NCBI GenBank assembly: GCA_028284445.1
Contig: JANQRS010000006.1
Span: 1-64,000, forward strand
Direction: 5' to 3'
Length of the DNA stretch: 64,000 nucleotides
DNA from: Calditrichia bacterium
GTDB taxonomy: Bacteria; Calditrichota; Calditrichia; RBG-13-44-9; J075
Shown here: positions 1-64,000 of the stretch, in pieces
Numbering within the stretch: the first letter of the stretch is position 1
Layout: each line of letters begins with the position of its first letter
Notes under the pieces: model-generated
What the model was told of the DNA's origin: nothing
Database searches by the model: none
The model's input: only the letters and a program-made list of their open reading frames with translations
Translations under genes and position numbers: made by a program

Positions 1-94
1 AATGACGAATGACGAATGACGAATGACGAATGACGAATGACGAATGACGAATGACGAATGACGAATGACGAATGACGAATGACGAATGACGAAT
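1..94. repeat. 7-bp tandem array (AATGACG, about 13 copies)
   Basis: The unit AATGACG is repeated head to tail from the first base of the window and breaks down at about base 94. It lies downstream of the first sulfatase gene and has no coding potential that I trust. Several other arrays in this window have a period of 7 or 8 bp but different units. Confidence 0.95.
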
Positions 95-131
95 TTAATC
101 ACACTTAACGGCCAACCGCATACTGTCTTTT

Positions 132-1658
132 TCAATCTTCATTCCTCACCTCATCCGGCCACGGCACCTGCTGACCGGTTCGTTTATCGATGGGCATTTG
201 TGCATCGACAGAACGTAAATAGGCCGAAAGCATTGTTGCCAATTCCCGCTGCTTTTCCGGATTGATATCAGCCAAATTTGCTTGTTCTCCAATATCCGCT
301 TCAATGTCGAACAGTTCAAACATCTGCTCACGATGATAATATATCAGTTTCCAGTTCTGGTAGCGAACGGTGCTGGATGGCCCAATGCCCGGTCCCCTCG
401 GTCCCCAAATATTAGGCATATGCCAGTACAAAGCCCGATCAGTTGCGGTGCTGCCGCTTTGACGCAACATCGGGATGAAACTCTCGCCGTCAACCGACTG
501 AACAATTTGTGGATCTTCGATACCGGCCATTTCGAGGATTGAAGGGAAAAAATCGTCGACAATCAAATAGTCATCGCAGACGGAAGCAGCCTTCACCACG
601 CCGGGCCATTTTACCAACATTGGTTCGCGGATCCCCCCTTCGTGGGCGGAACCTTTTCCACTCGATAAAGGCCGGTTATGGGTATTGGCCTCACCGCCGC
701 GACCATGTACGCTCAGTCCACCATTGTCGGACATGAACAGAATTGCTGTGTTATCGGCCAGATCGTTTGCATCCAGATAATCCATCAGATCACCGAGACT
801 TTTGTCCATGCCTTCAACCATAGACGCATAGCGAGCCTCAATAGTATCTAACCCTGCGTCAAGATATTTCTGAAAGTAGCGGCGATCTGCCTCAATCGGT
901 GTATGTACGGTATAATGGGACATATAAAGGAAAAAAGGCTTCCCGGATGCCCGGCTGGTATCGATGGCGGTTAACGCTTCGCGGGTCAATACCTCGGTCA
1001 GATTGATCTCTTGTCCGTGATACTTCGCCATTCCCGGAACGCCCCAGGGATCACGCCAGCTGCCGTCCGGATGATTACCAAAATTGCGCTCACCATGATA
1101 GCTCCCCGGCGCCCCGGCTGCATGTCCGGCAATATTCACATCAAATCCGCAGCCCAGTGGATCTGCGCAAGGGGTTTCCATGGCAGCAAGATGCGCCTTA
1201 CCGACATGAATCGTGAAATAACCATGCTCGCGCAGAATAGCGGGCAAAGGGGTGGCATGAATGGATTTCTCAATGTTTGCAGTCGGGCTCAATCCGTTGA
1301 CATTCCAATCCGGAGGCTGAATAATGTCGTCCGGACGATCTACGGTTTGGTTTTTTCTTAACGTCCAGTTCGTGACACGGTGCCGCGCGGCACTGATGCC
1401 GGTCATCAAGCTAATCCGGGTTGGGGAGCAAACACTATAGGCATATGCCTGAGTGAACTTCATGCCTTCTGCGGCGAGACGCTCCATATTGGGTGTATGA
1501 TAGCGGCGATTAAATTCGGTTTTTTCCGTCCAGAATGGCACAGAGGTATCCTGCCAGCCCATATCGTCAACCAAAAATAGAATGATATTGGGCGATTGCA
1601 GCGTAGGCGAATCGCAGGCCAGAAACAGCAAAGCCGCAATCAATACAAGTTTCTTCAT
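132..1658 (-). CDS. Secreted lipoprotein sulfatase, type I
   Basis: This is a 508-residue arylsulfatase-family enzyme predicted to hydrolyse sulfate esters, often those of sulfated polysaccharides, outside the cytoplasm. A short hydrophobic leader ends in a lipobox with Cys15, so a lipoprotein is likely. The metal-binding start of the fold (NIILFLVDDMGW, residues 24-35) is followed by CSPTR with Cys77, the Cys-type formylglycine signature. Other sulfatase elements such as MSDNGG and GKGSAHEGG are present. No strong ribosome binding site is visible at this ATG, but the signal peptide begins here. A second sulfatase follows upstream on the same strand. The substrate cannot be told from sequence. 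Confidence 0.93.
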   Translation of the reverse strand: MKKLVLIAALLFLACDSPTLQSPNIILFLVDDMGWQDTSVPFWTEKTEFNRRYHTPNMERLAAEGMKFTQAYAYSVCSPTRISLMTGISAARHRVTNWTLRKNQTVDRPDDIIQPPDWNVNGLSPTANIEKSIHATPLPAILREHGYFTIHVGKAHLAAMETPCADPLGCGFDVNIAGHAAGAPGSYHGERNFGNHPDGSWRDPWGVPGMAKYHGQEINLTEVLTREALTAIDTSRASGKPFFLYMSHYTVHTPIEADRRYFQKYLDAGLDTIEARYASMVEGMDKSLGDLMDYLDANDLADNTAILFMSDNGGLSVHGRGGEANTHNRPLSSGKGSAHEGGIREPMLVKWPGVVKAASVCDDYLIVDDFFPSILEMAGIEDPQIVQSVDGESFIPMLRQSGSTATDRALYWHMPNIWGPRGPGIGPSSTVRYQNWKLIYYHREQMFELFDIEADIGEQANLADINPEKQRELATMLSAYLRSVDAQMPIDKRTGQQVPWPDEVRNED

Positions 1659-1670
1659 AGGATGATTGAC

Positions 1671-1696
1671 GATTGAAAATTGAAAATTGAAAATTT
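1671..1696. repeat. 7-bp tandem array (TTGAAAA, 3 copies)
   Basis: Three copies of TTGAAAA lie in the 106-bp gap between the two sulfatase genes, about 15 bp upstream of the first sulfatase start codon. It is another example of the short intergenic arrays found through the window. Confidence 0.75.
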
Positions 1697-1764
1697 AATC
1701 GTACTCACCGGGTCTGAACACAAAATTCCAGTATTCCAGCATCCCCAGTAAACTCTGTGCGTGT

Positions 1765-3429
1765 TTAGTCCCAATGCTGACCCAGAATCTCCTGCATGAC
1801 TGCCGACCCCTGGTCGGTATCCCCCACCTGAGAGCGCAAGCGCTCTAATTCCAACTTCATCTCAGCTATGATATCGGCATAAGCCGGATCAGCATAGGCG
1901 TTGCGATTTTCTCCCGGATCTTTTTCCAAATCAAAAAATTCCCAGGCAGGATCGGTAATTTCCTGACTGGCGTGGGGCTTATCGAGCGGCTGTCCGTAAA
2001 AAAAAGCCAGCTTATAGCGATCATTGCGAATCCCGAAATGCGCCGGACGCTCCGGCCCATGCAGCCAATAGCGATAGTACATCGATTTGCGCCAGTCAGC
2101 AGGCGTTTCACCCTGCAGGTTTTTGCGAAAGCTGCGCCCTTGCATAAAATTGGGATTTTTAACACCGGCATAATCCAGGAAAAGCGAGGGAAAGTCGATA
2201 TTAAGAATAATATTGTCGATGCGAGTGCCGCCTTTTATCTCTTTTGGATAGCGAATCACGAAAGGCATACGCAGAGATTCTTCATAAATCATGCGCTTGT
2301 CGAAGAAGCCGTGTTCACCAAGGAAATAACCCTGATCAGCGGTGTAAATCACCACGGTATTATCCGCCAAACCGCTTTCAGCGAGATAATCGAGTAGCTT
2401 TCCAATATTGTCATCGATAGCCGCGCCACAGCGCAGGAAATCCTTCACATACTTCTGATAAATTTGCTTACGCCGCTCCTCAGGTGTGGCATCGTCCTTG
2501 GGAAAATCCATTCCCGGATAGCTGGTCCACCACTTGTCCGGATTCTTCAGATATTGCTGCCAGCGAAAGCCCATCTGCTCGAGTTTTTGTCCGACAAATG
2601 TTCGCCCGGTTGTCTCCGGACCAAAATCATAAAGTGATGCAGGCTCCGGCAAATCCATACCCAGATAAAGGTCTTTGTGCCGCTCAGGATAATCAAAGGG
2701 CTCATGAGTGGCCTTGAAATGTGTCATCAGGAAAAAAGGTTTGTCACTATCGCGCTGCTGCAACCATTCAATTGAAAAATCCGTGATCACATCGGTCGAA
2801 AATCCCTTGTATTCCTTCCCACCTTGGTAGTGGTCCTGCCAATTGTCGACGGTTTTCAAAATCGGATCATGGTAGATGCCCTGTCCAGGTAGTACCATAA
2901 AATGATCGAAGCCGCTCGGCTGCTTCTTTAAATGCCACTTGCCGATCACCGCTGTTTGATAGCCGTTGACTCGTAGAATTTTGGCAATGTTCATGCTGTC
3001 CGGCTCCATCGCCTCGCTGAGCGTGTACACGCCATTGCGATGACTATATTGCCCGGTCAGAATGGATGCCCGACTCGGTACGCAAATTGAATTGGTGCAA
3101 AAGGCGTTGTTGAGCACAGCCCCTTCGGCGGCCATTCGTTTGATATTGTCGTTTTTGACGTAGTCCTGCAAAATGCCGCCATAAATTCCCCAGGCTTGGG
3201 AGGTGTGATCGTCGGACATGATAAAGAGAATGTTGGGACGAGTGACCTCGTTTGCGCCTTGATCGTGATTATCACAAGCGGTCATCAAGACGAAAATCAT
3301 CAGGAACACAATGCCCCAACTTCTGCAAACAGGCTTGAGAGATCCCCCCTCTATCTCCCCCCGGAGGGAGATAGAGGGGGGATTCATTCGAATTCGAATA
3401 CGCGATTCAACATCGTCGACTTTTCTCAT
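1765..3429 (-). CDS. Secreted lipoprotein sulfatase, type I, with repeat-derived N-terminal insertion
   Basis: This is a 554-residue sulfatase of the choline-sulfatase/heparan-sulfatase type. NILFIMSDDHT (residues 65-75) opens the fold and CVPSR carries the formylglycine cysteine, Cys116. The signal peptide hydrophobic stretch is residues 38-51 with lipobox Cys52, so the leader is unusually long. Residues about 16-31 are encoded by a 42-bp palindromic repeat at 3342-3383 that recurs elsewhere in the window. The ATG at 3429 has a good ribosome binding site (GAGGAAAGAAGA), so the repeat seems to be translated as part of the n-region. A later start is possible but has no obvious site. It probably acts with the neighbouring sulfatase in sulfated glycan breakdown. 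Confidence 0.9.
   Translation of the reverse strand: MRKVDDVESRIRIRMNPPSISLRGEIEGGSLKPVCRSWGIVFLMIFVLMTACDNHDQGANEVTRPNILFIMSDDHTSQAWGIYGGILQDYVKNDNIKRMAAEGAVLNNAFCTNSICVPSRASILTGQYSHRNGVYTLSEAMEPDSMNIAKILRVNGYQTAVIGKWHLKKQPSGFDHFMVLPGQGIYHDPILKTVDNWQDHYQGGKEYKGFSTDVITDFSIEWLQQRDSDKPFFLMTHFKATHEPFDYPERHKDLYLGMDLPEPASLYDFGPETTGRTFVGQKLEQMGFRWQQYLKNPDKWWTSYPGMDFPKDDATPEERRKQIYQKYVKDFLRCGAAIDDNIGKLLDYLAESGLADNTVVIYTADQGYFLGEHGFFDKRMIYEESLRMPFVIRYPKEIKGGTRIDNIILNIDFPSLFLDYAGVKNPNFMQGRSFRKNLQGETPADWRKSMYYRYWLHGPERPAHFGIRNDRYKLAFFYGQPLDKPHASQEITDPAWEFFDLEKDPGENRNAYADPAYADIIAEMKLELERLRSQVGDTDQGSAVMQEILGQHWD
3342..3383. repeat. 42-bp GC-rich palindrome (copy 1 of 4), inside a signal peptide
   Basis: The left arm starts ATCCCCCCTCTATCTCCCC and the right arm is its near-perfect complement. 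The element falls inside the reading frame of the second sulfatase and encodes a proline/serine- then glycine/glutamate-rich stretch in front of the hydrophobic leader. Copies 2-4 at 46851, 48068 and 63624 are intergenic. Confidence 0.9.
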
Positions 3430-3566
3430 TCTTCTTTCCTCGTTTTTTCTCTGTGCTCTTTGTAGCTCATGTTTCTCAACATACCAAAAACCAGTGAGAT
3501 ATCCGATTGGGGTTTGTCTCCTTCGACGCTTTATGGTAACCTCTTAAAAATTTCGGAGAATCTGCA

Positions 3567-4907
3567 ATGTCAAACCTGTCCCTCATGCTGGTCGTGTCCG
3601 CCGGCATCTTCCTACTGCTCTTCCTGGTGATCCGTACCAAAATGCAGGCTTTTGCAGCCCTGTTGCTCACCAGCCTGATTGTTGGCGTTGCTGCCGGCAT
3701 GCCGCTGGTCGATGTCATCAATTCGATCAAGAACGGTATGGGTGGTACGCTCGGATTTGTGGCAATTGTTGTGGGATTGGGTGCGATGTTCGGTGGGATT
3801 CTGGAAGCCTCCGGCGGCGTTCAGCAATTGGCACAGACCCTTCTGAAGAAATTTGGCGAAAGCAATGCCCAATGGGCAATGGGCCTTACCGGCTTCCTGG
3901 TAGCCATCCCGGTCTTCTTCGACGTGGGTTTAATTATCCTTATTCCCCTGGTATATGGCCTGGCTAATAAAACCGGACGCTCATTACTTTATTACGGTAT
4001 TCCACTGGCCGCTGGTCTGGCAGTGACGCATAGTTTTATTCCACCCACGCCTGGACCCATCGCAGTGGCAGATCTTTTGGGCGCTGATTTAGGTTGGGTC
4101 ATCTTATTCGGGGTGCTTGCCGGCATACCGGCGATGATCCTGGCCGGACCGGTCTTCGGAAAATATATCGCGGACAAAATTAAGGTATACCAAACCGAGC
4201 TTTTTTCAGCGCCGGCCTCCGATCAAAATCGCCAATTACCGGGTTTTGCAACCATCGCAGCGATTATCGCTACGCCGCTTCTACTGATCTTATTGAACAC
4301 ACTTTCATCAGTCATGCTTGCGGAAGATCATCAGCTTCGAGACATCCTCGCTTTTCTCGGTCATCCATTTGTAGCCTTGATGATTGCACTTCTCCTCGCC
4401 ACATATTTACTCGGCTTCCGGCATGGATTTTCCCGCGAAGATATTCAACAAATTACAACCAGGGCATTGGAGCCGGCCGGTATCATAATATTGATTACCG
4501 GCGCCGGTGGCGTCTTTAAACAAGTGCTGATCGATTCAGGCGTCGGGCAAGTCCTGGCCGACATGATGGCCAGCTCAGCATTACCTCCTATCTTGCTGGC
4601 CTTTATCATCGCCGGCATCGTCCGCGTGGCTCAGGGCTCAGCAACCGTTTCGATGATTACCGCCGCCGGGATTATGTCTCCGATCATCTCGACCATGCAA
4701 ATGGAGGGCGCGGTCCTCGGGCTGATGGTTATCGCCATTGCTTCCGGGGCAACCATTCTTTCACACGTCAACGATAGCGGCTTCTGGCTGATAAGCCGCT
4801 ACCTCGGATTAACCGAAAAACAGACCTTGCAATCGTGGACGGTGATGGAAACGATTATCGGATTCACCGGATTGGCAGTAGCGTTGCTTTTGAGTTTGTT
4901 TATCTAA
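3567..4907 (+). CDS. gntP: Gluconate:H+ symporter, GntP family
   Basis: This is a 446-residue, very hydrophobic protein of the GntP permease family, a cytoplasmic-membrane symporter for gluconate or related sugar acids. It is the usual length and consists of about a dozen hydrophobic segments, with the family hallmarks GGTLGFVAIVVGLGAMFGG near residue 55 and HSFIPPTPGP near residue 155. A good ribosome binding site (GGAG) lies 8 nt before the ATG. It is divergent from the second sulfatase across 137 bp. The next gene on the same strand is gluconokinase, so the pair imports and phosphorylates gluconate. Confidence 0.93.
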   Translation: MSNLSLMLVVSAGIFLLLFLVIRTKMQAFAALLLTSLIVGVAAGMPLVDVINSIKNGMGGTLGFVAIVVGLGAMFGGILEASGGVQQLAQTLLKKFGESNAQWAMGLTGFLVAIPVFFDVGLIILIPLVYGLANKTGRSLLYYGIPLAAGLAVTHSFIPPTPGPIAVADLLGADLGWVILFGVLAGIPAMILAGPVFGKYIADKIKVYQTELFSAPASDQNRQLPGFATIAAIIATPLLLILLNTLSSVMLAEDHQLRDILAFLGHPFVALMIALLLATYLLGFRHGFSREDIQQITTRALEPAGIIILITGAGGVFKQVLIDSGVGQVLADMMASSALPPILLAFIIAGIVRVAQGSATVSMITAAGIMSPIISTMQMEGAVLGLMVIAIASGATILSHVNDSGFWLISRYLGLTEKQTLQSWTVMETIIGFTGLAVALLLSLFI

Positions 4908-4972
4908 GTTCACATCCCCTGCTTCCATCTTCGAAGGGGGATATTCACATAGCAACTCTCCAGGAACTAAAA

Positions 4973-5473
4973 ATGCCTGACTCAGTCTACATCATTATGG
5001 GCGTTTCCGGCGCCGGGAAAACCACCATCGGGGAATTGCTTTCCGAACAGAGCGGCTTTCCTTTTTATGATGGCGATGATTTTCATCCCGCGGAAAACGT
5101 CGAAAAAATGCAAAGCGGCGTTGCCCTTACCAATGAAGATCGCATCACCTGGATCAAGGCATTGGCTGATCACATTAATCAACAGCCCGTCGGCAGTCAG
5201 ATCATCGCCTGCTCGGCCCTTAACAAAACCATTCGTGATCTTCTCCTGACATCGATTGAACGGGATTGTAACTTCATCTTCCTGAAAGGTGAGTTCAAAT
5301 TGATAAAACAGCGGTTGGATAGCCGGCAGGGTCATTACATGAAGTCTGATCTTTTGCGAAGTCAATTTGAAGCGTTGGAAGAACCAGATGACGCCTTGGT
5401 TCTGGATATCTCACTGAATCCTGCAACCATCTGCACGAAGATCCGCCGCCACTTTAATATCGCGCAGGCCTGA
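4973..5473 (+). CDS. gntK: Gluconokinase (thermoresistant, GntK type)
   Basis: The enzyme phosphorylates gluconate with ATP to 6-phosphogluconate in the cytoplasm. From the ATG at 4973 the protein is 166 residues, matching the family. The open frame runs further upstream, but AGGA 7 nt before 4973 and the family N-terminus decide this start. The P-loop is GVSGAGKT (residues 10-17), followed by FYDGDDFHP and ACSALNKTIRD, both characteristic of gluconokinase. It lies 65 nt after gntP on the same strand and is very likely cotranscribed. Confidence 0.93.
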   Translation: MPDSVYIIMGVSGAGKTTIGELLSEQSGFPFYDGDDFHPAENVEKMQSGVALTNEDRITWIKALADHINQQPVGSQIIACSALNKTIRDLLLTSIERDCNFIFLKGEFKLIKQRLDSRQGHYMKSDLLRSQFEALEEPDDALVLDISLNPATICTKIRRHFNIAQA

Positions 5474-5710
5474 CATCCCGATATTTGCTCATCTTGCTGA
5501 AATATCAGCTTGCGGGCAATGCCGGCTCCTCAACAGCAGCCATACTTTCACCTCCGTTAACCCAATAAAAACAGAAGCTTGAAACTCACCGCTGACCACT
5601 CTCATCGAGTTGGCACAGTATTGGACTCTTACGAATTCAAATACTGATGAGTCACTTCCGAAGGACTCGTCTTCGTGAACAGAAATTGACACTATTTATG
5701 GAGATATATC
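5474..5710. other. Intergenic region, no gene seen
   Basis: There are 237 bases between gluconokinase and the lamin-tail lipoprotein. A short hairpin (GAGTC/GACTC arms near 5651-5670) lies after a CTGATGA string. I tested it as a hammerhead core and rejected it. A GGAG ribosome binding site precedes the next ATG. Confidence 0.5.
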
Positions 5711-6310
5711 ATGAAACAATATTTGAATATATTACTGGTCTTAATCATTGGCTTGGCGCTTTTTAACTGCAGTAGCGATGATGACGGTTATGGGAACATC
5801 ACCAATCCACCTGCAGATGCACCGGAAATCGATGTTCGCATCAATGAAATCCTGCTTGCCAATGCCGGCGATAAAATTGAATTGAAGAATTTTGGCGACG
5901 CCGAAGTAGATGTCACCGCATTCAAACTCTGCTCTCGTTTTGTTTATCCGACGCTTGGCGACATGACTGTCGAAACCGGCAGCCTGACGATTCCGGCGAA
6001 GGGTATTTTGGTAGTAAGTGGATTTGACCTGGATGCAGCCTCTGCCGATCTCGGCCTCTATCGCCCAATTGATGGAGACCTGGAATTCTCTGAGCCGGCA
6101 TTCATGCTTGATTTTGTGCAATGGGGCGAGTCCGGCATCGGCCGTGAAAGTGTTGCGGTAGAGAAGGGTATTTGGACCGCAGGTGATTTTGTCCCGGCAA
6201 TTGCCGACAACCATTCAATGGAATATGATGGCGACGGCAATGCATCCTCGGACTGGGTTGATCAGGCAGATTCCAGTCTCGGTTCTGAAAACAAGGCCGC
6301 AGGCAATTAA
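5711..6310 (+). CDS. Lipoprotein with lamin-tail-like domain
   Basis: This 199-residue protein has a 19-residue hydrophobic leader and lipobox Cys20 followed by SSDDD, so it is probably lipid-anchored. Residues about 40-165 (DVRINEILLANAGDKIELKN, then ITAF/IPAKG-like beta strands and a WGESG segment) resemble the lamin-tail (LTD) beta-sandwich common in secreted FCB-group proteins, where it serves as an adhesive or accessory domain. No catalytic residues are recognisable. GGAGATATATC precedes the ATG. The gene appears to stand alone. Confidence 0.7.
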   Translation: MKQYLNILLVLIIGLALFNCSSDDDGYGNITNPPADAPEIDVRINEILLANAGDKIELKNFGDAEVDVTAFKLCSRFVYPTLGDMTVETGSLTIPAKGILVVSGFDLDAASADLGLYRPIDGDLEFSEPAFMLDFVQWGESGIGRESVAVEKGIWTAGDFVPAIADNHSMEYDGDGNASSDWVDQADSSLGSENKAAGN

Positions 6311-6356
6311 CAAGATTTCGTCTCCCTGGGCCTGGTTCACGGGCTTCGGGAGCATT

Positions 6357-6647
6357 TTAAGTCAGCGTCCGCCAGGCCGCTATCCCCGCTGCCAGAAAGG
6401 CAACCACCTGAAAAACCCGCAGCACGACCGGCGTCTCCCCCCACTGCCCCAATGCAAACGAAGCAGGTATCCCAACAAGCCCAATAATGATTGCTATAAT
6501 ACCGGCAATCTGCGTGATAAGCTGCGACGGCGGCGTTTTGTTTGCATCCATCCAATCCGGATGCCACATCATCGTTAATGTAATGCCAAGCGTAGCAATC
6601 AACATAAACAGCGAAATAACCCCGGACCATTTTAGGAATAAGCTCAT
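6357..6647 (-). CDS. Small membrane protein, unknown function
   Basis: This is a 96-residue protein with three hydrophobic segments (about residues 8-28, 43-63 and 75-93) and no soluble domain. I do not recognise the family. The composition (GIIAIIIGLVGIP, VVAFLAAGIAAW) is convincing for a membrane protein. It converges on the lipoprotein gene, with only 46 bp between the stop codons. The ribosome binding site is weak. Confidence 0.6.
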   Translation of the reverse strand: MSLFLKWSGVISLFMLIATLGITLTMMWHPDWMDANKTPPSQLITQIAGIIAIIIGLVGIPASFALGQWGETPVVLRVFQVVAFLAAGIAAWRTLT

Positions 6648-6729
6648 GTCTCACAACCATTTTAAGTGGAATTCGATTTATAAGCTATTGTAGTGAAATG
6701 TAGAAAGTTAGCCAATAGTTAGGAGAATT

Positions 6730-6975
6730 TAGACAGGATGAACAGGATCTACACGATAAAAACCAAAACCTATCTGACACAGATAAACACTGATTTTCAC
6801 AGATGAACACAGATGGGAAAGAAGGGTTAAAAGAATAAAACATAAAGACAGATTACCACCTTTTCAGTTTTTTTAACTTATCATTCGTCCGTGTGGATCG
6901 GTGTTCATCTGTGGAAATCAGTGTGGAATGGTTTTAATCTTTTCCCACATCCTGTATATCCTGTTCATCCTGTCA
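6730..6975. repeat. Dispersed about 246-bp imperfect inverted repeat (copy A)
   Basis: The left half carries TAGACAGGATGAACAGGAT and then GATTTTCACAGATGAACACAG. The right half carries the reverse-complementary GTGTTCATCTGTGGAAATCAG and ATCCTGTTCATCCTGTC. The whole is one long imperfect palindrome filling the 6648-7099 gap. Related copies lie at 17888 and 34899. Nothing in it looks coding. Confidence 0.9.
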
Positions 6976-7099
6976 AAAAACAAAAAAAGGTAAAGAAAAC
7001 GGGTCTCGTGGAAGCTAAGCGTTTTGATGAATCCGATGTTCGGTGGGTGCAGATTTTTGCCTGGGGGCGCTGGTTAGCAGACAGGTAGTTGTGGGGTAT

Positions 7100-8185
7100 T
7101 CAGCTGGGATCTTGAACTGTAGCACTGGCAATTTTATCCCGTAAGGCCAGATGGTATTCGATTTTTCGAACTATTTCCCGGTAATTATTCGATTTGACCA
7201 TGTAATCACTCGCGCCGGCAAGCATCGACCTATGATAGTGTTTTTCATTGGTGGTAGATGACCAAATGATAATAGGAACCGTTGAGAGCGCCTTTAAATC
7301 ACGCATTCGCATGATCAGCTCTATGCCATCTGAAGGCGGCGAAAAATTGTCAATTATGATTAAATCCGGAACCGACCGCTGTGCCTTGTTCATCCCGGCC
7401 TCTCCATTGTCCGCCTCCATCACCTGAAAGCCGTGGCTTTTGAGTACCCTCTTTAAGGTGTGCCGCAAGAGCAAATAGTCATCAACGATCAATATGCGGG
7501 TATTGGCATTATCGATTGGCGAATTTTGTGGCTGCGCATCAGCGTCATCATCTCCTGAACGCGGTTTACCATGCTTGTCAAGTTCAATATCTCCCCAGGC
7601 CACATCCGTTTCAAAAAATTGATTCACCAATCCGGATGGAAAGATGATTCCAAACGTTGAGGGCTGGTTGTCTTCCATCCGCAATTCAAAGGAGACTTTG
7701 ACAACAAATTCTTCGTCGATATTAAATGCCTTCTGCTCCTCCTCACCCTTATGCCCAAAAAACATATCGCCCTGCAGGAAATGGATATTTTCGGAAAGCA
7801 GGTCCCGGCAGCTGCGATCAAAGCAGCCGATCATGTTATTACATATTTCTTTGAAGCCATCCTGACAATTATCATTGATTTCCAGGTTTTTCATCATTTG
7901 AAGAATGCGCTGCTCCTGGTATAGCGCAAGCGTGCCACCAACCAGGATCGCATCCTCAATTGGAAAAACCAGGTATGCTTCTCCCTGGTAGTCCTTTGAA
8001 ATTTTGATCTTTGTGAGCACGAGCTTGTCGACACTTATGTCCCAAATTTTGTCCTGGGGACAAATTTGCCATTTCCCACCACCGACAGTAACGGGTTTAT
8101 CAAGTAGCACGGCCATGATATTTTCAATCTCCTTGGCCGAGCCACTTTGGAATCGATCAAGCCACTCGTGATTTTCTTTTTGCAT
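7100..8185 (-). CDS. CheC/CheX-like domain fused to a receiver domain
   Basis: This 361-residue protein has two parts. Residues 1-200 resemble CheC/CheX-class chemotaxis phosphatases, including an ExxN-type motif (E113-I-C-N116). Residues 228-350 form a receiver domain with acidic pair D235/D236 and phospho-acceptor D279. The usual proline after the acceptor is shifted (DNFSPPSDG), so the active-site loop is a little unusual. It is the last gene of a three-gene minus-strand unit (CheY, CheX, this gene), 19 nt after CheX. Fusion of a phosphatase-like fold to its own receiver suggests a phosphate sink or adaptation role, which is inference. Confidence 0.75.
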   Translation of the reverse strand: MQKENHEWLDRFQSGSAKEIENIMAVLLDKPVTVGGGKWQICPQDKIWDISVDKLVLTKIKISKDYQGEAYLVFPIEDAILVGGTLALYQEQRILQMMKNLEINDNCQDGFKEICNNMIGCFDRSCRDLLSENIHFLQGDMFFGHKGEEEQKAFNIDEEFVVKVSFELRMEDNQPSTFGIIFPSGLVNQFFETDVAWGDIELDKHGKPRSGDDDADAQPQNSPIDNANTRILIVDDYLLLRHTLKRVLKSHGFQVMEADNGEAGMNKAQRSVPDLIIIDNFSPPSDGIELIMRMRDLKALSTVPIIIWSSTTNEKHYHRSMLAGASDYMVKSNNYREIVRKIEYHLALRDKIASATVQDPS

Positions 8186-8204
8186 TTGATCCGGATAAGT
8201 TTAC

Positions 8205-8678
8205 TTATTCAGAGGTCAAAGACAGCTGCAGATAGAACGAATTCTCCAATCCGCTGAATTCTACAATCTTATTGTTGTCAGTATCAGTTTGATTAATTGA
8301 AATATTTTGGCCTGACACAACCGCAGGAATCGATTGTTTAAATGGTTCTTTTCCGTCGGTTATGCGTTTCTTGAACGCGCCGACTATCATATTTGACAAC
8401 TCACCAGCGGCATCCCGCACCTCATCATCAACTTCGGTCAAATCAGATTGAAACAGGCGATTGGTAAAATGAACAGCACAAGATTCCGGAAAAAAAGCGA
8501 TGATCACGCCTTCGTTGTCCCCAACCAATCCGATTGTGCTGACCACAAGGGGTTCCAGGCCGTTCAGGCTCCCCACGTAATGGTCAGCTTTTTCAATATT
8601 CATTAGCTCAAAGCTGTCTACTATTTCGTTCACTGCTTCTACAAGCTTTGGTACATAATTGTCGACACGAGTATCCAT
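8205..8678 (-). CDS. cheX: CheX-family CheY-P phosphatase
   Basis: This 157-residue protein of the CheX family dephosphorylates CheY-P to end the chemotaxis signal. The helix DEVRDAAGELSNMIVG carries the ExxN phosphatase motif, E93 and N96. Length and composition fit single-domain CheX. AGGAATACCACTT precedes the ATG. It lies between the CheY gene and a CheC/X-receiver fusion on the same strand. Confidence 0.85.
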   Translation of the reverse strand: MDTRVDNYVPKLVEAVNEIVDSFELMNIEKADHYVGSLNGLEPLVVSTIGLVGDNEGVIIAFFPESCAVHFTNRLFQSDLTEVDDEVRDAAGELSNMIVGAFKKRITDGKEPFKQSIPAVVSGQNISINQTDTDNNKIVEFSGLENSFYLQLSLTSE

Positions 8679-8695
8679 AAGTGGTATTCCTACTG

Positions 8696-9067
8696 TTATT
8701 CAAGATTTTCGATTACTTTGGAAATTTCATCAGAAGTACTGGGCTTGGTCAGATAACCATTTGCGCCATTTTCACGAGCTTCCATTTTATATTCCATGGA
8801 CGATTCAGTTGTCAACATGACAATCTTCGTATCATTGTATTCCGGGTTGCTCCGCATTTCCTTCAAAAATGTCAGACCATCCATTTCCGGCATATTCACG
8901 TCGCAGAAAATCAGGTCAAAAGTGTTGCTACTTAATTGCTCGAGTGCTTCACGACCATTGGAAGCTTCCAATAGATTGCCAATCTTGATTCCAGTCTGAC
9001 GCAAGTTGCGAGTTATTATCTTGCGCATGACCGAGGAATCATCTACGAGTAAGATTGAGTAGTTCAT
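8696..9067 (-). CDS. cheY: CheY-like response regulator
   Basis: This is a 123-residue single receiver domain. The acidic pair is D9/D10, the phospho-acceptor D56 (in FCDVNMPEMDG), the switch threonines T86/T87 and the conserved lysine K108 (in YLTKP). There is no output domain, so it acts by protein binding as in CheY. AGGG lies before the ATG. It is first in the minus-strand unit with CheX. A CheA, CheW and MCP set lies divergently on the plus strand. Confidence 0.92.
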   Translation of the reverse strand: MNYSILLVDDSSVMRKIITRNLRQTGIKIGNLLEASNGREALEQLSSNTFDLIFCDVNMPEMDGLTFLKEMRSNPEYNDTKIVMLTTESSMEYKMEARENGANGYLTKPSTSDEISKVIENLE

Positions 9068-9442
9068 AATATTTCCCTGTCCTTAATCTTGTTATTATTC
9101 CATCGTTAATTGAAATGTCGGCATGCCATTTTTAAAATCCAGTCAAAGCAATTCAGTTTCGTCCGGAAAAATGCTCCCCTATCTACTCCTGCCTAACATG
9201 CACAGCTAGAGATAAAGTTCGACTTGATTTAGCCTTACTTGAGTCAAAGATCCGTATTGTGTCAGTCAGGTTTTTGCCCTGCGGTAATGGATAGTGGGAT
9301 GCATTCATGAATATAAATGAACGCCCTGATCGCCCTCGCTGCGCTTTCTAAAGTATCCGATATTGGTCCCGACAAATAGCTTATCGTGATTAGTCGAGAG
9401 ACGTAATCGATACATGAACAACGCAAAGGGACTGAGGTTGTT
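9068..9442. other. Divergent intergenic region of the chemotaxis cluster
   Basis: These 375 bases separate cheY (-) from the porin gene (+) and must contain promoters for both arms. No ORF looks real. One sigma-28-like sequence is listed separately. The ribosome binding site GAGG lies 6 nt before the porin ATG. Confidence 0.6.
9213..9239 (+). promoter_or_regulatory. Possible sigma-28-like promoter
   Basis: TAAAGTTC, an 11-nt spacer and GCCTTACT compare with the sigma-28 pattern TAAAGTTT, 11 nt, GCCGATAA. The -35 part matches 7 of 8 bases but the -10 part only about 4 of 8. It points toward the porin-cheA operon. Sigma-28 commonly drives chemotaxis genes, but this match is weak. Confidence 0.25.
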
Positions 9443-10843
9443 ATGCAAAAGAGCAATTCCGATTATCAAGGATTGAGAATATGGGTGCTGGTTGGAATAC
9501 TTATCCTTTCATGCACGTGCCTGGCACATGGATCTGACGATTCAGAAGAGAAATCCAAAAACAGCGAAGAAGAAGCGACATCGACAACGCCAGCAACGGT
9601 GATGAAAGACTGGCGAATCATTGCGCCGAATTTGAAGATAGGTGGAAGCCTGCGCGGCCGGGTAGAGGTAAAGAATAACTTTAACTTTGCCGAAACCAAA
9701 CAAGACTATGCGCTCTCTCAATTGCGACTGAACCTGTCGTGGCAACCCAAACAATTCCTGAAGATTTTCATTGAAGGGCAGGATGCACGGGTATTTGGTG
9801 AAACCCTCACCGACGCACCGGGGGTGAACGAAAATGCGGTTCCGAATATCTTTGCGGACCGGTTCGATTTGCATCAGGGCTATGTGGATGCCGCTTTCAA
9901 GTTACAATCCACCGACATCAAGATTCGCGCCGGGCGACAGAAATTCAACTTTGGCGCCATGCGACTGGTATCGTCGTTGGAATGGGTCAATACCGCCAGG
10001 GTTTGGGATGGTGTTCGCGCTACCATCGGTAACCCAAAACGGGAAATCGACATTTTTGCGTCGAGGCTCGTGCCGGTACGTCCCGGAACATTTAACGACC
10101 ACGCCAACACCGGCAGTCGATATTTCAATAGCGGTTTGCACGGCGCATATTATAAAGACCAGAAACTTGTTCGCGATGTGAAGCTGGAAGCATACTGGCT
10201 GCTCCGGGAAGAATCAGCCGTCGACGATGCGGTTCACACCTTGGGCCTTCGCTTTGAAAGCAAGAAAGGTAATCTTGATTTTAGCGGCGAATTTGCCGGA
10301 CAGACAGGAAGATACGGTGGCCTTGATCACCAGGCTTTCCTACTCCATCTCCAAAGCGGTATCAAACTTCCTGACCTTGCAAAAACCCGCGTATTGGCCG
10401 CATACAATTATGCAACCGGTGACAATGATCCAAATGACGACAAACATCAAACGGTAGATAATCTCTATCCGCTTAACCATGCCTACTATGGCTACATGGA
10501 CTTCTTTGCCCTGCAAAACATCCACAATTTCGAACTCACTGCAATGACCAAACTCCTCAACAAAGTTGGGGTGCGGGTCTCATATCAAAACTTCTGGCTG
10601 GCCAATCCGGAGTCGGACGCTTGGTACAATGCCGGCTTACGACCGGTGCGCGCAGCTGCAGGCACATCTGTTGATTCGCATATAGCCAGCGAGATCGACA
10701 TAACCGCAAATTACGCACTTCGGCAGGGGCGCTTTGTTTTGGTTGGGGGTTATAGCCGCTTATTTACCGGGAGTTATATCGAAAGCACCGGCAACAGCAA
10801 CAATGCTGACTTCTGGTTCCTGATGAACAAGATTCAACTATAG
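9443..10843 (+). CDS. Outer-membrane porin, alginate-export domain type
   Basis: This 466-residue protein has a signal peptide (hydrophobic residues about 13-28), an acidic linker, and then a beta-barrel-like region with alternating polar and hydrophobic strands. The stretches SLRGRVEVKNNF, AGRQKFNFGAMRLV and RVWDGVRATIG are typical of the alginate_exp family, which forms outer-membrane channels for anionic polysaccharides or small solutes. It ends in an aromatic/hydrophobic strand (NADFWFLMNKIQL). Its position directly upstream of CheA is unusual and may link uptake of a solute with sensing of it. The exported or imported substrate is unknown. Confidence 0.8.
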   Translation: MQKSNSDYQGLRIWVLVGILILSCTCLAHGSDDSEEKSKNSEEEATSTTPATVMKDWRIIAPNLKIGGSLRGRVEVKNNFNFAETKQDYALSQLRLNLSWQPKQFLKIFIEGQDARVFGETLTDAPGVNENAVPNIFADRFDLHQGYVDAAFKLQSTDIKIRAGRQKFNFGAMRLVSSLEWVNTARVWDGVRATIGNPKREIDIFASRLVPVRPGTFNDHANTGSRYFNSGLHGAYYKDQKLVRDVKLEAYWLLREESAVDDAVHTLGLRFESKKGNLDFSGEFAGQTGRYGGLDHQAFLLHLQSGIKLPDLAKTRVLAAYNYATGDNDPNDDKHQTVDNLYPLNHAYYGYMDFFALQNIHNFELTAMTKLLNKVGVRVSYQNFWLANPESDAWYNAGLRPVRAAAGTSVDSHIASEIDITANYALRQGRFVLVGGYSRLFTGSYIESTGNSNNADFWFLMNKIQL

Positions 10844-10881
10844 AAGCAAATATATCTAAAAATATTTTAGTGGAGAAACGA

Positions 10882-13728
10882 ATGTCAATCAACATGGACC
10901 AAGAAATACTGATGGAATTCATTGAAGAGTCCAATGAACATCTCGATGGTATCGAGTCCGATCTGCTTCTGATAGAAGAGACGGCTAAAGATCTGGATCT
11001 CAGCTTGGTGAACAAAGTATTTCGGTCAATCCACTCTATTAAAGGGGCTGCCGGTTTCCTGGGCCTGGAAACCATTAAAAACCTTACCCATCATATGGAA
11101 AACCTGCTAAACCTGATTCGAAATTCGAAACTGGAGCCCACATCCGCAGTCGTTAACGTTTTACTAACCTCCTCAGATGTCTTGCAAAATCTGATCAATG
11201 ACCATGAAAATAGTAACAGTTTTGACATCACAACTTATGTCGATCAAATGACCAAGGTTGTCGAAGATCCTTCCGGCGATGCTGAAGCGGTCGAAGAAGA
11301 GGCAGCGGAAACCACAGCTCAGGAAAACGCGCCGCCCGAGCCTGAGAAGGCAGCCGCAAAACCAAAGACAACTGCGCGTTCTACAAAGAAGAAGACGCAG
11401 CCAAGCAAGCCCCGTGCGCAGAAAGCGAAATCCAGCAAGCCTGCGGCGCAGCAACCTGCGGCAACTTCAAGCAAACCGGCGCCAAAAAAATCAAAGGCAC
11501 CGGCCAAAGACAAAAGATCTTCTACTACACTTCGTGTAAATGTAACCTTGCTGGACAATTTGATGACCTTGGCGGGTGAATTAGTACTCACCCGTAATCA
11601 ATTGATTCAGGCACACTCCAGTAATGACGGCGCAGACTTGGGTAATGCTATTCAACGTGTGGACCTGGTCACTTCGGAGCTTCAGGAGGCAATCATGTCA
11701 ACCCGAATGCAGCCGATCGGCAACGTATTCGGCAAGTTCCAGCGAGTTGTTCGAGATCTTTCACGTAGCCTCGGAAAGGATATCAATCTGGTTATTGAAG
11801 GGAAGGATGTCGAGCTCGACAAGACCATTGTTGAGGCGATTGGCGACCCACTAACGCATTTGGTTCGCAATTCATGCGACCATGGTATTGAGCTTCCGGA
11901 TGTCCGCCGGGCAGCTGGCAAAAAGGTCCCGGCGACACTCACACTGCGCGCCTTTCACGAAGCCGGTCAGGTCCTTATTGAAATAGAAGATGATGGCGCC
12001 GGCATTGACGTGAAGAAAGTAAAGGCAAAAGCGCTCGATACAGGCAATTTTGATCCTGCGGAGCTGGATGCGATGCCTGAAAGTGAGCTGGTTAAACTGA
12101 TTTTTCGCCCTGGTTTCTCTCTGGCAAAGAAGGTCACGGAAGTCTCCGGCCGCGGGGTTGGCATGGATGTGGTGCATAGCAATCTGACCAAGCTGGGCGG
12201 TTCCATCGATATTGACACCAAAGTTGGTGTCGGTACAACCATTCGCATCAAACTGCCACTGACCCTGGCAATTATCCCCAGCCTTATCCTGATGGTTCAG
12301 GAAGAAAGATATGCCATTCCTCAAGTCAACCTGGTTGAATTGGTGCGCATCCCTGCCTCGGAAGTCAAGAACAAGATCGTTCAAATTGACGACGCCCTGG
12401 TTATGCGTTTGCGCGGAGAACTATTGCCTTTAATTCAATTAACCAGCGCTTTGTCTATTAACAAAACCTATCGGAATCCGAAGGACAGCAGTGTCGTGCT
12501 GCCGGATCGAAGGACAAATATTGCCGACCGGCGCGGTGCCAAGTGGAGCTCAGGACAGCCTGTTGATCCCGAAGCGCCTGATAATGACGGACGGCAGAAC
12601 AATAGTGATCGCCGCACCAGTCCCGATAGCGCCTATAACGTGGTTGTGGTGAATGCCGGCGAATTGAATTATGGATTGATCGTCGACAGTTTCCTGGACT
12701 CCCAGGAAATCGTGGTAAAACCATTGAGCAAGCATTTTAGCGGTTTAAACACTTATGCCGGCGCCACCATTCTTGGCGATGGACTTGCGGCCTTAATCCT
12801 GGATGTTATGGGCATTCGTAACACGATGAACTTGAGGATGATCAAGGAAAAAGCACGTGAAGTGGAACTCGCGCATTCTCTGAAACATGCCCAGGATGCA
12901 CAATCGCTCTTGATTGTCAGAAACTCTCCGGATAGTCAGTTTGCCATCCCGCTGGGACTGGTTTCTCGGATCGAGAAGATTGACAAAAACGATATCGAAA
13001 TTACCGGCGGCAGACAAGCGATCAAATACCGCGACACCAACCTGCTGTTATTCTCAATTGAAGACACTGCCGATGTTGGCAAGCGCGAAGAAGTAGACAA
13101 TCCCTATATCATCATCTTCAATTTCAAGAAGCGCGAAGTAGGCATCATGGTTTCGCACATCATCGATGTTATTGACTCCAAGGTCGACATCGACAATCAG
13201 AGTTTCCGGCAGCCCGGCATTATGGGTTCGGCAATCATTTTCGAACAAATAACCTTGCTGGTGGACCTCTACGAGATTATTGCCGATCTGGTACCGGATT
13301 GGCTGGATGAAGACACGGAAGCTGTTCGCCAGGAGAAAGAAGAGACCACGATTCTGCTTGTGGACGATTCCCCCTTCTTTATGAATCAGGTTAAGAAATT
13401 CACAGAGAGTGAGGGATACAACGTACTAACTGCCGAGGATGGTCTGGAAGCATTGGAGACTTTACAAACCTCTGAAGTTGAGATCGACCTGGTATTGACC
13501 GATATAGAAATGCCAAACCTTGATGGCTATGGAATGGCGGAGCGGCTTCGCAATGAATTGCGCCTAGACAAACTACCGGTGATTGCAATTACGACGCTCG
13601 CCGGCACCTCTGCCGAACAGAAAGCAATGGAAGTTGGCATAGATGAATTTTTGGTCAAGCTTGATCGAGAGAAATTATTGGAACGCATTCAACATTATCT
13701 CAAAAATGGCCGTGCAATCAACAATTGA
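10882..13728 (+). CDS. cheA: Hybrid chemotaxis histidine kinase CheA with C-terminal receiver
   Basis: This 948-residue kinase phosphorylates CheY and CheB in response to receptor state. The domain order is HPt (1-105, phospho-His51 in RSIHSIKGAAGF), a Lys/Pro/Ala-rich linker (about 130-215), a dimerisation helix, HATPase (LVRNSCDHGIE N-box; GRGVGMDVV G-box), a CheW-like domain, a second CheW-like domain (about 660-800) and a receiver domain (about 815-945, acceptor in LTDIEMPNLDG). The ATG at 10882 is preferred over the upstream GTG because GGAG lies just ahead of it. Two CheW-like domains plus a receiver is typical of pilus or surface-type systems more than flagellar ones. cheW follows 12 nt downstream. 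Confidence 0.93.
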   Translation: MSINMDQEILMEFIEESNEHLDGIESDLLLIEETAKDLDLSLVNKVFRSIHSIKGAAGFLGLETIKNLTHHMENLLNLIRNSKLEPTSAVVNVLLTSSDVLQNLINDHENSNSFDITTYVDQMTKVVEDPSGDAEAVEEEAAETTAQENAPPEPEKAAAKPKTTARSTKKKTQPSKPRAQKAKSSKPAAQQPAATSSKPAPKKSKAPAKDKRSSTTLRVNVTLLDNLMTLAGELVLTRNQLIQAHSSNDGADLGNAIQRVDLVTSELQEAIMSTRMQPIGNVFGKFQRVVRDLSRSLGKDINLVIEGKDVELDKTIVEAIGDPLTHLVRNSCDHGIELPDVRRAAGKKVPATLTLRAFHEAGQVLIEIEDDGAGIDVKKVKAKALDTGNFDPAELDAMPESELVKLIFRPGFSLAKKVTEVSGRGVGMDVVHSNLTKLGGSIDIDTKVGVGTTIRIKLPLTLAIIPSLILMVQEERYAIPQVNLVELVRIPASEVKNKIVQIDDALVMRLRGELLPLIQLTSALSINKTYRNPKDSSVVLPDRRTNIADRRGAKWSSGQPVDPEAPDNDGRQNNSDRRTSPDSAYNVVVVNAGELNYGLIVDSFLDSQEIVVKPLSKHFSGLNTYAGATILGDGLAALILDVMGIRNTMNLRMIKEKAREVELAHSLKHAQDAQSLLIVRNSPDSQFAIPLGLVSRIEKIDKNDIEITGGRQAIKYRDTNLLLFSIEDTADVGKREEVDNPYIIIFNFKKREVGIMVSHIIDVIDSKVDIDNQSFRQPGIMGSAIIFEQITLLVDLYEIIADLVPDWLDEDTEAVRQEKEETTILLVDDSPFFMNQVKKFTESEGYNVLTAEDGLEALETLQTSEVEIDLVLTDIEMPNLDGYGMAERLRNELRLDKLPVIAITTLAGTSAEQKAMEVGIDEFLVKLDREKLLERIQHYLKNGRAINN

Positions 13729-13740
13729 TGAGGGAAAAGT

Positions 13741-14199
13741 ATGACGCTTGTCAGCAGTAAAGATGATGCCCAGGAATTATCGATTTTCGAAGTTGGCGAA
13801 ATAACCTGTGCAATCAATATCACCCAAATTCAGGAAATCAACAAGCATTTGGAGATCACTCGCGTTCACAATGCGCCCGAGTTTGTCAAAGGAATCCTGA
13901 ATCTTCGCGGTCAAATCATAACCATCGTTGATCTTCGGGTAAAATTTGGTTTTAAATCGCTGCCTCTAAACGAGGATATGCGTATTATCGTCGTCAATTA
14001 CCACGGTGAGAGAACCGGACTGTTAGTAGATAAAATAGTGGATGTTGCACCGGCACGGGAGCAGGACCTCGAGCCTCCACCATCAAATATCAATGGCGTT
14101 GCCGGAGATTTCTTTTCCAGCATTTATAAAATGGAACATACCCTGGCCGCGATATTAAATGTCGAATCGATTTTAAAGATGGATCAAGCCACAGTCTAG
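13741..14199 (+). CDS. cheW: CheW coupling protein
   Basis: This is a 152-residue CheW adaptor that links CheA to the methyl-accepting receptor. FEVGEITCAINITQIQEI at the N-terminus and VKGILNLRGQIITIVDLR in the middle are the standard CheW core. GAGGG precedes the ATG. It lies between cheA and the MCP gene on one strand with short gaps, so it is a member of the same operon. Confidence 0.93.
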   Translation: MTLVSSKDDAQELSIFEVGEITCAINITQIQEINKHLEITRVHNAPEFVKGILNLRGQIITIVDLRVKFGFKSLPLNEDMRIIVVNYHGERTGLLVDKIVDVAPAREQDLEPPPSNINGVAGDFFSSIYKMEHTLAAILNVESILKMDQATV

Positions 14200-14246
14200 T
14201 GCTTTGACCACATCTAAACCTTAACCAATTGAAGGAATATAGTCTA

Positions 14247-15896
14247 ATGAATATCAAGATTAAGCTTCTCTCGGCCACTCTTGGTCTTTGCACGCTGGTT
14301 GGAATTATTTCCTACATGACAATTACGCTGGTTTCCGAACGCAAGGAAGATGCAGCAATCGTTAACCTTGCCGGCCGTCAACGCATGCTGACTCAAAAAA
14401 TGACCAAGGAACTGATGGTATTTCAACTAAACGCAGGACAGGATGAGCGTGATAGCCGACGGGCGGCAGATCAAGTTCATTCCACGATGAAAATTTTTGA
14501 TATGACGCTTTCTGCGCTTAAAGAATCCGGAAAGGCGCCTTTGTCCCTGGATTTGCAAAACACAGATTTTCACCATTGTCCGAAAGCTGAGGGCGAAGTA
14601 TATAACCAGCTTCAAGCTGTACAAAAGACCTGGGGTGATTTTTCGGCAAAAGTGAATCAGGTATTGGACAGTAAGGGAACAGATCAAGCTGCTCTGACAT
14701 GGATCTTGACGAACAATGTTCCATTACTAAAAGAGATGAACGTCGCGGTTGGCCTGATGCAGAGGAATTCAGAAGCAAAAATCGATAGCCTCGTTTTTTG
14801 GTTAACGATCTTGTTTTTTGTTGGCCTGGCATTCGCCGCCATTGCGGTTACCACTATAATGAGCATTCTGAAGCGTTTGGATAGCGTTAAAGAGTTTGCC
14901 TCCCGAATCGGCTCCGGTGATCTGGTTGCAGAGATTAGTTCGCAAGGCGATGATGAACTTGGGGTTATCGTTCAAGAACTGCAAAACATGGCTGAAAACC
15001 TTCGCAACGTATTTAGCAATGTCAAGAAAAGCGCCGGTGAATTGGATGGGTCTTCTCAAAAGCTTTCCGCGGTTTCGCAACAGCTGCTGGATAACTCAGG
15101 TATGCTGAATGACAGATCTGGTACTGTCGCTTCTGCAACGGAAAAAATGACCCAAAATATGTCGACAGTGTCCGCGTCTGCCGAGCAGTCAACGGAGAAT
15201 ATGAAGATCATTTCTACTTCCACCAACGAATTGAATCTCACTGTTTCAGAAATTGCTCAAAATGCTGAGAAAGCGCGGGATATTACAACCCAGGCTGTGA
15301 CCAAAGTGGGTCAAACATCTGAGAGCCTGGACTTGCTGGACGGTGCCGCTAAGCAAATTGACAAAGTAGTTGAGACAATTACCGAGATCTCCGAACAGAC
15401 CAAGTTGTTGGCCTTGAATGCAACAATCGAAGCCGCCCGGGCCGGAGAGGCTGGTAAAGGCTTTGCCGTGGTAGCCAATGAGGTTAAGGAATTGGCAAGA
15501 CAAACCAGTGCCGCGACTGAAGATATTCGCGAAAAAATTGCTGCCATGCAGCAGTCAGCCGTGACGACTGTCGATGACATCAAGGAAATTCGAAATGTTA
15601 TTCAAAATGTTAATGACGCCGTCAATAACATCGCCACTGCGGTTGCCGAGCAGTCGATTACCACCAGTTCGATATCGGATAATATCCTGGAAGCCAGCAA
15701 GGCAATTGAGTTCATGAACGGCAATATTTTTGAAGTAGCGGATTCATCTCAAATGATTTCCAGCGACATATCCAATGTTCAATTATCCGGATCGGAAATA
15801 AAGAAGGTCAGCAGCGAAATAACCAGGGATGCCAATTCTTTATCAAGCATGAGCTCCCAACTCAATAAGCTCATTGATACTTTTAAACTCAACTAA
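14247..15896 (+). CDS. Methyl-accepting chemotaxis protein with PilJ-type sensor
   Basis: This is a 549-residue membrane receptor. TM1 is about residues 7-28. The periplasmic part begins with [17 protein letters not shown], the hallmark of the PilJ/NarX-type sensor domain. TM2 is about 188-208, then HAMP, then a long coiled-coil signalling domain with the hairpin tip [22 protein letters not shown]. There is no C-terminal tethering pentapeptide. The ATG at 14247 is chosen because GAAGGA lies ahead of it; an upstream TTG in frame is less likely. It is the only receptor in the cluster and so probably sets its ligand. Confidence 0.92.
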
Positions 15897-15906
15897 ATGA
15901 CAGAGC

Positions 15907-16992
15907 ATGAATACTGAAAAAATTAGAATATTTATAGTTGATGATACGGCGGTTTACCGTTCAATCTTGAAAAAGGTATTCGACGATATGCCCAATGTCG
16001 AAGTGGTGGGAACTGCACCGAACGGTAAAATCGCTTTAGAAAAAATGGCTGAGATACGTCCGGACATTGTAACGCTTGACCAGGAAATGCCGGAAATGAA
16101 CGGTTTGGAAACCCTTCGCCGACTGAAGGGCGTATCACCGGACACTATCGCAGTGATGATCAGTGCACACACCACTGAAGGCGCCTATATCACCATTAAG
16201 GCCCTTCAGCTGGGTGCATTTGACTTCATCACCAAAACAAGTGGCGGAAGTTATCAGGAGAATATTGAGAAGCTCACCAGGCAGTTTCACCCTGTTTTGA
16301 GAGCCGTTCTCAATCGTAGAACGGCAGCGGCGCCTATCCCGGATCGCAGTCCCCAATTTGATCCCCCGGCAGCCGTGCCAAAATTCAACGCTTCCAATAA
16401 TGGTATCTTCCCAAAAATTGTCGCCATCGGGATATCCACCGGAGGGCCCAATGCACTTTCGGAGGTGATTCCAAAACTGCCGGGAGACTTTCACATCCCG
16501 ATTGTTATCGTTCAACATATGCCGCCGGTGTTTACCAAGGCGCTTGCTGAGTCGTTAAACCAGAAAAGCCATTTAAATGTTGTTGAAGGAAAAAGTGGAG
16601 ACTCCCTTCAGGCAGGTTGGGTGTACATCGCCCCAGGCGGCAAACAATTGAAAATTGTCAAACATCAAGAGACCAAAAAACCGCGTCTCTTGTTGACCAA
16701 CGATGCGCCGGAGAATCACTGCCGGCCATCAGCGGATTATTTGTTTCGCTCTGTAGCTGAAGTTTACAAGAATCAGGCTTTGGGGTTGATCATGACCGGG
16801 ATGGGAACAGACGGCACAGCCGGACTAAAATTGATGAAACAGAATGGAGCAACAATCATGGCGCAAGACAAGGAAAGTTCTGTTGTATTCGGTATGCCTA
16901 TGGAAGCAATAAAGGCAGGCATTGTTGATCAAATTGTACCGCTGGATAGAATTGCCGGGGAAGTTTTACGCAAAGTTAGTGTGGCTTGTTAA
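15907..16992 (+). CDS. cheB: Chemotaxis response regulator, protein-glutamate methylesterase CheB
   Basis: This 361-residue enzyme removes methyl groups from, or deamidates, the receptor. The receiver domain covers 1-125 with acceptor D58. The linker is proline-rich and the esterase domain covers about 168-358. Catalytic Ser177 lies in GISTGGP, His in VQHMPP and Asp in GMGTDGTAG. The stop codon is 2 nt before the cheR start, so the two are translated together. Confidence 0.94.
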   Translation: MNTEKIRIFIVDDTAVYRSILKKVFDDMPNVEVVGTAPNGKIALEKMAEIRPDIVTLDQEMPEMNGLETLRRLKGVSPDTIAVMISAHTTEGAYITIKALQLGAFDFITKTSGGSYQENIEKLTRQFHPVLRAVLNRRTAAAPIPDRSPQFDPPAAVPKFNASNNGIFPKIVAIGISTGGPNALSEVIPKLPGDFHIPIVIVQHMPPVFTKALAESLNQKSHLNVVEGKSGDSLQAGWVYIAPGGKQLKIVKHQETKKPRLLLTNDAPENHCRPSADYLFRSVAEVYKNQALGLIMTGMGTDGTAGLKLMKQNGATIMAQDKESSVVFGMPMEAIKAGIVDQIVPLDRIAGEVLRKVSVAC

Positions 16993-16994
16993 TT

Positions 16995-17834
16995 ATGGAA
17001 AAAATCAGACCAGAAGAATTCAGACAGCTTGCAGACTATGTTGCCGACATAACCGGAATTGCTTTTGATCAAAGCAAATCATTTTTGATCGAAAGCCGTC
17101 TTGGACCTCTGGCAGCGGAGCTGGGATGTGCCAACTACCAGGAGTTCTATTCCAAAATCAAAAGCAATAGACATCCGCGTCTTGTGAATCAGGTAATTGA
17201 TGCAATTACGGTGAATGAGACCTATTTTTTCAGAGATCAAACGCCGTTTAATCTGCTACGGCACAAGATCATCCCGGATAAAATTGATCAAAAGAGTGCT
17301 GGCGCAAGCAAGCTAGGAAACGACCTGAATATTTGGAGTGCTGCTTGCTCCACCGGACAGGAAGTTTATAGTATTGCTATTCTACTTAGGGAGCTCCTGG
17401 GCGACGTTTTTAAGTGGCGAATTCGCATATTGGGAACAGATGTGTCCGAGGCTGCGGTGATGGCGGCAAGCCGTGGCCGATATAATCAAGCGGAAATCGA
17501 GAGAGGCCTAACCGCTATTCAACGCCAAAAGTATTTTAAGCAAACCGGCGAGTCCTGGCAGGTCACCGATGAAATTCGCGCAATGGTTTCCTTCCGGCAA
17601 CTGAATCTACTGAAGCCGTTCAAGGGATTGAGCACCTTCGATATCATTCTATGTCGCAACGTCGCGGTATATTTTGACAAGGAGAACCGCAAACTAGTCT
17701 TTGACCGCATTGCAAACCAATTGTCCGCGAATGGTGCATTGCTCATTGGATCAACGGAATCGCTCTTCGGAATTAGCGATCGCTTCCAGCGTCGGGAATA
17801 TTTGAATTCTGTCTTCTATGAAAAGCAGTATTGA
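16995..17834 (+). CDS. cheR: Chemotaxis protein methyltransferase CheR
   Basis: This 279-residue SAM-dependent enzyme methylates receptor glutamates. It has an N-terminal helical domain followed by the Rossmann methyltransferase domain: IWSAACSTGQEVYS for SAM binding, ILGTDVSEAA, and DIILCRNVAVYFD. I take the ATG at 16995 rather than the upstream TTG that overlaps cheB. It closes the chemotaxis operon. Confidence 0.94.
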   Translation: MEKIRPEEFRQLADYVADITGIAFDQSKSFLIESRLGPLAAELGCANYQEFYSKIKSNRHPRLVNQVIDAITVNETYFFRDQTPFNLLRHKIIPDKIDQKSAGASKLGNDLNIWSAACSTGQEVYSIAILLRELLGDVFKWRIRILGTDVSEAAVMAASRGRYNQAEIERGLTAIQRQKYFKQTGESWQVTDEIRAMVSFRQLNLLKPFKGLSTFDIILCRNVAVYFDKENRKLVFDRIANQLSANGALLIGSTESLFGISDRFQRREYLNSVFYEKQY

Positions 17835-17887
17835 TCCGCGCTGGTCTGCTCCTTGCCCCTTCTTGATGGCTCAGGCAGGAGAAGTTT

Positions 17888-18020
17888 TAGACAGGATCTA
17901 CATGATTGACAGGATAAACTGAAAAGATCAAAACCCTTTGACACAGATCCACACCGATTTTCACGGATGAACACAGATGGAAGAGAAGGGTTAAAAGATC
18001 AAAAACATAAAGAATGATTT
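17888..18020. repeat. Dispersed repeat (copy B, left half only)
   Basis: It begins TTAGACAGGATCTACATGA, contains GACACAGATCCACACCG and ends near AAAGAATGATTTC. It is collinear with and very similar to copy C at 34899, and less similar to copy A at 6730. The inverted right half present in A and C is missing, so the copy stops where the AT-rich island begins. Confidence 0.85.
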
Positions 18021-18709
18021 CTCTAACATTCTGTAGCCCAAGTATCTTTCCTGCTCTGCCCTTTGAAATTTGATTCAATTACGAGCTTATCTACAAATTT
18101 CAAGTTATCTAATTCCAAAAGGGATCAGAGAATCTCGCTTTCGATAATCTGCTTCTTGCGCATTACGCATCTCCCGACCTTTAACACAATTGGTAATAAA
18201 TCTATTTCTATCTTCTACTGGTTTCGGGGAAGCTAACCAATATATTGCTGTGTTACACCAACTTCATCGTTGCTATTTCAGTGTCATGCCATTTAGAACA
18301 ATAGTTGCTAATAACAGAATAGAACAAATCTTTGCAATATGTGACTGGCTATCTATCAATGAAAGGAAATAGGGGCCGAATAGTGTTATTTAACTTCTTG
18401 AGGAGTCCCCAAGTCTGGCTATTTTGCTCTTACTTTTCAACACCACCATTATATTCGATGACATCTACTACCTACTGACACAGAGTTACGTTTTCATATT
18501 GAGCAAACCTTTGCCATGTTGTGGCTGGTCTTACAGTCGGAAAAATTTCAGCAAGAAGAGACATTTGCATCCAATAACATCTTACAATGCTTAAGTTGAA
18601 ATTCTAGGATTCACTCGATAATTAACGGGTCTAGGTAGGTCTATCAAGGAAGCCCCCACAAGTGTTCTCACATAATTATTGATCTACCCTTATGGGATAA
18701 TCAATGAGG
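18021..18709. other. AT-rich intergenic region at island left edge
   Basis: These 689 bases hold only short, unconvincing reading frames. I looked for a copy of the tRNA-Sec 3' end as a left attachment site and did not find one. Nothing else recognisable is seen. Confidence 0.5.
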
Positions 18710-19255
18710 TCAATCAGGAATTGTCAACAATATTCTGTTAAGCTCGGAAAGTTCGTAGTCCAACAATAATGCATTCCTACGGATATAGTTGTATCCTTCA
18801 GTATCGACCTCCCCATCATCTAGTCTATCCAAGAGATTATCCATCATCTTATTGCAATTAAGAATTGCTTCTTCGACCGTCTGATCTGTCGTATGCGCCA
18901 TAAATGCACGCATAGAATTAGAAAAATCGTCAGCTTGCTCTTTGAATTTTCGAATACTCCTAATTGCAAATCCCGGATGACTTTCAACATCACTTAATCT
19001 AGCTATAATTATGCGGGTAGAATGTTGAAAAAGATTTAAAGACCTGACCATTTTAACAGATGCCTCAAGCCGCTCATTCCTCAGCTGAAGCGCTACGTCA
19101 GTGACAGCCTTGTTTTTCTCAATATCCCCCAGATATTTAACAAGATCATCTTTTAATATACTTGTAAAAATGATAATTATTATAGCGTACGAAATCAATT
19201 TAAAGACATCAACAGCGGCCTCGATAAGCCTTTCATAGATGAATTGCTTATTCAT
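18710..19255 (-). CDS. Membrane-anchored protein of unknown function
   Basis: This protein of about 181 residues has one transmembrane helix (about 18-36, rich in Ile) and a mostly helical cytoplasmic or periplasmic part, with charged segments such as VEEAILNCNKMMDNLLDRLDD. I do not recognise the family. Two starts are possible: the ATG at 19255, overlapping the end of the cyclase gene by 8 nt, or the ATG at 19288 with a GGAAG site. I prefer the first. It is the last gene of a five-gene operon with a cyclase and an ABC importer, so it may anchor or regulate them. Confidence 0.6.
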   Translation of the reverse strand: MNKQFIYERLIEAAVDVFKLISYAIIIIIFTSILKDDLVKYLGDIEKNKAVTDVALQLRNERLEASVKMVRSLNLFQHSTRIIIARLSDVESHPGFAIRSIRKFKEQADDFSNSMRAFMAHTTDQTVEEAILNCNKMMDNLLDRLDDGEVDTEGYNYIRRNALLLDYELSELNRILLTIPD

Positions 19256-20342
19256 TTCCAACTCTTTCCGTAGTTGCTTTAAGAACATCTTCTATCTTCC
19301 ACGAGATGAAAGCTTTGTCATTTTGCAATTGTCCAAGTCGAATTAGATTTAGCAGCGCAACGCTATCATCAGAACCTTTTAATTTAGATAAAAATAGAGA
19401 TTTTGCAAACAACTCTTGACTATAGACATAGTTTTTCATTCTAATTTGCAAAATCTCCAAGATTTCCATATACTTTCCAAAATCATGGGAGCTAAAAATA
19501 TTTCGGCTGACCAATTCAGCTAGTTCAACATACATGCCTATAGCTACAGCTTCATCGTGAGGTATTTTGAAGCCTGATGCAACTTCGAGTGGATGAGCTA
19601 CAGCATGCCCAAAAAGCAAGACTCTCCCAGCCCCAATTTCTTTGGGGTCGTTCCGTAGGATTTCGATTTTTTGCAATGCAGAAGGATAGACAATTTCATC
19701 GAACAGATATTCGATATCTATGTTATTAGACATAATGATTTGATAAATGAGGTTAAACAAATTTTTATCGAGAACAAGGAATTGCTTAACGCTTTCAATC
19801 AGATTTCTTTTCAATTTTAATGAATCTATTGAATGTAAAACTGATTTGATCAGATATATACGCTTGGGATCATAGTAAGTACCTATGTAATGTTTCACTT
19901 CATTCGAATTGCAACCGTGTTTTGACCCAAATGCAACATCCGACATAGCCATTGGAGTGGTCGGAACCACTACTAAATCCAAACCTCTCCGAATAATCGC
20001 CGCTATGAATCCTCCGACGTTGAGAGTTATACCTCCCCCTATCGCAACTAGAACAGTATTTCTGCCTGCAGGAAGTTTCTTGCTAATTCTATCAATCAAC
20101 TTAAAAACACTTGAAATTTGCTTGTTTGACTCTACCGCTGTAAACAACTCGATTTGGCAGTTTGGCATGTTTTTAAAAATTGCATCAAAAGCTTCTTGGT
20201 GAAGACTTCTAACACCTTTGTCGATCAAGACCAGAACATTCTTGTCTCTCAATTCGCTTTCGAGACTTTCCAAGATATTCCAGTCATTCCCCACAACTAT
20301 TTCAATCTGCCTATTACAATAGGGAGATTTAATCAAGTCCAT
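19248..20342 (-). CDS. Sugar phosphate cyclase, 2-deoxy-scyllo-inosose-synthase-like
   Basis: This 364-residue protein has the dehydroquinate-synthase fold. Visible elements are the NAD-binding GGG at 102-104, VPTTPMAMSDVAFGSKHG (127-143), YIGTYYDPK, metal ligands E183 (LIESVKQ), H246 (FGHAVAH) and H262 (PHDEAVAIGM), and K141. In true dehydroquinate synthases the segment after GGG has Asp (IGDLAG). Here it is TLNVGG with Asn108, as I recall for 2-deoxy-scyllo-inosose synthases, which cyclise glucose 6-phosphate. A secondary-metabolite-type cyclase is therefore more likely than a shikimate enzyme. It is embedded after a sugar-binding protein, permease and ATPase. AAGG precedes the ATG. The exact substrate is uncertain. 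Confidence 0.7.
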   Translation of the reverse strand: MDLIKSPYCNRQIEIVVGNDWNILESLESELRDKNVLVLIDKGVRSLHQEAFDAIFKNMPNCQIELFTAVESNKQISSVFKLIDRISKKLPAGRNTVLVAIGGGITLNVGGFIAAIIRRGLDLVVVPTTPMAMSDVAFGSKHGCNSNEVKHYIGTYYDPKRIYLIKSVLHSIDSLKLKRNLIESVKQFLVLDKNLFNLIYQIIMSNNIDIEYLFDEIVYPSALQKIEILRNDPKEIGAGRVLLFGHAVAHPLEVASGFKIPHDEAVAIGMYVELAELVSRNIFSSHDFGKYMEILEILQIRMKNYVYSQELFAKSLFLSKLKGSDDSVALLNLIRLGQLQNDKAFISWKIEDVLKATTERVGNE

Positions 20343-20356
20343 AAATACACCTTACT

Positions 20357-21301
20357 TCAGTTTACAATTTCTACATCTATTGAGTGGTTTTCCTTAATAT
20401 CTTTATTCTCTAGAGCATCTAAGGCAATTCTAACTGCTCTTCGTCCCATTTCCCTCGGTTTTTGTCGAACGGTCGCAGAAAGTCTCCCCAAATTTATGGC
20501 CTCTAGCGCATCCGGCACAGCGTCAAAACCGACTACTATTTTATCGCCTAAATCTATGCCATTTTCTTCCATTGCTTCAATTGCTCCCAAAGCCATTTCA
20601 TCATTACTTGCAAATATCGCATCAAATTGAAGTTCTTGTGCCAAGAAGTTATTCATTTTCTCATAGGCTTGGCGACGATCCCAATTAGCAACAATTGAAA
20701 CAACCGGCTCCATGTTGTCTTTGCCTAATGTACTCATGAATCCGGACTTTCGTTGCTGAGCAGTTTCTTGATACGAAACACCTTCAAAGAAAACAATGCG
20801 AGGCTTCGCTTTTTCCGAATTATCTAGAATATATCTCGCTGCAATTTGCCCACCTGCATAGTTGTCTGAACCAACAAAGGAAGTTATTGAAGCATTGTAT
20901 TCTTCTTGTAAATGCTTCTCATCAATTTTTGTATCAACAACGACAACCTTAAGTCCCTGCTTTAGAGCTTCCGCAAGCAAACCATTCAAAGCATCCGACG
21001 AGGAGGGGGTAATGCAAATTGCTTTATATCTTTGCGCCATTGCATATTCGATGAAAGTCCGTTGGGAGTGTATATCGTCATGACTATTGCCCGCTCTAAA
21101 TTGAACAAGCTCTGTCTGAAGTTGCCCTTCCAAAATTTCTGTTTTGGCTCCTTCCTGGATTTGAACGAAGAACGGGTTATTTAATGTTTTGAGAACAAAT
21201 AGAATAGTCGGCTTGTCGGAATTGTCCTGACAACTTAATACTATGAGAAGAATAGCTGATATGAATGATAAAAATACAAATTTGATATTGATTGCCTTCA
21301 T
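20357..21301 (-). CDS. Periplasmic sugar-binding lipoprotein, ribose/galactose type
   Basis: This 314-residue solute-binding protein has lipobox Cys24 and the type I periplasmic fold: TILFVLKTLNNPFFVQIQEG, CITPSSSDALNGLL, VVVDTKIDE, FVGSDNYAGGQIAARY, IFASNDEMALGAIEAM, VVGFDA. These match the RbsB/peripla_BP_4 family that feeds carbohydrate ABC importers. AGAGGAGATAACG before the ATG is a strong ribosome binding site. It follows the permease by 2 nt and precedes the cyclase by 14 nt. The ligand cannot be predicted; a cyclitol or sugar is reasonable from context. Confidence 0.9.
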   Translation of the reverse strand: MKAINIKFVFLSFISAILLIVLSCQDNSDKPTILFVLKTLNNPFFVQIQEGAKTEILEGQLQTELVQFRAGNSHDDIHSQRTFIEYAMAQRYKAICITPSSSDALNGLLAEALKQGLKVVVVDTKIDEKHLQEEYNASITSFVGSDNYAGGQIAARYILDNSEKAKPRIVFFEGVSYQETAQQRKSGFMSTLGKDNMEPVVSIVANWDRRQAYEKMNNFLAQELQFDAIFASNDEMALGAIEAMEENGIDLGDKIVVGFDAVPDALEAINLGRLSATVRQKPREMGRRAVRIALDALENKDIKENHSIDVEIVN

Positions 21302-21303
21302 CG

Positions 21304-22287
21304 TTATCTCCTCTGACTTGTTTTATAACGAACAAATAAATAGACAATTAAGAAACTCCCGAAAAAAGCCGAATAAGCGTCGGCATTGTTCCCGGGAATT
21401 AATACGTTTACTATATTTGTAAGTGATGAATACGTTACTACACCGGCAATTGTAAATATAATGGGCAATCTACCGCCGTTAATGTCCGCACCGGAAAGGA
21501 CAGCGCACATAATAGGTATTACGATGTCCCCGGCCAAATACCCCGGATTAGTCGTATCAAAATCAGAAATATATAATATACCGCCAACACCATACATTAA
21601 GCCTGCTAATATGAAGCTCGTTAACTTGATTGCAGCAACGTTAATACTACAATAAGATGCCGATAAACTACTTTGGCCGACTGCCATCAACTTCAGGCCA
21701 AGTTTTGTTCGGTTTATGAAGACCGATACTAAGATCATTATTAAAGCAATTAAGAATACGTTAATTTCGATGCTCAAAAAATTGTATTCTAGTAATCGTT
21801 CTAGATCAGCCGGAATTTCATATGGCCTTATCATACCCGTATGCTCCGCATTCGGTCTAGAATGAAGGTATGTCATATTGTAAATAATTAGAGTTAAACC
21901 TGAAAACAACGATAGTGTAGCAATTGTTGCCAGAATAGAGTCCCAGTTTAGTCTGATAACAAGAAAAGCATTTAATAGGCTGAGTATAACCGAGAATGAG
22001 ATAATTAAACCTATTAAAGTATACAGATTATCGTTAGAACCGAGTTCATAGTTTATATAGAGAGCGCCTAACACGCTAAGTGAGACAATCCCAAATGTAG
22101 AGATATCAATCTCCGAGACAGAAAGAATAAATACAGTTCCCAGTGTCAAGAAAATTAGATAAGAGTCGTTTAGAAGGAGGTGGGGGATATAGTCAAAACC
22201 TATCCCGCTTAGCCGTAGAAGAACAACACTCAAGACAGCCAACAGTACCGTTGTAATTTCTTCAGGTCTCAGCTTAGTGACTTTCAT
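21304..22287 (-). CDS. ABC sugar transporter permease, RbsC family
   Basis: This 327-residue integral membrane protein has about ten hydrophobic segments and family features such as TLGTVFILSVSEIDIS (RbsC-like), NAFLVIRLNWDSILATIATL and the C-terminal VIPIMCAVLSGADINGG. The ATG at 22287 overlaps the end of the ATPase gene by 14 nt and has AAGG ahead of it; a TTG 6 nt upstream is less likely. It forms the channel of the importer with the adjacent ATPase and binding lipoprotein. Confidence 0.9.
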   Translation of the reverse strand: MKVTKLRPEEITTVLLAVLSVVLLRLSGIGFDYIPHLLLNDSYLIFLTLGTVFILSVSEIDISTFGIVSLSVLGALYINYELGSNDNLYTLIGLIISFSVILSLLNAFLVIRLNWDSILATIATLSLFSGLTLIIYNMTYLHSRPNAEHTGMIRPYEIPADLERLLEYNFLSIEINVFLIALIMILVSVFINRTKLGLKLMAVGQSSLSASYCSINVAAIKLTSFILAGLMYGVGGILYISDFDTTNPGYLAGDIVIPIMCAVLSGADINGGRLPIIFTIAGVVTYSSLTNIVNVLIPGNNADAYSAFFGSFLIVYLFVRYKTSQRR

Positions 22288-22948
22288 TACCAACCTTCTT
22301 GATCACCTTGTTGTCAATACGATAGCGCTTTGCATTTTTTGCTATCGAATTGTGCGACATGAGTCGTGAGTCGTGAGTCGATATTATACAATAAGAAGCA
22401 TTTCGCTTTATATACTCTGTTGTTTTAGACACAATCACGGTCAATTTCTCTTCGTCTAGATGACTTGTTGGTTCATCAAGCAACAAGACATGATAGGCAT
22501 CTAGCATTAAACTCGCGAATTTCAAAAGTGTTCTGTTTCCGGTCGACAATTCTCTAATTATAGTAAACGGGCTGGCTTCAATCCTAAATTCAGTGAGCAG
22601 ACTTTCAACGACTCGTTGAAATTGATAATATTGTGAGCCGAATCGGATCGTCGTTTCTGTGTCTGTTAGCCAAAGATACTCTAGAACTGTAAAATCGGGG
22701 AATAACATATCTTCTGGAAAGTAGTAAAATTTGCGAGGATTGTTTTTTTGAAAATTCTCAATGCTTCCATTACCTGATTTATCTGGAATTAAGCCACCAA
22801 GAAGCTTTAGCAGTGATGTTTTGCCTACACCGTTGTCACCTTCCAATAAAGTGATATTTCCGTTTTCAACTTGCAAACTAGCGTTCGTTAATATTTCATT
22901 TCCCGGAACATATTCTAGTCTGATATCTTTGAACCTAAAAGTCGCCAA
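22274..22948 (-). CDS. ABC transporter ATPase, single nucleotide-binding domain
   Basis: This is a 224-residue ATPase with Walker A GDNGVGKT (37-44), signature LSTGN (134-138, divergent from LSGGQ) and Walker B LLLDEPTSHLD with D158/E159. Importers with RbsC-type permeases normally use a tandem-domain ATPase of about 500 residues. Here only one domain is present, so it must dimerise, which makes the system unusual. The start is TTG at 22948 with AAGGAT ahead of it. It is the first gene of the five-gene minus-strand operon. Confidence 0.85.
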   Translation of the reverse strand: MATFRFKDIRLEYVPGNEILTNASLQVENGNITLLEGDNGVGKTSLLKLLGGLIPDKSGNGSIENFQKNNPRKFYYFPEDMLFPDFTVLEYLWLTDTETTIRFGSQYYQFQRVVESLLTEFRIEASPFTIIRELSTGNRTLLKFASLMLDAYHVLLLDEPTSHLDEEKLTVIVSKTTEYIKRNASYCIISTHDSRLMSHNSIAKNAKRYRIDNKVIKKVGNESH

Positions 22949-23158
22949 GATTGATTATCCTTATCTTACTTTCTCGAACTCTCAAGTTGAGCTATAACTC
23001 ATTGCTATAAATCAATATTCCCAAAGCAGTCACATTCTATATATATAGTTACGCTATGCATCGAAAATCTTAAAAATTATCATTCACTAGATGTTTGGTT
23101 GTTCAAGAATTGGTAAGCTTAAACCTTTCTTTTAAGAAAGATCCCCATCTCCATTGAT

Positions 23159-23873
23159 TTAAAAGTCATCTCCCAAATACCGTTCAAGTAAAATCTTGTT
23201 GCACCCAAGTTTTATCATAGCGAGCTAATTTTCGACTTCATGTTCATAACGAACAAGAATTCGTCTAAAATTCCGAAGCCAGGCAAAGAACGATTCGAGC
23301 GATATGGCGCGATCAACTCGAGGCCTTTATCCATCAGTTCTTTAGCCAGTGGATCACTATCACGGGCTTCATTGCCAATCAGTTTCTCAGGCTTGTCCTC
23401 AGTAAATGAACTCGCACGGGTGTAATTAACCAAAGTTACCTCATACGGGATAGCACTTTCAACACATATAGCGACAGGAAGACCAGGGCGATCTTGCCAA
23501 TGCCATGACCTTCGAACCCTTGCCCCGCTTCGCCTCCCCAATCTTGGGCCCTTTTTTGCCGGAGCGAATGTGCCTTCAATGCAGCACTCGCTCAGGTCCA
23601 ATTTACCGCGTTCCTTTAGATCGAATGCCAGGGCCCCGAGCACCTTTTCAATGACTCCATACTCTTGGCATTCCCAGAAACGATGATGGCCAGTTTGGTA
23701 TTGCAGATATAGACCTGCAAATTCTGCCCATAGAGCGCCGGTTCGCATTATCCACAGAATCCCATTGAGGCTATCTCGGATTCAACGAGTGATCGGCCAC
23801 AGCCATCTTCTCGCTTGGGCGGTTCCGGAATTGCCTCCCTTGGCAATTTCCATTGTTCGTCTATTAAATCCAT
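23159..23873 (-). pseudogene. Decayed IS5-family transposase
   Basis: Pieces of an IS5-family DDE transposase are spread over three frames. The start is MDLIDEQW at 23873 with GAGG ahead of it, then RDSLNGILWIMRTGALWA, IEGTFAPAKKGP, PKIGEAKRGKGSKVMALA, LPVAICVESAIPYEVTLV and FFAWLRNFRRILVRYEHEVEN, then an in-frame TAG and MIKLGCNKILLERYLGDDF. At least four indels and a stop separate them, and a 177-residue open frame at 23215-23748 survives by compensating shifts. I found no clear terminal inverted repeats. It is an old insertion inside the accessory island. Confidence 0.85.
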
Positions 23874-24619
23874 GGCTCACCTCGACATTGGTTGGTGAAC
23901 CTAATAAGGTAATACATTCAAATCTTATTTTTGAGATGACTTCCAGACAGATTCAGATTGTCTCTGCGGCACATTGCCCCTCGTGGTAAATGGTGTACGT
24001 GATTAGCAAAAGGCAATTGGGTTCAACAATCACCAATCCATAGACTAATTTAGTGTTAATCCTACCCGTAAGCATATATATGGCAACGCACTGCTGTTGT
24101 AAATCTCAGGTTTCGGTCCAATATATACAAGTTTTTAAATTTCAACCTAACAAGAGTGTTTCCTCTAAGTCAAGGTTGGACCCAACCAATCCTGTCGACG
24201 GTAGGCTGCGGACCGACAGCGCTTTAGCCATTTTTTATAGCAAAAAACATAAAAGACTTTCAATTTTATATAGTAAGCACGCAAATGCGATCGAAGCAAG
24301 ACATGATTCGATCTCCCATTCAATGTAGGAGCCAGTCGGACAAAAAAGTTCCACGGCAATACTCTTAATGCGTATTCAAAACACTCACTTGTATTTGTAT
24401 CAGCATTAACCATAAATACACAAACTACTCCAGACCGGTCTCTCATGGGGATTGAGGAACATCCGCCTTCTGAATGATAGATTATCAGCTACCTCATTTT
24501 GCAGATAAAGCAGCAGCGTCCGTGCCAGACCTTCAAATAAAAACTGTTCAGGACCGTGAATTGAAACTACAAATCTGTGTCATGTAATCGAAAAGCTGCA
24601 AGTCAAATAAAAGCAGATA
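23874..24619. other. Intergenic region with no convincing gene
   Basis: About 750 AT-rich bases lie between the decayed transposase and the small gene at about 24620. Overlapping frames on both strands at 24053-24446 show no family resemblance or plausible starts. Nothing recognisable is seen. Confidence 0.45.
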
Positions 24620-24676
24620 TTAGGAAAATCCATAACGGCGAAAAGGAATAAAGGGACTGTCAAGACCGAAAAAACG

Positions 24677-24901
24677 GTGCTTGGGAAAGGCGTGGATTCA
24701 CTCAAGGCTCGCCAAGCAAATGTAGAATACCGCTACAAAATGGCTCGCAGGATGTTACTTAGCTACTACGCCGCCAAGGCGGACGAATTCAGCAACATCC
24801 CTGAATCCAACCGCCAAGAGTTTAATATCACTGAATACGACTACCAAAAAGCCCGTCGCAAATCAGTCTTTAATGGAATCGACGTCCCGAATTCGCAATA
24901 A
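24677..24901 (+). CDS. Small hypothetical protein of a mobile element
   Basis: This is a 74-residue basic, helical protein from a GTG at 24677. The same frame continues upstream to about 24629 with lysine-rich coding-like sequence (AKRNKGTVKTEKT), but only an ATA is available there. The true start may therefore be upstream or the 5' end may have decayed. I do not recognise the family. It lies 29 nt ahead of an excisionase-like HTH gene on the same strand, a common arrangement in integrative elements. Confidence 0.45.
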   Translation: MLGKGVDSLKARQANVEYRYKMARRMLLSYYAAKADEFSNIPESNRQEFNITEYDYQKARRKSVFNGIDVPNSQ

Positions 24902-24930
24902 ATCAAGGATCAAGCCACAAAGGAGTGAAC

Positions 24931-25155
24931 ATGGAAAATTCAACTCAACAGAACGATTATTTGAACACCAAAGTATTTCTCAATATCCCGGAGGCAGCCC
25001 TATTTCTCGGTATTCCGGAAGGCAGTTTCAGGAAACTGGTTGCTCGCCGTTATCGCCATATCCCCTTTACGAAAATGGGCAAGCGGATCATTTTCAAGCG
25101 CGACCTTCTTGAGGCTTGGGCAGAGAACTTGATGTTGAAGGGAGTGGATATATAG
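24931..25155 (+). CDS. Excisionase-like helix-turn-helix protein
   Basis: This 74-residue protein fits the MerR-like/excisionase HTH_17 family: FLNIPEAALFLGIPEGSFRKLVARR gives the helix-turn-helix and KMGKRIIFKRDLLEAWAE the wing. Such proteins steer integrase reactions or act as small regulators. AGGAG lies about 5 nt before the ATG at 24931, which is preferred over the GTG at 24925. With the recombinase at 34.0-34.9 kb it supports an integrative-element origin of this island. Confidence 0.75.
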   Translation: MENSTQQNDYLNTKVFLNIPEAALFLGIPEGSFRKLVARRYRHIPFTKMGKRIIFKRDLLEAWAENLMLKGVDI

Positions 25156-25250
25156 GCGGCAAATTCAGCCGCCCTGCGCGCAATCAGATCGCAATTTGGT
25201 GTTTTATTTATTATATTGAAATGAGAGATAACAGAAAAAATGGTGATAAA

Positions 25251-25541
25251 ATGGCCATCAAAATCGACATAGAACTGCCTGAACTGATTTCCAGGAATTA
25301 CGAGAATCTTGCTGAAATCAAGCGAGCGATGGTCGAGAACATCGTAATTCGCGAATATCAAAAAGGCAACATTTCAATCCGCGAAAGCGCCAAAATCCTC
25401 GGGTTGACATATGAAGAGTTCATGACATTTCTGGGTGAACGCGGCATTTCATTCATTAACGCTTCTGTGGAAGAGCAACAAGAAGACTACGATAGGCTGA
25501 AAAGCTATTTCGAAGCTCAAGAACAATCATTTTGTCACTAG
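25251..25541 (+). CDS. UPF0175-family antitoxin-like protein
   Basis: This 96-residue protein carries KIDIELPELI, AMVENIVIREYQKGNISIRESAKILGLTYEEFMTFLGERGISF, which is the UPF0175 pattern: a helix-turn-helix protein normally paired with a DUF3368 PIN-domain toxin. GGTGA lies 4 nt before the ATG at 25251; an in-frame ATG 30 nt upstream lacks a site. The expected toxin gene is not next to it. A decayed DUF3368-like frame is found about 4.8 kb away at 30335. Confidence 0.75.
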   Translation: MAIKIDIELPELISRNYENLAEIKRAMVENIVIREYQKGNISIRESAKILGLTYEEFMTFLGERGISFINASVEEQQEDYDRLKSYFEAQEQSFCH

Positions 25542-25632
25542 CTCCATCCCTCTCCTCATTCTGAGTAGTCTTGAAAAGTGCCATATCCACAATGATTTTT
25601 TTGGCAAAACACAGCTTTAAAATCCACCAAAT

Positions 25633-27378
25633 CTATTTACGCCACTCCTCAGTAATCTTGGCGAAATCAACTGACCGCCATTGATCTTTCCAAATTTCAA
25701 AATAAGGGATATCACTTGACGAAGGCTTTGATTCGCATTTTTTGACACGAACCATACTTGGCATAACGGTAGCATCACCAATTAGTAGAGCTTCTCCAGC
25801 CTCTAGAGATGGTAATCCGGCCGTAAGATTACCAAGAGTATCTGGCAATAGCCTCCGCACGTAGGCCTGGTCATCTGGATTTGTAAGCCTCATAGCTAGA
25901 AAATTACTGCACTGCGAAAAAATTGTTTCAGAAATCTCAGATGGTCTTTGACTTGCAATCAGAAGACTTGTTCCATACTTTCGACCTTCTTTCGCAACTC
26001 TTTCTATAGCTGTCAAAGAAGCTCTGAATCGTGCCAAATTACTTTTTGGTGCATATTTGTGTGCCTCTTCATAGACAAGCAGTAGTGGTGTTTCGCATTT
26101 CCCTTGAGATCTTCTAAAGTAATAGCTGTGATCAAATAGAATTCGCGTTATCAATGAAACAGTAATACTCAGCACTTCAAATGGGATTCCACTTAAATCC
26201 AAAATGGTGACATTGGATTCGCTCTCTTCTTTAAAACCCATAAGTTGTTTTAGGACTTCTTCAAACCCAAGGCCGGCGCCCTCATCACCAAACAGAAATT
26301 GTAGGCGAGGATTATTAATTTTTGAAGCTAGACGCCGGACGAACTTATCAATACTGCCATCCGCATACGCTCCTTTATTGATCCCGATTTGACCGCCAGC
26401 AGCCCTTCTTCCAGCTGCAAATTGAAGAGGACCTTCAGAATACCACCGGAGCTTCTCGTCCTCTGTAGTAAATGTTCGATCATCTGAATCGGTTACGATA
26501 TGAAGAGGATTTGCTGAATCTTTCGTTTCACGTGATAAATTCTCGAGACAATTAAGTAGCTCTTGGATATTGTATGACAATGGACTGTCGAAATATACTT
26601 TGCTTGCAGTCGGATTATCCTTTTCCTTGCAAAGCGTCACTGTCGTTCTGAGCAACGATTCTTGATTATAGTTGTTACGATCTCCTGATTCGAGAAAAAT
26701 CTCCTCCATTTCTGCCTCGTTCAAGAGCCAGAAAGGTAATAATAGATCGTTGGCTCCAAGAACCAATGCTTCAGGAAAGGCAGTTTGGTATTCTGAATGA
26801 ATATCAAATATTACAATATGGGAATTATTCAGCCCATCATAATCTCCCTCTTTGGCCGCAATTGCTTCTTGTACTATTTTTGCCGTACTATGCGACTTAC
26901 CAGATCCAGTTGCTCCAACGATAGCAATATGTTTGTTGAAAAATTTATCTCCGTGAACTGGAACAGGTATATCATTCTGACGAGCTAATGACGAGAAACA
27001 AAATCTTTTTCCTTCAGGGAAAGCATTAGAATAGATAAGCCCAATCTCAGCAGTACTAGCTGGAACAACTTTCTTCGGCGGGATCGCTAACTCATCGCCT
27101 CCACGCCTGAATTCACCATCACTAAGTGATCCAAGGGGAAAAGCATCTATCATATACGTTCTCTCTACACCATCTCTGGTTTCACGCACTTCGATTGAAA
27201 AACTTTCAATAATGCAGATGAGGGCAACATTATCATTATCAGACACCTTAAGGTATGAACCAACGCGAAGGCTTTCTTCAGCATGCCGGAATGAGCTTAA
27301 ATCGTCAACAGAAATCTTCACCTTGTCCGGATATACTGCAACAACCTCAGCATTGACAGTTTCTAAGTGATTGGACAT
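25633..27378 (-). CDS. herA: HerA-type hexameric ATPase/helicase of a defence pair
   Basis: This 581-residue protein has an N-terminal HAS-barrel-like region (1-110), then a RecA-like motor: Walker A GATGSGKS (155-162), FDIHSEY, Walker B LLLVYEEAHKY (about 425-436) and IASQRPSEIS. This is the HerA/DUF87 family of DNA translocases. In archaea HerA works with NurA. In bacteria it often pairs with a nuclease or SIR2 protein in anti-phage systems, including DUF4297-HerA and SIR2-HerA. It starts 13 nt after a DUF4297-like nuclease gene, so the pair is probably a two-gene operon. Confidence 0.88.
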   Translation of the reverse strand: MSNHLETVNAEVVAVYPDKVKISVDDLSSFRHAEESLRVGSYLKVSDNDNVALICIIESFSIEVRETRDGVERTYMIDAFPLGSLSDGEFRRGGDELAIPPKKVVPASTAEIGLIYSNAFPEGKRFCFSSLARQNDIPVPVHGDKFFNKHIAIVGATGSGKSHSTAKIVQEAIAAKEGDYDGLNNSHIVIFDIHSEYQTAFPEALVLGANDLLLPFWLLNEAEMEEIFLESGDRNNYNQESLLRTTVTLCKEKDNPTASKVYFDSPLSYNIQELLNCLENLSRETKDSANPLHIVTDSDDRTFTTEDEKLRWYSEGPLQFAAGRRAAGGQIGINKGAYADGSIDKFVRRLASKINNPRLQFLFGDEGAGLGFEEVLKQLMGFKEESESNVTILDLSGIPFEVLSITVSLITRILFDHSYYFRRSQGKCETPLLLVYEEAHKYAPKSNLARFRASLTAIERVAKEGRKYGTSLLIASQRPSEISETIFSQCSNFLAMRLTNPDDQAYVRRLLPDTLGNLTAGLPSLEAGEALLIGDATVMPSMVRVKKCESKPSSSDIPYFEIWKDQWRSVDFAKITEEWRK

Positions 27379-27391
27379 AAAACAAATACTC

Positions 27392-28612
27392 CTAGATTAT
27401 TTGACAAATCATATCAATTGAAGTCGCAAGTATTATTATGTGACTATTTTGAGAATCAATTGATATTGGTGAATTCATGAAGAACTCGTAGATATAATGG
27501 AAACCATTCAAGTCCCGAAGGGACACATTGAGGTCAGACTGCGTGCAGATAATCCTTAGTGAGAGCTTATTCTCATATGTCTGCGGAGAACTGATATGTT
27601 CGATGTTGAATTCTGCACCGTGAAACGGATATCCATCAACAAATACTATTCCTTGCTCCCACAACATTTTCTTAAGCTCAATTACGCGATGGTCTGGTAA
27701 CGAGGGAAAATATATGAAAGGAACATATCGATCTTTTATAGGTTTTCTTCGAGCTTTATGGCTACTCCATTTCGATCGCAATATGTGAAGGAATTTGATC
27801 AGATCGACATTTGCAACATCTGGTGAAGTTTCTACGATAAAGAATCTATGACCAGGATCTATGTTCCTTTGGCTAAAATACTTTCGACGCATTCTCTTGC
27901 AAAACTCATTCTCACCGTTTTCCCTTAAAGCCCAAGCATTGAACAATGCGCGAGATGGGCGCAATTCCTGAACAAAGTGCCCTTTATTAATCCTGCGGTC
28001 AGAAATATCAGGTTGAACCGCCAATTTCGCCACGAGCGTTAACGCTGATGGGTATAAATATTCTTCAGACTCTAAACGAGTAACAGAAAAAGCATTTTCC
28101 AGAGATTCTATCACCTCACTTTTGTGCTCATCGTATTCTGGACAAATATGAATCTTCAATCTCTCTGCAAAAACACCTAGATCTTCATCATTAGCACCAA
28201 TTTCAATTTTCCAATCAACAACACGTGGCTCCGTTGTAGATGATCGCTTGTGTTGAATCAAGATTTCTTTTAATTCATCGACAGTCAAAGATTTTTCGCC
28301 GACTTCTGAATCTCTAAAATATCCATAAAGGTGATAACATTGATTTATTCTTGAAGCAGAATCTAGAGTCATGAATTGTTTTAACATGGGAATAATTGCA
28401 GTACGAAGTTCAGCTTTTGTTAGGCGACTCGCCGCATAGTATTTACATTGAAAATGCTCATTCAAATCAGCATTCAAGACATCGAAATCTTCTATACCTT
28501 CAACTATCAATTCGCCGCTCTCATCTAAATTGAGTATAGACAAGATCGTGGCGTCAAATTGGTACATATATCCCTTGATTGCAGCGGTCGCCTGTCTAGA
28601 TGTTGACTCCAT
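27392..28612 (-). CDS. DUF4297-like PD-(D/E)xK nuclease, HerA partner
   Basis: The protein is about 406 residues from the ATG at 28612. The N-terminus (AIKGYMYQFDATILSIL, then VEGIEDFDVL and HFQCKYY) resembles DUF4297/Cap4-type endonucleases. E38/E41, D42 or D44 and Q55-x-K57 are candidate catalytic residues. The C-terminal two thirds I do not recognise. The open frame continues 66 nt upstream, but the conserved domain begins at the chosen start. Gene order (nuclease then HerA, 13 nt apart) matches known DUF4297-HerA phage-defence pairs. The assignment rests on motif pattern, not on a search. Confidence 0.65.
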   Translation of the reverse strand: MESTSRQATAAIKGYMYQFDATILSILNLDESGELIVEGIEDFDVLNADLNEHFQCKYYAASRLTKAELRTAIIPMLKQFMTLDSASRINQCYHLYGYFRDSEVGEKSLTVDELKEILIQHKRSSTTEPRVVDWKIEIGANDEDLGVFAERLKIHICPEYDEHKSEVIESLENAFSVTRLESEEYLYPSALTLVAKLAVQPDISDRRINKGHFVQELRPSRALFNAWALRENGENEFCKRMRRKYFSQRNIDPGHRFFIVETSPDVANVDLIKFLHILRSKWSSHKARRKPIKDRYVPFIYFPSLPDHRVIELKKMLWEQGIVFVDGYPFHGAEFNIEHISSPQTYENKLSLRIICTQSDLNVSLRDLNGFHYIYEFFMNSPISIDSQNSHIIILATSIDMICQII

Positions 28613-28843
28613 CAAGACTGATTCCTTTCGAGAACAAATATCGAGCATGCGATGCAATGCTTTTTCACAGCATCTCAATTAGTCGCAAACAACTAAGTAA
28701 GTATAGATTTCTTTTAGGAAAGTTTCTTGTATATAATGTATGCTAAAAGGAGGGATAAATAGGTGATCGACACAACAAACAAAACGAATTAATTTGTTTT
28801 CTGACAACATTTTATAAAAGTAGTTCACAGTGCACCACGATTT

Positions 28844-29068
28844 CTAGGGCAAATCTTCATCCTCCATAAAATCATCGGAAAACATTTTTAAACTGTCAAT
28901 CATGGTTTGCCAGTTAGGCTTATCCTTGTGACTAAGAAATTCCGCAGCTGCTTGCTCGATAAGTTGGTCGCGTGATTCAAACCCAAATTCCTTGATAACC
29001 TCGTCCATTTGTTCGATTGTGGAAACGCGCAGCTTGACATTGATTGTTCTTTGCTTTTGGTTGGTCAT
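28844..29068 (-). CDS. Ribbon-helix-helix antitoxin-like protein (orphan)
   Basis: This is a 74-residue protein with a beta strand (TINVKLRVST) followed by two helices (IEQMDEVIKEFGF, SRDQLIEQAAAEFL), the ribbon-helix-helix DNA-binding arrangement. The C-terminus is acidic (DDFMEDEDLP), as in antitoxins that thread onto a toxin. GAGGGG lies about 9 nt before this ATG; the longer frame upstream runs through the HigA gene and is not real. It is last in a row of four short minus-strand genes and no toxin follows it. Confidence 0.7.
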   Translation of the reverse strand: MTNQKQRTINVKLRVSTIEQMDEVIKEFGFESRDQLIEQAAAEFLSHKDKPNWQTMIDSLKMFSDDFMEDEDLP

Positions 29069-29090
29069 GATGCAATACCCCTCTTTGAAA

Positions 29091-29402
29091 TCAAACAGCC
29101 TTTTTTTCCGAGTAAACCTGGACCTCGGTTTCCAGGCGACCAGCCAACTCGTCTTCTGCCACATCCAGATCGTAGTCCATCTGCAAGCCCAACCAGAATT
29201 GCGGAGACATTCCGAAAAACTTGGCCAGACGCAATGCGGTATCAGCTGTAAGACGCCTTTTACCGTGTACAATCTCGTTGATCCGACGTGCCGGTACTCG
29301 AATACTCAAAGCCAATCGATTCTGGCTTAGCTTCATTGGTTTCAGAAACTCTTCCAGAAGGATCTCGCCGCGATGGACCGATGCGACTTTTGTTGGTTGC
29401 AT
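29091..29402 (-). CDS. higA: HigA-family XRE antitoxin (orphan)
   Basis: This is a 103-residue helix-turn-helix protein of the HigA/VapI family: HRGEILLEEFLKPMKLSQNRLA, VPARRINEIVHGKRRLTADTALRLAKFFGMSPQFWLGLQ. HigA normally binds HigB, encoded just upstream. Here the upstream neighbour is a MazF toxin and no higB is seen. AGGAG precedes the ATG. It may be a solitary antitoxin, or one kept for protection against incoming HigB. Confidence 0.88.
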   Translation of the reverse strand: MQPTKVASVHRGEILLEEFLKPMKLSQNRLALSIRVPARRINEIVHGKRRLTADTALRLAKFFGMSPQFWLGLQMDYDLDVAEDELAGRLETEVQVYSEKKAV

Positions 29403-29415
29403 TTGTTCATAACTC

Positions 29416-29766
29416 CTAAATTGGAATCAAACCGAGACTAATCATGATTGCTTCATTCACCGGTTCCAGGGTTTGCCGTTTTAGAGCGCCCAGACGCTTG
29501 CCTAATCGCGATTTATCCACAACTCGAATTTGGCTAAGCAAGATCAAAGAGTCATTATTTAGGCCACCTTCAGGTGATTTGACCAAGACTTCTACCGGGT
29601 AAATAGCTTTACCACCGCTTCTAACAGGTGCAATAATAGTTGTCCGGCTATACTGATTACCAACATCATTTTGAAGAATGACTGCTGGTCGCGTCTTCTT
29701 TATTTCTGAACCCACGGTCGGATCGAGATTCACAAGATAAATATCGCCCCGTTTAGGAAAGCTCAT
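29416..29766 (-). CDS. mazF: MazF/PemK-family endoribonuclease toxin
   Basis: This 116-residue toxin is predicted to cut mRNA when released from its antitoxin. The PemK/MazF pattern is clear: FPKRGDIYLVNLDPTVGSEIKKTRPAVIL, then RTTIIAPVRS, LLSQIRVVDKSRL. It follows its ribbon-helix-helix antitoxin gene by 23 nt. The length is typical and nothing suggests inactivation. Confidence 0.92.
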   Translation of the reverse strand: MSFPKRGDIYLVNLDPTVGSEIKKTRPAVILQNDVGNQYSRTTIIAPVRSGGKAIYPVEVLVKSPEGGLNNDSLILLSQIRVVDKSRLGKRLGALKRQTLEPVNEAIMISLGLIPI

Positions 29767-29789
29767 TCAGATTACCATTCTTTAGTTGC

Positions 29790-30044
29790 CTACAATACTT
29801 CTTTACTAACATGGGACCATTCCTGCTCTACCTGAGCATCACGCTCGGCCCGTGCTTTATATCCGGACCGCAGCACCCGCTTGAGGTGAGCTCTCTTTAA
29901 CCGGGAAGCATATTGCAGTGCTGCCTCATTCAAGAAGGCACTGCGAGACTTTATCCCAGCTTCAGCCAGGATTTCATCAATCATTTGCACTGTTGCATCC
30001 GGCAATGTCACCTGTAAACGCCGAGACTTATTTTCAATTGCCAT
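29790..30044 (-). CDS. MazE-like ribbon-helix-helix antitoxin
   Basis: This is an 84-residue protein with an N-terminal RRLQVTLPDATVQMIDEILAEAGIKSRSAFLNEAA ribbon-helix-helix and a charged C-terminal tail expected to wrap the MazF toxin encoded 23 nt downstream. GAGGTG lies 5 nt before the ATG. A TATACA/TGTATA inverted repeat lies 32 nt upstream of the start and is a candidate autoregulatory operator. Confidence 0.88.
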   Translation of the reverse strand: MAIENKSRRLQVTLPDATVQMIDEILAEAGIKSRSAFLNEAALQYASRLKRAHLKRVLRSGYKARAERDAQVEQEWSHVSKEVL

Positions 30045-30076
30045 AAGGGCACCTCACTTATGCTGATACACCGAAA

Positions 30077-30098
30077 TATACACACAAATTGATGTATA
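30077..30098. promoter_or_regulatory. Candidate operator of the mazEF-like pair
   Basis: TATACA and TGTATA form an inverted repeat separated by 10 nt, just upstream of the antitoxin start codon. Ribbon-helix-helix antitoxins usually repress their own operon at such sites. The match is short and untested. Confidence 0.35.
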
Positions 30099-30103
30099 AC
30101 CAA

Positions 30104-30300
30104 CTATATTGTGAGGATTCGCCCCAGCTTTCGAACCGCGCCTTGAAGGTCCCTATATCCACCTTGTGATAGTACCGTGTCAAGCAAATGTTGGAATATC
30201 CAGGCAGGTACTCGGCGAGCGAAGCATTTCTTGACCCGCGACAAGCTCTTTGGGACAATCTGCATCTCAAATCCCGTATTCGAAGAGACCGTTCTTAGAA
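30104..30300 (-). pseudogene. Remnant of a tyrosine recombinase C-terminus
   Basis: GFEMQIV in one frame and GYSNICLTRYYHKVDIGTFKA in another correspond to the end of the recombinase at 34.0 kb (IEVVQELLGHSDIRMTRHYQKVDFATLQEA). The last tyrosine motif survives but the rest is gone. It marks an older recombinase gene inside the island. Confidence 0.65.
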
Positions 30301-30334
30301 CAGTCCGCAAACCGCAAAAGCGAGCTACCACAGA

Positions 30335-30577
30335 ATGATTGATAAGGGGTTCATCGAAGTTAGGAACGCATCACAGGCTCATCAATTGACGAGGAGGCTT
30401 AATCCAGCCGAAATTAGCGTTCTCAATCTGGGCTCGAAATCAACCCATTTAGCCCTTATGGATGATCGAGAAACTCGGAATGAAGCATCGGAGCTTGGAT
30501 TTCAATCACATCTAATTTTGACTTCGACTGTGATCCAAATTCCCGCAATCAGAAATGGTTTCTTTCGCAATAAATAG
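30335..30577 (+). pseudogene. Degraded DUF3368/PIN toxin fragment
   Basis: This 80-residue frame has FIEVRNASQAHQLTRRLNPAE, LALMDDRETRNEASELGF, which resembles the C-terminal half of DUF3368 PIN-domain toxins (a GEAEAIALA-type helix, a LLLDDR-type strand and a VAEELGL-type helix). The helix after LNPAE is degraded and the N-terminal catalytic half is missing. UPF0175 proteins are the usual antitoxins of this family, and one lies at 25251. Confidence 0.5.
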
Positions 30578-30859
30578 TAGATAAACTGAAGGCCTTTTAA
30601 ATATTTCTGCCTGAGGAAGAACAATTTTACAATTCCTAGTGAGACAAGTTAAAGATCGATATCCGAGTCGACAAGACAGCTTCGTCTTCTAATTTGGACC
30701 TCGCATAAAATTCAGTTCCCTCAACGATCTGTTCCCAATCGCAACACCAAGATATTGGAAGTTAACAAAATAATATTTTGAATAACCGGATTGATATTCT
30801 TCGCAAACATTTTCATCATTGCTCACTGCAATATTATCCGCTAAATAGACATACTTTTT

Positions 30860-31918
30860 CTATTGATCAATTTCATTAAGCGGATTTTCATAGCCGGTGA
30901 TTCGATGTTTGTATTGGTGTGTGTTGTCTTCCGTTAGACTTACGTCTGTCCAGCTGAATTTGTGATCATTAAGGTAGCTGTTTAGACTCTCTTTTCGAAA
31001 ATCTTCACCAACTTCCCAAGGAGAGTAATAGAGCTCAAAAGAAATAGAGTAGTGCATCGCCAATTTGGCTGCGTAATAGCCGTGCCACCCGCTTATGAAT
31101 AAAGCAGCCGATTTGACCTCCTTCTTGTCCATTATATCTACCGTGTTTTCGAGTAGCGCTTTGCTTCTCAACGAACAGAAAACATAGAATTCCAATGCTT
31201 GTGCAACACGCGAATCAAGTTCATCAATGAACGCCTCATCCTCGGACATCATGTCAGACCGACCATCTAGTTCGCGTAATGCTCCAAGAAAGAAGGAAGA
31301 TGAAAACTCCGCCCGATTCTCGACAAGATATTCATAAGCATGTGACTGAAGAGACATTCGGAACAAATTTCTTAAGAAAGTGATCCTTTCTTCAATAAGC
31401 TTTTTTAAGTTTCTTTTTGTCGGATCGCCGAAGTGAGTTTTTTTTTGAAAAATACTGAGTAAATTATTGAGAAACTGCGAATGATCTTCTTCATTGTTAA
31501 ACAGCTCGGATGCAACTTTCGCAGCTTTGTCATATAAATATCTATTTTCAACACCTATGAGATATCCAGGGTAATTTTCATTGATATGATAAGCTACAAC
31601 GCCATTTATCCGTTCTTCGTTAATGAAATCTATTGAGATTTTTCTTATGATGGCTGGCCTTTCTCGCGCGAGCGCCTTCAATTCCTCGAAATCCATTTCC
31701 TCGTTGCCACCATCCATGCAGATCATAGGTACTTTCCATTTTGGCATCTGTGTAACCAAAGCCGTCCAAACCCCCATGTGATTGTCAGGGCGGCCTTGAG
31801 CGGTAAGTATACACTTGATATTGAGATCACTACGATCAACTTTGCGTAAACTGCTAATAACTAGAGAATGTTTTGGCTTCCCGAGTCGGCCCGCAGAGTA
31901 CTTTTCGATTGATTTCAT
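30860..31918 (-). CDS. Unrecognised partner of a SIR2 protein
   Basis: This 352-residue soluble protein has no signal peptide or membrane segment. I recognise no family. The N-terminal third alternates beta-like and helical stretches (LNIKCILTAQGRPDNHMGVWTAL, VPMICMDGG). The middle is helical and charged, and the C-terminal third has AALFISGWHGYYAAKLAMHY followed by an aromatic stretch (FELYYSPWEVGEDF). The ATG overlaps the stop of the SIR2 gene by 4 nt, so translation is coupled and the two proteins probably act together. An effector-regulator or sensor role in a defence system is inference only. Confidence 0.75.
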   Translation of the reverse strand: MKSIEKYSAGRLGKPKHSLVISSLRKVDRSDLNIKCILTAQGRPDNHMGVWTALVTQMPKWKVPMICMDGGNEEMDFEELKALARERPAIIRKISIDFINEERINGVVAYHINENYPGYLIGVENRYLYDKAAKVASELFNNEEDHSQFLNNLLSIFQKKTHFGDPTKRNLKKLIEERITFLRNLFRMSLQSHAYEYLVENRAEFSSSFFLGALRELDGRSDMMSEDEAFIDELDSRVAQALEFYVFCSLRSKALLENTVDIMDKKEVKSAALFISGWHGYYAAKLAMHYSISFELYYSPWEVGEDFRKESLNSYLNDHKFSWTDVSLTEDNTHQYKHRITGYENPLNEIDQ

Positions 31919-33603
31919 ATTTTTACCTGAAAATTGGGTAAAAGTTTTTTTACAAAATGTCTATATAGTTCTCGCCCTTGATTCCTCAAGGCACGCATAT
32001 TGCTCAAACGCTCCTGTTCTGTTTTGATAAGATCCGGATCAGTACGAAACAGCTTATATTCTCGAGTATCCTTAATAGAACTTATCGCCGCACTAAGATC
32101 TTTTATTACAAAACTAAGTTTCGAACGCATCGCTAACAGCTTCTCGATATTCTCTTCTTTATCCATCTCAGGGACATCAGTTTTAATAGCCTCCACAAAT
32201 TCAGCGTATTTTTTCTGGGCATTATAGTACTCGATTAACAAAGCAATATAATCTTCCTTGATTTCGACGAGGTTACTGAACTTCGTATTTAGCTCTTCTT
32301 CAGACAAATTAGCCTTATGCGATGAACTCGCATGATAGAGCTTGGCCAAGGTCCAATAGAGCACTTTTCTTTCGTTCTCAGCCTCAAAGACTTGCAAATA
32401 CTCGTTTTCGATTTTGCCAATTATTTTCTCTACCCATTCATCTGTCGTGTGATCATCCATGTTTTCAGCAGAGGACAATTTCTTGGCTTCTCGAACAATC
32501 ATCTTTAGACTTTGTTTCTTGTTCTTGGAGGTAATAGCTTTGTACATTAAAGAATTTCGTTTTTCGGCAAAAGTTACATAGTGATTCAACAAATCAATTC
32601 GGTCATCTATATGGTCGATTTTATCTGAATACAAGGCTGAGAATTCCCGAAGATCATTCACCAGTTTGATAAACTCATCAAAACTACTCGATCGCTTGAT
32701 ACTTAATTGAACCACATCTTTTTTTAATTCCAATGTTGACAACGCATGCGATGGTTCGTCGAGCCCTACTGCCAACTCTGCCAAATACCGTTCCAAATCA
32801 GTATATTTAGTACCATAACTTACCACTGATATCATATCATTAGGCTGGAACTGATCATTGCAAAATGCTTCCTCCTCTTTCAAACACAAATAGTAATGAC
32901 GTTGGGAAGTACTTCCTTTAAAAACCGTGCGTGCCCAACTCAACAATCCATGAAAATTAGGGTCATCAACGGTAGCACCACATCCTACAAATATCATATT
33001 TCGCAAAGATTTCACGCCTTGTTGTAATGCTTGACTTGCTTTATCATCAATGAGGCTCTGATATGATCGAAGCCCAAGGACAATTGATTCTGGATCACGC
33101 CAGAAACCATGTAGGTGAACAACCCCTTGAGTTTCCCGACGCAGTATGCGGATAATTTGATCTGGCTGTTTCCAGCTTATTGACGGTAGTCCAGTCGCTT
33201 CTTCAATCAGCGTATCATAATTAGTCGTTAAAATGGGAATATTTAATTTATAGAGCAATTTTATGATTGTCGGAACAGTTAATTTCAACCCCCCGATTTT
33301 CTCGTTGAGCCACTTAAGGAATTCGCCATTGGGCATACGATCTGTTAGTTGACTTGCAACACCTAATAAATCTATTGTATCTCCCGAATCGAGTAGCTTA
33401 ATCATCGATTCCCTCCAATTATCTCGCAGATTAGGCACCCACTGACTACACCACTCAACCCCGGAATAAACTAACCCTTTCCAAGAACCTTCTGAGGTAT
33501 TGCCAGAGGCAGCTATTGACACACCAGCGCCGATGATTAGAACAGCATTTTTATTGGTAATAATGTCGACAAGGTGCTGTGGAGGAGGAAAAGAGTCAGT
33601 CAT
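31915..33603 (-). CDS. SIR2-domain (NADase-like) protein of a candidate defence system
   Basis: This is a 562-residue protein. The N-terminal SIR2-like domain (about 1-280) has GAGVS (25-29), TTNYD (126-130), HLHG (163-166) and FVGCGATVDDPNF. Such domains in defence systems usually deplete NAD+ on phage infection. The C-terminal half (about 300-562) is helical, with long charged segments, and is unrecognised. The ATG at 33603 with GGAG 6 nt ahead is preferred to the longer open frame. The 4-nt overlap with the downstream unrecognised gene indicates one functional unit. It is not adjacent to HerA, so it is not an ordinary SIR2-HerA pair. Confidence 0.85.
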   Translation of the reverse strand: MTDSFPPPQHLVDIITNKNAVLIIGAGVSIAASGNTSEGSWKGLVYSGVEWCSQWVPNLRDNWRESMIKLLDSGDTIDLLGVASQLTDRMPNGEFLKWLNEKIGGLKLTVPTIIKLLYKLNIPILTTNYDTLIEEATGLPSISWKQPDQIIRILRRETQGVVHLHGFWRDPESIVLGLRSYQSLIDDKASQALQQGVKSLRNMIFVGCGATVDDPNFHGLLSWARTVFKGSTSQRHYYLCLKEEEAFCNDQFQPNDMISVVSYGTKYTDLERYLAELAVGLDEPSHALSTLELKKDVVQLSIKRSSSFDEFIKLVNDLREFSALYSDKIDHIDDRIDLLNHYVTFAEKRNSLMYKAITSKNKKQSLKMIVREAKKLSSAENMDDHTTDEWVEKIIGKIENEYLQVFEAENERKVLYWTLAKLYHASSSHKANLSEEELNTKFSNLVEIKEDYIALLIEYYNAQKKYAEFVEAIKTDVPEMDKEENIEKLLAMRSKLSFVIKDLSAAISSIKDTREYKLFRTDPDLIKTEQERLSNMRALRNQGRELYRHFVKKLLPNFQVKI

Positions 33604-34017
33604 TAGTTCTCCAATATGTTGGTAGTGACTCCTCAAATTGAGCAATAATAACGCTAGAAAAAGCAGTTAAAACAACTTCTCGAGAATTATATTTCATGAG
33701 TAATTTCATTCATCAAGGGAAAGTGCAGGACTCGGCACTTTGAATACTCAGCAATGGAATTTCACCCTTATAGTAATATATTTAGAGCAAAAATAGCAAT
33801 AAATATATCTAAGATTTCACGCCTCCTCACAAAAATCAAAGAAGTTGGCTTCGCTGGCCAGAAGCGGAACTAACCGTTAGCTTTTACTTACGGAGATATA
33901 CGTTTCATCACAAAACAGCAATCAAGAAAACGTAAGCACAGGTAATACAATGAATTAACTGCATGACACTTTGTCAAGAAAATGTATCACAAATTCTTGC
34001 AGGTGACACTTTGCTTA
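33604..34017. other. Intergenic region with a short direct repeat
   Basis: These 414 AT-rich bases lie between the SIR2 gene and the recombinase. TGACACTTTG occurs twice, at 33964 and 34004, near the recombinase 3' end. No ORF or RNA gene is recognised. Confidence 0.5.
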
Positions 34018-34859
34018 TCACAACCTTCCCACTGCTTCCTGTAGCGTTGCAAAATCCACCTTCTGATAGTGCCGTGTCATACGGATATCCGAGTGCCCCA
34101 ATAGCTCCTGAACAACTTCAATTGTTACGCCCTTTTTCTGCAAGTGTGTTGCAAAAGAATGCCGGAATGAATGCAAGGTCTTGGTGGGATCGATACCGAG
34201 GGCATCACGCAACTCCGGGAATTTTCGCTGTAGGGTTGTGACCGGCCGAGAATTATTTTGCGGCGAAGGAAAAACATACTTGCTACCGATACTCTTTTTT
34301 CGCTCTTGAAGTGTGTGAATCAGCTCCGGATGCATCGGCACAATGCGGCTTTTGCGAGTCTTGGTTTGATATTCAGATTTGTTGCAGATATGGCAAACCC
34401 CATTCTCAAAGTCAAGGTCTTCCCATTCCAGATTCGCCACTTCTCCAAAACGGCTACCGGTGTAATAAAGTGTAGTATAAAAATCGCGATGCAGCCGATT
34501 CGTTGCATTTTCAATCAAGAGCTGCACCTCTTCTTCAGTAAACGGCTGAATCTCTCGTTTGTAGACTTTCAGACCTTTGAGAACATGCCGAAATGCATTG
34601 CTGACTATCGGATCTTCCTCTTTGGCCCGTTCAAAGATTTTGTTCTTGAGAAACATCAGTTCTTCCTTAACGGTTTTCGAAGAGTCCGGCCGGTCTTCTC
34701 TGAGGGCATCGACAAACGCCAATTGCGATAACGCGCTGCACTTTGCATGGTGACCTGTCCCAGGTAACGGATATTTTTCTTTTCCAGAAGTTCGCGGCTC
34801 GAGATTTAGCGTAAGCTTAATCTGCCAAATGGAACCGCGCTTATATATATAGAAGACAT
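34018..34859 (-). pseudogene. Tyrosine recombinase/integrase, frameshifted N-terminus
   Basis: The catalytic domain is intact in one frame (to about 34680): TGSRFGEVANLEW with the first Arg, HSFRHSFATHLQKKG with the HxxR motif, LLGHSDIRMTRHYQK with His and the Tyr nucleophile. The real start appears to be the ATG at 34859, with AAGGAG 6 nt ahead, reading MSSIY. There a TATATATA run shifts frame; removing two bases restores KRGSIWQIK. A further frame change follows near 34790, where RELLEKKNIRYLGQVT (core-binding domain) lies in another frame. The longer 312-residue frame reads into the dispersed repeat. It ends 235 nt from the 3' end of tRNA-Sec, the usual place for an integrase of a tRNA-targeting island. 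Confidence 0.7.
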
Positions 34860-34898
34860 GACCAACTCCTTGGACCGCTTGACTAGGTAGGAAGGACT

Positions 34899-35073
34899 TT
34901 AGACAGGATCTACAGGATTGACAGGATAAACTGAACAGATCAAAACCTTCTGACACAGATCCACACCGATTTTCACAGATGAGAAAAAAGGTTGAAAGAT
35001 CAAAAACTTAAAGAACGATTTCCGTCTTTTCATTTTCTAAGCCTATCCTGTAGATCCTGTTAATCCTGTCTAA
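34899..35073. repeat. Dispersed repeat (copy C), between integrase and tRNA-Sec
   Basis: The left half (TTAGACAGGATCTACAGGA, GACACAGATCCACACCG) is collinear with copy B at 17888. The right end (TATCCTGTAGATCCTGT, then AATCCTGTCTAA) is the inverted terminus also seen in copy A. The centre is shortened compared with copy A. Confidence 0.88.
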
Positions 35074-35093
35074 GGAAATCACTTTGGAAATAA

Positions 35094-35190
35094 TGGCGGA
35101 GGTGCGTGGGAGTCGAACCCACCTGTCCCGATCGATCGCGACACGCGCGGCTTTGAAGGCCGGGGGAGACACCGGTCCCCATCCACCTCC
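35094..35190 (-). tRNA. selC: tRNA-Sec (anticodon TCA), CCA encoded
   Basis: The minus strand folds as a selenocysteine tRNA: acceptor GGAGGTG/CACCTCC with encoded GCCA; a 6-bp D stem (GGGGAC/GTCTCC) with a 4-nt loop; anticodon loop CTTCAAA with TCA; a long variable arm built on a palindrome around CGATCGATCG; T arm GTGGG-TTCGACT-CCCAC. The eighth acceptor pair is G-G and one anticodon-stem pair is C-C. The gene implies selenoprotein synthesis in this organism, although I see no clear selenoprotein in the window. The accessory island lies at its 3' side. Confidence 0.92.
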
Positions 35191-35232
35191 GGTTGAGGGA
35201 GGGCAATACAGATTCTAAATTCCAAATTCCAA

Positions 35233-35455
35233 CAGGAAAAATTCCAAAAACAAACCAACTGATTAACCAATCAACCAATCACTTTTCAACCAGTCAACCC
35301 GCAGTCTCGCGGCAGAGCCACGAAACGAGAAGAAAAATTCCAGCAGGAAAAATTCCAAAAACAAACCAACTGGGTAACCAATCAACCAATCACTTTTCAA
35401 CCAGTCAACCCGCAGTCTCGCGGCAGAGCCGCAAAACGAGAAGAAAAATTCCAAA
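35233..35455. repeat. About 111-bp tandem duplication, two copies
   Basis: Two nearly identical units begin with CAGGAAAAATTCCAAAAAC (35233 and 35344), pass through CACTTTTCAACCAGTCAACC and end with CGCAGTCTCGCGGCAGAGCC and a following ACGAGAAGAAAAATTCC. They lie in the 388-bp gap between tRNA-Sec and the isomerase gene. Frames through them on either strand look spurious. Confidence 0.9.
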
Positions 35456-35577
35456 CATCTTACTACAACGCCGCATAACGAAAAAACGGGCGCATTTGCT
35501 GCCGGTTGGCAACAAAATACGCCCGTTTCAATCAAATGTCAAATGCCGTATCCCCGCAAGATCACGGTTAAGTCACA

Positions 35578-36627
35578 TTAGGCAGTTACTTCTCCGCTCA
35601 AGCGGTTCTTCAACAGATCTATGCTGTCTATGTTGATCGGATCCTGCTCGTTGAGCATTGCCAGGTAGTAACTGGCCCAATCCCCCGTGTAGATCAGTGA
35701 GAACATACGCGCCAGGCGGCAATTGCCTTCAGCAAAGATCTCTCCAAAGAGGATATTGCGTCCGCGCAGGATCTCTTTGGTAATCGTCATACGCTTTTCT
35801 ACCCGCGCGGATTCTTCCGGGTCACGCAGGAAAATCACCCGGAAATGCTGGGTCACACCCTGAAGCGCTTCCCAACCAACAATCTCGTTGTGGTTGAGCT
35901 CCGGGAAGGAATTGCTGAATGCAACCGTTTTCGAATTCTCGTTAAATTGATTCCGCCAGCGAACCGGTATCGCCTGCATAAACGGTGCTCCCGAATAGAT
36001 TACCGGCACGGCGTGATAAATACTTTGGGCAATGTGATTCGCGAGGTTATTTCCAAACGAATGACCGGGATCATAGCGATGACATTGGTCATTCAGCACC
36101 TGTATGGTTTCGCCAATATCTTCTTCTGAAACCGAGATCAATTCAAGCTTCTGCATAATGAACATCAACGTAAAAAACATGTAGCCGAGTGCCTGCCGCG
36201 GGGGGAAGCCACCGGGCACTACTGCATGCGGAAAATCATTGGAGGCACATATCCGCTCCAGTTCGCCGCCGCCTGAAGAGATACCGATAATCTGGGCCTT
36301 GCGCTTCATTGCACTTTCAACGGCCGCCAGCGTCTCCTCGGTATTCCCCGAGTAACTCGAAGCAATAAACAGGGTATTTTCGTCGACAAAGGCGGGTAAG
36401 CCATAGTCGCGATGTATGTAAACCGGCTTTCTCAATTGATCTCTTGCATATCCCGTCAAAAGATCACCCGAAATAGCCGATCCACCCATACCTGCCAGGA
36501 CAACATTCTGGACCCGGGCCATATCCAAATCCAACGTAAGTTCACCAACTGTATCGCGGCAGCAGGCCGGTTGATCTGGAAATTGCTTCAAATACTCGAT
36601 GAAATTTGAACGATCGTGTTCAAGCAT
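35578..36627 (-). CDS. Bifunctional phosphoglucose/phosphomannose isomerase
   Basis: This 349-residue enzyme interconverts glucose 6-P or mannose 6-P with fructose 6-P. Two SIS domains are visible: NVVLAGMGGSAISGDLL (40-56) and IASSYSGNTEETLAAVESA, and the C-terminal half has the bifunctional PGI/PMI pattern with GGFPPRQALGYMFF and a RWRNQFNENSK motif. It is the last gene of the minus-strand PTS operon, 274 nt after EI. It fits metabolism of a sugar imported as a 6-phosphate. Confidence 0.88.
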   Translation of the reverse strand: MLEHDRSNFIEYLKQFPDQPACCRDTVGELTLDLDMARVQNVVLAGMGGSAISGDLLTGYARDQLRKPVYIHRDYGLPAFVDENTLFIASSYSGNTEETLAAVESAMKRKAQIIGISSGGGELERICASNDFPHAVVPGGFPPRQALGYMFFTLMFIMQKLELISVSEEDIGETIQVLNDQCHRYDPGHSFGNNLANHIAQSIYHAVPVIYSGAPFMQAIPVRWRNQFNENSKTVAFSNSFPELNHNEIVGWEALQGVTQHFRVIFLRDPEESARVEKRMTITKEILRGRNILFGEIFAEGNCRLARMFSLIYTGDWASYYLAMLNEQDPINIDSIDLLKNRLSGEVTA

Positions 36628-36901
36628 AGCACACCTTTCGTTAAAGATGAACGATTTATATCCATCACCTTGCTGACCGGCGCCTCCCGGCAGTAGTCAA
36701 ATGACGGATTATTAATAGAGAACTATTCAATCCAAAGAACTGTCAAAATTGTAAAACCAGATCAAGTGCCAGGGTCGTGTTTGCAACACGCGTGTTCGAA
36801 AGAGGAGCAAACGATTCATATTGTTTGCCACGCGAATGAGTCAACCTTGCCAGGCTGCCAATTCGCCAGTAGGAGAAGTTCATTTCACCTCAACAACAAC
36901 C

Positions 36902-38710
36902 TCAACGGGATGCCGAGGTTTCCAAACCCTTATCACCATGCACCAAACCAGGGAAGCGAGCTTCAAAAAACGTATCCACCTCTGCCACCACTTCACTGGT
37001 TGTACTGATTCCCTTAATTGTATCCAGCAGGTCCCGACATTCGGTCAGTGAAACGCCCCTGATGACCTTTTTTATTTCCGGGATAATTGCATGTGACGCA
37101 CTAAGCTCCTGAAAACCAAGTGCCAAAAGCAGAGGCACTGCCCGTGGGTCACCTGCCATCTCGCCGCACATGCCAATCGGGATATTTGCTCCCCGGGCGG
37201 CATCAACGGCAATAGTTAACATGCGGATGATTGACGGATGAAAATGTGAATATAATGCAGCAACATTTTCATTTCCCCTATCCACCGCCAACGCATATTG
37301 AACCAAATCATTTGTGCCAACGCTAAAAAAGTCAACTTCTTGCGCCAAGGCATCGGCAATCATAATTACCGATGGAATCTCAATCATAATACCGATGTCA
37401 ATAGACTCATTATGCGCAATTCCGTCGGCCTTCAACTCATTTGCTGCTTTTTTAACCAACGTCTTCAGGCGCCTTACTTCACCCAGGCCGCTCACCATCG
37501 GAAAAAGAACCTGCACATTTCCGCGCTCATTGGCTCGCAAAATCGCCTTCAATTGGGAAAGAAAACCGGCTTCATGATCGAGCCAAAAACGAATTGCCCG
37601 CCAGCCAAGAAATGGGTTCTCTTCCTTTACCCCGACGCTAATGCCTTGCACAATCTTATCGCCACCCACATCGAGGGTGCGCACAACCACTTTTTCCGGA
37701 TACATCCTGTCCGCGACGGCTTTGTAAACTGCAGCTTGTTCATCTTCAGACAATAAGTCTCGCCGATTGAGAAAAAGTCCCTCGGTGCGGAAAAGTCCGA
37801 TGCCATCGGCGTTCACAAGCTGAACACTTTCCAGCTCGCTTTCGAATTCGATATTGGCGCGAATCAGAATGCGCTTATTGTCGGCTGTTTCGGTCGGCAG
37901 AGCGCTATCTCGTAGCAGCACAGCCTCGGTTTCAGCCCATGCGCGATGCATTGCCTCGTATTTATGAACGGTTTCTTCAGCCGGATTGATAATCACTTTT
38001 CCGGAATTCCCGTCAAGAATCATCAAATCATCGGAGTGAATCAGGTTGCTAATACGCTTTAATCCGACAATTGCCGGTACGGACAGCGATCGCGCAACAA
38101 TCGCAGTATGCGACATCTTTCCACCGGAATCGGTGGCCAGCCCCATCACCTTTTGCCGATGTAACTCAACTGTATCAGTCGGGCTCAGGTCCTGGGCGAT
38201 AACAATTGCCGGCGATTCGAGCCGAATAGCATGCTCCTCACCGCGCAGCTTGGTAATGATCATTTTTTTGAGGCTGTGTATATCGAATGCGCGATCACGA
38301 AAATACTCGTTGCGCATTTGCAGAAAGTGCTCCTTCTTCTGACGAAAGACCACAAATGTAGAATAGACCGCGTCGAAACAATCGCGGGCAATCATTTCCT
38401 CAACTTCTTTAAGAAAAACTTCATCTTCCAGAAAAGCAATCTGAATCGCCAGAACCTCGGCCAGTTCCTCCCCATACTGCGTACGGGTAGTCTGGTGAAT
38501 TCGGGAGATGTCGGCGTGAACCTCAGCAACGGACGCTCGAAATCGGGCTACGTGCGCTTCAACTTCCCTGGCAGGAATATCCTGGGGATCAAATTCCCAA
38601 ACAGGCTGCTGAAACAGGAATGCAGGCCCAACGATAATACCGGGAGATGCAGGTATTCCCTGCAGAATAACCTCTCTTTTTACGATTGGTTCTCCCTGTT
38701 GTATTCTCAT
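36902..38710 (-). CDS. ptsI: PTS enzyme I (phosphoenolpyruvate-protein phosphotransferase)
   Basis: This 602-residue cytosolic enzyme passes phosphate from PEP to HPr. Phospho-His201 lies in GGKMSHTAIVARSLSVPAIVG. The PEP-binding barrel follows with GIGLFRTEGLFL, VVRTLDVGGDK, ENPFLGWRAIRFWL, FFSVGTNDLVQYALAVDR and GMCGEMAGDP. The length is normal. HPr lies 58 nt upstream in the same orientation. Confidence 0.95.
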   Translation of the reverse strand: MRIQQGEPIVKREVILQGIPASPGIIVGPAFLFQQPVWEFDPQDIPAREVEAHVARFRASVAEVHADISRIHQTTRTQYGEELAEVLAIQIAFLEDEVFLKEVEEMIARDCFDAVYSTFVVFRQKKEHFLQMRNEYFRDRAFDIHSLKKMIITKLRGEEHAIRLESPAIVIAQDLSPTDTVELHRQKVMGLATDSGGKMSHTAIVARSLSVPAIVGLKRISNLIHSDDLMILDGNSGKVIINPAEETVHKYEAMHRAWAETEAVLLRDSALPTETADNKRILIRANIEFESELESVQLVNADGIGLFRTEGLFLNRRDLLSEDEQAAVYKAVADRMYPEKVVVRTLDVGGDKIVQGISVGVKEENPFLGWRAIRFWLDHEAGFLSQLKAILRANERGNVQVLFPMVSGLGEVRRLKTLVKKAANELKADGIAHNESIDIGIMIEIPSVIMIADALAQEVDFFSVGTNDLVQYALAVDRGNENVAALYSHFHPSIIRMLTIAVDAARGANIPIGMCGEMAGDPRAVPLLLALGFQELSASHAIIPEIKKVIRGVSLTECRDLLDTIKGISTTSEVVAEVDTFFEARFPGLVHGDKGLETSASR

Positions 38711-38768
38711 AAGCTATTAAAATAGTATAGTGAGCGTTTTAAGAATGTAAGTACGTACGCCTGCGATT

Positions 38769-39041
38769 TCAATCAGATTCTTCGTAGAACTTATTTTCGA
38801 TCAAATCAGCAATCGCCTCAAGCGCCAATTCGGCATCCTCGCCATCAATTGTAAACTCGATTTCACTGCCGGTTTCGGCAGCCAGCGTCATCACCCCGAT
38901 GATACTCTTTGCGTTGGCTACCAGTCCGTCCTTACTGATTTCGATCTTCGATTTAAACTTTGATGTCGTCTTGACAAGCATCGCAGCCGGCCTGGCATGT
39001 AAACCGTACTTGTTAAGAATTTTAAAGGTTTTCTTTATCAT
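38769..39041 (-). CDS. ptsH: HPr phosphocarrier protein
   Basis: This 90-residue protein has phospho-His15 (KYGLHARPAA) and a regulatory Ser46 (ANAKSIIGVM), so both PEP-dependent and HPr-kinase regulation are possible. The ATG at 39041 gives the standard N-terminus with GAAGAG ahead; an upstream start would add 18 unrelated residues. It lies between EIID and EI genes. Confidence 0.95.
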   Translation of the reverse strand: MIKKTFKILNKYGLHARPAAMLVKTTSKFKSKIEISKDGLVANAKSIIGVMTLAAETGSEIEFTIDGEDAELALEAIADLIENKFYEESD

Positions 39042-39099
39042 CAGCTCTTCGCCATAGTTATTGAAACAACAACCCGCTTGGGCATTTATCGACAAATCT

Positions 39100-39891
39100 T
39101 CATAAAAACAGACCAGCGACCAATGCCATAATCACACCAAGAGACAAGGTCAAATAGGAGTTTCCGGTAAAGTAGTCGGATAAAAATGCGGTCACGCCGA
39201 CAATCAGAAAGGCAATTGCAATGTCCGCATCAACAGCGACATAGCGATATATTACCATTCCGCCAATGACCACAAAGCTTATCATACCAACATTTGTGTA
39301 GATATCTTTCATTAACTGGAAACGCTCGCGATAAAGGCATTTGTAAACATCGATCCCATGCTCATATCCTTCGCGAATACCGGAATATCTAATATAAAAA
39401 TGAGGAATATTATAGACGAGAAAGGTCACAATCAACACTGTCATGGTTGGCACTAAACCGGAAACCAGCAATAGTACGCTGACGCCTGCGAGCAGGGAGA
39501 AGGGTTTCAAAATGCACCAGAATAACTGGTCCCCACGTGCCCCCAACAGGCTAATCATCAATTCTTTTACTTTTGGCAAACGATGGATGGCGTCTTCGTC
39601 GCCGTCGGCGATTGCTTCTTCAAGCTTTGCGGAAACGCCCAGCGCATACGAGGCCATATAAGGATGGGAGTTAAAAAACCGAAAGTGCCGTTGAAGAAAG
39701 GCATGCTGCGCTTCCGGCTCCTTATAGAGCCGCCGCATCAGCGGCAAGAGACAAATGCCAAATCCAATGGAGATCATGCTGCGGTAATTCCATACCGCCT
39801 GAATGAAAAAGCTCCGCCAAAAAATTCGGAAATAATCCATAAACCCCAATGATGTAGCCTTCATCATGTTTAGCTTCTCAGACGCCATCAT
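39100..39891 (-). CDS. PTS EIID component, mannose/sorbose family
   Basis: This 263-residue protein has the EIID pattern: FWRSFFIQAVWNYRSMISIGF near the N-terminus, RHFRFFNSHPYMASYALG, LGARGDQLFWCILKP and several hydrophobic segments toward the C-terminus. With EIIC it forms the membrane channel of mannose-class PTS permeases. The start overlaps the stop of EIIC by 1 nt. The matching EIIA and EIIB genes are not in the window. Confidence 0.92.
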   Translation of the reverse strand: MMASEKLNMMKATSLGFMDYFRIFWRSFFIQAVWNYRSMISIGFGICLLPLMRRLYKEPEAQHAFLQRHFRFFNSHPYMASYALGVSAKLEEAIADGDEDAIHRLPKVKELMISLLGARGDQLFWCILKPFSLLAGVSVLLLVSGLVPTMTVLIVTFLVYNIPHFYIRYSGIREGYEHGIDVYKCLYRERFQLMKDIYTNVGMISFVVIGGMVIYRYVAVDADIAIAFLIVGVTAFLSDYFTGNSYLTLSLGVIMALVAGLFL

Positions 39892-40523
39892 TACCCTTTT
39901 TTGATGAAATTGCGATAGATCATTCGCCCCACAAGTGTTATACCAATGGCCCAGATACCCGGCTTTAAAAAGCGAGCGCTGCCCTCAATTTGCTCACTCA
40001 GTATCGGCATCATGTAATCGATTCCCAGCTTAATGCCGCCAAGCGACACAAAAGCGAGAAGGCTCATGGCCAAAAAATACGTGAGGATTGCCAGAGCGTT
40101 GAACGCTACAATTTTTCCGGGCTGCACGGCCTCAATTGCCGTCAACACTCGGCCAAAGACAACATCATTGCTACGGCGCTGCCAGATAGTGACGCGCATC
40201 CCGACATAACTGACGGCGATCCCCACCAGGACGATTAGCGCAAAAGACATATTCGGATATTGCGGCAACTCGAAGAGAATGGCTCCCGCACATATCACCA
40301 TTGATGCAAGATTCCCTTCCGGGAAGCGCGTGGCCCCGGACGGCACAATATTTAGCCACAGCAATTGCATCATCAAGCCAATTTCAAGTCCGGCTGAAAA
40401 GTCACCCAGCGCAGCACCAATGATACTACATGAAAAAATCGGCTGCGCAATAAGAACCTGAAACGCTATTGTCGTATCCAGCGCCAGAACCCCAATTAGC
40501 AGTGATATGTAGAACATTGACAT
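39891..40523 (-). CDS. PTS EIIC component, mannose/sorbose family
   Basis: This is a 210-residue integral membrane protein. From the ATG at 40523 it starts MSMFYISLLIGVLALD, followed by QPIFSCSIIGAALGD and GLEIGLMMQLLWLN, standard for the EIIC of this class. It is somewhat shorter than the usual 250-260 residues. The ATG overlaps the stop of the upstream metalloprotease gene (TAATG), so translation may be coupled. An open extension upstream has no family match. Confidence 0.88.
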   Translation of the reverse strand: MSMFYISLLIGVLALDTTIAFQVLIAQPIFSCSIIGAALGDFSAGLEIGLMMQLLWLNIVPSGATRFPEGNLASMVICAGAILFELPQYPNMSFALIVLVGIAVSYVGMRVTIWQRRSNDVVFGRVLTAIEAVQPGKIVAFNALAILTYFLAMSLLAFVSLGGIKLGIDYMMPILSEQIEGSARFLKPGIWAIGITLVGRMIYRNFIKKG

Positions 40524-42211
40524 TAACGAATAACCATAATTTTGCCAGACTCTGTCTTCCCTGCCCAAACAATTGAAAAGATGTAGACACCGCTTCCCAC
40601 CGGTTCCTGTTGGGAATTCAACAGATCCCAAACCGGATCCGCAGCACCGCTATTTTCGATGGTCCGAATGTGAATCCCGTTGCTGTTAAAAATTTCAATA
40701 CGGGCATCATCCGGAATATTGTAGAATGTGATCTGCGATTGACCATCGCCGGGCCGGATAATATTAGGTCCGGCTGCAAAAGCAGATTCTGTCAGAAACA
40801 TTTGGTAGAATGCCCCGGTTTCTGCGCGATTATCACCGCTTCCGGTACCGCGGGACACCAGGTAGAAAACGGTATTTTCGTTGCGTATTGAACGCTCTTG
40901 TCCGGGGCTAAATCCTGCTGCGCGACCGCCGTCAATATCCAGATAAGAAGCACGCCACTCTCCGTCCTGCCCGGAAGGCTCCAGAAGCAAGCTAAAATCA
41001 CCCGAAGCGTTCAGCGGGGTTTCCCAATATTGAAAAGACAGCAGCTGCAATTCGCCACTAGTGATTTCTGTTCGACCAGCGGTTAAACCGCCAAAGGCGT
41101 CAGATAAACTAGCTGCCGGCGTTGGAAAAAAGGCAGCATCTTCGAAAAATTGCCCGCTTACTGTTCGATTACCACTGAAGAACAACCACTCTGCCATTTC
41201 GTGCCACTTTGCCGCTAAACTGCTGCCGCGTTGACGCAAATTGGCATCCACAGCTTCCAGCGGCGCCAGGTCCAGCACCTCTTCCCAAAACTCGCGGGCA
41301 ATGGTGTTTCCATATTCTTCACTGAGCAACATATAAAAAATACTGCTGCCGTAAATACGCGACACATTTGATTGATCAGCCATATTCTGCGTGGAGCTTT
41401 GCAAGAGGCTTGGCAGATATTGCAGATAGTCGTTTACATCGCCGGCAACCACTTCTTCCATGAAGGTCGCAGTACTTTCCAGAAACCAGATATCAAGAAA
41501 AAAACTATTGGACTCATTAAGCCAGATCCGATAGCAGAGTTGCGAGGCATGATTGAACTCATGGGCGGCTGTCACTTCTATTGCCAGGCTATCGCGGACA
41601 ACGGGATCACTGGTAATATCCGGATATTCAACGAAATCAAAATTCGTCGAGATCACAATTTCGCTGACGTAATTCAAACCGCTTAACGATGGAATTTCAT
41701 CCAGCAGGTCAGTTCGCCCGTACAAACTACCGCCGAGGCGCTCACAAAACACCTGATAAGTGCTTCTCTCAGCACCATTTACATCTAGTGGCCGGCGATA
41801 TCCCAGATCGAGAATTTCCCGATCAAATGCGCGATCAAAGGCATTACCGACAAACTCCAGGTAGTCCTGGATACCGTTATTGTCACGGTCGTACGATGGA
41901 ATGGCATTGAATCCACTGGTGTCATAATTGATTTCGAAGTAGCCGGAAGGCGAGGTATAAATCAGCATTTGCTTTTGATGCCGACGGGTCTGCTCGGCGG
42001 TTAGGTACTGCAGCACCTCCTTGTTGTCATTGTGAATGGCATCGAGAATGAATGGCAGGCCACACTTCAGATGGCTATCGCCAACGTGATCAGCAAGTGT
42101 TGATGGCAAAACAACCTTCTCATACCATTCATCGTTGGCGAAGGCGCTTGTTGCCAGGCAAAAGCAAAGGCAGAATGTCAGTAGACCAAATGCAGCGGAA
42201 TGTTGTTTCAC
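40523..42211 (-). CDS. Secreted metalloprotease-like protein with C-terminal sorting-like domain
   Basis: This 562-residue protein has a signal peptide (residues 1-25). A zinc motif HEFNH lies at H217-H221 with a downstream Glu near 245 (FLESTATFMEE), matching the MXAN_6640-type metallopeptidase group. Residues about 480-562 (ARIEIFNSNGIHIRTI, WDLLNSQQEPVGSGVYIF, GKIMVIR) resemble a FlgD-like or type IX secretion C-terminal sorting domain. It is placed between Der and the PTS genes, and its stop overlaps the EIIC start. The target protein is unknown. Confidence 0.82.
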   Translation of the reverse strand: MKQHSAAFGLLTFCLCFCLATSAFANDEWYEKVVLPSTLADHVGDSHLKCGLPFILDAIHNDNKEVLQYLTAEQTRRHQKQMLIYTSPSGYFEINYDTSGFNAIPSYDRDNNGIQDYLEFVGNAFDRAFDREILDLGYRRPLDVNGAERSTYQVFCERLGGSLYGRTDLLDEIPSLSGLNYVSEIVISTNFDFVEYPDITSDPVVRDSLAIEVTAAHEFNHASQLCYRIWLNESNSFFLDIWFLESTATFMEEVVAGDVNDYLQYLPSLLQSSTQNMADQSNVSRIYGSSIFYMLLSEEYGNTIAREFWEEVLDLAPLEAVDANLRQRGSSLAAKWHEMAEWLFFSGNRTVSGQFFEDAAFFPTPAASLSDAFGGLTAGRTEITSGELQLLSFQYWETPLNASGDFSLLLEPSGQDGEWRASYLDIDGGRAAGFSPGQERSIRNENTVFYLVSRGTGSGDNRAETGAFYQMFLTESAFAAGPNIIRPGDGQSQITFYNIPDDARIEIFNSNGIHIRTIENSGAADPVWDLLNSQQEPVGSGVYIFSIVWAGKTESGKIMVIR

Positions 42212-42280
42212 AAAAATATCCAGTGGTTAAATCCTACCAAACTTCACAACAGGGACCGGATTGCAAAAACATTGAAAAGA

Positions 42281-42376
42281 TTACCACGAATTTTCGCGAA
42301 TTAGCACGACTGATACTTCTTAAAATAGAAAAGGTAAGTACATCAATTCGTGTTAATTCGTGCAAATTCGCGGTAG
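42281..42376. repeat. Imperfect inverted repeat, dispersed type
   Basis: The left arm carries ACCACGAATTTTCGCGAATT and the right arm ATTCGTGTTAATTCGTGCAA followed by ATTCGCGG. They pair over about 38 nt with mismatches around a short centre. It fills the gap between der and the metalloprotease gene and could fold in RNA. Confidence 0.75.
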
Positions 42377-42397
42377 TTCTTTAAAACCGGCCTCCGA

Positions 42398-43732
42398 CTA
42401 GCGCTCTCTAGCAGCCTGCTTGTTCTTGGCTTTAAAGGCGATCGTCACCGGAATACCACGAAATGGCCAGTTTAATCGTATTTGCTTTTCCAGGAACCGC
42501 TTATAATTATCGGGTATTAATTTCGGATGATTGGTAAAAAATCCAAAAACCGGCGGTGCGGCCTGCAATTGTGTCACGTAATTGATTTTGATTTCCTTGC
42601 CGCGAGTGGCCGGCGGACTATTATGCTTAACGATCGGGAGCATGATTTTGTTCAATACGCTGGTTGGCACCTGACGCTGGAATTCTTCATACACTTCGGT
42701 GGCCAGATCCAGCAGTTTGTAGAGCCGCTGCTTTTCCATAACGGAGGTAAAGATAATCGGGATAAAGGTATACATCCCCAGCTTATCCCGCAATTCTTCT
42801 TCCCAAAGCTTTGTCGTGCGATGATCTTTTTCAATCAAATCCCACTTATTTACCGCCATCACGATAGGCTTCCGTGAGGCAATGGCATCGGAAATAACCC
42901 GCTGATCTTGCCTGGTAAACCCTTCAGCGGCATCGACAAAATAGAGGACAATATCTGCACGTTGTATACTGCGGGCAGTGCGAATCTGGCTATAAAAGAG
43001 CACGTTTTCTTTTACTCGTGCCTTACGCTTGAGACCGGCGGTATCAATAATCAGGTAATCCCGCTTTTTATACCGCAAGGGGGAATCAATCGGATCACGA
43101 GTGGTCCCGGGAATTGGGGTGACAATCACCCGGTCCTTGCCGAGCAGGGTATTCACAAATGAAGATTTGCCAACATTCTCTTTCCCGATCACCGCCAGCT
43201 TAATAGCATCCGAAGCCTTCTCATCCCGGGTGTCATTATCGATATGGGAGGTCAGAACGTCGAGCAGGTCGCCGATACCACGACCCTGCATTGCCGATAT
43301 CATGACCGGATCACCGAGGCCCAATGCATAAAATTGGTAACCTTCCGGTTCCAGCTTCTCGTGGTCAACCTTATTGACTGCCAGTACCACCGGCTTATCG
43401 GTACGCTGCAGCCGTTTGGCAATTTCATGATCGATATCGGTGATGCCACTAGACTGATCAACGAGGAAAAGAATCACGTCGGTTTCGTCTATAGCAATTT
43501 CCACCTGTTCGCGAATGGCCGCATCAATCATGTCATCCGAACGCGGCATAAATCCGCCGGTATCAACCAGCATGAACGGCTTGCCATCCCAGTCGGAAAG
43601 GGCATAATGCCGGTCCCGCGTCACGCCCGGCTGATCATGAACGATCGCCTCGCGACGCTGCAAAATGCGATTAAAAAAAGTCGATTTACCAACATTGGGT
43701 CTACCGACGATCGTAACTAAAGGCAGCCTCAT
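42398..43732 (-). CDS. der: Ribosome-associated GTPase Der (EngA)
   Basis: This 444-residue protein has two tandem GTPase domains and a C-terminal KH-like domain, and is required for 50S ribosome assembly. The first P-loop is GRPNVGKST (10-18) with DTGGF. The second is GKENVGKSS near 185 with DTAGL and NKWD. The KH-like part ends basic (KNKQAARER). The start overlaps the end of the DUF512 gene by 32 nt; that neighbour pairing is widespread in bacteria. Confidence 0.96.
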   Translation of the reverse strand: MRLPLVTIVGRPNVGKSTFFNRILQRREAIVHDQPGVTRDRHYALSDWDGKPFMLVDTGGFMPRSDDMIDAAIREQVEIAIDETDVILFLVDQSSGITDIDHEIAKRLQRTDKPVVLAVNKVDHEKLEPEGYQFYALGLGDPVMISAMQGRGIGDLLDVLTSHIDNDTRDEKASDAIKLAVIGKENVGKSSFVNTLLGKDRVIVTPIPGTTRDPIDSPLRYKKRDYLIIDTAGLKRKARVKENVLFYSQIRTARSIQRADIVLYFVDAAEGFTRQDQRVISDAIASRKPIVMAVNKWDLIEKDHRTTKLWEEELRDKLGMYTFIPIIFTSVMEKQRLYKLLDLATEVYEEFQRQVPTSVLNKIMLPIVKHNSPPATRGKEIKINYVTQLQAAPPVFGFFTNHPKLIPDNYKRFLEKQIRLNWPFRGIPVTIAFKAKNKQAARER

Positions 43733-45020
43733 ATTCTTCTATCAATTCAAATAGGGTGACAAAGCTCTTCGGGAACAAGATGGTCTTCTTACCGAGTTTT
43801 TCTTCTAATTGCGGAATGGTCCAGTCGTCCAGGAACACACCGTCGTCATTGGTGCATTCCGGCGGCAAAATGATATAGTCGCCGGTGCGCTCATCTTTCA
43901 AGGCATTATAAATATCTTCGCCAACCAACAAACCAGACACAACGATGGACGGTCCGTAAAACTTGTTGACCACCGGATGCAGCTTGAAAAACAGATTCTC
44001 ATCAATGCGATTCAGATCCCGCATGAAATAGGTTTTTAACACGTCCGCACCGAGCGTTCCGGTGACCAAACTGAGATTCAAGGACCGGCCGGCGGGATTT
44101 TTCAAAGACGGCAATTCTGTCTGAAAGCGATCAATCAAATCGCGGGTTAAACCAACCCCGTTTTCGATCTGATAAAAGCCTTCATAATAATCATCATCCG
44201 GTACGGTGGTGTCAGTTTTGATATAGAATTCGTCCGACAGATAAACAAATGAACTGCCGAGCTCCTGCTTCAACTGCTCCCGCCGTTTATCGGTTTCGGC
44301 AATGGTCTTCAGGCTGTATTCCGTTGTTACCGGCTTCAAATCGTAGAGATTCTTACGGAACTGGGTCAGTCCAACCGGCACAATGGCAATAGATTGCACC
44401 ATTGGGAAATAAGGCTTCAAATCCTCGATGGTTTTATCGAGGTGTTCGCCATCGTTCAAGCCCGGACAGAGCACAATCTGGCAGTTCAGCTCGATACCGT
44501 TACTGGTCAGGTAGTCGATTTTATCAAATAGATGATCTTCAAACTTGATGCCAAGCATCAGCTTCCGCAGCTCAGGGTCTGTAACGTGAACCGATATATA
44601 GAGCGGGGTCAGGCGCTGCTCAACAATGCGTTCCAAATCTTCCTGCGACGTATTGGTCAAGGTCGTATAGTGCCCATAGAGAAAGGAGAAGCGATAATCC
44701 TCATCCTTAAAGTAAAGGCTTTTACGCATTCCCTTGGGATTTTGAAAGACGAAGCAGAATATGCATGCATTTCCGCAGGAGCGTAACTCCAAGTCCTCCA
44801 GGATCAGACCTAAATCATCATCGTAATCTTTTTCAATTTCGAATACAACGCGCTCGCCATTTTGCTCAACCACCAACTCAACTTCCTCGTTGGTGATATA
44901 AAATCGATAATCGAGCGCATCGGTAATATCTTTTTGATTCACCGACACGACAAAATCGCCATTTTCAAGTCCCAGATCTTCGGCAATACTTTCCGGTCGA
45001 ACTTCTTGTATTTCTATCAT
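43701..45020 (-). CDS. DUF512 / PDZ radical-SAM-like protein
   Basis: This is a 439-residue protein. The N-terminal 75 residues form a PDZ-like domain (VRPESIAEDLGLENGDFVVSV). A cluster C82-x3-C86-x2-C89 (CGNACIFC) with a radical-SAM-like barrel and then the DUF512 C-terminal part follow (TLGADVLKTYF, LLVGEDIYNAL). The family is conserved next to der in many bacteria and its biochemical role is not settled. It is the first gene of the minus-strand operon down to the isomerase. Confidence 0.9.
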   Translation of the reverse strand: MIEIQEVRPESIAEDLGLENGDFVVSVNQKDITDALDYRFYITNEEVELVVEQNGERVVFEIEKDYDDDLGLILEDLELRSCGNACIFCFVFQNPKGMRKSLYFKDEDYRFSFLYGHYTTLTNTSQEDLERIVEQRLTPLYISVHVTDPELRKLMLGIKFEDHLFDKIDYLTSNGIELNCQIVLCPGLNDGEHLDKTIEDLKPYFPMVQSIAIVPVGLTQFRKNLYDLKPVTTEYSLKTIAETDKRREQLKQELGSSFVYLSDEFYIKTDTTVPDDDYYEGFYQIENGVGLTRDLIDRFQTELPSLKNPAGRSLNLSLVTGTLGADVLKTYFMRDLNRIDENLFFKLHPVVNKFYGPSIVVSGLLVGEDIYNALKDERTGDYIILPPECTNDDGVFLDDWTIPQLEEKLGKKTILFPKSFVTLFELIEEYEAAFSYDRR

Positions 45021-45211
45021 AACTCAATCCAAATTTTTAACGGATCAAGTTACGAACAAAACCACGAAACCCAAAGTTTTATATGAATTCCATGGCACCT
45101 GCCTACTTCGGCCAAAACAGCCATTTAGCGGCCTCTTCTTGTCAAATTCTGTTGCTTTATCAGTGGTGATTCTCTATGTTTTGTTTAACGCAAATCGATG
45201 GAAGGAAGGTT

Positions 45212-45580
45212 ATGAGCCTCAGCCCGGCCAGTCAGTTAAAAGAAAGCGCCACAACCATGAGCAGCTGGCTCAGATTTCTTGGTATCGCGCTGATATTCAC
45301 CGGCGCCCTCTGTGCGTTTACGATCATTGGATTATTCGTGTTTTGGATTCCCATCTGGATGGGGGTTCTCTTATATCAGGCCGCCGAACGAGCCACAGCA
45401 GTCGGCCGCGGCACCTCCGCTGAAGCCCTGCTCGAATTGGTCGAGAAGTTGAAGTCATATTTCATCATCAGCGGCGTCGTTACCATGGCGCTTATTGCCT
45501 TCGTGGTGTGCTTCCTGATTTTCATGTACGCCGTTATGGATGGCCCGCCATCCGAGTTGGGTACGTTTCTTTTCAATTGA
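45212..45580 (+). CDS. DUF5362-like membrane protein
   Basis: This 122-residue protein has hydrophobic segments at about 22-50 and 88-112, separated by an amphipathic AAERATAVGRGTSAEALLELVEKLKSYF segment, matching the DUF5362 pattern. GGAAGGAAGG lies just ahead of the ATG at 45212, so I take that start rather than the open extension. The function is unknown. It is first in a plus-strand series leading to CdsA. Confidence 0.7.
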   Translation: MSLSPASQLKESATTMSSWLRFLGIALIFTGALCAFTIIGLFVFWIPIWMGVLLYQAAERATAVGRGTSAEALLELVEKLKSYFIISGVVTMALIAFVVCFLIFMYAVMDGPPSELGTFLFN

Positions 45581-45592
45581 TAGGAGGCAGCA

Positions 45593-45928
45593 GTGAAACG
45601 GATTTTCGCCTGCAAGGCTAGCAAGGTTCGCCGCCATCAACCAGCCTGTGTGACTTTGCCGGACGGCGATTCCGCCGTTATTTTCCAGGCAGAAAGCGGA
45701 CTCTTTGCCGTGCAAAATCGCTGCCCCCATGTAGGCTCCACCCTGGTAGACGGCCTGGTGCGGAACGATACGCTGACCTGTATCTGGCACGGCTGGCAGT
45801 TTGATCTTCCCAGCGGAAAATGCTTGAGCAGCGAGAATTCCAGACTCCGCAAATATCCACTAGAGATTGAAGACGACAAAATTTTTCTAATATTGGAAAA
45901 CGAAAACAGTATGCCGGCAGCAGAATGA
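45593..45928 (+). CDS. Rieske-type [2Fe-2S] ferredoxin-like protein
   Basis: This is a 111-residue single Rieske domain with ligands C44-P-H46 and C63-I-W-H66 and the usual WHGWQFDLPSGKC. Small Rieske proteins pass electrons to oxygenases or reductases. The start is GTG with AGGAGG ahead. The end overlaps the patatin gene by 4 nt (ATGA). Near lipid-modifying genes it could feed a desaturase or hydroxylase, but none is encoded here. Confidence 0.9.
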   Translation: MKRIFACKASKVRRHQPACVTLPDGDSAVIFQAESGLFAVQNRCPHVGSTLVDGLVRNDTLTCIWHGWQFDLPSGKCLSSENSRLRKYPLEIEDDKIFLILENENSMPAAE

Positions 45929-46824
45929 GCAGCCCACACCCCAAAGACCTGGCTCCCCTTCAACTGGGACAGCGACCAGTCAAAATAGGCCTGGCATTCA
46001 GTGGCGGCGCCACCCGCGGTGTCGCGCACATTGGTGTTCTGCAGGCCTTCGAAGAATTCAACATTCGTCCTTCGTTCATCGCCGGCACCAGCATTGGCGC
46101 CATGCTCGGTTCCGTTTATGCATTCGGCGTGCCTATCGATGAAATTCGCCGCCAGGCAGAAGCCATGAGCTGGACCAGCGTATCGAGCTTTTCGATTTCC
46201 AGAAACGGTCTCTTATCCAATCGCGTGATTGGTGAAGTGGTTATCGAGATGGTGGGCGATGTTAACATTGAAGATTCCCCGGTGCCATTGGCAATTGTCG
46301 CAACAGATATTGCCACCGGCGACAAGGTGGTCTTGCGTGAAGGCAACCTCGCCCGCGCCATTCGCGCCAGCACCTGTATCCCTGGTGTGTTTACACCAAT
46401 AAAACGCGAAGGCCGCTTGCTTGTCGATGGCTTTCTGACTGAAAACGTGCCGATTTCACCACTAACGGAAATGGGCGCAGATCTCATCATCGGCATCAAT
46501 CTCGGCACCCAGCGGCTCTATCGCGAACCGAGCAGTATTATCAATATCATGCTCAATGCGTTCGATATCAGCATTGACTCCAATACCATGACCCGTCTGC
46601 AAGATGCTGACTTCATTATCAAGCCGGACTTGAAGGAGATCATTGAGTCTGATTCCGAGGAAGCATCGGCATTATACGAAGCGGGTTACAAGGCCGCGCG
46701 GGCCGCGATACCGTCCATCCAGACGGAGATCTATAATCGCAGCTTACCGAAAGGCGAACCAACTCTCTGGCAGCGCTTTCGGGATTGGTTCATGACGCCT
46801 TTGAATCCACCGCTGGCCAGTTAG
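45925..46824 (+). CDS. Patatin-like phospholipase, RssA type
   Basis: This 299-residue serine hydrolase has an oxyanion loop FSGGATRGVAHIGVL, nucleophile Ser56 in GTSIG and catalytic Asp168 in LLVDGFLTENVP. It probably hydrolyses acyl esters of lipids. The protein has no signal peptide and acts in the cytosol or at the inner membrane. It is coupled to the Rieske gene by an ATGA overlap and lies upstream of the acyltransferase-, kinase- and CdsA-like genes. Confidence 0.9.
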   Translation: MSSPHPKDLAPLQLGQRPVKIGLAFSGGATRGVAHIGVLQAFEEFNIRPSFIAGTSIGAMLGSVYAFGVPIDEIRRQAEAMSWTSVSSFSISRNGLLSNRVIGEVVIEMVGDVNIEDSPVPLAIVATDIATGDKVVLREGNLARAIRASTCIPGVFTPIKREGRLLVDGFLTENVPISPLTEMGADLIIGINLGTQRLYREPSSIINIMLNAFDISIDSNTMTRLQDADFIIKPDLKEIIESDSEEASALYEAGYKAARAAIPSIQTEIYNRSLPKGEPTLWQRFRDWFMTPLNPPLAS

Positions 46825-46850
46825 TTTGTGGTAAAAAGTGTCAAAGCAGT

Positions 46851-46892
46851 GTCCCCCCTCCATCTCCCCCCGGGGGGAGATGGAGGGGGGAC
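46851..46892. repeat. 42-bp GC-rich palindrome (copy 2 of 4)
   Basis: This is a perfect palindrome starting GTCCCCCCTCCATCTCCCCC. It lies 27 nt after the patatin stop and 36 nt before the next gene. As RNA it would form a very stable hairpin without a U-tract. It could act as a processing or stabilising element like REP sequences. Confidence 0.92.
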
Positions 46893-46928
46893 AACTTGCA
46901 ATGAGCTCCGACCAGAATCACCACTCGA

Positions 46929-48059
46929 ATGAAATCACAAAACATAAAAATCCACCCAGTCCAATCACGCCGTTCCCTCAGCACCTTCATCAATATTCCC
47001 TGGCAAATCAATGCGAAAAGTCCCCATTGGGTGCCCCCGCTGCGAATGGACCGGCGACGAATTCTGGATCAAAAGCGCCACCCCTTTTATAAAGAGAATC
47101 AAGCGGCATTTTTCATTGCATATCAAGCGGGCAAAGCGGTTGGCCGCATTGCGGCGATCTTTAGTCCTGAGCACTGCCGGCGCAGCGGAGAGCAATGCGG
47201 GATGTTCGGTTTTTTGGAAGCAATTGACGATACAGCTGTTTTCTCAGAGCTAATGGAGGCAGCGGAGGAATGGCTCAGCCAATTTCAATGCAAGCGTATC
47301 ATCGGTCCGATCAATCCGAGCACCAATTACGAGCTGGGATTTCTGATTGATGGCTTTGATTCCCCCCCCTTCCTAATGCTCAGTTATAATCCGCCCTACT
47401 ATGATGGACAGATGCAGAAACTCGGCCTGCAAAAAGTACGCGACTTCTATGCCTGGTATATCGACAAGCAACGCCTGCAAGTACCGGACAAACTGATCCG
47501 CATTCGCAAACGTGTTGTCAGCCGGCTGCCGGTCACAATTCGTAGCGGCAATATGAAACATTTTGATCAGGAGTTGAAAATCCTGCAAGACATCTATAAT
47601 GATGCCTGGCAGGACCACTGGGGCTTCCTGCCAATGTCGGATGCGGAATTCGCCCATCTTGGCCAAGATTTACGACTGATAATCGATCCGGAATTGGTCC
47701 TGATTGCCGAATATGAGCAAGAACCCATTGGATTTTTGCTGGCATTACCTAACTTTAACGAAGTGCTGATTCACATCCGCAATGGGCGACTGCTACCCAC
47801 CGGCCTTTGGCATATTCTGAAACGACGGAGAAAAATCCGTGGCGTCCGCGTTATCACATTAGGCGTCAAACGCCAATTCCAGCAATCAGGGCTTGGGAGT
47901 CTCTTCTATGAAGAAATCGCTCGGCGCATTATTACCCAGGAATACGATCATGCTGAAATGTCCTGGGTGATGGAAGACAATGGACCAATGAATAGCGCTG
48001 CCCGGCTGCTGGGCGGGAAGAAGTATAAGACGTATCGATTGTATGAGAGGGAAATATAG
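46929..48059 (+). CDS. GNAT-fold acyltransferase-like protein
   Basis: This is a 376-residue protein of a GNAT-related family: FFIAYQAGKAVGRIAAIF and MFGFLEAIDD at the N-terminal half, LGVKRQFQQSGLGSLFYEEIARR near residue 320 as an acyl-CoA-binding-like segment, and EMSWVMEDNGPMN at the end. It is longer than simple acetyltransferases. No clear ribosome binding site precedes the ATG. Its location beside lipid kinase and CdsA genes, opposite the sphingolipid genes, suggests an acyl transfer role in lipid synthesis (inference). Confidence 0.75.
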   Translation: MKSQNIKIHPVQSRRSLSTFINIPWQINAKSPHWVPPLRMDRRRILDQKRHPFYKENQAAFFIAYQAGKAVGRIAAIFSPEHCRRSGEQCGMFGFLEAIDDTAVFSELMEAAEEWLSQFQCKRIIGPINPSTNYELGFLIDGFDSPPFLMLSYNPPYYDGQMQKLGLQKVRDFYAWYIDKQRLQVPDKLIRIRKRVVSRLPVTIRSGNMKHFDQELKILQDIYNDAWQDHWGFLPMSDAEFAHLGQDLRLIIDPELVLIAEYEQEPIGFLLALPNFNEVLIHIRNGRLLPTGLWHILKRRRKIRGVRVITLGVKRQFQQSGLGSLFYEEIARRIITQEYDHAEMSWVMEDNGPMNSAARLLGGKKYKTYRLYEREI

Positions 48060-48067
48060 CAACCAAA

Positions 48068-48111
48068 CATCCCCCCTATATGTCCCCCCGGGGGGACATA
48101 TAGGGGGGATG
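48068..48111. repeat. 44-bp GC-rich palindrome (copy 3 of 4)
   Basis: This is a perfect palindrome starting CATCCCCCCTATATGTCCCC. It begins 8 nt after the acyltransferase stop and ends 36 nt before the lipid-kinase-like start. The core differs from copies 1, 2 and 4, but the CCCCCC arms and overall size are kept, with compensating changes in both arms. Confidence 0.92.
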
Positions 48112-48147
48112 CCTTGAAAATTTCAGATTTGATGTAAAGGAGCACGA

Positions 48148-49068
48148 TTGAATCCTCCCACCAGGATATCGCGCCATTTTAAATTTCTTGTGAATCCACG
48201 CGCCCGAAACGGTCATACACTTGGGCGCTTAAAGCGCTTGCTGGATTCATCAAGCGCCGAACTATCTTACGAGATCGTTGAAACGGAAAACCCGGCTGAG
48301 TTGCGGAAAGAGGTTTCAAACTGCAAAGATGACCATATCCCGGTCGCTGTCGGTGGTGACGGAACGATCAATCTCGTTGTGCAGACCCTGCTGGAAACAA
48401 ACAGCCTCGATAAGCCAATCGCTATCATGCCCTTCGGTACTGGTAACGCTGTGGCGCGTTCAATTGAGATCCATACATTGAAGAAGGCAATTCAAGTATT
48501 GGAAAGCGGCAAGGCTGTCCACCTGGACATTATGAAAACCACCCATCCCGAAGCGCCGGTAGCGCTCATTTCCATAAGCGTTGGCTTTGAGTCCCGCTTC
48601 CTGTTTCATTATGCCCGACAGCGCCGATATACCAATGCCATTGCTGGAATTATGGCCCTGATGCGCAGTTCTCCTTTCAAATCAGATCAGTTGGAGGTCC
48701 GTCTCGATGGCCGGGAACTGGTGACCGGTAGGGACCGCTACTACAACCTCGGGCTCTATAATTTACCTTGTTTTGCCTTTGGCTGGAAGGTGCCCCCTGC
48801 AAAAGATCCGGCAGATGGATTTTGCGAAGCAATTGTATCCGATTCCGCATTATCGTACTGGCCGCCGCTACTGGCTGCAGCCGGGCGATACAAGCACGAG
48901 GATCCGCCGGCGGAACGCTGGAGACGCTGGCAACGGGCGGAAATCGATACAACGTTGCCGGTTCAGATTGATGGGGAATCCATTTCCAGCGGGCGCTTTG
49001 AGGTAGAAGTACTGCCTCAGTCGCTTCACATCCTTGCCCCCGCTGACTTTAAAGGAAGCCACAACTGA
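48148..49068 (+). CDS. Diacylglycerol/sphingosine kinase family protein (YegS/LCB5-like)
   Basis: This 306-residue protein has GGDGT at 69-73 and MPFGTGNAVARS near 112, the nucleotide-binding hallmarks of the DAGK_cat family that also includes sphingosine kinases. It is expected to phosphorylate a lipid alcohol at the membrane. The start is TTG with AAAGGAG ahead. It overlaps the CdsA gene by 1 nt. In this context the substrate could be a sphingoid base or ceramide rather than diacylglycerol. Confidence 0.85.
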   Translation: MNPPTRISRHFKFLVNPRARNGHTLGRLKRLLDSSSAELSYEIVETENPAELRKEVSNCKDDHIPVAVGGDGTINLVVQTLLETNSLDKPIAIMPFGTGNAVARSIEIHTLKKAIQVLESGKAVHLDIMKTTHPEAPVALISISVGFESRFLFHYARQRRYTNAIAGIMALMRSSPFKSDQLEVRLDGRELVTGRDRYYNLGLYNLPCFAFGWKVPPAKDPADGFCEAIVSDSALSYWPPLLAAAGRYKHEDPPAERWRRWQRAEIDTTLPVQIDGESISSGRFEVEVLPQSLHILAPADFKGSHN

Positions 49069-49757
49069 TGAACGGTATCAATACCGGTTCAGACACCTTC
49101 CGCAAAGTATTGGTCGCCCTGATCGGCATTCCCCTGGTGCTATTGATGATTCTAAGCCTTGAGCCAATCTGGCTCTATGGTTTCTTCCTCATAATATCCA
49201 TCCTGGCGGTTTCCGAATTGGTGACAATGTTTCGCAGTGATACTATAAGCGGACAGAAAGCCTCTCCTCTACTGCTTTATCCAGCCGCGGTCTTTTATGG
49301 ATTGGTTTTCCTGCTGGCAATGATCGCCATTCGCGAACTGCCGCAAGGCAGCGATTGGCTGCTGCTGACTATTGGGGCAACCTTCTTCAGTGATATCGGG
49401 GCATTTCTTGCCGGACGCTATTGGCCGGGCAAACGGCATACCTTGCCGGCTTGGCTTAACGAACGGAAATCATATGAAGGCATTATCGGTGGGATTATAC
49501 TGGCTGTTTTTGCGGCTATTTTGCTGTTACAGGCACGGGCCTTACCGCTGTCCCTTGACGGACTCATCTTGCTTGGCGCCTGCATTGGTCTGACAGCACA
49601 GATGGGCGACTTGCTTGAATCGCGCTTAAAAAGAATTGCCGGCGTCAAAGATTCCGGACGAATCCTATCCGGACAGGGCGGTATTCTCGACACTATTGAC
49701 GGGCTGGTATTGAGCGGCCCCACAGCCTGGTTGTTGATTCAGGCCCTGGCACGCTGA
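49068..49757 (+). CDS. cdsA: Phosphatidate cytidylyltransferase (CdsA family), short form
   Basis: This 229-residue membrane protein transfers CMP from CTP to phosphatidate or a related phospholipid. The family signature is SRLKRIAGVKDSGRILSGQGGILDTIDGL near the C-terminus; the canonical DR of the end is DT here. ATFFSDIGAFLAGRYWPGK matches the mid-protein motif. It is shorter than the Escherichia enzyme. The tail overlaps the SDR gene on the other strand by 19 nt. Coupling to a lipid kinase suggests kinase then cytidylyltransferase action on one lipid. Confidence 0.88.
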   Translation: MNGINTGSDTFRKVLVALIGIPLVLLMILSLEPIWLYGFFLIISILAVSELVTMFRSDTISGQKASPLLLYPAAVFYGLVFLLAMIAIRELPQGSDWLLLTIGATFFSDIGAFLAGRYWPGKRHTLPAWLNERKSYEGIIGGIILAVFAAILLLQARALPLSLDGLILLGACIGLTAQMGDLLESRLKRIAGVKDSGRILSGQGGILDTIDGLVLSGPTAWLLIQALAR

Positions 49758-50572
49758 CGCTTGTCTTTCTCGACAATCCGATCCATGATTCGGAAATAGA
49801 GCGTCGGCCAGACGATTTTGACCAGCCTGATAAAGCGGCTTTCGATATTGCAAAAAACTTCGAAGTGATTGCGGATTATGCCTTCCACAAAGCGAGTTGC
49901 CACGTGAGCGGGTTGAAGCACACTGGCGTTTTTGCTAAGCGCCCGGCTTTCCGGCAGCGTATTTTCATGTTCAAATGCCAGCATCGGGGTATCTGTATCC
50001 GGCGGGAAAACAATGGTGACGCCAAGTCCATACTCAGCAGCTTCCATCCGCAAACATTCGGCCAGACCGGTCACCGCAAACTTTGAAGGCGCATAGCCGC
50101 TGTAGCCAATCGCGCCAAGGTATCCGGCAACGCTGGAGACAAATCCAATATGGCCATCGCCGGAGTGAATCAGGTACGGCCAGGCAGCCTTGAGGGCATT
50201 CACCATGCCGCCGTAGTTCACATCCATCACCTTCGCCAGCTCTTCCGGCGAATTATCTTCAAAGCGTCCGCAAATCATGGTGCCGGCATTATTGATCAGC
50301 GTATGAATCCCGCCATGTTTCTCGCCAATCTCATTCATTGCCCCAGTAACGGCTGCTTCATCGGTCACGTCAACTGCGATACTAAAAACCGAAATCTGTC
50401 CGCCGTATTCAGTGCGAAGCGTCTGAACCGCTTGATTCAGTCGATCCGTGCTTCTTGCCAGTAGCCAGACTTGCGCGCCCAATCCAGCAAAACGCCCGGC
50501 GATCTCCAGACCAATTCCGGAAGACCCACCGGTGATGACGACGTTTTTGCGGCGAAAGCGTTCTGTTGTCAT
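49739..50572 (-). CDS. 3-ketodihydrosphingosine-reductase-like SDR
   Basis: This 277-residue short-chain dehydrogenase has NADP-binding TGGSSGIG (14-21), NNAG and catalytic S146/Y160/K164 (YSGYAPSKFA). The stretch IVFPPDTDTPMLAFEHENTLPESRAL is the pattern typical of 3-ketodihydrosphingosine reductase, which reduces the product of serine palmitoyltransferase. A C-terminal hydrophobic/basic tail is present. The ATG at 50572 is chosen because the longer frame is made of 8-bp repeats. A serine-palmitoyltransferase-like gene lies 1.5 kb upstream on the same strand. Confidence 0.85.
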   Translation of the reverse strand: MTTERFRRKNVVITGGSSGIGLEIAGRFAGLGAQVWLLARSTDRLNQAVQTLRTEYGGQISVFSIAVDVTDEAAVTGAMNEIGEKHGGIHTLINNAGTMICGRFEDNSPEELAKVMDVNYGGMVNALKAAWPYLIHSGDGHIGFVSSVAGYLGAIGYSGYAPSKFAVTGLAECLRMEAAEYGLGVTIVFPPDTDTPMLAFEHENTLPESRALSKNASVLQPAHVATRFVEGIIRNHFEVFCNIESRFIRLVKIVWPTLYFRIMDRIVEKDKRQRARA

Positions 50573-50580
50573 GGGCAGCT

Positions 50581-50622
50581 CGTTGAATCGTTGAATCGTT
50601 GAATCGTTGAATCGTTGAATCG
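50581..50622. repeat. 8-bp tandem array (CGTTGAAT, about 5 copies)
   Basis: Five copies of CGTTGAAT lie directly upstream of the SDR start codon and extend its reading frame with a low-complexity peptide that I do not regard as real. Confidence 0.9.
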
Positions 50623-50660
50623 TCAAACGTGCAATTTGGCAAAACCGTTCTAACGTTTCA

Positions 50661-50718
50661 ACGCTTTTACGCTTTTACGCTTTTACGCTTTTACGCTTTT
50701 ACGCTTTTACGCTTTTAC
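50661..50718. repeat. 8-bp tandem array (ACGCTTTT, about 7 copies)
   Basis: About seven copies of ACGCTTTT lie 40 bp from the CGTTGAAT array, in the same 228-bp gap between the SDR gene and the acyltransferase-like gene. The two units are unrelated in sequence but share the 8-bp period. Confidence 0.92.
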
Positions 50719-50800
50719 AGTTTAACAAATCAACCAATTGACTTCTGTGAACTCGGCACACAAAGTCAATCACCAAGTATCAGGTATCCAGCATTCAGCA

Positions 50801-52045
50801 TCAAGTATCCATTTCTTTAAACACCCTGGGCTCAGCCAGAATCACTTCCGGGAAGAGTAGTCCGCGCATTCCCTTTAATAAGCGATGCACGAGGCCGTTC
50901 TGTGCCCTCAGATAGAAATGCTCCGCAATGCAGTCTGCACCAAGGCGTTGCTTGAGCCAATATGACGTTTGCCCTAATTTCAGCATCTCAAATTCGTTTT
51001 CGATACCGTATTCGATGATTGCCTGGACCAGATTGAAGTAGGCATGCGATTCGTCGCGACGCGCATAGTCAATACCAACCAGCGCAAAATTGAGGATTGA
51101 GCCGCTTTCAATGAGCAGTGCCACGGCAAGCAAGTCTTCGTTGTCATGCAAGGTTATCAGGGTAATATCTTCAGCATGCTGCTCGAACAAAAACTGAAAA
51201 AAATCAGCGTTTAAGACTTCCAGCTTCACCTCCGCCCGGGCCATGACTTCCAGATAGAGATCGTAAAAGCGTTCCGACGAACAAAGCTCCGTTCCGCCAA
51301 CACGAATTTGGAACCGATCGTCATCGCGACCGCTTTCATGGAAAGCCGAATGTGTTCGCCCAATTTTTCCGAATGCGCGACGCACCGCCCGCCGGTAGGG
51401 ATAGCGCATTTCATCCATATAACTGCCGAAATCCGGCCAGCGCAGGCCAAGTTCGGCATAAGGGATACTGTTAGCGCGAAAATATCCAAGCGAGTTGAGA
51501 ATGTCAAATCGAGGTCGAATTTCTTCGCGAATCTCTTTGACAACTGCATAGCGGATGCCCTCTGCCTTTTGGATATTTTGCATCACCCGACTCAGCCGTT
51601 CAAGCACAGCGGCCGTATCCGCGGCATCCGCAATCACGATATTTTGCTGACCGAGAGAAATTGGCAGACCACAAAACAAAATCCGGATTTGCAAAAATCC
51701 CGGGACATAGCGGCGAAATTTCTGAGCAACACTCTCGATTAGACCACCGGCAAACATATCCAGACGCACGCGAAAGGCACTGAGTGCCGCCGTCGCGACC
51801 AGTTTATTGTCGCGCTCAAAAATAAGATACCAAAAATCGGCAGATTCCACCCGGGCATCTTCAATCGCAGCAATAAACCGGTGTGCATGATAGACATCCG
51901 CTTCATCATTGATGCTATCCCACAGCTGTTCGTCTACATCATGGATAGATCGGAATAGGCGCAGCGTCAAATCATCCGCAGATCTCTTATTTTCAGGGGT
52001 TGAATAACCGCTTTCGGTTGGCGGATGTTGCACTACACTTTTCAC
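50801..52045 (-). CDS. FemAB/GNAT-like N-acyltransferase, candidate ceramide synthase
   Basis: This is a 414-residue protein with two GNAT-like halves (FWYLIFERDNKLVATAALSAF; ITLITLHDNEDLLAVALLIESG and MLKLGQTSYWLKQRLGA at the C-terminal part), as in FemAB-type and related acyltransferases. The GTG start overlaps the stop of the serine-palmitoyltransferase-like gene (GTGA), so the two products are made together. Bacterial ceramide synthases belong to a GNAT-type acyltransferase group, so N-acylation of a sphingoid base is a good candidate reaction. This is inferred from position. Confidence 0.7.
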   Translation of the reverse strand: MKSVVQHPPTESGYSTPENKRSADDLTLRLFRSIHDVDEQLWDSINDEADVYHAHRFIAAIEDARVESADFWYLIFERDNKLVATAALSAFRVRLDMFAGGLIESVAQKFRRYVPGFLQIRILFCGLPISLGQQNIVIADAADTAAVLERLSRVMQNIQKAEGIRYAVVKEIREEIRPRFDILNSLGYFRANSIPYAELGLRWPDFGSYMDEMRYPYRRAVRRAFGKIGRTHSAFHESGRDDDRFQIRVGGTELCSSERFYDLYLEVMARAEVKLEVLNADFFQFLFEQHAEDITLITLHDNEDLLAVALLIESGSILNFALVGIDYARRDESHAYFNLVQAIIEYGIENEFEMLKLGQTSYWLKQRLGADCIAEHFYLRAQNGLVHRLLKGMRGLLFPEVILAEPRVFKEMDT

Positions 52046-53355
52046 AGGGCAACACCATTATTGACATGGGCTTGTTCTCGAAATGCGCTCAAAACCGTAT
52101 CGAGCATCTCTTTGGATTGAGCGGCAGTCACACAAAGCCGCAGGCGGGCTTTGCCGCGCTGAACGGCAGGAAACACCACGGCCGATGTGATGATCCCTTT
52201 GTCAAACAATGCTCTCGACAAACGCCAGGCATCTTCGTCACGTCCGCAAATGACCGGCACGATGCAGCTTTCCGACTGACCGGTATCGTACCCGAGTTCA
52301 CGCAGGCCGGTCTTCAAATAGATGGCATTTTCATTCACCCTGGAAATGCGCCAACTTTCCCGTTGGATGACTTCAATCGACGCTTTCGCAGCAGCGGTTG
52401 CAGCCGGACATAAAGCCGCAGAAAACATGAAAGGCGCACCGCCATGCTGCAAATAGATAATCAACGATTTTGAGCCGGCAAGATACCCGCCATTGGCTGG
52501 AATCGCTTTGGATAGTGAGCCCATCCAGATATCGACATCCTCAGCGGCTACACCCCAATGCTGGTGAACGCCTCTCCCCTCGCTTCCCAGCACCCCGATT
52601 GAATGCGCTTCATCAATCATCAGATAAGCATTGTGACGCTTTTTCAATTCTACGATGCCTGGCAGCGGACAAATATCGCCATCCATCGAATAGATACCTT
52701 CTGCGATGATCAGGCGGCGACGCGCAGATGTTTCCAGCAGCACTTTCTCCAGCGAAACAAGATCATTGTGCTCAAAAGTCATTACCGGCACCCGTGCCAA
52801 ACGGCAGGCATCAACGATGCTCCGATGGGCCAGCGAGTCGATAATCACGCAATCGCGCGGTCCCATCAGCGCTGCAATTACAGTCATGTTGGCCATATAG
52901 CCGGAGGTGAAAGTCATTGCCGCTTCTACCTCTTTAAATCGGGCAATCTCTGTTTCCAAATCGCGATGCAGCTTATTGCTCCCGGTCAATAGCCGCACAC
53001 CTCCGGTCCCGGTCCCAAATTGGGAAACCGCTGCCTGCGCCGCTGCCTCGATATCCGCATGACCAATCAATCCCAGGTAGTCATACGATGACATCATCCT
53101 CAAATGCTGATTATCTAAACATACTTCCGGACCGGCTTTGCCGTCGAAGCGCTGTTGGTAGGTATAGAGATCGCTGTCCATGCCCCAACCAATCGTCCGA
53201 AACCAGCGTCGCGCAATGGTGTTATCCAGCAGGCCGCCTTTTTCCGGGAGCCAGGCAGGATTTTGCGAGAAAAAGCCGTCAAAAGGATCATCCGCTTGTG
53301 GCGCATGGTCTTCAATCGCAGGTTGACTTCGGTGATGTCCATTGTTCGATTTCAT
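52042..53355 (-). CDS. Serine palmitoyltransferase-like PLP enzyme (alpha-oxoamine synthase family)
   Basis: This 437-residue PLP enzyme condenses an amino acid with an acyl-CoA or acyl-ACP. It has SSYDYLGLIGHADI, GTGTGGVRLLTGSN, His177 (SLAHRS), DEAHS (248-252) and PLP Lys283 (GSLSKAIPANGG). The family includes KBL, BioF, ALA synthase and SPT. The adjacent reductase and acyltransferase favour SPT, the first step of sphingolipid synthesis. The N-terminal 60 residues are an extra acidic extension. The ATG overlaps the stop of the upstream radical SAM gene by 4 nt. Confidence 0.85.
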   Translation of the reverse strand: MKSNNGHHRSQPAIEDHAPQADDPFDGFFSQNPAWLPEKGGLLDNTIARRWFRTIGWGMDSDLYTYQQRFDGKAGPEVCLDNQHLRMMSSYDYLGLIGHADIEAAAQAAVSQFGTGTGGVRLLTGSNKLHRDLETEIARFKEVEAAMTFTSGYMANMTVIAALMGPRDCVIIDSLAHRSIVDACRLARVPVMTFEHNDLVSLEKVLLETSARRRLIIAEGIYSMDGDICPLPGIVELKKRHNAYLMIDEAHSIGVLGSEGRGVHQHWGVAAEDVDIWMGSLSKAIPANGGYLAGSKSLIIYLQHGGAPFMFSAALCPAATAAAKASIEVIQRESWRISRVNENAIYLKTGLRELGYDTGQSESCIVPVICGRDEDAWRLSRALFDKGIITSAVVFPAVQRGKARLRLCVTAAQSKEMLDTVLSAFREQAHVNNGVAL

Positions 53356-54848
53356 ATTGCCTCAGCTCTGTTGTTCACGGATTGCTCACCGGTCGGAATT
53401 TGCGGCGTCGTTAAACCATCCACTTCCGGCCCGCGATCTGTTGCCCGTTCCAGTTCGTGCGGCAAGTGATGTCGATGAGCGGTCAGGAATTGAAACATAA
53501 TTTTGAATGCGCCGGACCAAAGTCGCAGATACTTAGGCGTCCAGACCGCAGGGCGAGTCCGCAAGGTCAGGCGATTAGCGCGACGAATATCGAGAATGGC
53601 CCGGGCGTAAACACCGAGCAATGCCCGATAATATTTCTTCAAGGGCATTTTGGTCGGCAAGAGCATATGCGACAAATCCCAGAGTCCATGTGCAGAACGG
53701 CTGACGGTTACCTTATCCTTGTATTCATCCCAAATCAAGGTGCCCGGCAGCGGGGTGAGGGGAGAGATATTGAGATAGTACAACCCGGTTTCGTCAATGA
53801 ACTGACTGAGGCGCCGCCAATCCTCCGGTGTATAATCCGGTTGCGGAATCAACGAACCGTAGGTATCCACGCCATATTTGCGCAGCACCTCGATGGCCTT
53901 GCGATTATAATCAACTGTGCACTGTTTGTCCATCGAGTCGAGCTCCGGATCGGTGGATGCTTCCAGGCCGATCAATACTGCACTGAGTCCCATTTCCGCC
54001 CATAGCTCGATCATATCCTCGTTTTCGGCAATAAAGTCAGCCCGTCCGTATACCAGGTATTTCTTGCGAATATTGCGCTCCTTGAGCATATCCGCCAGTT
54101 TGATGAGGCGTGTGCGATTAATCAGAAAGATATCATCAACGATGTAGACATCTTCCGATTCGATTTGCTCAAGTTCGTCGGCAATCGACTCCGGACTACG
54201 CGAGTAGGGAACGCCATCGGTAATTCGCCAGGTAAAGCAAAAGTTGCATTTATACCAGCATCCCCAGGTGGTTTTCATGGTGGCTACCGGCTGGTGAAAC
54301 AGATAATAGTAGCGATCGCGCAAATGGGCAACCAGATCACGTCGGGGGAAGGGCAATTCATCCGGCTTCGGCATGTACACGCGATCTGGTGTAAAATGCA
54401 GTTCCGAATCTGAAAGGGGGATTGCCAAACCAGGAATGTCGTGCAAGGGCTTATTATTTTCGAAGGCGCCAATCAGTTCCGGCATCATGGTGGTGCCATC
54501 ACCGAGAACAATGCAGTCAATGGCCGGATCAGCGAAATCTTCCGGCGCCTTGGAGGCATGTACCCCGCCAACAACGGTTTTGCACTCGAGACTAAAGGAC
54601 TTCGCCATCCGGCAGACCTTCTTCACCTCATTTACACCAGTAATATAGCAACTGGTGCCAACAACATCCGGCTTAAACTTGCGAATGCGACGCTTTAGCC
54701 CTTTCTCCAAGATGCCATCAAAAATTTCAATCTCATGTCCATCCAATCCGGCCGCAACATATTCCAACTCCAATGGTTCACAGATCATCACATTCTTCAG
54801 GCCGATGGTATGCCTGGGCACCGGCGGACGAACCAATAAAATTCTCAT
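53352..54848 (-). CDS. B12-binding radical SAM protein 1
   Basis: This is a 498-residue protein with an N-terminal cobalamin-binding Rossmann domain (MRILLVRPPVP to about 150, including LEYVAAGL and VVGGVHASKAPE), then the [4Fe-4S] motif C197-x3-C201-x2-C204 (GCWYKCNFC) and a radical SAM barrel. Such enzymes methylate or rearrange unreactive carbons, often in lipids, cofactors or natural products. AAGGGGG precedes the ATG. It is coupled to the SPT-like gene by a 4-nt overlap, so its substrate may be a lipid. The reaction is unknown. Confidence 0.88.
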   Translation of the reverse strand: MRILLVRPPVPRHTIGLKNVMICEPLELEYVAAGLDGHEIEIFDGILEKGLKRRIRKFKPDVVGTSCYITGVNEVKKVCRMAKSFSLECKTVVGGVHASKAPEDFADPAIDCIVLGDGTTMMPELIGAFENNKPLHDIPGLAIPLSDSELHFTPDRVYMPKPDELPFPRRDLVAHLRDRYYYLFHQPVATMKTTWGCWYKCNFCFTWRITDGVPYSRSPESIADELEQIESEDVYIVDDIFLINRTRLIKLADMLKERNIRKKYLVYGRADFIAENEDMIELWAEMGLSAVLIGLEASTDPELDSMDKQCTVDYNRKAIEVLRKYGVDTYGSLIPQPDYTPEDWRRLSQFIDETGLYYLNISPLTPLPGTLIWDEYKDKVTVSRSAHGLWDLSHMLLPTKMPLKKYYRALLGVYARAILDIRRANRLTLRTRPAVWTPKYLRLWSGAFKIMFQFLTAHRHHLPHELERATDRGPEVDGLTTPQIPTGEQSVNNRAEAI

Positions 54849-54882
54849 AAAACCCCCTTTTCATTGATTATTGAAATATTTC

Positions 54883-54990
54883 ATTGGCCGTTAAATTATG
54901 AAAGAGATGTCGGATTACATTGGCCGCAAAATCATCAAAGAGGTGTCGGATTACATTGGCCGCAAAATCATCAAAGAGGTGTCGGATTAC
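54883..54990. repeat. 36-bp tandem repeat, three copies
   Basis: Three 36-bp units start with ATTGGCCG and end with GTCGGATTAC. The first unit differs in its centre. They lie just upstream of radical SAM gene 1. Because 36 is a multiple of three, the plus-strand frame from the ATG at 54898 to the stop at 55035 keeps a 12-residue repeat KEVSDYIGRKII. Confidence 0.92.
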
Positions 54991-55064
54991 GCCTTTAGCC
55001 ATTCCGCGCAATTTTCAATTACATGCCGCGGCTAATCCAACCTACAGTATTGCTGCCAACGTTC

Positions 55065-55110
55065 TTTCAATCCTTCAATCCTTCAATCCTTCAATCCTTC
55101 AATCCTTCAA
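55065..55110. repeat. 8-bp tandem array (AATCCTTC, about 5 copies)
   Basis: About five copies of AATCCTTC lie directly after the stop codon of radical SAM gene 2 (its 3' end on the minus strand is 55113). Confidence 0.92.
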
Positions 55111-55112
55111 TG

Positions 55113-56432
55113 TTATACGATTCCCGGACAAATTCGCTGCTGCACATGATCGCGGTAATGGAAATTAACACCCCAGATAAAGGCCCGCATGTATAATCCC
55201 AGTGAAGCACGGTTGCGACCGACACGCTGTAATATTGACTGAAGCGTAAAGAGTTTGTCATAAATACGCCAATAGCCTTTTTGCAATTCGTCTGGCGAAA
55301 AATTCAGCGGTTTGTAAACCACCTGTCCGCCGCTGAAGCGGCCGAAATCGTCGGATACCATGCGGCCTTTTTCGATCAGTTCATCATAGAGCGGCGTTCC
55401 CGGAATCGGCGTCATGATGTGAATGCGCGGCACGGTAATTTGGTTATCCATGATAAAATCGTAGGTTTTCTGGAAGACGCTGTCATCGTCGCCATCGAGC
55501 CCAATGATCATTTCGGTGGACACATCAATGCCGTATTTACGAATCGCCTTAATTGCTTCTTCATATCGTTCCGGGCGATTCCATACTTTATCCACCGTTT
55601 CAAGACTGTTGGCATTAACCGTTTCTATGCCAAAGGAAAGCAGGCGACAGCCACTGCGATGCGCCAATTCCAGCATTTCCGGACGCTCCGCAATGTGCAG
55701 GCTACACTGGCTCATCCAAATAATCTTTTCCGGAATCAGCGCTTCCCAGAGTTCGGCGCAATAATCGAAGTCCACGCCTATATTGTCATCAATAAAGGCA
55801 ATGTAGCGGCTGCCGGAGCGCTTGGCAGCGCGAACGTCACGGATCACCTGGTCGATGGGCCGTTTTCGATAGCTCTGGGTGAAGAAAGAGGTGATGGAAC
55901 AATATGAGCAGGTAAAGGGACATCCGCGCGTGGCCTGAACCGGACGCCAAACGCCCAGCTTCGAGGCATTCATGAGATCATAACGCGGTAATGGCAGTGC
56001 GTCAATTGCCGGACGTTTTTCCATGCGATAGATCTTCTGCAGGCGATTGCCCATAAAATCTTCGAGGAGCTTCGGCCAAACATCTTCGGCCTCTCCAATC
56101 ACCAGGGCATCCGCATGCTCAAGCGACCACTCTGATTTCGCCAGACTGGCGGCAATGCCACCTTGAACCACGGTTACACCACGCTTGCGAAATTCATCGG
56201 CAATTTGCCAGGCACGAACAATGCCGGAGCCCATGCCGGTCACACCAACCAGATCCCAATGTTCATCAAAGGGTATATCTTCAACGGTTTCCGAAAGCAG
56301 GCGTATGTCAACTTCCGGTGGCGTTACTGCAGCCAGCATTGGTAAGGTCAATCCCGGCAGGTGCAGCTTCCGTTGTTTAATGGGACGTCCGTTATAATCG
56401 AGTGCAGTAGGACCAATGAGCAAAGCCTTCAT
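55113..56432 (-). CDS. B12-binding radical SAM protein 2
   Basis: This is a 439-residue protein with an N-terminal cobalamin-binding-like domain (MKALLIGPTALDYNG, GLTLPMLAAVTPPEVDIRLL, VVQGGIAASL, VIGEAEDVWP), the cluster C171-x3-C175-x2-C178 (GCPFTCSYC) and a radical SAM barrel (FIDDNIGVD, SFGIETVNANSLETVDK). The start at 56432 is preferred to the longer frame because of family N-terminus and GAGG ahead. It is probably the first gene of the minus-strand lipid group, 264 nt before radical SAM 1. It may be a hopanoid- or lipid-modifying type enzyme, but I cannot name the reaction. Confidence 0.85.
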   Translation of the reverse strand: MKALLIGPTALDYNGRPIKQRKLHLPGLTLPMLAAVTPPEVDIRLLSETVEDIPFDEHWDLVGVTGMGSGIVRAWQIADEFRKRGVTVVQGGIAASLAKSEWSLEHADALVIGEAEDVWPKLLEDFMGNRLQKIYRMEKRPAIDALPLPRYDLMNASKLGVWRPVQATRGCPFTCSYCSITSFFTQSYRKRPIDQVIRDVRAAKRSGSRYIAFIDDNIGVDFDYCAELWEALIPEKIIWMSQCSLHIAERPEMLELAHRSGCRLLSFGIETVNANSLETVDKVWNRPERYEEAIKAIRKYGIDVSTEMIIGLDGDDDSVFQKTYDFIMDNQITVPRIHIMTPIPGTPLYDELIEKGRMVSDDFGRFSGGQVVYKPLNFSPDELQKGYWRIYDKLFTLQSILQRVGRNRASLGLYMRAFIWGVNFHYRDHVQQRICPGIV

Positions 56433-56598
56433 GAGATCATGCCTCATCGTCATGGATGATGGATCGAAATGCAATATGGAAACAACAGAGGTAAGCAGAC
56501 CCTCGTATTCGAGACAGTCCGTAAAACAGGCACCCAAATTTCCTTGTGAGTTAAAAACTATCGTACCGGCATGACAAAATCAAGATCAAGTTTCACTA

Positions 56599-56627
56599 TT
56601 GACTTAAGTTACGGCAGCCTTTACTTT
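56599..56627 (+). promoter_or_regulatory. Possible sigma-70-like promoter for the Lrp/BMC operon
   Basis: TTGACT, a 17-nt spacer and TACTTT lie 50 nt upstream of the Lrp-family start. The -35 is good and the -10 poor. The position in the divergent gap is plausible. Confidence 0.35.
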
Positions 56628-56676
56628 AGAAAGACTTTTCTTGTCGCTGATCGATCACACTGTCGAAGGACCTTGC

Positions 56677-57159
56677 ATGCACGGAAACAAGCTGGACGAT
56701 ACCGATATACGTATCCTAGAGATTCTTCAAAAGCGTGCGCGCACAAAACGCGGACAACTGGCAGAAGACGTTGGCTTGTCAATACCTACCATCAGCGAAA
56801 GACTCCACAAACTGGAGCGCTACGGGTTCATCAAGGGATACCATGCGGCCCTGGACCCCATGAAAATCGAACTTGGCATCACGGCATATATTCACCTCAC
56901 TACTCATTCCGCAAAACACTATCAGGAAATTATCGATGCTGCCGAGGCGGATGAGCGAGTTATGGAGTGTCATACGATTACCGGTTCCGGCTCTCATTTA
57001 CTTAAAGTGCGAACCATCGACACAAAACATCTTGAAGCCTTATTGACGGAAATACAGTCCTGGCCGGGAATTGTGAATACCCGCACGGATATCGTGCTCT
57101 CTACAGGTAAGGAAACAGCCAATTTGCCTTTACAGCATTTAAGAACAAAACAAGACTGA
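56677..57159 (+). CDS. Lrp/AsnC-family transcriptional regulator
   Basis: This 160-residue regulator has an N-terminal winged helix-turn-helix ([44 protein letters not shown]) and a C-terminal RAM ligand-binding domain ([33 protein letters not shown]). AAGGA lies 7 nt before the ATG at 56677. The stop is 1 nt from the start of the RpiB-DeoC gene, so it is cotranscribed with the microcompartment operon and probably controls it in response to a small-molecule ligand. Confidence 0.9.
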
Positions 57160-57160
57160 T

Positions 57161-58564
57161 ATGACCACACCATCAGCAGACATTCGCTGCATTGCCCTGG
57201 GCTCAGATCATGGTGGTTTTTCCATGAAGAATGAGCTGCATGGCTACCTCGAGCAGAAAGGATTTACGGTTGAAGACGTCGGTCCGTTTTCCGACATGTC
57301 TGTCGACTATCCGCTGTTTGCTTACAAGGTGGCGGCGATGGTGGCTTCAGGTAAGGCGCAGCGTGGTATTATGATTGATGGTGCCGGCATTGGCTCCTGT
57401 ATGGCAGCCAATAAAGTGCCGGGCATCCGTGCAGCGATGTGTTATGATAAGAAAACCGCCATTAACAGCCGTGAGCACAATAATGCCAACGTACTGACGC
57501 TCGGCGCCGGTTTGTTGTCGATGGATGTCGTGAAGGAAATCATCAATGTCTGGCTAGTCACCGATTGTACGGCCGACAGACATCTGCGGCGCGCCAAACA
57601 AATAGTGGATTTGGAAGAGCATGTTGAGCCCGCCGGCCGGGAAAGAATCAACAATAGCGGAGATACCATGAAAGACATCGGACCTGCAGAACTGGATCAA
57701 ATTGCGCAGGCGATAACGGCAATTTTTCGAAGCCAGGGCATCAGTGCCCCTGGCTGTGACTGTACCTGCTGCGGCGGCGATTGCGGTGGACACTGTGCGG
57801 ACAAAGCAAGCGATGCGGTGCAGGAGATTATCAACCTTGGCGCCAGCCGCATCAGTTATCGCCTCGGGGGCAACGGGGTTCCCAGCGATGTTGCCGGATT
57901 TATCGACCACACACTTCTCAAGCCGGATGCCTCCGAAGAGCAAGTTCGCAAGCTATGCGAAGAGGCACGCGAGTTTAATTTTGCCTCAGTCTGTATCAGT
58001 CCAACCTACGTGAAGTATGCAGCCTCACTGCTGCGCGGTTCGAGCGTAAAAGTGTGTACAGTGATTGGCTTTCCCAGTGGCACCCATTTGCCGCAAATTA
58101 AAGGCCTGGAAACCCGTCAGGCAATCCGCGATGGTGCCAAGGAAATCGACATGGTCATTAATATCGGTGCCTTGAAAAATCGCGACCTCGATTTGCTTTA
58201 TCGCGATATTCGTTCAGTTGTCGAATCTTGCGAAGACGGCCGTGCTATCTGCAAAGTAATTATCGAGACAGCGCTCCTTACGGATGAAGAAAAAGTGATC
58301 GCTTCACAAACTGCGCGCAGAGCGCGAGCCCATTTTGTGAAAACCTCAACCGGGTTTGCATCAGGTGGTGCAACCGCCCATGACGTTGCATTAATGGCAA
58401 CAGCCGTCCAGGGCAGCGGAATGGGTGTCAAGGCGTCCGGCGGCATTCGCAGCCTGGAAGATGCCCTCGAGATGATTGAAGCCGGGGCTACACGCATCGG
58501 TGCCAGCGCCAGCGTGCAAATCGCACGCGGCGAAACCAAAGTCACAGAAAGCAATAATTATTGA
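57161..58564 (+). CDS. RpiB-DeoC fusion enzyme with microcompartment targeting-like linker
   Basis: This is a 467-residue fusion. Residues 8-150 form ribose-5-phosphate isomerase B ([21 protein letters not shown]). Residues 245-460 form deoxyribose-phosphate aldolase with D330, Schiff-base K394 (FVKTSTGF) and K424 (GVKASGGIR). Between them, residues 175-193 form an amphipathic helix ([17 protein letters not shown]) like BMC encapsulation peptides, and residues 199-212 hold six cysteines and one histidine. The usual catalytic Cys of RpiB is Asp73 here. It likely isomerises pentose phosphates and splits deoxyribose 5-P to acetaldehyde and glyceraldehyde 3-P inside a microcompartment. Confidence 0.9.
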
Positions 58565-58648
58565 AAATTGAAGAATGAAAATTGAAGATTGTTTTCGATG
58601 TTTCAATGCTTCAATCTTCAATAATTCAATGCAAAGGGAGTCGTTCAT

Positions 58649-59266
58649 ATGGTAGACCTGCGGTCTTTTGTCATCCTTGATAATTTACAACCTCAACATG
58701 CGGCATTTCTCGGAACCGTTGCCAAGGGTTTTCTACCGGTCGCCGGTATGGCATCTCTCTGGGTGGAAATTTCACCGGGCATCGAAATTAACCGGGTGAC
58801 GGACATTGCTCTGAAGTCAACCGACGTCACACCGGGGATGCAGATTGTTGAGCGTCTCTATGGATTGCTGGAAGTCCATTCTCATTCCCAGGCAGACGTA
58901 CGTCAGGCCGGACAAGCCATCCTGGACGCCCTGGACCTACAGGAAACCGATCGCCACAAGCCGAAGATACTGTCCAGTCAAACCATTCGCCGGGTGGACG
59001 ATTATCAAACCCAGTTGATCAATCGGGTTCGTCACGGCAATATGATTATCCCCGGGGAGACACTCTACGTGCTGGAAGTTCAACCAGCCGCTTATGCAGC
59101 CCTGGCCGCCAACGAGGCGGAAAAGGCCGCGAACATCAACATTTTGGAAGTCCGCGCAACCGGCAGTTTTGGCCGCGTCTACCTCGGCGGCGAAGAACGC
59201 GACATTGATGTGGCTCGCCCGGCGGCGGAACAGGCAATCGAAGCCTTAACAGGGAAAGCGACGTAA
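58649..59266 (+). CDS. BMC-T trimeric shell protein
   Basis: This is a 205-residue protein made of two BMC domains (about 1-95 and 110-200), which trimerises into a pseudohexameric shell tile. [24 protein letters not shown] and [25 protein letters not shown] are typical. GGGAG lies 9 nt before the ATG. It is 84 nt after the RpiB-DeoC gene. Confidence 0.9.
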
Positions 59267-59270
59267 AGAC

Positions 59271-59311
59271 ATTGAAGCATTGAAGCATTGAAGCATTGAA
59301 GCATTGAAGCA
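59271..59311. repeat. 8-bp tandem array (ATTGAAGC, 5 copies)
   Basis: Five copies of ATTGAAGC begin right after the BMC-T stop codon. A single similar unit (GCATTGAAGC) reappears at about 59381. Confidence 0.93.
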
Positions 59312-59394
59312 ATTTAACGGCGGAGTCGTTGCATAACACAGCCTCATGTTCGTCCCTGGCGAACGTGTGGGAAAAGGGAAGGCATTGAAGCGTT

Positions 59395-59430
59395 TACATG
59401 CCCCTGCGTCCCCTTTTTCAGGGGGATGTA
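59395..59430 (+). promoter_or_regulatory. Stable hairpin between BMC-T and BMC-H genes
   Basis: TACATGCCCCTG pairs with CAGGGGGATGTA over 11 of 12 positions with a 12-nt loop ending in a T-run. It lies in the 262-nt gap before the main hexamer gene. It could act as an mRNA processing or stabilising element that raises BMC-H expression over BMC-T. Confidence 0.5.
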
Positions 59431-59534
59431 AAACGAGGTTTGTCATACGCGGCAGAGCCCCGCACGAGCTCGTTTAACAGAACAACGATTCAACGATTTA
59501 CCAAGAAACGAACACCAAATCAGGAGACATGACA

Positions 59535-59837
59535 ATGGCTGAAGCATTAGGAATGATTGAAACCCGCAGCTTTCCAGCAATGATCGAAGCCGCTGACGCA
59601 ATGGTTAAGGCCGCGAAGGTAGAGCTGGTCAGTTACCAAAACACCGGCGGTGGTTACGTCACAGCAATTATTCGCGGTGATGTCGCTGCCGTACGCGCTG
59701 CCTGCGAAGCAGGGCAAACCAGTGCTGCGCGCGTTGGCGAAGTGGTTGCGGTTCATATTATCGCTCGTCCGCACGGCAATGTTGACGAAGTTATGCCGCT
59801 CGGACGTAGCGGTGCAACAACCGCCAAAAAGAAATAA
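59535..59837 (+). CDS. BMC-H hexameric shell protein (PduA/EutM-like)
   Basis: This is a 100-residue single BMC domain: MAEALGMIETRSFPAMIEAADAM, VELVSYQNTGGGYVTAIIRGDVAAV, AARVGEVVAVHIIARPHGNVDEVMP. It forms the hexamers that make most of the shell. GGAGA sits 3 nt from an ATG at 59529 and 8 nt from the ATG at 59535; I choose the second. The lysine-rich tail is short. Confidence 0.95.
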   Translation: MAEALGMIETRSFPAMIEAADAMVKAAKVELVSYQNTGGGYVTAIIRGDVAAVRAACEAGQTSAARVGEVVAVHIIARPHGNVDEVMPLGRSGATTAKKK

Positions 59838-59868
59838 GCGCAAACTCTTCAACTCTTGAGGTAGTGAT

Positions 59869-60156
59869 ATGGTATTGGCAAAAGTGGTTGGTACGGTTGT
59901 CGCCACCCGCAAAGAGGCCAGTATGGACGGCCTGAAATTCCTGCTGCTGCGTCAGATCGATACAGACGGTAAGGAAAGCGGCGGTTTTGTGGTTGCGGCA
60001 GACGCCGTCGGTGCCGGCGTCGACGAAATCGTGATGTATGCCAGCGGCAGCTCGGCCCGGCAAACGGTTGCTACAGAAAATCGCCCCTGTGATGCAGTGG
60101 TGATGGCAATTGTTGATAGCTGGGACATAAACGGCCAAGTGAAATATCGCAAATAA
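59869..60156 (+). CDS. BMC-P pentameric vertex protein (EutN/CcmL)
   Basis: This 95-residue protein has the EutN/CcmL pattern: [66 protein letters not shown]. It caps the shell vertices. It lies 31 nt after BMC-H and 11 nt before the aldehyde dehydrogenase. Only one vertex gene is present. Confidence 0.95.
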
Positions 60157-60167
60157 GGGGACATTTG

Positions 60168-61610
60168 ATGCCACTTAGCGAAGAACAACTGCAGATCATT
60201 GCGCAAAAAGTTGCGGCAAATCTGGGCGCGCAATCGGCACAGCCGGTGAAAGCTGCAAAATCTGCCACACCGACGCATCTATTGGGTGACGGGGTATTTG
60301 CCAATATCGACGATGCCATAAACGCTGCCCAAGCGGCTTTCACCGCATTTTCTGCTCAGTCTCTGGAAATGCGCAACAAGATCATCGAAAGCATTCGCGC
60401 CGATATGCGCACCCATGCAGAGATGCTGGCGCGTGAAGCACATGCTGAAACCGGCCTCGGTCGCGTCGACAGCAAAATCGCCAAGAATCTGCTGGTCACC
60501 AACAAGACCCCGGGAACTGAAGATCTGCAATCCAAAGCCTGGAGTGGCGATGATGGATTAACCCTTGTCGAATATGCCCCCTACGGCGTTATCGCCGCCA
60601 TTACCCCGACAACCAATCCAACCTCAACGATTATCTGCAACACCATTGGCATGCTGGCGGCCGGCAACACAGTAGTTTTTAATGTACACCCGAACGCCAG
60701 GAACATTTCCTGCAAGAACATTCAGTTGATCAATCAGGCAATTACAAGAGTTGGCGGACCACCCAACCTGGTTACCTGTATTGCCGACCCGACCATTGAG
60801 TCCGCACAGGCCTTAATGGCCCACAAAGGCATTCGCCTTCTGGTTGTTACTGGTGGACCCGGTGTTGTAAAGGCAGCAATGGCCAGTGGCAAGCGGGCCA
60901 TATGTGCCGGCCCGGGCAATCCGCCCTGCGTGGTAGATGAAACTGCTGACATTCAAAAAGCCGGACGTGATATCGTTTTTGGCGCATCCTTCGACAACAA
61001 CGTGATTTGCACTGATGAGAAAGAAGTCTTCGTCGTGGAATCAGTTGCCGATGATCTGCTTCGCGCTATGCAGGTCAACAAAGCATTTCTGCTCGATCGC
61101 GACCAGATCAAGCAAATTGAAAAAGTCATCTTCAAGGAACTGCGCGGACCGCGAAAGCCCGGTGTCATCAACCGAAATTGGATTGGCAAAGACGCCAGCG
61201 CGATTCTGGCAGGAATTGGCGTGAATGTCGATAAGTCCGTGCCTTTGGTCGTTGCTGAAGTCGACATCGATCATCCTCTGGTATGGACGGAGCAAATGAT
61301 GCCGGTTTTACCGGTTAGTCGCATCAAGCATGTGGATGAAGGCATCGATCTGGCCGTGAAAGCGGAGCATGGTTTTCGTCATACTGCCAGCATGCATTCG
61401 AAGAATATCGAGAAACTCAGCAAGATGGCCCGCGCCATGAACTGCAGCATTTTTGTAAAGAACGGCCCCAATACCGCCGGCCTTGGCTATGGCGGTGAAG
61501 GCTATTGTTCGTTCTCAATTGCCAGCCCCACCGGTGAAGGCCTTACCGGTCCCCACAGTTTCAGCCGCCAACGGCGCTGCACACTGGTAGATTATTTCCG
61601 CATTGTGTGA
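60168..61610 (+). CDS. CoA-acylating aldehyde dehydrogenase of the microcompartment (EutE/PduP-like)
   Basis: This 480-residue enzyme converts an aldehyde, CoA and NAD+ to acyl-CoA. Residues 4-20 (SEEQLQIIAQKVAANLG) form an amphipathic encapsulation peptide, followed by a flexible linker. The catalytic core has PYGVIAAITPTTNP and catalytic Cys281 (FDNNVICTDEKE), as in EutE/PduP rather than simple aldehyde dehydrogenases. The ATG at 60168 follows AAGGGG. With the aldolase it would turn acetaldehyde into acetyl-CoA inside the shell. No alcohol dehydrogenase or PduL-type phosphotransacylase is seen nearby. Confidence 0.93.
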   Translation: MPLSEEQLQIIAQKVAANLGAQSAQPVKAAKSATPTHLLGDGVFANIDDAINAAQAAFTAFSAQSLEMRNKIIESIRADMRTHAEMLAREAHAETGLGRVDSKIAKNLLVTNKTPGTEDLQSKAWSGDDGLTLVEYAPYGVIAAITPTTNPTSTIICNTIGMLAAGNTVVFNVHPNARNISCKNIQLINQAITRVGGPPNLVTCIADPTIESAQALMAHKGIRLLVVTGGPGVVKAAMASGKRAICAGPGNPPCVVDETADIQKAGRDIVFGASFDNNVICTDEKEVFVVESVADDLLRAMQVNKAFLLDRDQIKQIEKVIFKELRGPRKPGVINRNWIGKDASAILAGIGVNVDKSVPLVVAEVDIDHPLVWTEQMMPVLPVSRIKHVDEGIDLAVKAEHGFRHTASMHSKNIEKLSKMARAMNCSIFVKNGPNTAGLGYGGEGYCSFSIASPTGEGLTGPHSFSRQRRCTLVDYFRIV

Positions 61611-61627
61611 AAAGATCGTTGTTTGAT

Positions 61628-61649
61628 GATCGTTGACCGGTCAACGATC
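61628..61649. repeat. 22-bp perfect palindrome after the BMC operon
   Basis: A perfect palindrome centred on ACCGGT lies 18 nt after the aldehyde dehydrogenase stop. It lacks a T-run, so it is not a clear intrinsic terminator, but it could end or stabilise the operon transcript, or bind a dimeric protein. Confidence 0.6.
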
Positions 61650-61816
61650 AACGGTTATCGATCACCGAACAACAGTCACAATTCTGTCCACAAAATCATA
61701 CAGCTGTACAATTTAATAGACGATTCGTGGCAAACAACCACCCTTCATCGCTTATTTTATTGAATTCCAGCACTTGGCATCATAGTTGAATAATAAGCTT
61801 ACAGAGGTTAGGCACC

Positions 61817-61867
61817 CTCTCGGAGACCGCCCATAACAAATTTCCATTCGTCGACGGTCTCCGGGAG
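61817..61867 (+). promoter_or_regulatory. 13-bp hairpin in the 5' leader of a lipoprotein gene
   Basis: CTCTCGGAGACCG (61817-61829) pairs with CGGTCTCCGGGAG (61855-61867) with one G-T wobble and a 25-nt loop. It ends 26 nt before the ATG at 61894. No T-run follows. A leader regulatory structure or protein-binding site is possible. Confidence 0.55.
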
Positions 61868-61893
61868 AGCGCCCTGGATTACGGGAGACAACT

Positions 61894-62304
61894 ATGCGAT
61901 TTATTTCTGTCATCTGCATTCTGCTTTCGATGCAAATTACATCATGCACAATCATTGCCGCTGCGTCGAGTGGCAAAAAACCTGAGCTATATGAAGTTGA
62001 CCACCAGGAGGTATTGACTCGGATCTCTCGTCAGCCGGTGGTTGTTGTGACGCAAGCGGATCAAGTCATTCGCGGGAGACTGACAGTGACAAACTCAGAC
62101 AGCCAACACCTGGAGATTCTCGAAGACTTGACACAAACCAGGCATCAGATTCCGGCAGACAGCATAAAGCACACTTACCTATCACGACAGAAATCTGCAG
62201 GTGGCGCGGTGTTGGCGGGAATGGTCATCGACACAGCTATTATTTTGGCCATAAAGGAGAGCGATTCCCACTTAGGCATAATGATCGCCTGGCTTCTCGA
62301 TTGA
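61894..62304 (+). CDS. Small lipoprotein, unknown function (paralogue 1)
   Basis: This 136-residue protein has a signal peptide and lipobox Cys18. The middle part (QPVVVVTQADQVIRGRLTVTNSDSQHLEIL, TRHQIPADSIKHTYLSRQ) resembles an Sm-like small beta-barrel strand pattern found in short lipoproteins. A glycine-rich hydrophobic segment (AGGAVLAGMVIDTAIILAI) follows. The next gene has the same layout, so the two are probably paralogues. The function is unknown. Confidence 0.75.
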   Translation: MRFISVICILLSMQITSCTIIAAASSGKKPELYEVDHQEVLTRISRQPVVVVTQADQVIRGRLTVTNSDSQHLEILEDLTQTRHQIPADSIKHTYLSRQKSAGGAVLAGMVIDTAIILAIKESDSHLGIMIAWLLD

Positions 62305-62347
62305 AGGTTGTTATTAGCATCATTTACTCTAGAAGAAGGAAGGACTT

Positions 62348-62749
62348 ATGAGGGCAATACTTGCTATTTTGCTGGCTTTGATGGTTTTCAATTTGTCTTC
62401 CTGTACAGCTATGTTCAGCGGATATGCGCAGAGCAGCAAGAACAAATTTGAGCAACATACAGCTTATGACTTCGACCTGCTCGAAGATGGACAGCAAATA
62501 GTTGTGATCACTCAGGATGCACGCCAGCTGGGCGGCGCCTTCATCTCGGCCCGCAGTGACAGCACTTTACTTTGCCTGATGGAAACCCACGGCCAAATTG
62601 ATTCATTTCACGAGATTCCGGAAGATCAAATCACCTCGTTATCTATTCAAAAAGAGCCGCTCCCCCTCGAGCCATATATCTTGATGGGCCTTGGACTTGA
62701 TTCTTACTTGCTCGGCATTCTCCTTGTCAATCTAAATCCCGCCGAATAA
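62348..62749 (+). CDS. Small lipoprotein, unknown function (paralogue 2)
   Basis: This 133-residue protein has lipobox Cys19. DGQQIVVITQDARQLGGAFISARSDSTLLCLM and HEIPEDQITSLSIQK mirror the beta-rich core of the preceding lipoprotein, followed by a hydrophobic C-terminal segment (YILMGLGLDSYLLGILLV). GAAGGAAGG precedes the ATG. It lies 43 nt after paralogue 1. Confidence 0.75.
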   Translation: MRAILAILLALMVFNLSSCTAMFSGYAQSSKNKFEQHTAYDFDLLEDGQQIVVITQDARQLGGAFISARSDSTLLCLMETHGQIDSFHEIPEDQITSLSIQKEPLPLEPYILMGLGLDSYLLGILLVNLNPAE

Positions 62750-62818
62750 GGGCAGCAAACTTGAATTTTTTCCAGAACACCGTTACCTTCGCACTGTATC
62801 GAAGGGCAGCGACATATT

Positions 62819-63580
62819 ATGGGAAAAACCTGCAAAAATTGTAAAGGTAGTTTCGACGGCCTGTTTTGTCAGCATTGTGGACAAAAAGATAATAGCGGAC
62901 GGATACAAATGGCGGATCTGGCGGCAAACTTCAGAAGCGACTTTATGTCCAGCGATTCTCGACTCTTTCGCACCTTTGGCCGCTTAACGACCAATCCCGG
63001 CAGGGTTGCCAGGGAGTTTATTGATGGAAAGCGCCGGAGCTACTATCGGCCAATTGCCTACTTTGTTTTTGCCGCTGCCATTTATCTCGGATTTCGCAAT
63101 CTGCTCGGCTTTGATCCGATAGCCAATCAGGCGGCTGCGCTTGGGCAGGCACCGCCACCGGTTGATGTTGAAAATTTCCAGCTACGCACCAGCCGTTTTA
63201 TGGCCCGCCATATCAACACTTTCGCCATAGGGTGGACGCTCATCTTCGCTTTCTTCAGTTATCTGTTTTACAAGAGGAGTGGCTTATATTACGCGGAGCA
63301 CCTGACGTTTAGCCTCTATACTGTTGGACAATTTCTCTATTTTTCCACCATCTTCATTGCCGCTGCCGTGTGGATTGCGCCACAGTTCTTCTATCTTACC
63401 TATATTTTTCAATTGATATACCTGCCTTTTGCGCTGGTATCATTCCATAGCGGAAATCGCTGGTGGCTTACTTTAAAAGGGCTATTGGTGACCATTTTGT
63501 CCTATTTGATCTATGTTGTTATCACATTTGTCCTGATCAGGATTGGGCTGCATGTGTATGATTTCTTGATTGCTAATTAA
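62819..63580 (+). CDS. DUF3667-family membrane protein
   Basis: This is a 253-residue protein. The N-terminal zinc-ribbon-like CKNCKGSFDGLFCQHCGQK (CxxC...CxxC, residues 5-23), SSDSRLFRTFGRLTTNPGRVAREFIDGKRRSYYRPIAYFVFAAAIY and four to five membrane segments match DUF3667. Members are found mainly in Bacteroidota and relatives; the role is unknown. A tandem copy begins at 63808. Confidence 0.88.
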   Translation: MGKTCKNCKGSFDGLFCQHCGQKDNSGRIQMADLAANFRSDFMSSDSRLFRTFGRLTTNPGRVAREFIDGKRRSYYRPIAYFVFAAAIYLGFRNLLGFDPIANQAAALGQAPPPVDVENFQLRTSRFMARHINTFAIGWTLIFAFFSYLFYKRSGLYYAEHLTFSLYTVGQFLYFSTIFIAAAVWIAPQFFYLTYIFQLIYLPFALVSFHSGNRWWLTLKGLLVTILSYLIYVVITFVLIRIGLHVYDFLIAN

Positions 63581-63623
63581 CAATAGATTTAAAACCAGAA
63601 TTTGATAATCCGGAAGACTGAAG

Positions 63624-63666
63624 AATCCCCCCTCTATCTCCCCCAGGGGGAGATAGAGGGGGGATT
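63624..63666. repeat. 43-bp GC-rich palindrome (copy 4 of 4)
   Basis: It starts AATCCCCCCTCTATCTCCCC and is a perfect palindrome about one central base. It lies 43 nt after the DUF3667 stop codon. Its arm sequence is the same as copy 1, which lies 60 kb away. Confidence 0.92.
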
Positions 63667-63807
63667 TACATAAACAAGAACTAGCTAAAATATAGTCCCC
63701 AATTTGACCACTACCTTAGCTATGCTTCATGGATTTTGATTATTTCACGGCGGCTGTTACATTCGCAATGCAACCTGGGGATCCAGAAACAGCGGTAAAA
63801 TAAACGG

Positions 63808-64000
63808 ATGACGAACAGCTGCAAGAACTGCAACACAGCCCTGGAAGGCACCTATTGTCATCAATGCGGACAAAAGATGACAGATGGCCGCATTCGCTTC
63901 AGTGATCTTTGGGAGAACTTCGAAGCCTGGATCCTCTCCGGCGATTCCCGCCTTTACCGGACGCTCGGCCGCCTAACCGCCAACCCCGGCCGGGTTGCCC
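63808..64000 (+). CDS. DUF3667-family protein, 5' part (cut by window end)
   Basis: From the ATG at 63808 the frame is open to the window end (64 codons) and reads SCKNCNTALEGTYCHQCGQK, SGDSRLYRTLGRLTANPGRVA, closely parallel to the preceding DUF3667 gene. It is a tandem paralogue truncated only by the window boundary. Confidence 0.85.
   Translation, partial: MTNSCKNCNTALEGTYCHQCGQKMTDGRIRFSDLWENFEAWILSGDSRLYRTLGRLTANPGRVA

Follow-up and report, generated by a model that had tools for sequence, protein, structure and literature searches.

Closest described systems

Several described systems share part of the gene content reported here. In the SgaABC-type clusters of Pseudomonas fluorescens MYb115, SPT activity has been measured for the alpha-oxoamine synthase (AOS) PfSgaB (PMC12134224). 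The ceramide/CPG cluster of Caulobacter crescentus comprises spt, acpR, aasR, cerR, cerS and the ceramide kinase gene CC_1160 (PMC11324152). The swf clusters of sponge symbionts combine a PKS and a reductase/sulphotransferase with the B12 radical SAM enzyme SwfC (PMC3908369). A search of the open-access literature found no link between sphingolipid synthesis and cobalamin radical SAM enzymes, the only match concerning archaeal tetraethers.

Here, we describe a locus in a window of 64,000 nucleotides (the whole stretch of DNA analyzed) from a Calditrichia bacterium. Judged from its genes, its product is probably a membrane lipid of a modified sphingolipid type (N-acyl long-chain base), a reading to which we assign a probability of about 0.6. 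The locus resembles the SgaABC-type clusters in its AOS of a neighboring clade, its KDSR-like SDR and an expected sphinganine-type output, but it lacks a PKS and instead carries two cobalamin-type radical SAM enzymes, a CerS-family acyltransferase, a kinase and a CdsA. With the Caulobacter cluster it shares the CerS-family acyltransferase (P0008) and a DAGK-family lipid kinase, whereas AcpR/AasR, a CerR-type epimerase, LptF/G and a CDP-alcohol transferase were not seen at the window locus, which has a reductase of another family and the radical SAM enzymes. The swf clusters likewise tie an acyl-chain pathway to a B12 radical SAM enzyme, a proposed methylase, yet have neither AOS nor CerS, and SwfC is closest to HpnP. 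Finally, classical SPT-CerS-epimerase loci of Calditrichota-like genomes (e.g., L100 and L098) contain P0008 orthologues that are 39-53% identical, but their SPT belongs to another clade and no rSAM1/rSAM2, kinase or CdsA gene is adjacent.

Organization of the locus

The features of the locus are as follows.

55113..56432, minus strand: rSAM2 (P0001), BchE/PhpK-like radical SAM enzyme with CX3CX2C
55066-55111: 8-bp array in the gap between rSAM2 and rSAM1
54878..54990, no strand: 36-bp tandem repeat, 3.1 copies, between rSAM2 and rSAM1
53352..54848, minus strand: rSAM1 (P0002), B12-binding and Radical_SAM domains, HpnR-like, CX3CX2C at residue 197
52042..53355, minus strand: P0003, PLP-dependent AOS, SPT-like
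50801..52045, minus strand: P0004, FemAB_like/Acetyltransf_6 acyltransferase
50580-50623: 8-bp tandem array near the start of P0005
49739..50572, minus strand: P0005, short-chain reductase (SDR) with a PPDTDTP motif
49068..49757, plus strand: P0006, CdsA-like cytidylyltransferase, CTP_transf_1
48148..49068, plus strand: P0007, lipid kinase, DAGK_cat
46929..48059, plus strand: P0008, GNAT, Acetyltransf_1
45925..46824, plus strand: P0009, patatin-like phospholipase, 5' of P0008

All frames from P0001 to P0008 are open and intact. On the minus strand, rSAM1, the AOS gene and P0004 overlap successively by 4 nt (spacing of -4 nt at both junctions, ATGA at rSAM1/AOS), as the first-pass annotation had reported, with rSAM2 upstream and P0005 downstream. 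The plus-strand genes P0008, P0007 and P0006 converge on them, the kinase and CdsA-like genes overlapping by 1 nt; the lipid kinase, CdsA and acyltransferase-like gene claimed for this strand are thus all present and intact. Since intact, multidomain, overlapping genes are involved and their order recurs in other phyla, the arrangement is not due to chance. The minus-strand genes possibly form more than one transcript, as the gaps of 228 nt (P0004-P0005) and 264 nt (rSAM2-rSAM1) contain repeats. A part for P0009 in the pathway is not supported, and an Rfam scan of 44-64 kb of the window gave no match.

An alpha-oxoamine synthase outside the classical SPT clade

P0003 matches Aminotran_1_2 (189.6 bits), and in an alignment with SPT, KBL and BioF it conserves the PLP lysine and the His/Asp/Arg motifs of the AOS fold (DEAH, SLSK and ARLR). 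An arginine follows the conserved catalytic histidine (DSLAHRS), where most SPT and KBL rows have alanine. None of the SPT equivalog models was reached (NF047600, 329 of 640 bits; NF047599, 312 of 500; NF047603, 238 of 670), and the highest raw scores, to BioF (381.6 bits) and BioF/Kbl (379.9 bits), are likewise all under their cut-offs. Two maximum-likelihood (ML) trees place P0003 outside KBL/BioF (support, 99/98 and 91/96), with a borderline AU test (p = 0.054). The SPT-like character proposed earlier holds in part: both trees also keep P0003 apart from the classical SPTs (AU test against grouping with them, p = 0.048), and it forms a clade with the AOSs of genomes G470 and G371 (support, 98/91) that is sister to PKS/FAAL-linked AOSs (98/94).

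The characterized type of this PKS/acyl-AMP ligase-linked clade is probably SgaB; PfSgaB itself was not among the tree sequences, and the AOS of a Pseudomonas PKS-AOS-SDR-LTA-synthase locus with an SgaAB-like layout lies inside the clade. No PKS, FAAL (acyl-ligase) or ACP gene was recognized beside P0003 within 43-60 kb of the window. The nearest intact AOS is that of G371 (50%), at whose locus only an alcohol-dehydrogenase-like gene was recognized. A 42% AOS in genome G016 adjoins an unrelated radical SAM gene (P0011).

Elsewhere in the genome, a KBL/BioF-like paralogue (C45) groups with Escherichia coli KBL (95-96/87). With this separate KBL-like gene present, the assignment of P0003 as the KBL of the genome was set aside as unlikely.

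The radical SAM pair

rSAM1 contains a B12-binding domain (68.7 bits) followed by Radical_SAM with CX3CX2C, the domain set of a cobalamin-dependent radical SAM methylase (class B) and the order seen in the hopanoid C-3 methylase HpnR (TIGR04367) and in HpnJ/BchE-like enzymes. Its best match is to a lipid C-methylase model, HpnR, over the full length, but at 229.3 bits against a cut-off of 650; the tree also sets it apart from the annotated Kozakia HpnR, and identity with HpnR was rejected. The window had been said to encode two cobalamin radical SAM enzymes, which is clear for rSAM1; in the window rSAM2, a B12-binding match is absent even at E = 1, and the domain is detected in its relatives only, above the cut-off of 32.1 bits in G456 (35.3 bits) and Acetoanaerobium (32.5 bits) and below it in G470 (26.2 bits). 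The rSAM1 and rSAM2 trees are congruent, separating the window, G470 and G168 from G456, G405 and G425. The rSAM2-like genes of Paraclostridium, Treponema and Synechocystis have no gene context in common.

From these sequence features, C-methylation of an HpnR-like kind, by enzymes other than HpnR, is a plausible reaction for the pair. Ring formation, C-C joining or oxidation are less likely alternatives; cobalamin radical SAM enzymes related to rSAM1 include non-methylases (PMC13142503).

Acyltransferases and accessory genes

Relatives of P0008 are close neighbors of SPT (at most 1.5 kb apart, same strand) in 30 of the 36 Calditrichota-like genomes that carry one. One relative holds the cerS position in a Caulobacter-like Roseomonas cluster, others belong to Streptomyces and Rubrobacter operons of the type AOS-GNAT-epimerase/oxidoreductase, and in Legionella wadsworthii one lies immediately 5' of an AOS fusion protein. 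This synteny makes P0008 the likely ceramide synthase candidate (CerS family); a PDB search returned short, weak GNAT matches only. The ceramide-type gene set of the first-pass annotation is supported, with the acylation step moved from P0004 to P0008: P0004 was rejected as the main ceramide synthase because the SPT linkage belongs to P0008. P0004 (FemAB_like and Acetyltransf_6; no match in a PDB search) is a distinct acyltransferase, and a P0004-like gene partners rSAM1 in G168 and, remotely, in G387, G405, G425 and Acetoanaerobium.

P0005 belongs to adh_short and does contain the PPDTDTP pattern noted before, which makes it a candidate 3-ketosphinganine reductase; its score to the KDSR model NF049977 is 106.5 bits, under the cut-off of 400. 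The mechanically called TTG start at 50626 adjoins and reads across the 8-bp array, so that translation probably begins at the ATG at 50572 instead. For P0007 we propose an LCB5/CerK-like role. Counterparts of P0006 (45%) and P0007 (31%) occur in the G168 operon, by which both are part of the module.

Related operons in other phyla

The order rSAM2-rSAM1-AOS recurs in G470, a genome of another phylum (9% contaminated), at 75, 72 and 61% identity, with the same ATGA overlap of rSAM1 and the AOS gene, here truncated. The claimed tight coupling of a B12 radical SAM gene to an SPT-like gene is therefore not confined to the window, although it is absent from the classical SPT loci inspected in the same phylum. 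In G168, of a third phylum, a single tight operon reads CerS-rSAM-kinase-CdsA-rSAM2-rSAM1-P0004-like, without an AOS; its rSAM2 is 61% identical to that of the window. Remoter rSAM1/rSAM2/GNAT operons are found elsewhere, and the versions in G405 and Acetoanaerobium noterae (34-42% identity) also lack an AOS; that of G405 adds an Orn/DAP/Arg-decarboxylase-like PLP enzyme and an MMPL exporter. The conserved module is thus the radical SAM pair with acyltransferases, which an AOS accompanies in only some versions, and the target of the pair need not be a sphingoid base.

Proposed pathway and alternatives

In the proposed pathway, P0003 would join an amino acid, probably serine, to a long acyl thioester, which may be attached to a carrier protein, giving a 3-keto long-chain base. 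P0005 would reduce the ketone, P0008 would N-acylate the base, P0007 would phosphorylate a hydroxyl, and P0006 with CTP would activate the lipid phosphate for head-group attachment. The target of rSAM1 and rSAM2 would be an unactivated carbon, either in the chain itself or in a precursor acyl chain, with cobalamin-dependent C-methylation as the most likely reaction, and P0004 may supply a second acyl or aminoacyl group. This sphingolipid-type reading draws on the genes present and the families they belong to, on where P0003 falls in the trees, on the P0008-SPT linkage seen across genomes, and on the fact that the radical SAM pair recurs alongside P0004-like, P0008-like, kinase and CdsA genes.

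The AOS-less operons would suit a module in which rSAM1, rSAM2 and P0004 build a different lipid or lipoamino acid, P0003 providing an alpha-oxoamine of alanine, glycine or cysteate as a possible building block. The decarboxylase-like enzyme and exporter of G405 and the arginine after the catalytic histidine of P0003 are in keeping with this; we nevertheless consider it doubtful, as a CerS-family P0008 and a PPDTDTP reductase share the locus, the nearest characterized AOS type uses serine, and the operons of G405 and Acetoanaerobium are only distantly related. It is improbable that an ordinary sphingolipid pathway (P0003, P0005, P0008, P0007 and P0006) simply neighbors unrelated radical SAM enzymes with another substrate. 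Within the phylum, the classical SPT-P0008 loci inspected do lack the pair, and rSAM1-like proteins (34-39% identity) occur in varied contexts, but the 4-nt rSAM1/AOS overlap is seen in two phyla, and the radical SAM operon of G168 contains kinase, CdsA and P0008-like genes.

That P0003 is instead a BioF or KBL of the biotin or threonine pathway, at a locus unrelated to lipid backbones, could be argued from its highest raw scores and the borderline AU test. Given the sub-threshold scores, the ML topologies, the paralogue C45 and the absence of bio or tdh genes adjoining P0003, we regard this as very improbable.

Implications for lipid diversity

An undiscovered lipid modification probably lies behind the association of radical SAM and lipid genes across phyla. 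More tentatively, and at somewhat less than even odds, the operons of the window, G470, G168, G405, G425, G456 and Acetoanaerobium noterae may form one hitherto undescribed family spanning several phyla. Its product would be a C-modified amino-lipid of a new class, synthesized by at least two cobalamin-type radical SAM enzymes together with CerS-like and Acetyltransf_6 acyltransferases; the window and G470 would then have recruited their own AOS, and theirs would be the first case of radical chemistry on a sphingolipid backbone. The cultured Acetoanaerobium noterae has a sister operon, which opens the chemistry to direct testing. Should the coupling prove real, ceramide-type lipids would be modified in anaerobic bacteria by radical enzymes, and a further lipid class, perhaps usable as a biomarker, would be gained together with new enzymes.

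Organization of the locus

The window covers positions 1 to 64,000 of contig C53, from a genome of 8.19 Mb, and its gene families were assigned with Pfam and NCBIfam. Comparative sequence analysis supports a real sphingolipid-type locus with a recurrent radical SAM module, made up of eight genes in two convergent groups at 46.9 to 56.4 kb of the window:

Minus strand: rSAM2 (P0001), a 264-nt gap, rSAM1 (P0002), alpha-oxoamine synthase (AOS; P0003), FemAB-like acyltransferase (P0004), a 228-nt gap, short-chain reductase SDR (P0005)
Plus strand: GNAT, candidate ceramide synthase (P0008), lipid kinase (P0007), CdsA-like gene (P0006)

Overlaps of 4 nt link rSAM1 to the AOS and the AOS to P0004, the kinase and CdsA overlap by 1 nt, and the convergent CdsA and SDR genes share 19 nt at their 3′ ends. 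Other features of the region are as follows:

54878-54990: 36-bp tandem repeat, intergenic
50580-50718, 55066-55111, and 59270-59311: several 8-bp tandem arrays, all intergenic; one such array was translated as a false N terminus of SDR
56641-61600, plus strand: bacterial microcompartment locus with an Lrp/AsnC regulator, an RpiB-DeoC fusion, two BMC shell proteins, and a EutN/CcmL pentamer; its last gene (~480 aa) is aldehyde dehydrogenase-like, as judged by eye

P0003 falls in a third AOS clade

All NCBIfam scores of P0003 lie under their cutoffs (BioF, 381.6; BioF/Kbl, 379.9; SPT, 329 bits), so raw scores leave its family undecided. Maximum-likelihood trees unite P0003 with homologs from G470 and G371 (98/91), as sister to PKS/FAAL-linked AOS (98/94; combined group, 99/96). 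The enzyme, annotated in the first pass as SPT-like, is thus placed apart from KBL/BioF but also from the classical SPT clade, which includes Sphingobacterium SPT (100/100). AU tests of joining P0003 with KBL/BioF (p = 0.054) or classical SPT (p = 0.048) are both borderline, and “third clade” is therefore a fair wording for what the sequences indicate.

Scanning genome contigs with P0003 recovered six relatives, each with the AOS domain fused to or adjoining acyl-activating or polyketide machinery. Two Planctomycetes MAGs and Legionella wadsworthii encode ~1,100-aa fusions, and in a Methylococcaceae genome and two Halomonas genomes the AOS adjoins ~2,550-aa PKS-like proteins, the FAAL-ACP-AOS and PKS labels being drawn from size and start sequence rather than a domain scan. 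Annotated PKS neighbors are present at further AOS loci, and a relative on a Streptomyces plasmid sits among KAS, MaoC, AMP-ligase, and carrier-protein genes. A Pseudomonas PKS-AOS locus from the sister clade, which also carries an SDR and an LTA-synthase-family gene, resembles SgaAB, whose AOS yields 3-ketosphinganines in vitro (PMC12134224).

At locus L061 (179-2719; G016), an AOS 42% identical to P0003 adjoins an unrelated radical SAM protein, P0011, for which no NCBIfam match was found at E 1e-20. Separately, a member of the same family as the window genome (L117; G003:C241) encodes a proteobacterial-type SPT above the NF047599 cutoff (628 of 500 bits), which suggests repeated SPT replacement in this lineage.

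Ceramide synthase candidate and proposed pathway

Among 40 sampled genomes of the phylum, all of one class, the P0008 family is present in 36, and in 30 of these it lies ≤1.5 kb from SPT on the same strand; a CerR-type epimerase also occurs at several of these loci. The window genome is atypical in that P0008 does not adjoin a classical SPT. In Streptomyces NBC_01001, a P0008 relative is the middle gene of an AOS-GNAT-epimerase trio, with a like trio in Rubrobacter radiotolerans. In Roseomonas mucosa, it follows two LptF/LptG genes (with a sterol-desaturase-family gene between) and precedes an NTP transferase, in a cluster also holding ACP, AOS, DAGK, and CDP-alcohol transferase genes. This matches the Caulobacter order CC_1156/1155, cerS CC_1154, CC_1153, with the P0008 relative in the place of cerS (PMC11324152). 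The ceramide step had been given to P0004, the acyltransferase coupled to the AOS; since SPT linkage and the cerS position both belong to the P0008 family, we set P0004 aside and regard P0008 as the candidate ceramide synthase.

Judging from family membership, P0003 would make the backbone, P0005 would then reduce it, P0008 would N-acylate it, P0007 would phosphorylate it, P0006 would provide CTP activation, and P0004 would carry out an additional acyl or aminoacyl transfer, the order of steps being inferred. In rSAM1, the B12 domain is clear and the match to HpnR spans the entire protein, at about one-third of the cutoff score, which makes methylation of an unactivated carbon the leading guess. 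Cobalamin radical SAM proteins also oxidize and form rings, as in BchE, HpnJ, OxsB, and the proposed ladderane enzymes (PMC13142503).

The radical SAM module in other phyla

Across 385 sampled genomes, rSAM1 at >40% identity was found in only one besides that of the window, and P0004 relatives in only two. One genome from another phylum, G168, has both within a tight operon that joins six of the eight window genes:

G168 operon: P0008-like (48%), third radical SAM, kinase (31%), CdsA (45%), rSAM2 (61%), rSAM1 (62%), P0004-like (40%)

AOS and SDR are absent from this operon, and the classical-clade SPT of G168 lies elsewhere in its genome. G470 came to light on searching the phylum to which G359 belongs; its rSAM2, rSAM1, and AOS show 75%, 72%, and 61% identity, and there the rSAM1 stop and AOS start overlap as ATGA, as in the window. 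The G470 AOS match ends after residue 246 and the genome is 9% contaminated, so this copy may be broken or misassembled. A second, partial rSAM2 (L131, 5154-5708; 76% identical to that of the window) lies ~3 kb from the full copy, reflecting duplication or an assembly artifact. The tight coupling of radical SAM and SPT-like genes first proposed for this locus thus recurs in G470 but not in the G168 operon.

Remoter rSAM1-rSAM2 sets occur in G456, G405, G425, and Acetoanaerobium noterae, and G387 has a GNAT together with rSAM1-like genes:

A. noterae operon: CerS-like, Acetyltransf_6-like, rSAM, methyltransferase, rSAM1, rSAM2, rSAM1-like

Of the seven genes in this operon (strain DSL2; L138, 2014-10042), four encode radical SAM proteins, two encode acyltransferases, and one encodes a methyltransferase; the 2.6-Mb record that holds it is labeled a plasmid and is probably a chromosome. 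In G405 (L134, 1128-12676), an Orn/DAP/Arg-decarboxylase-like PLP enzyme, two CerS-like GNATs, an Acetyltransf_6 GNAT, rSAM1, an MMPL exporter, and rSAM2 stand in a row. The rSAM1 and rSAM2 portions of the tree share the same two groups, as expected of partners. Taken together, these sets point to rSAM1, rSAM2, and acyltransferases as the conserved core, with AOS a partner in two known cases. An IncF plasmid of Citrobacter portucalensis (L140, 7429-18815) clusters five rSAM2-like radical SAM genes with a GH3-type ligase, a GNAT, a PAP2 phosphatase, and a fatty acid desaturase.

Judged against the open-access literature, the candidate identity of the ceramide synthase gene and the AOS clade are new here, as are the extension of the module to the kinase and CdsA and the family of related operons outside this phylum, one of them in a clostridial species that has been cultured.
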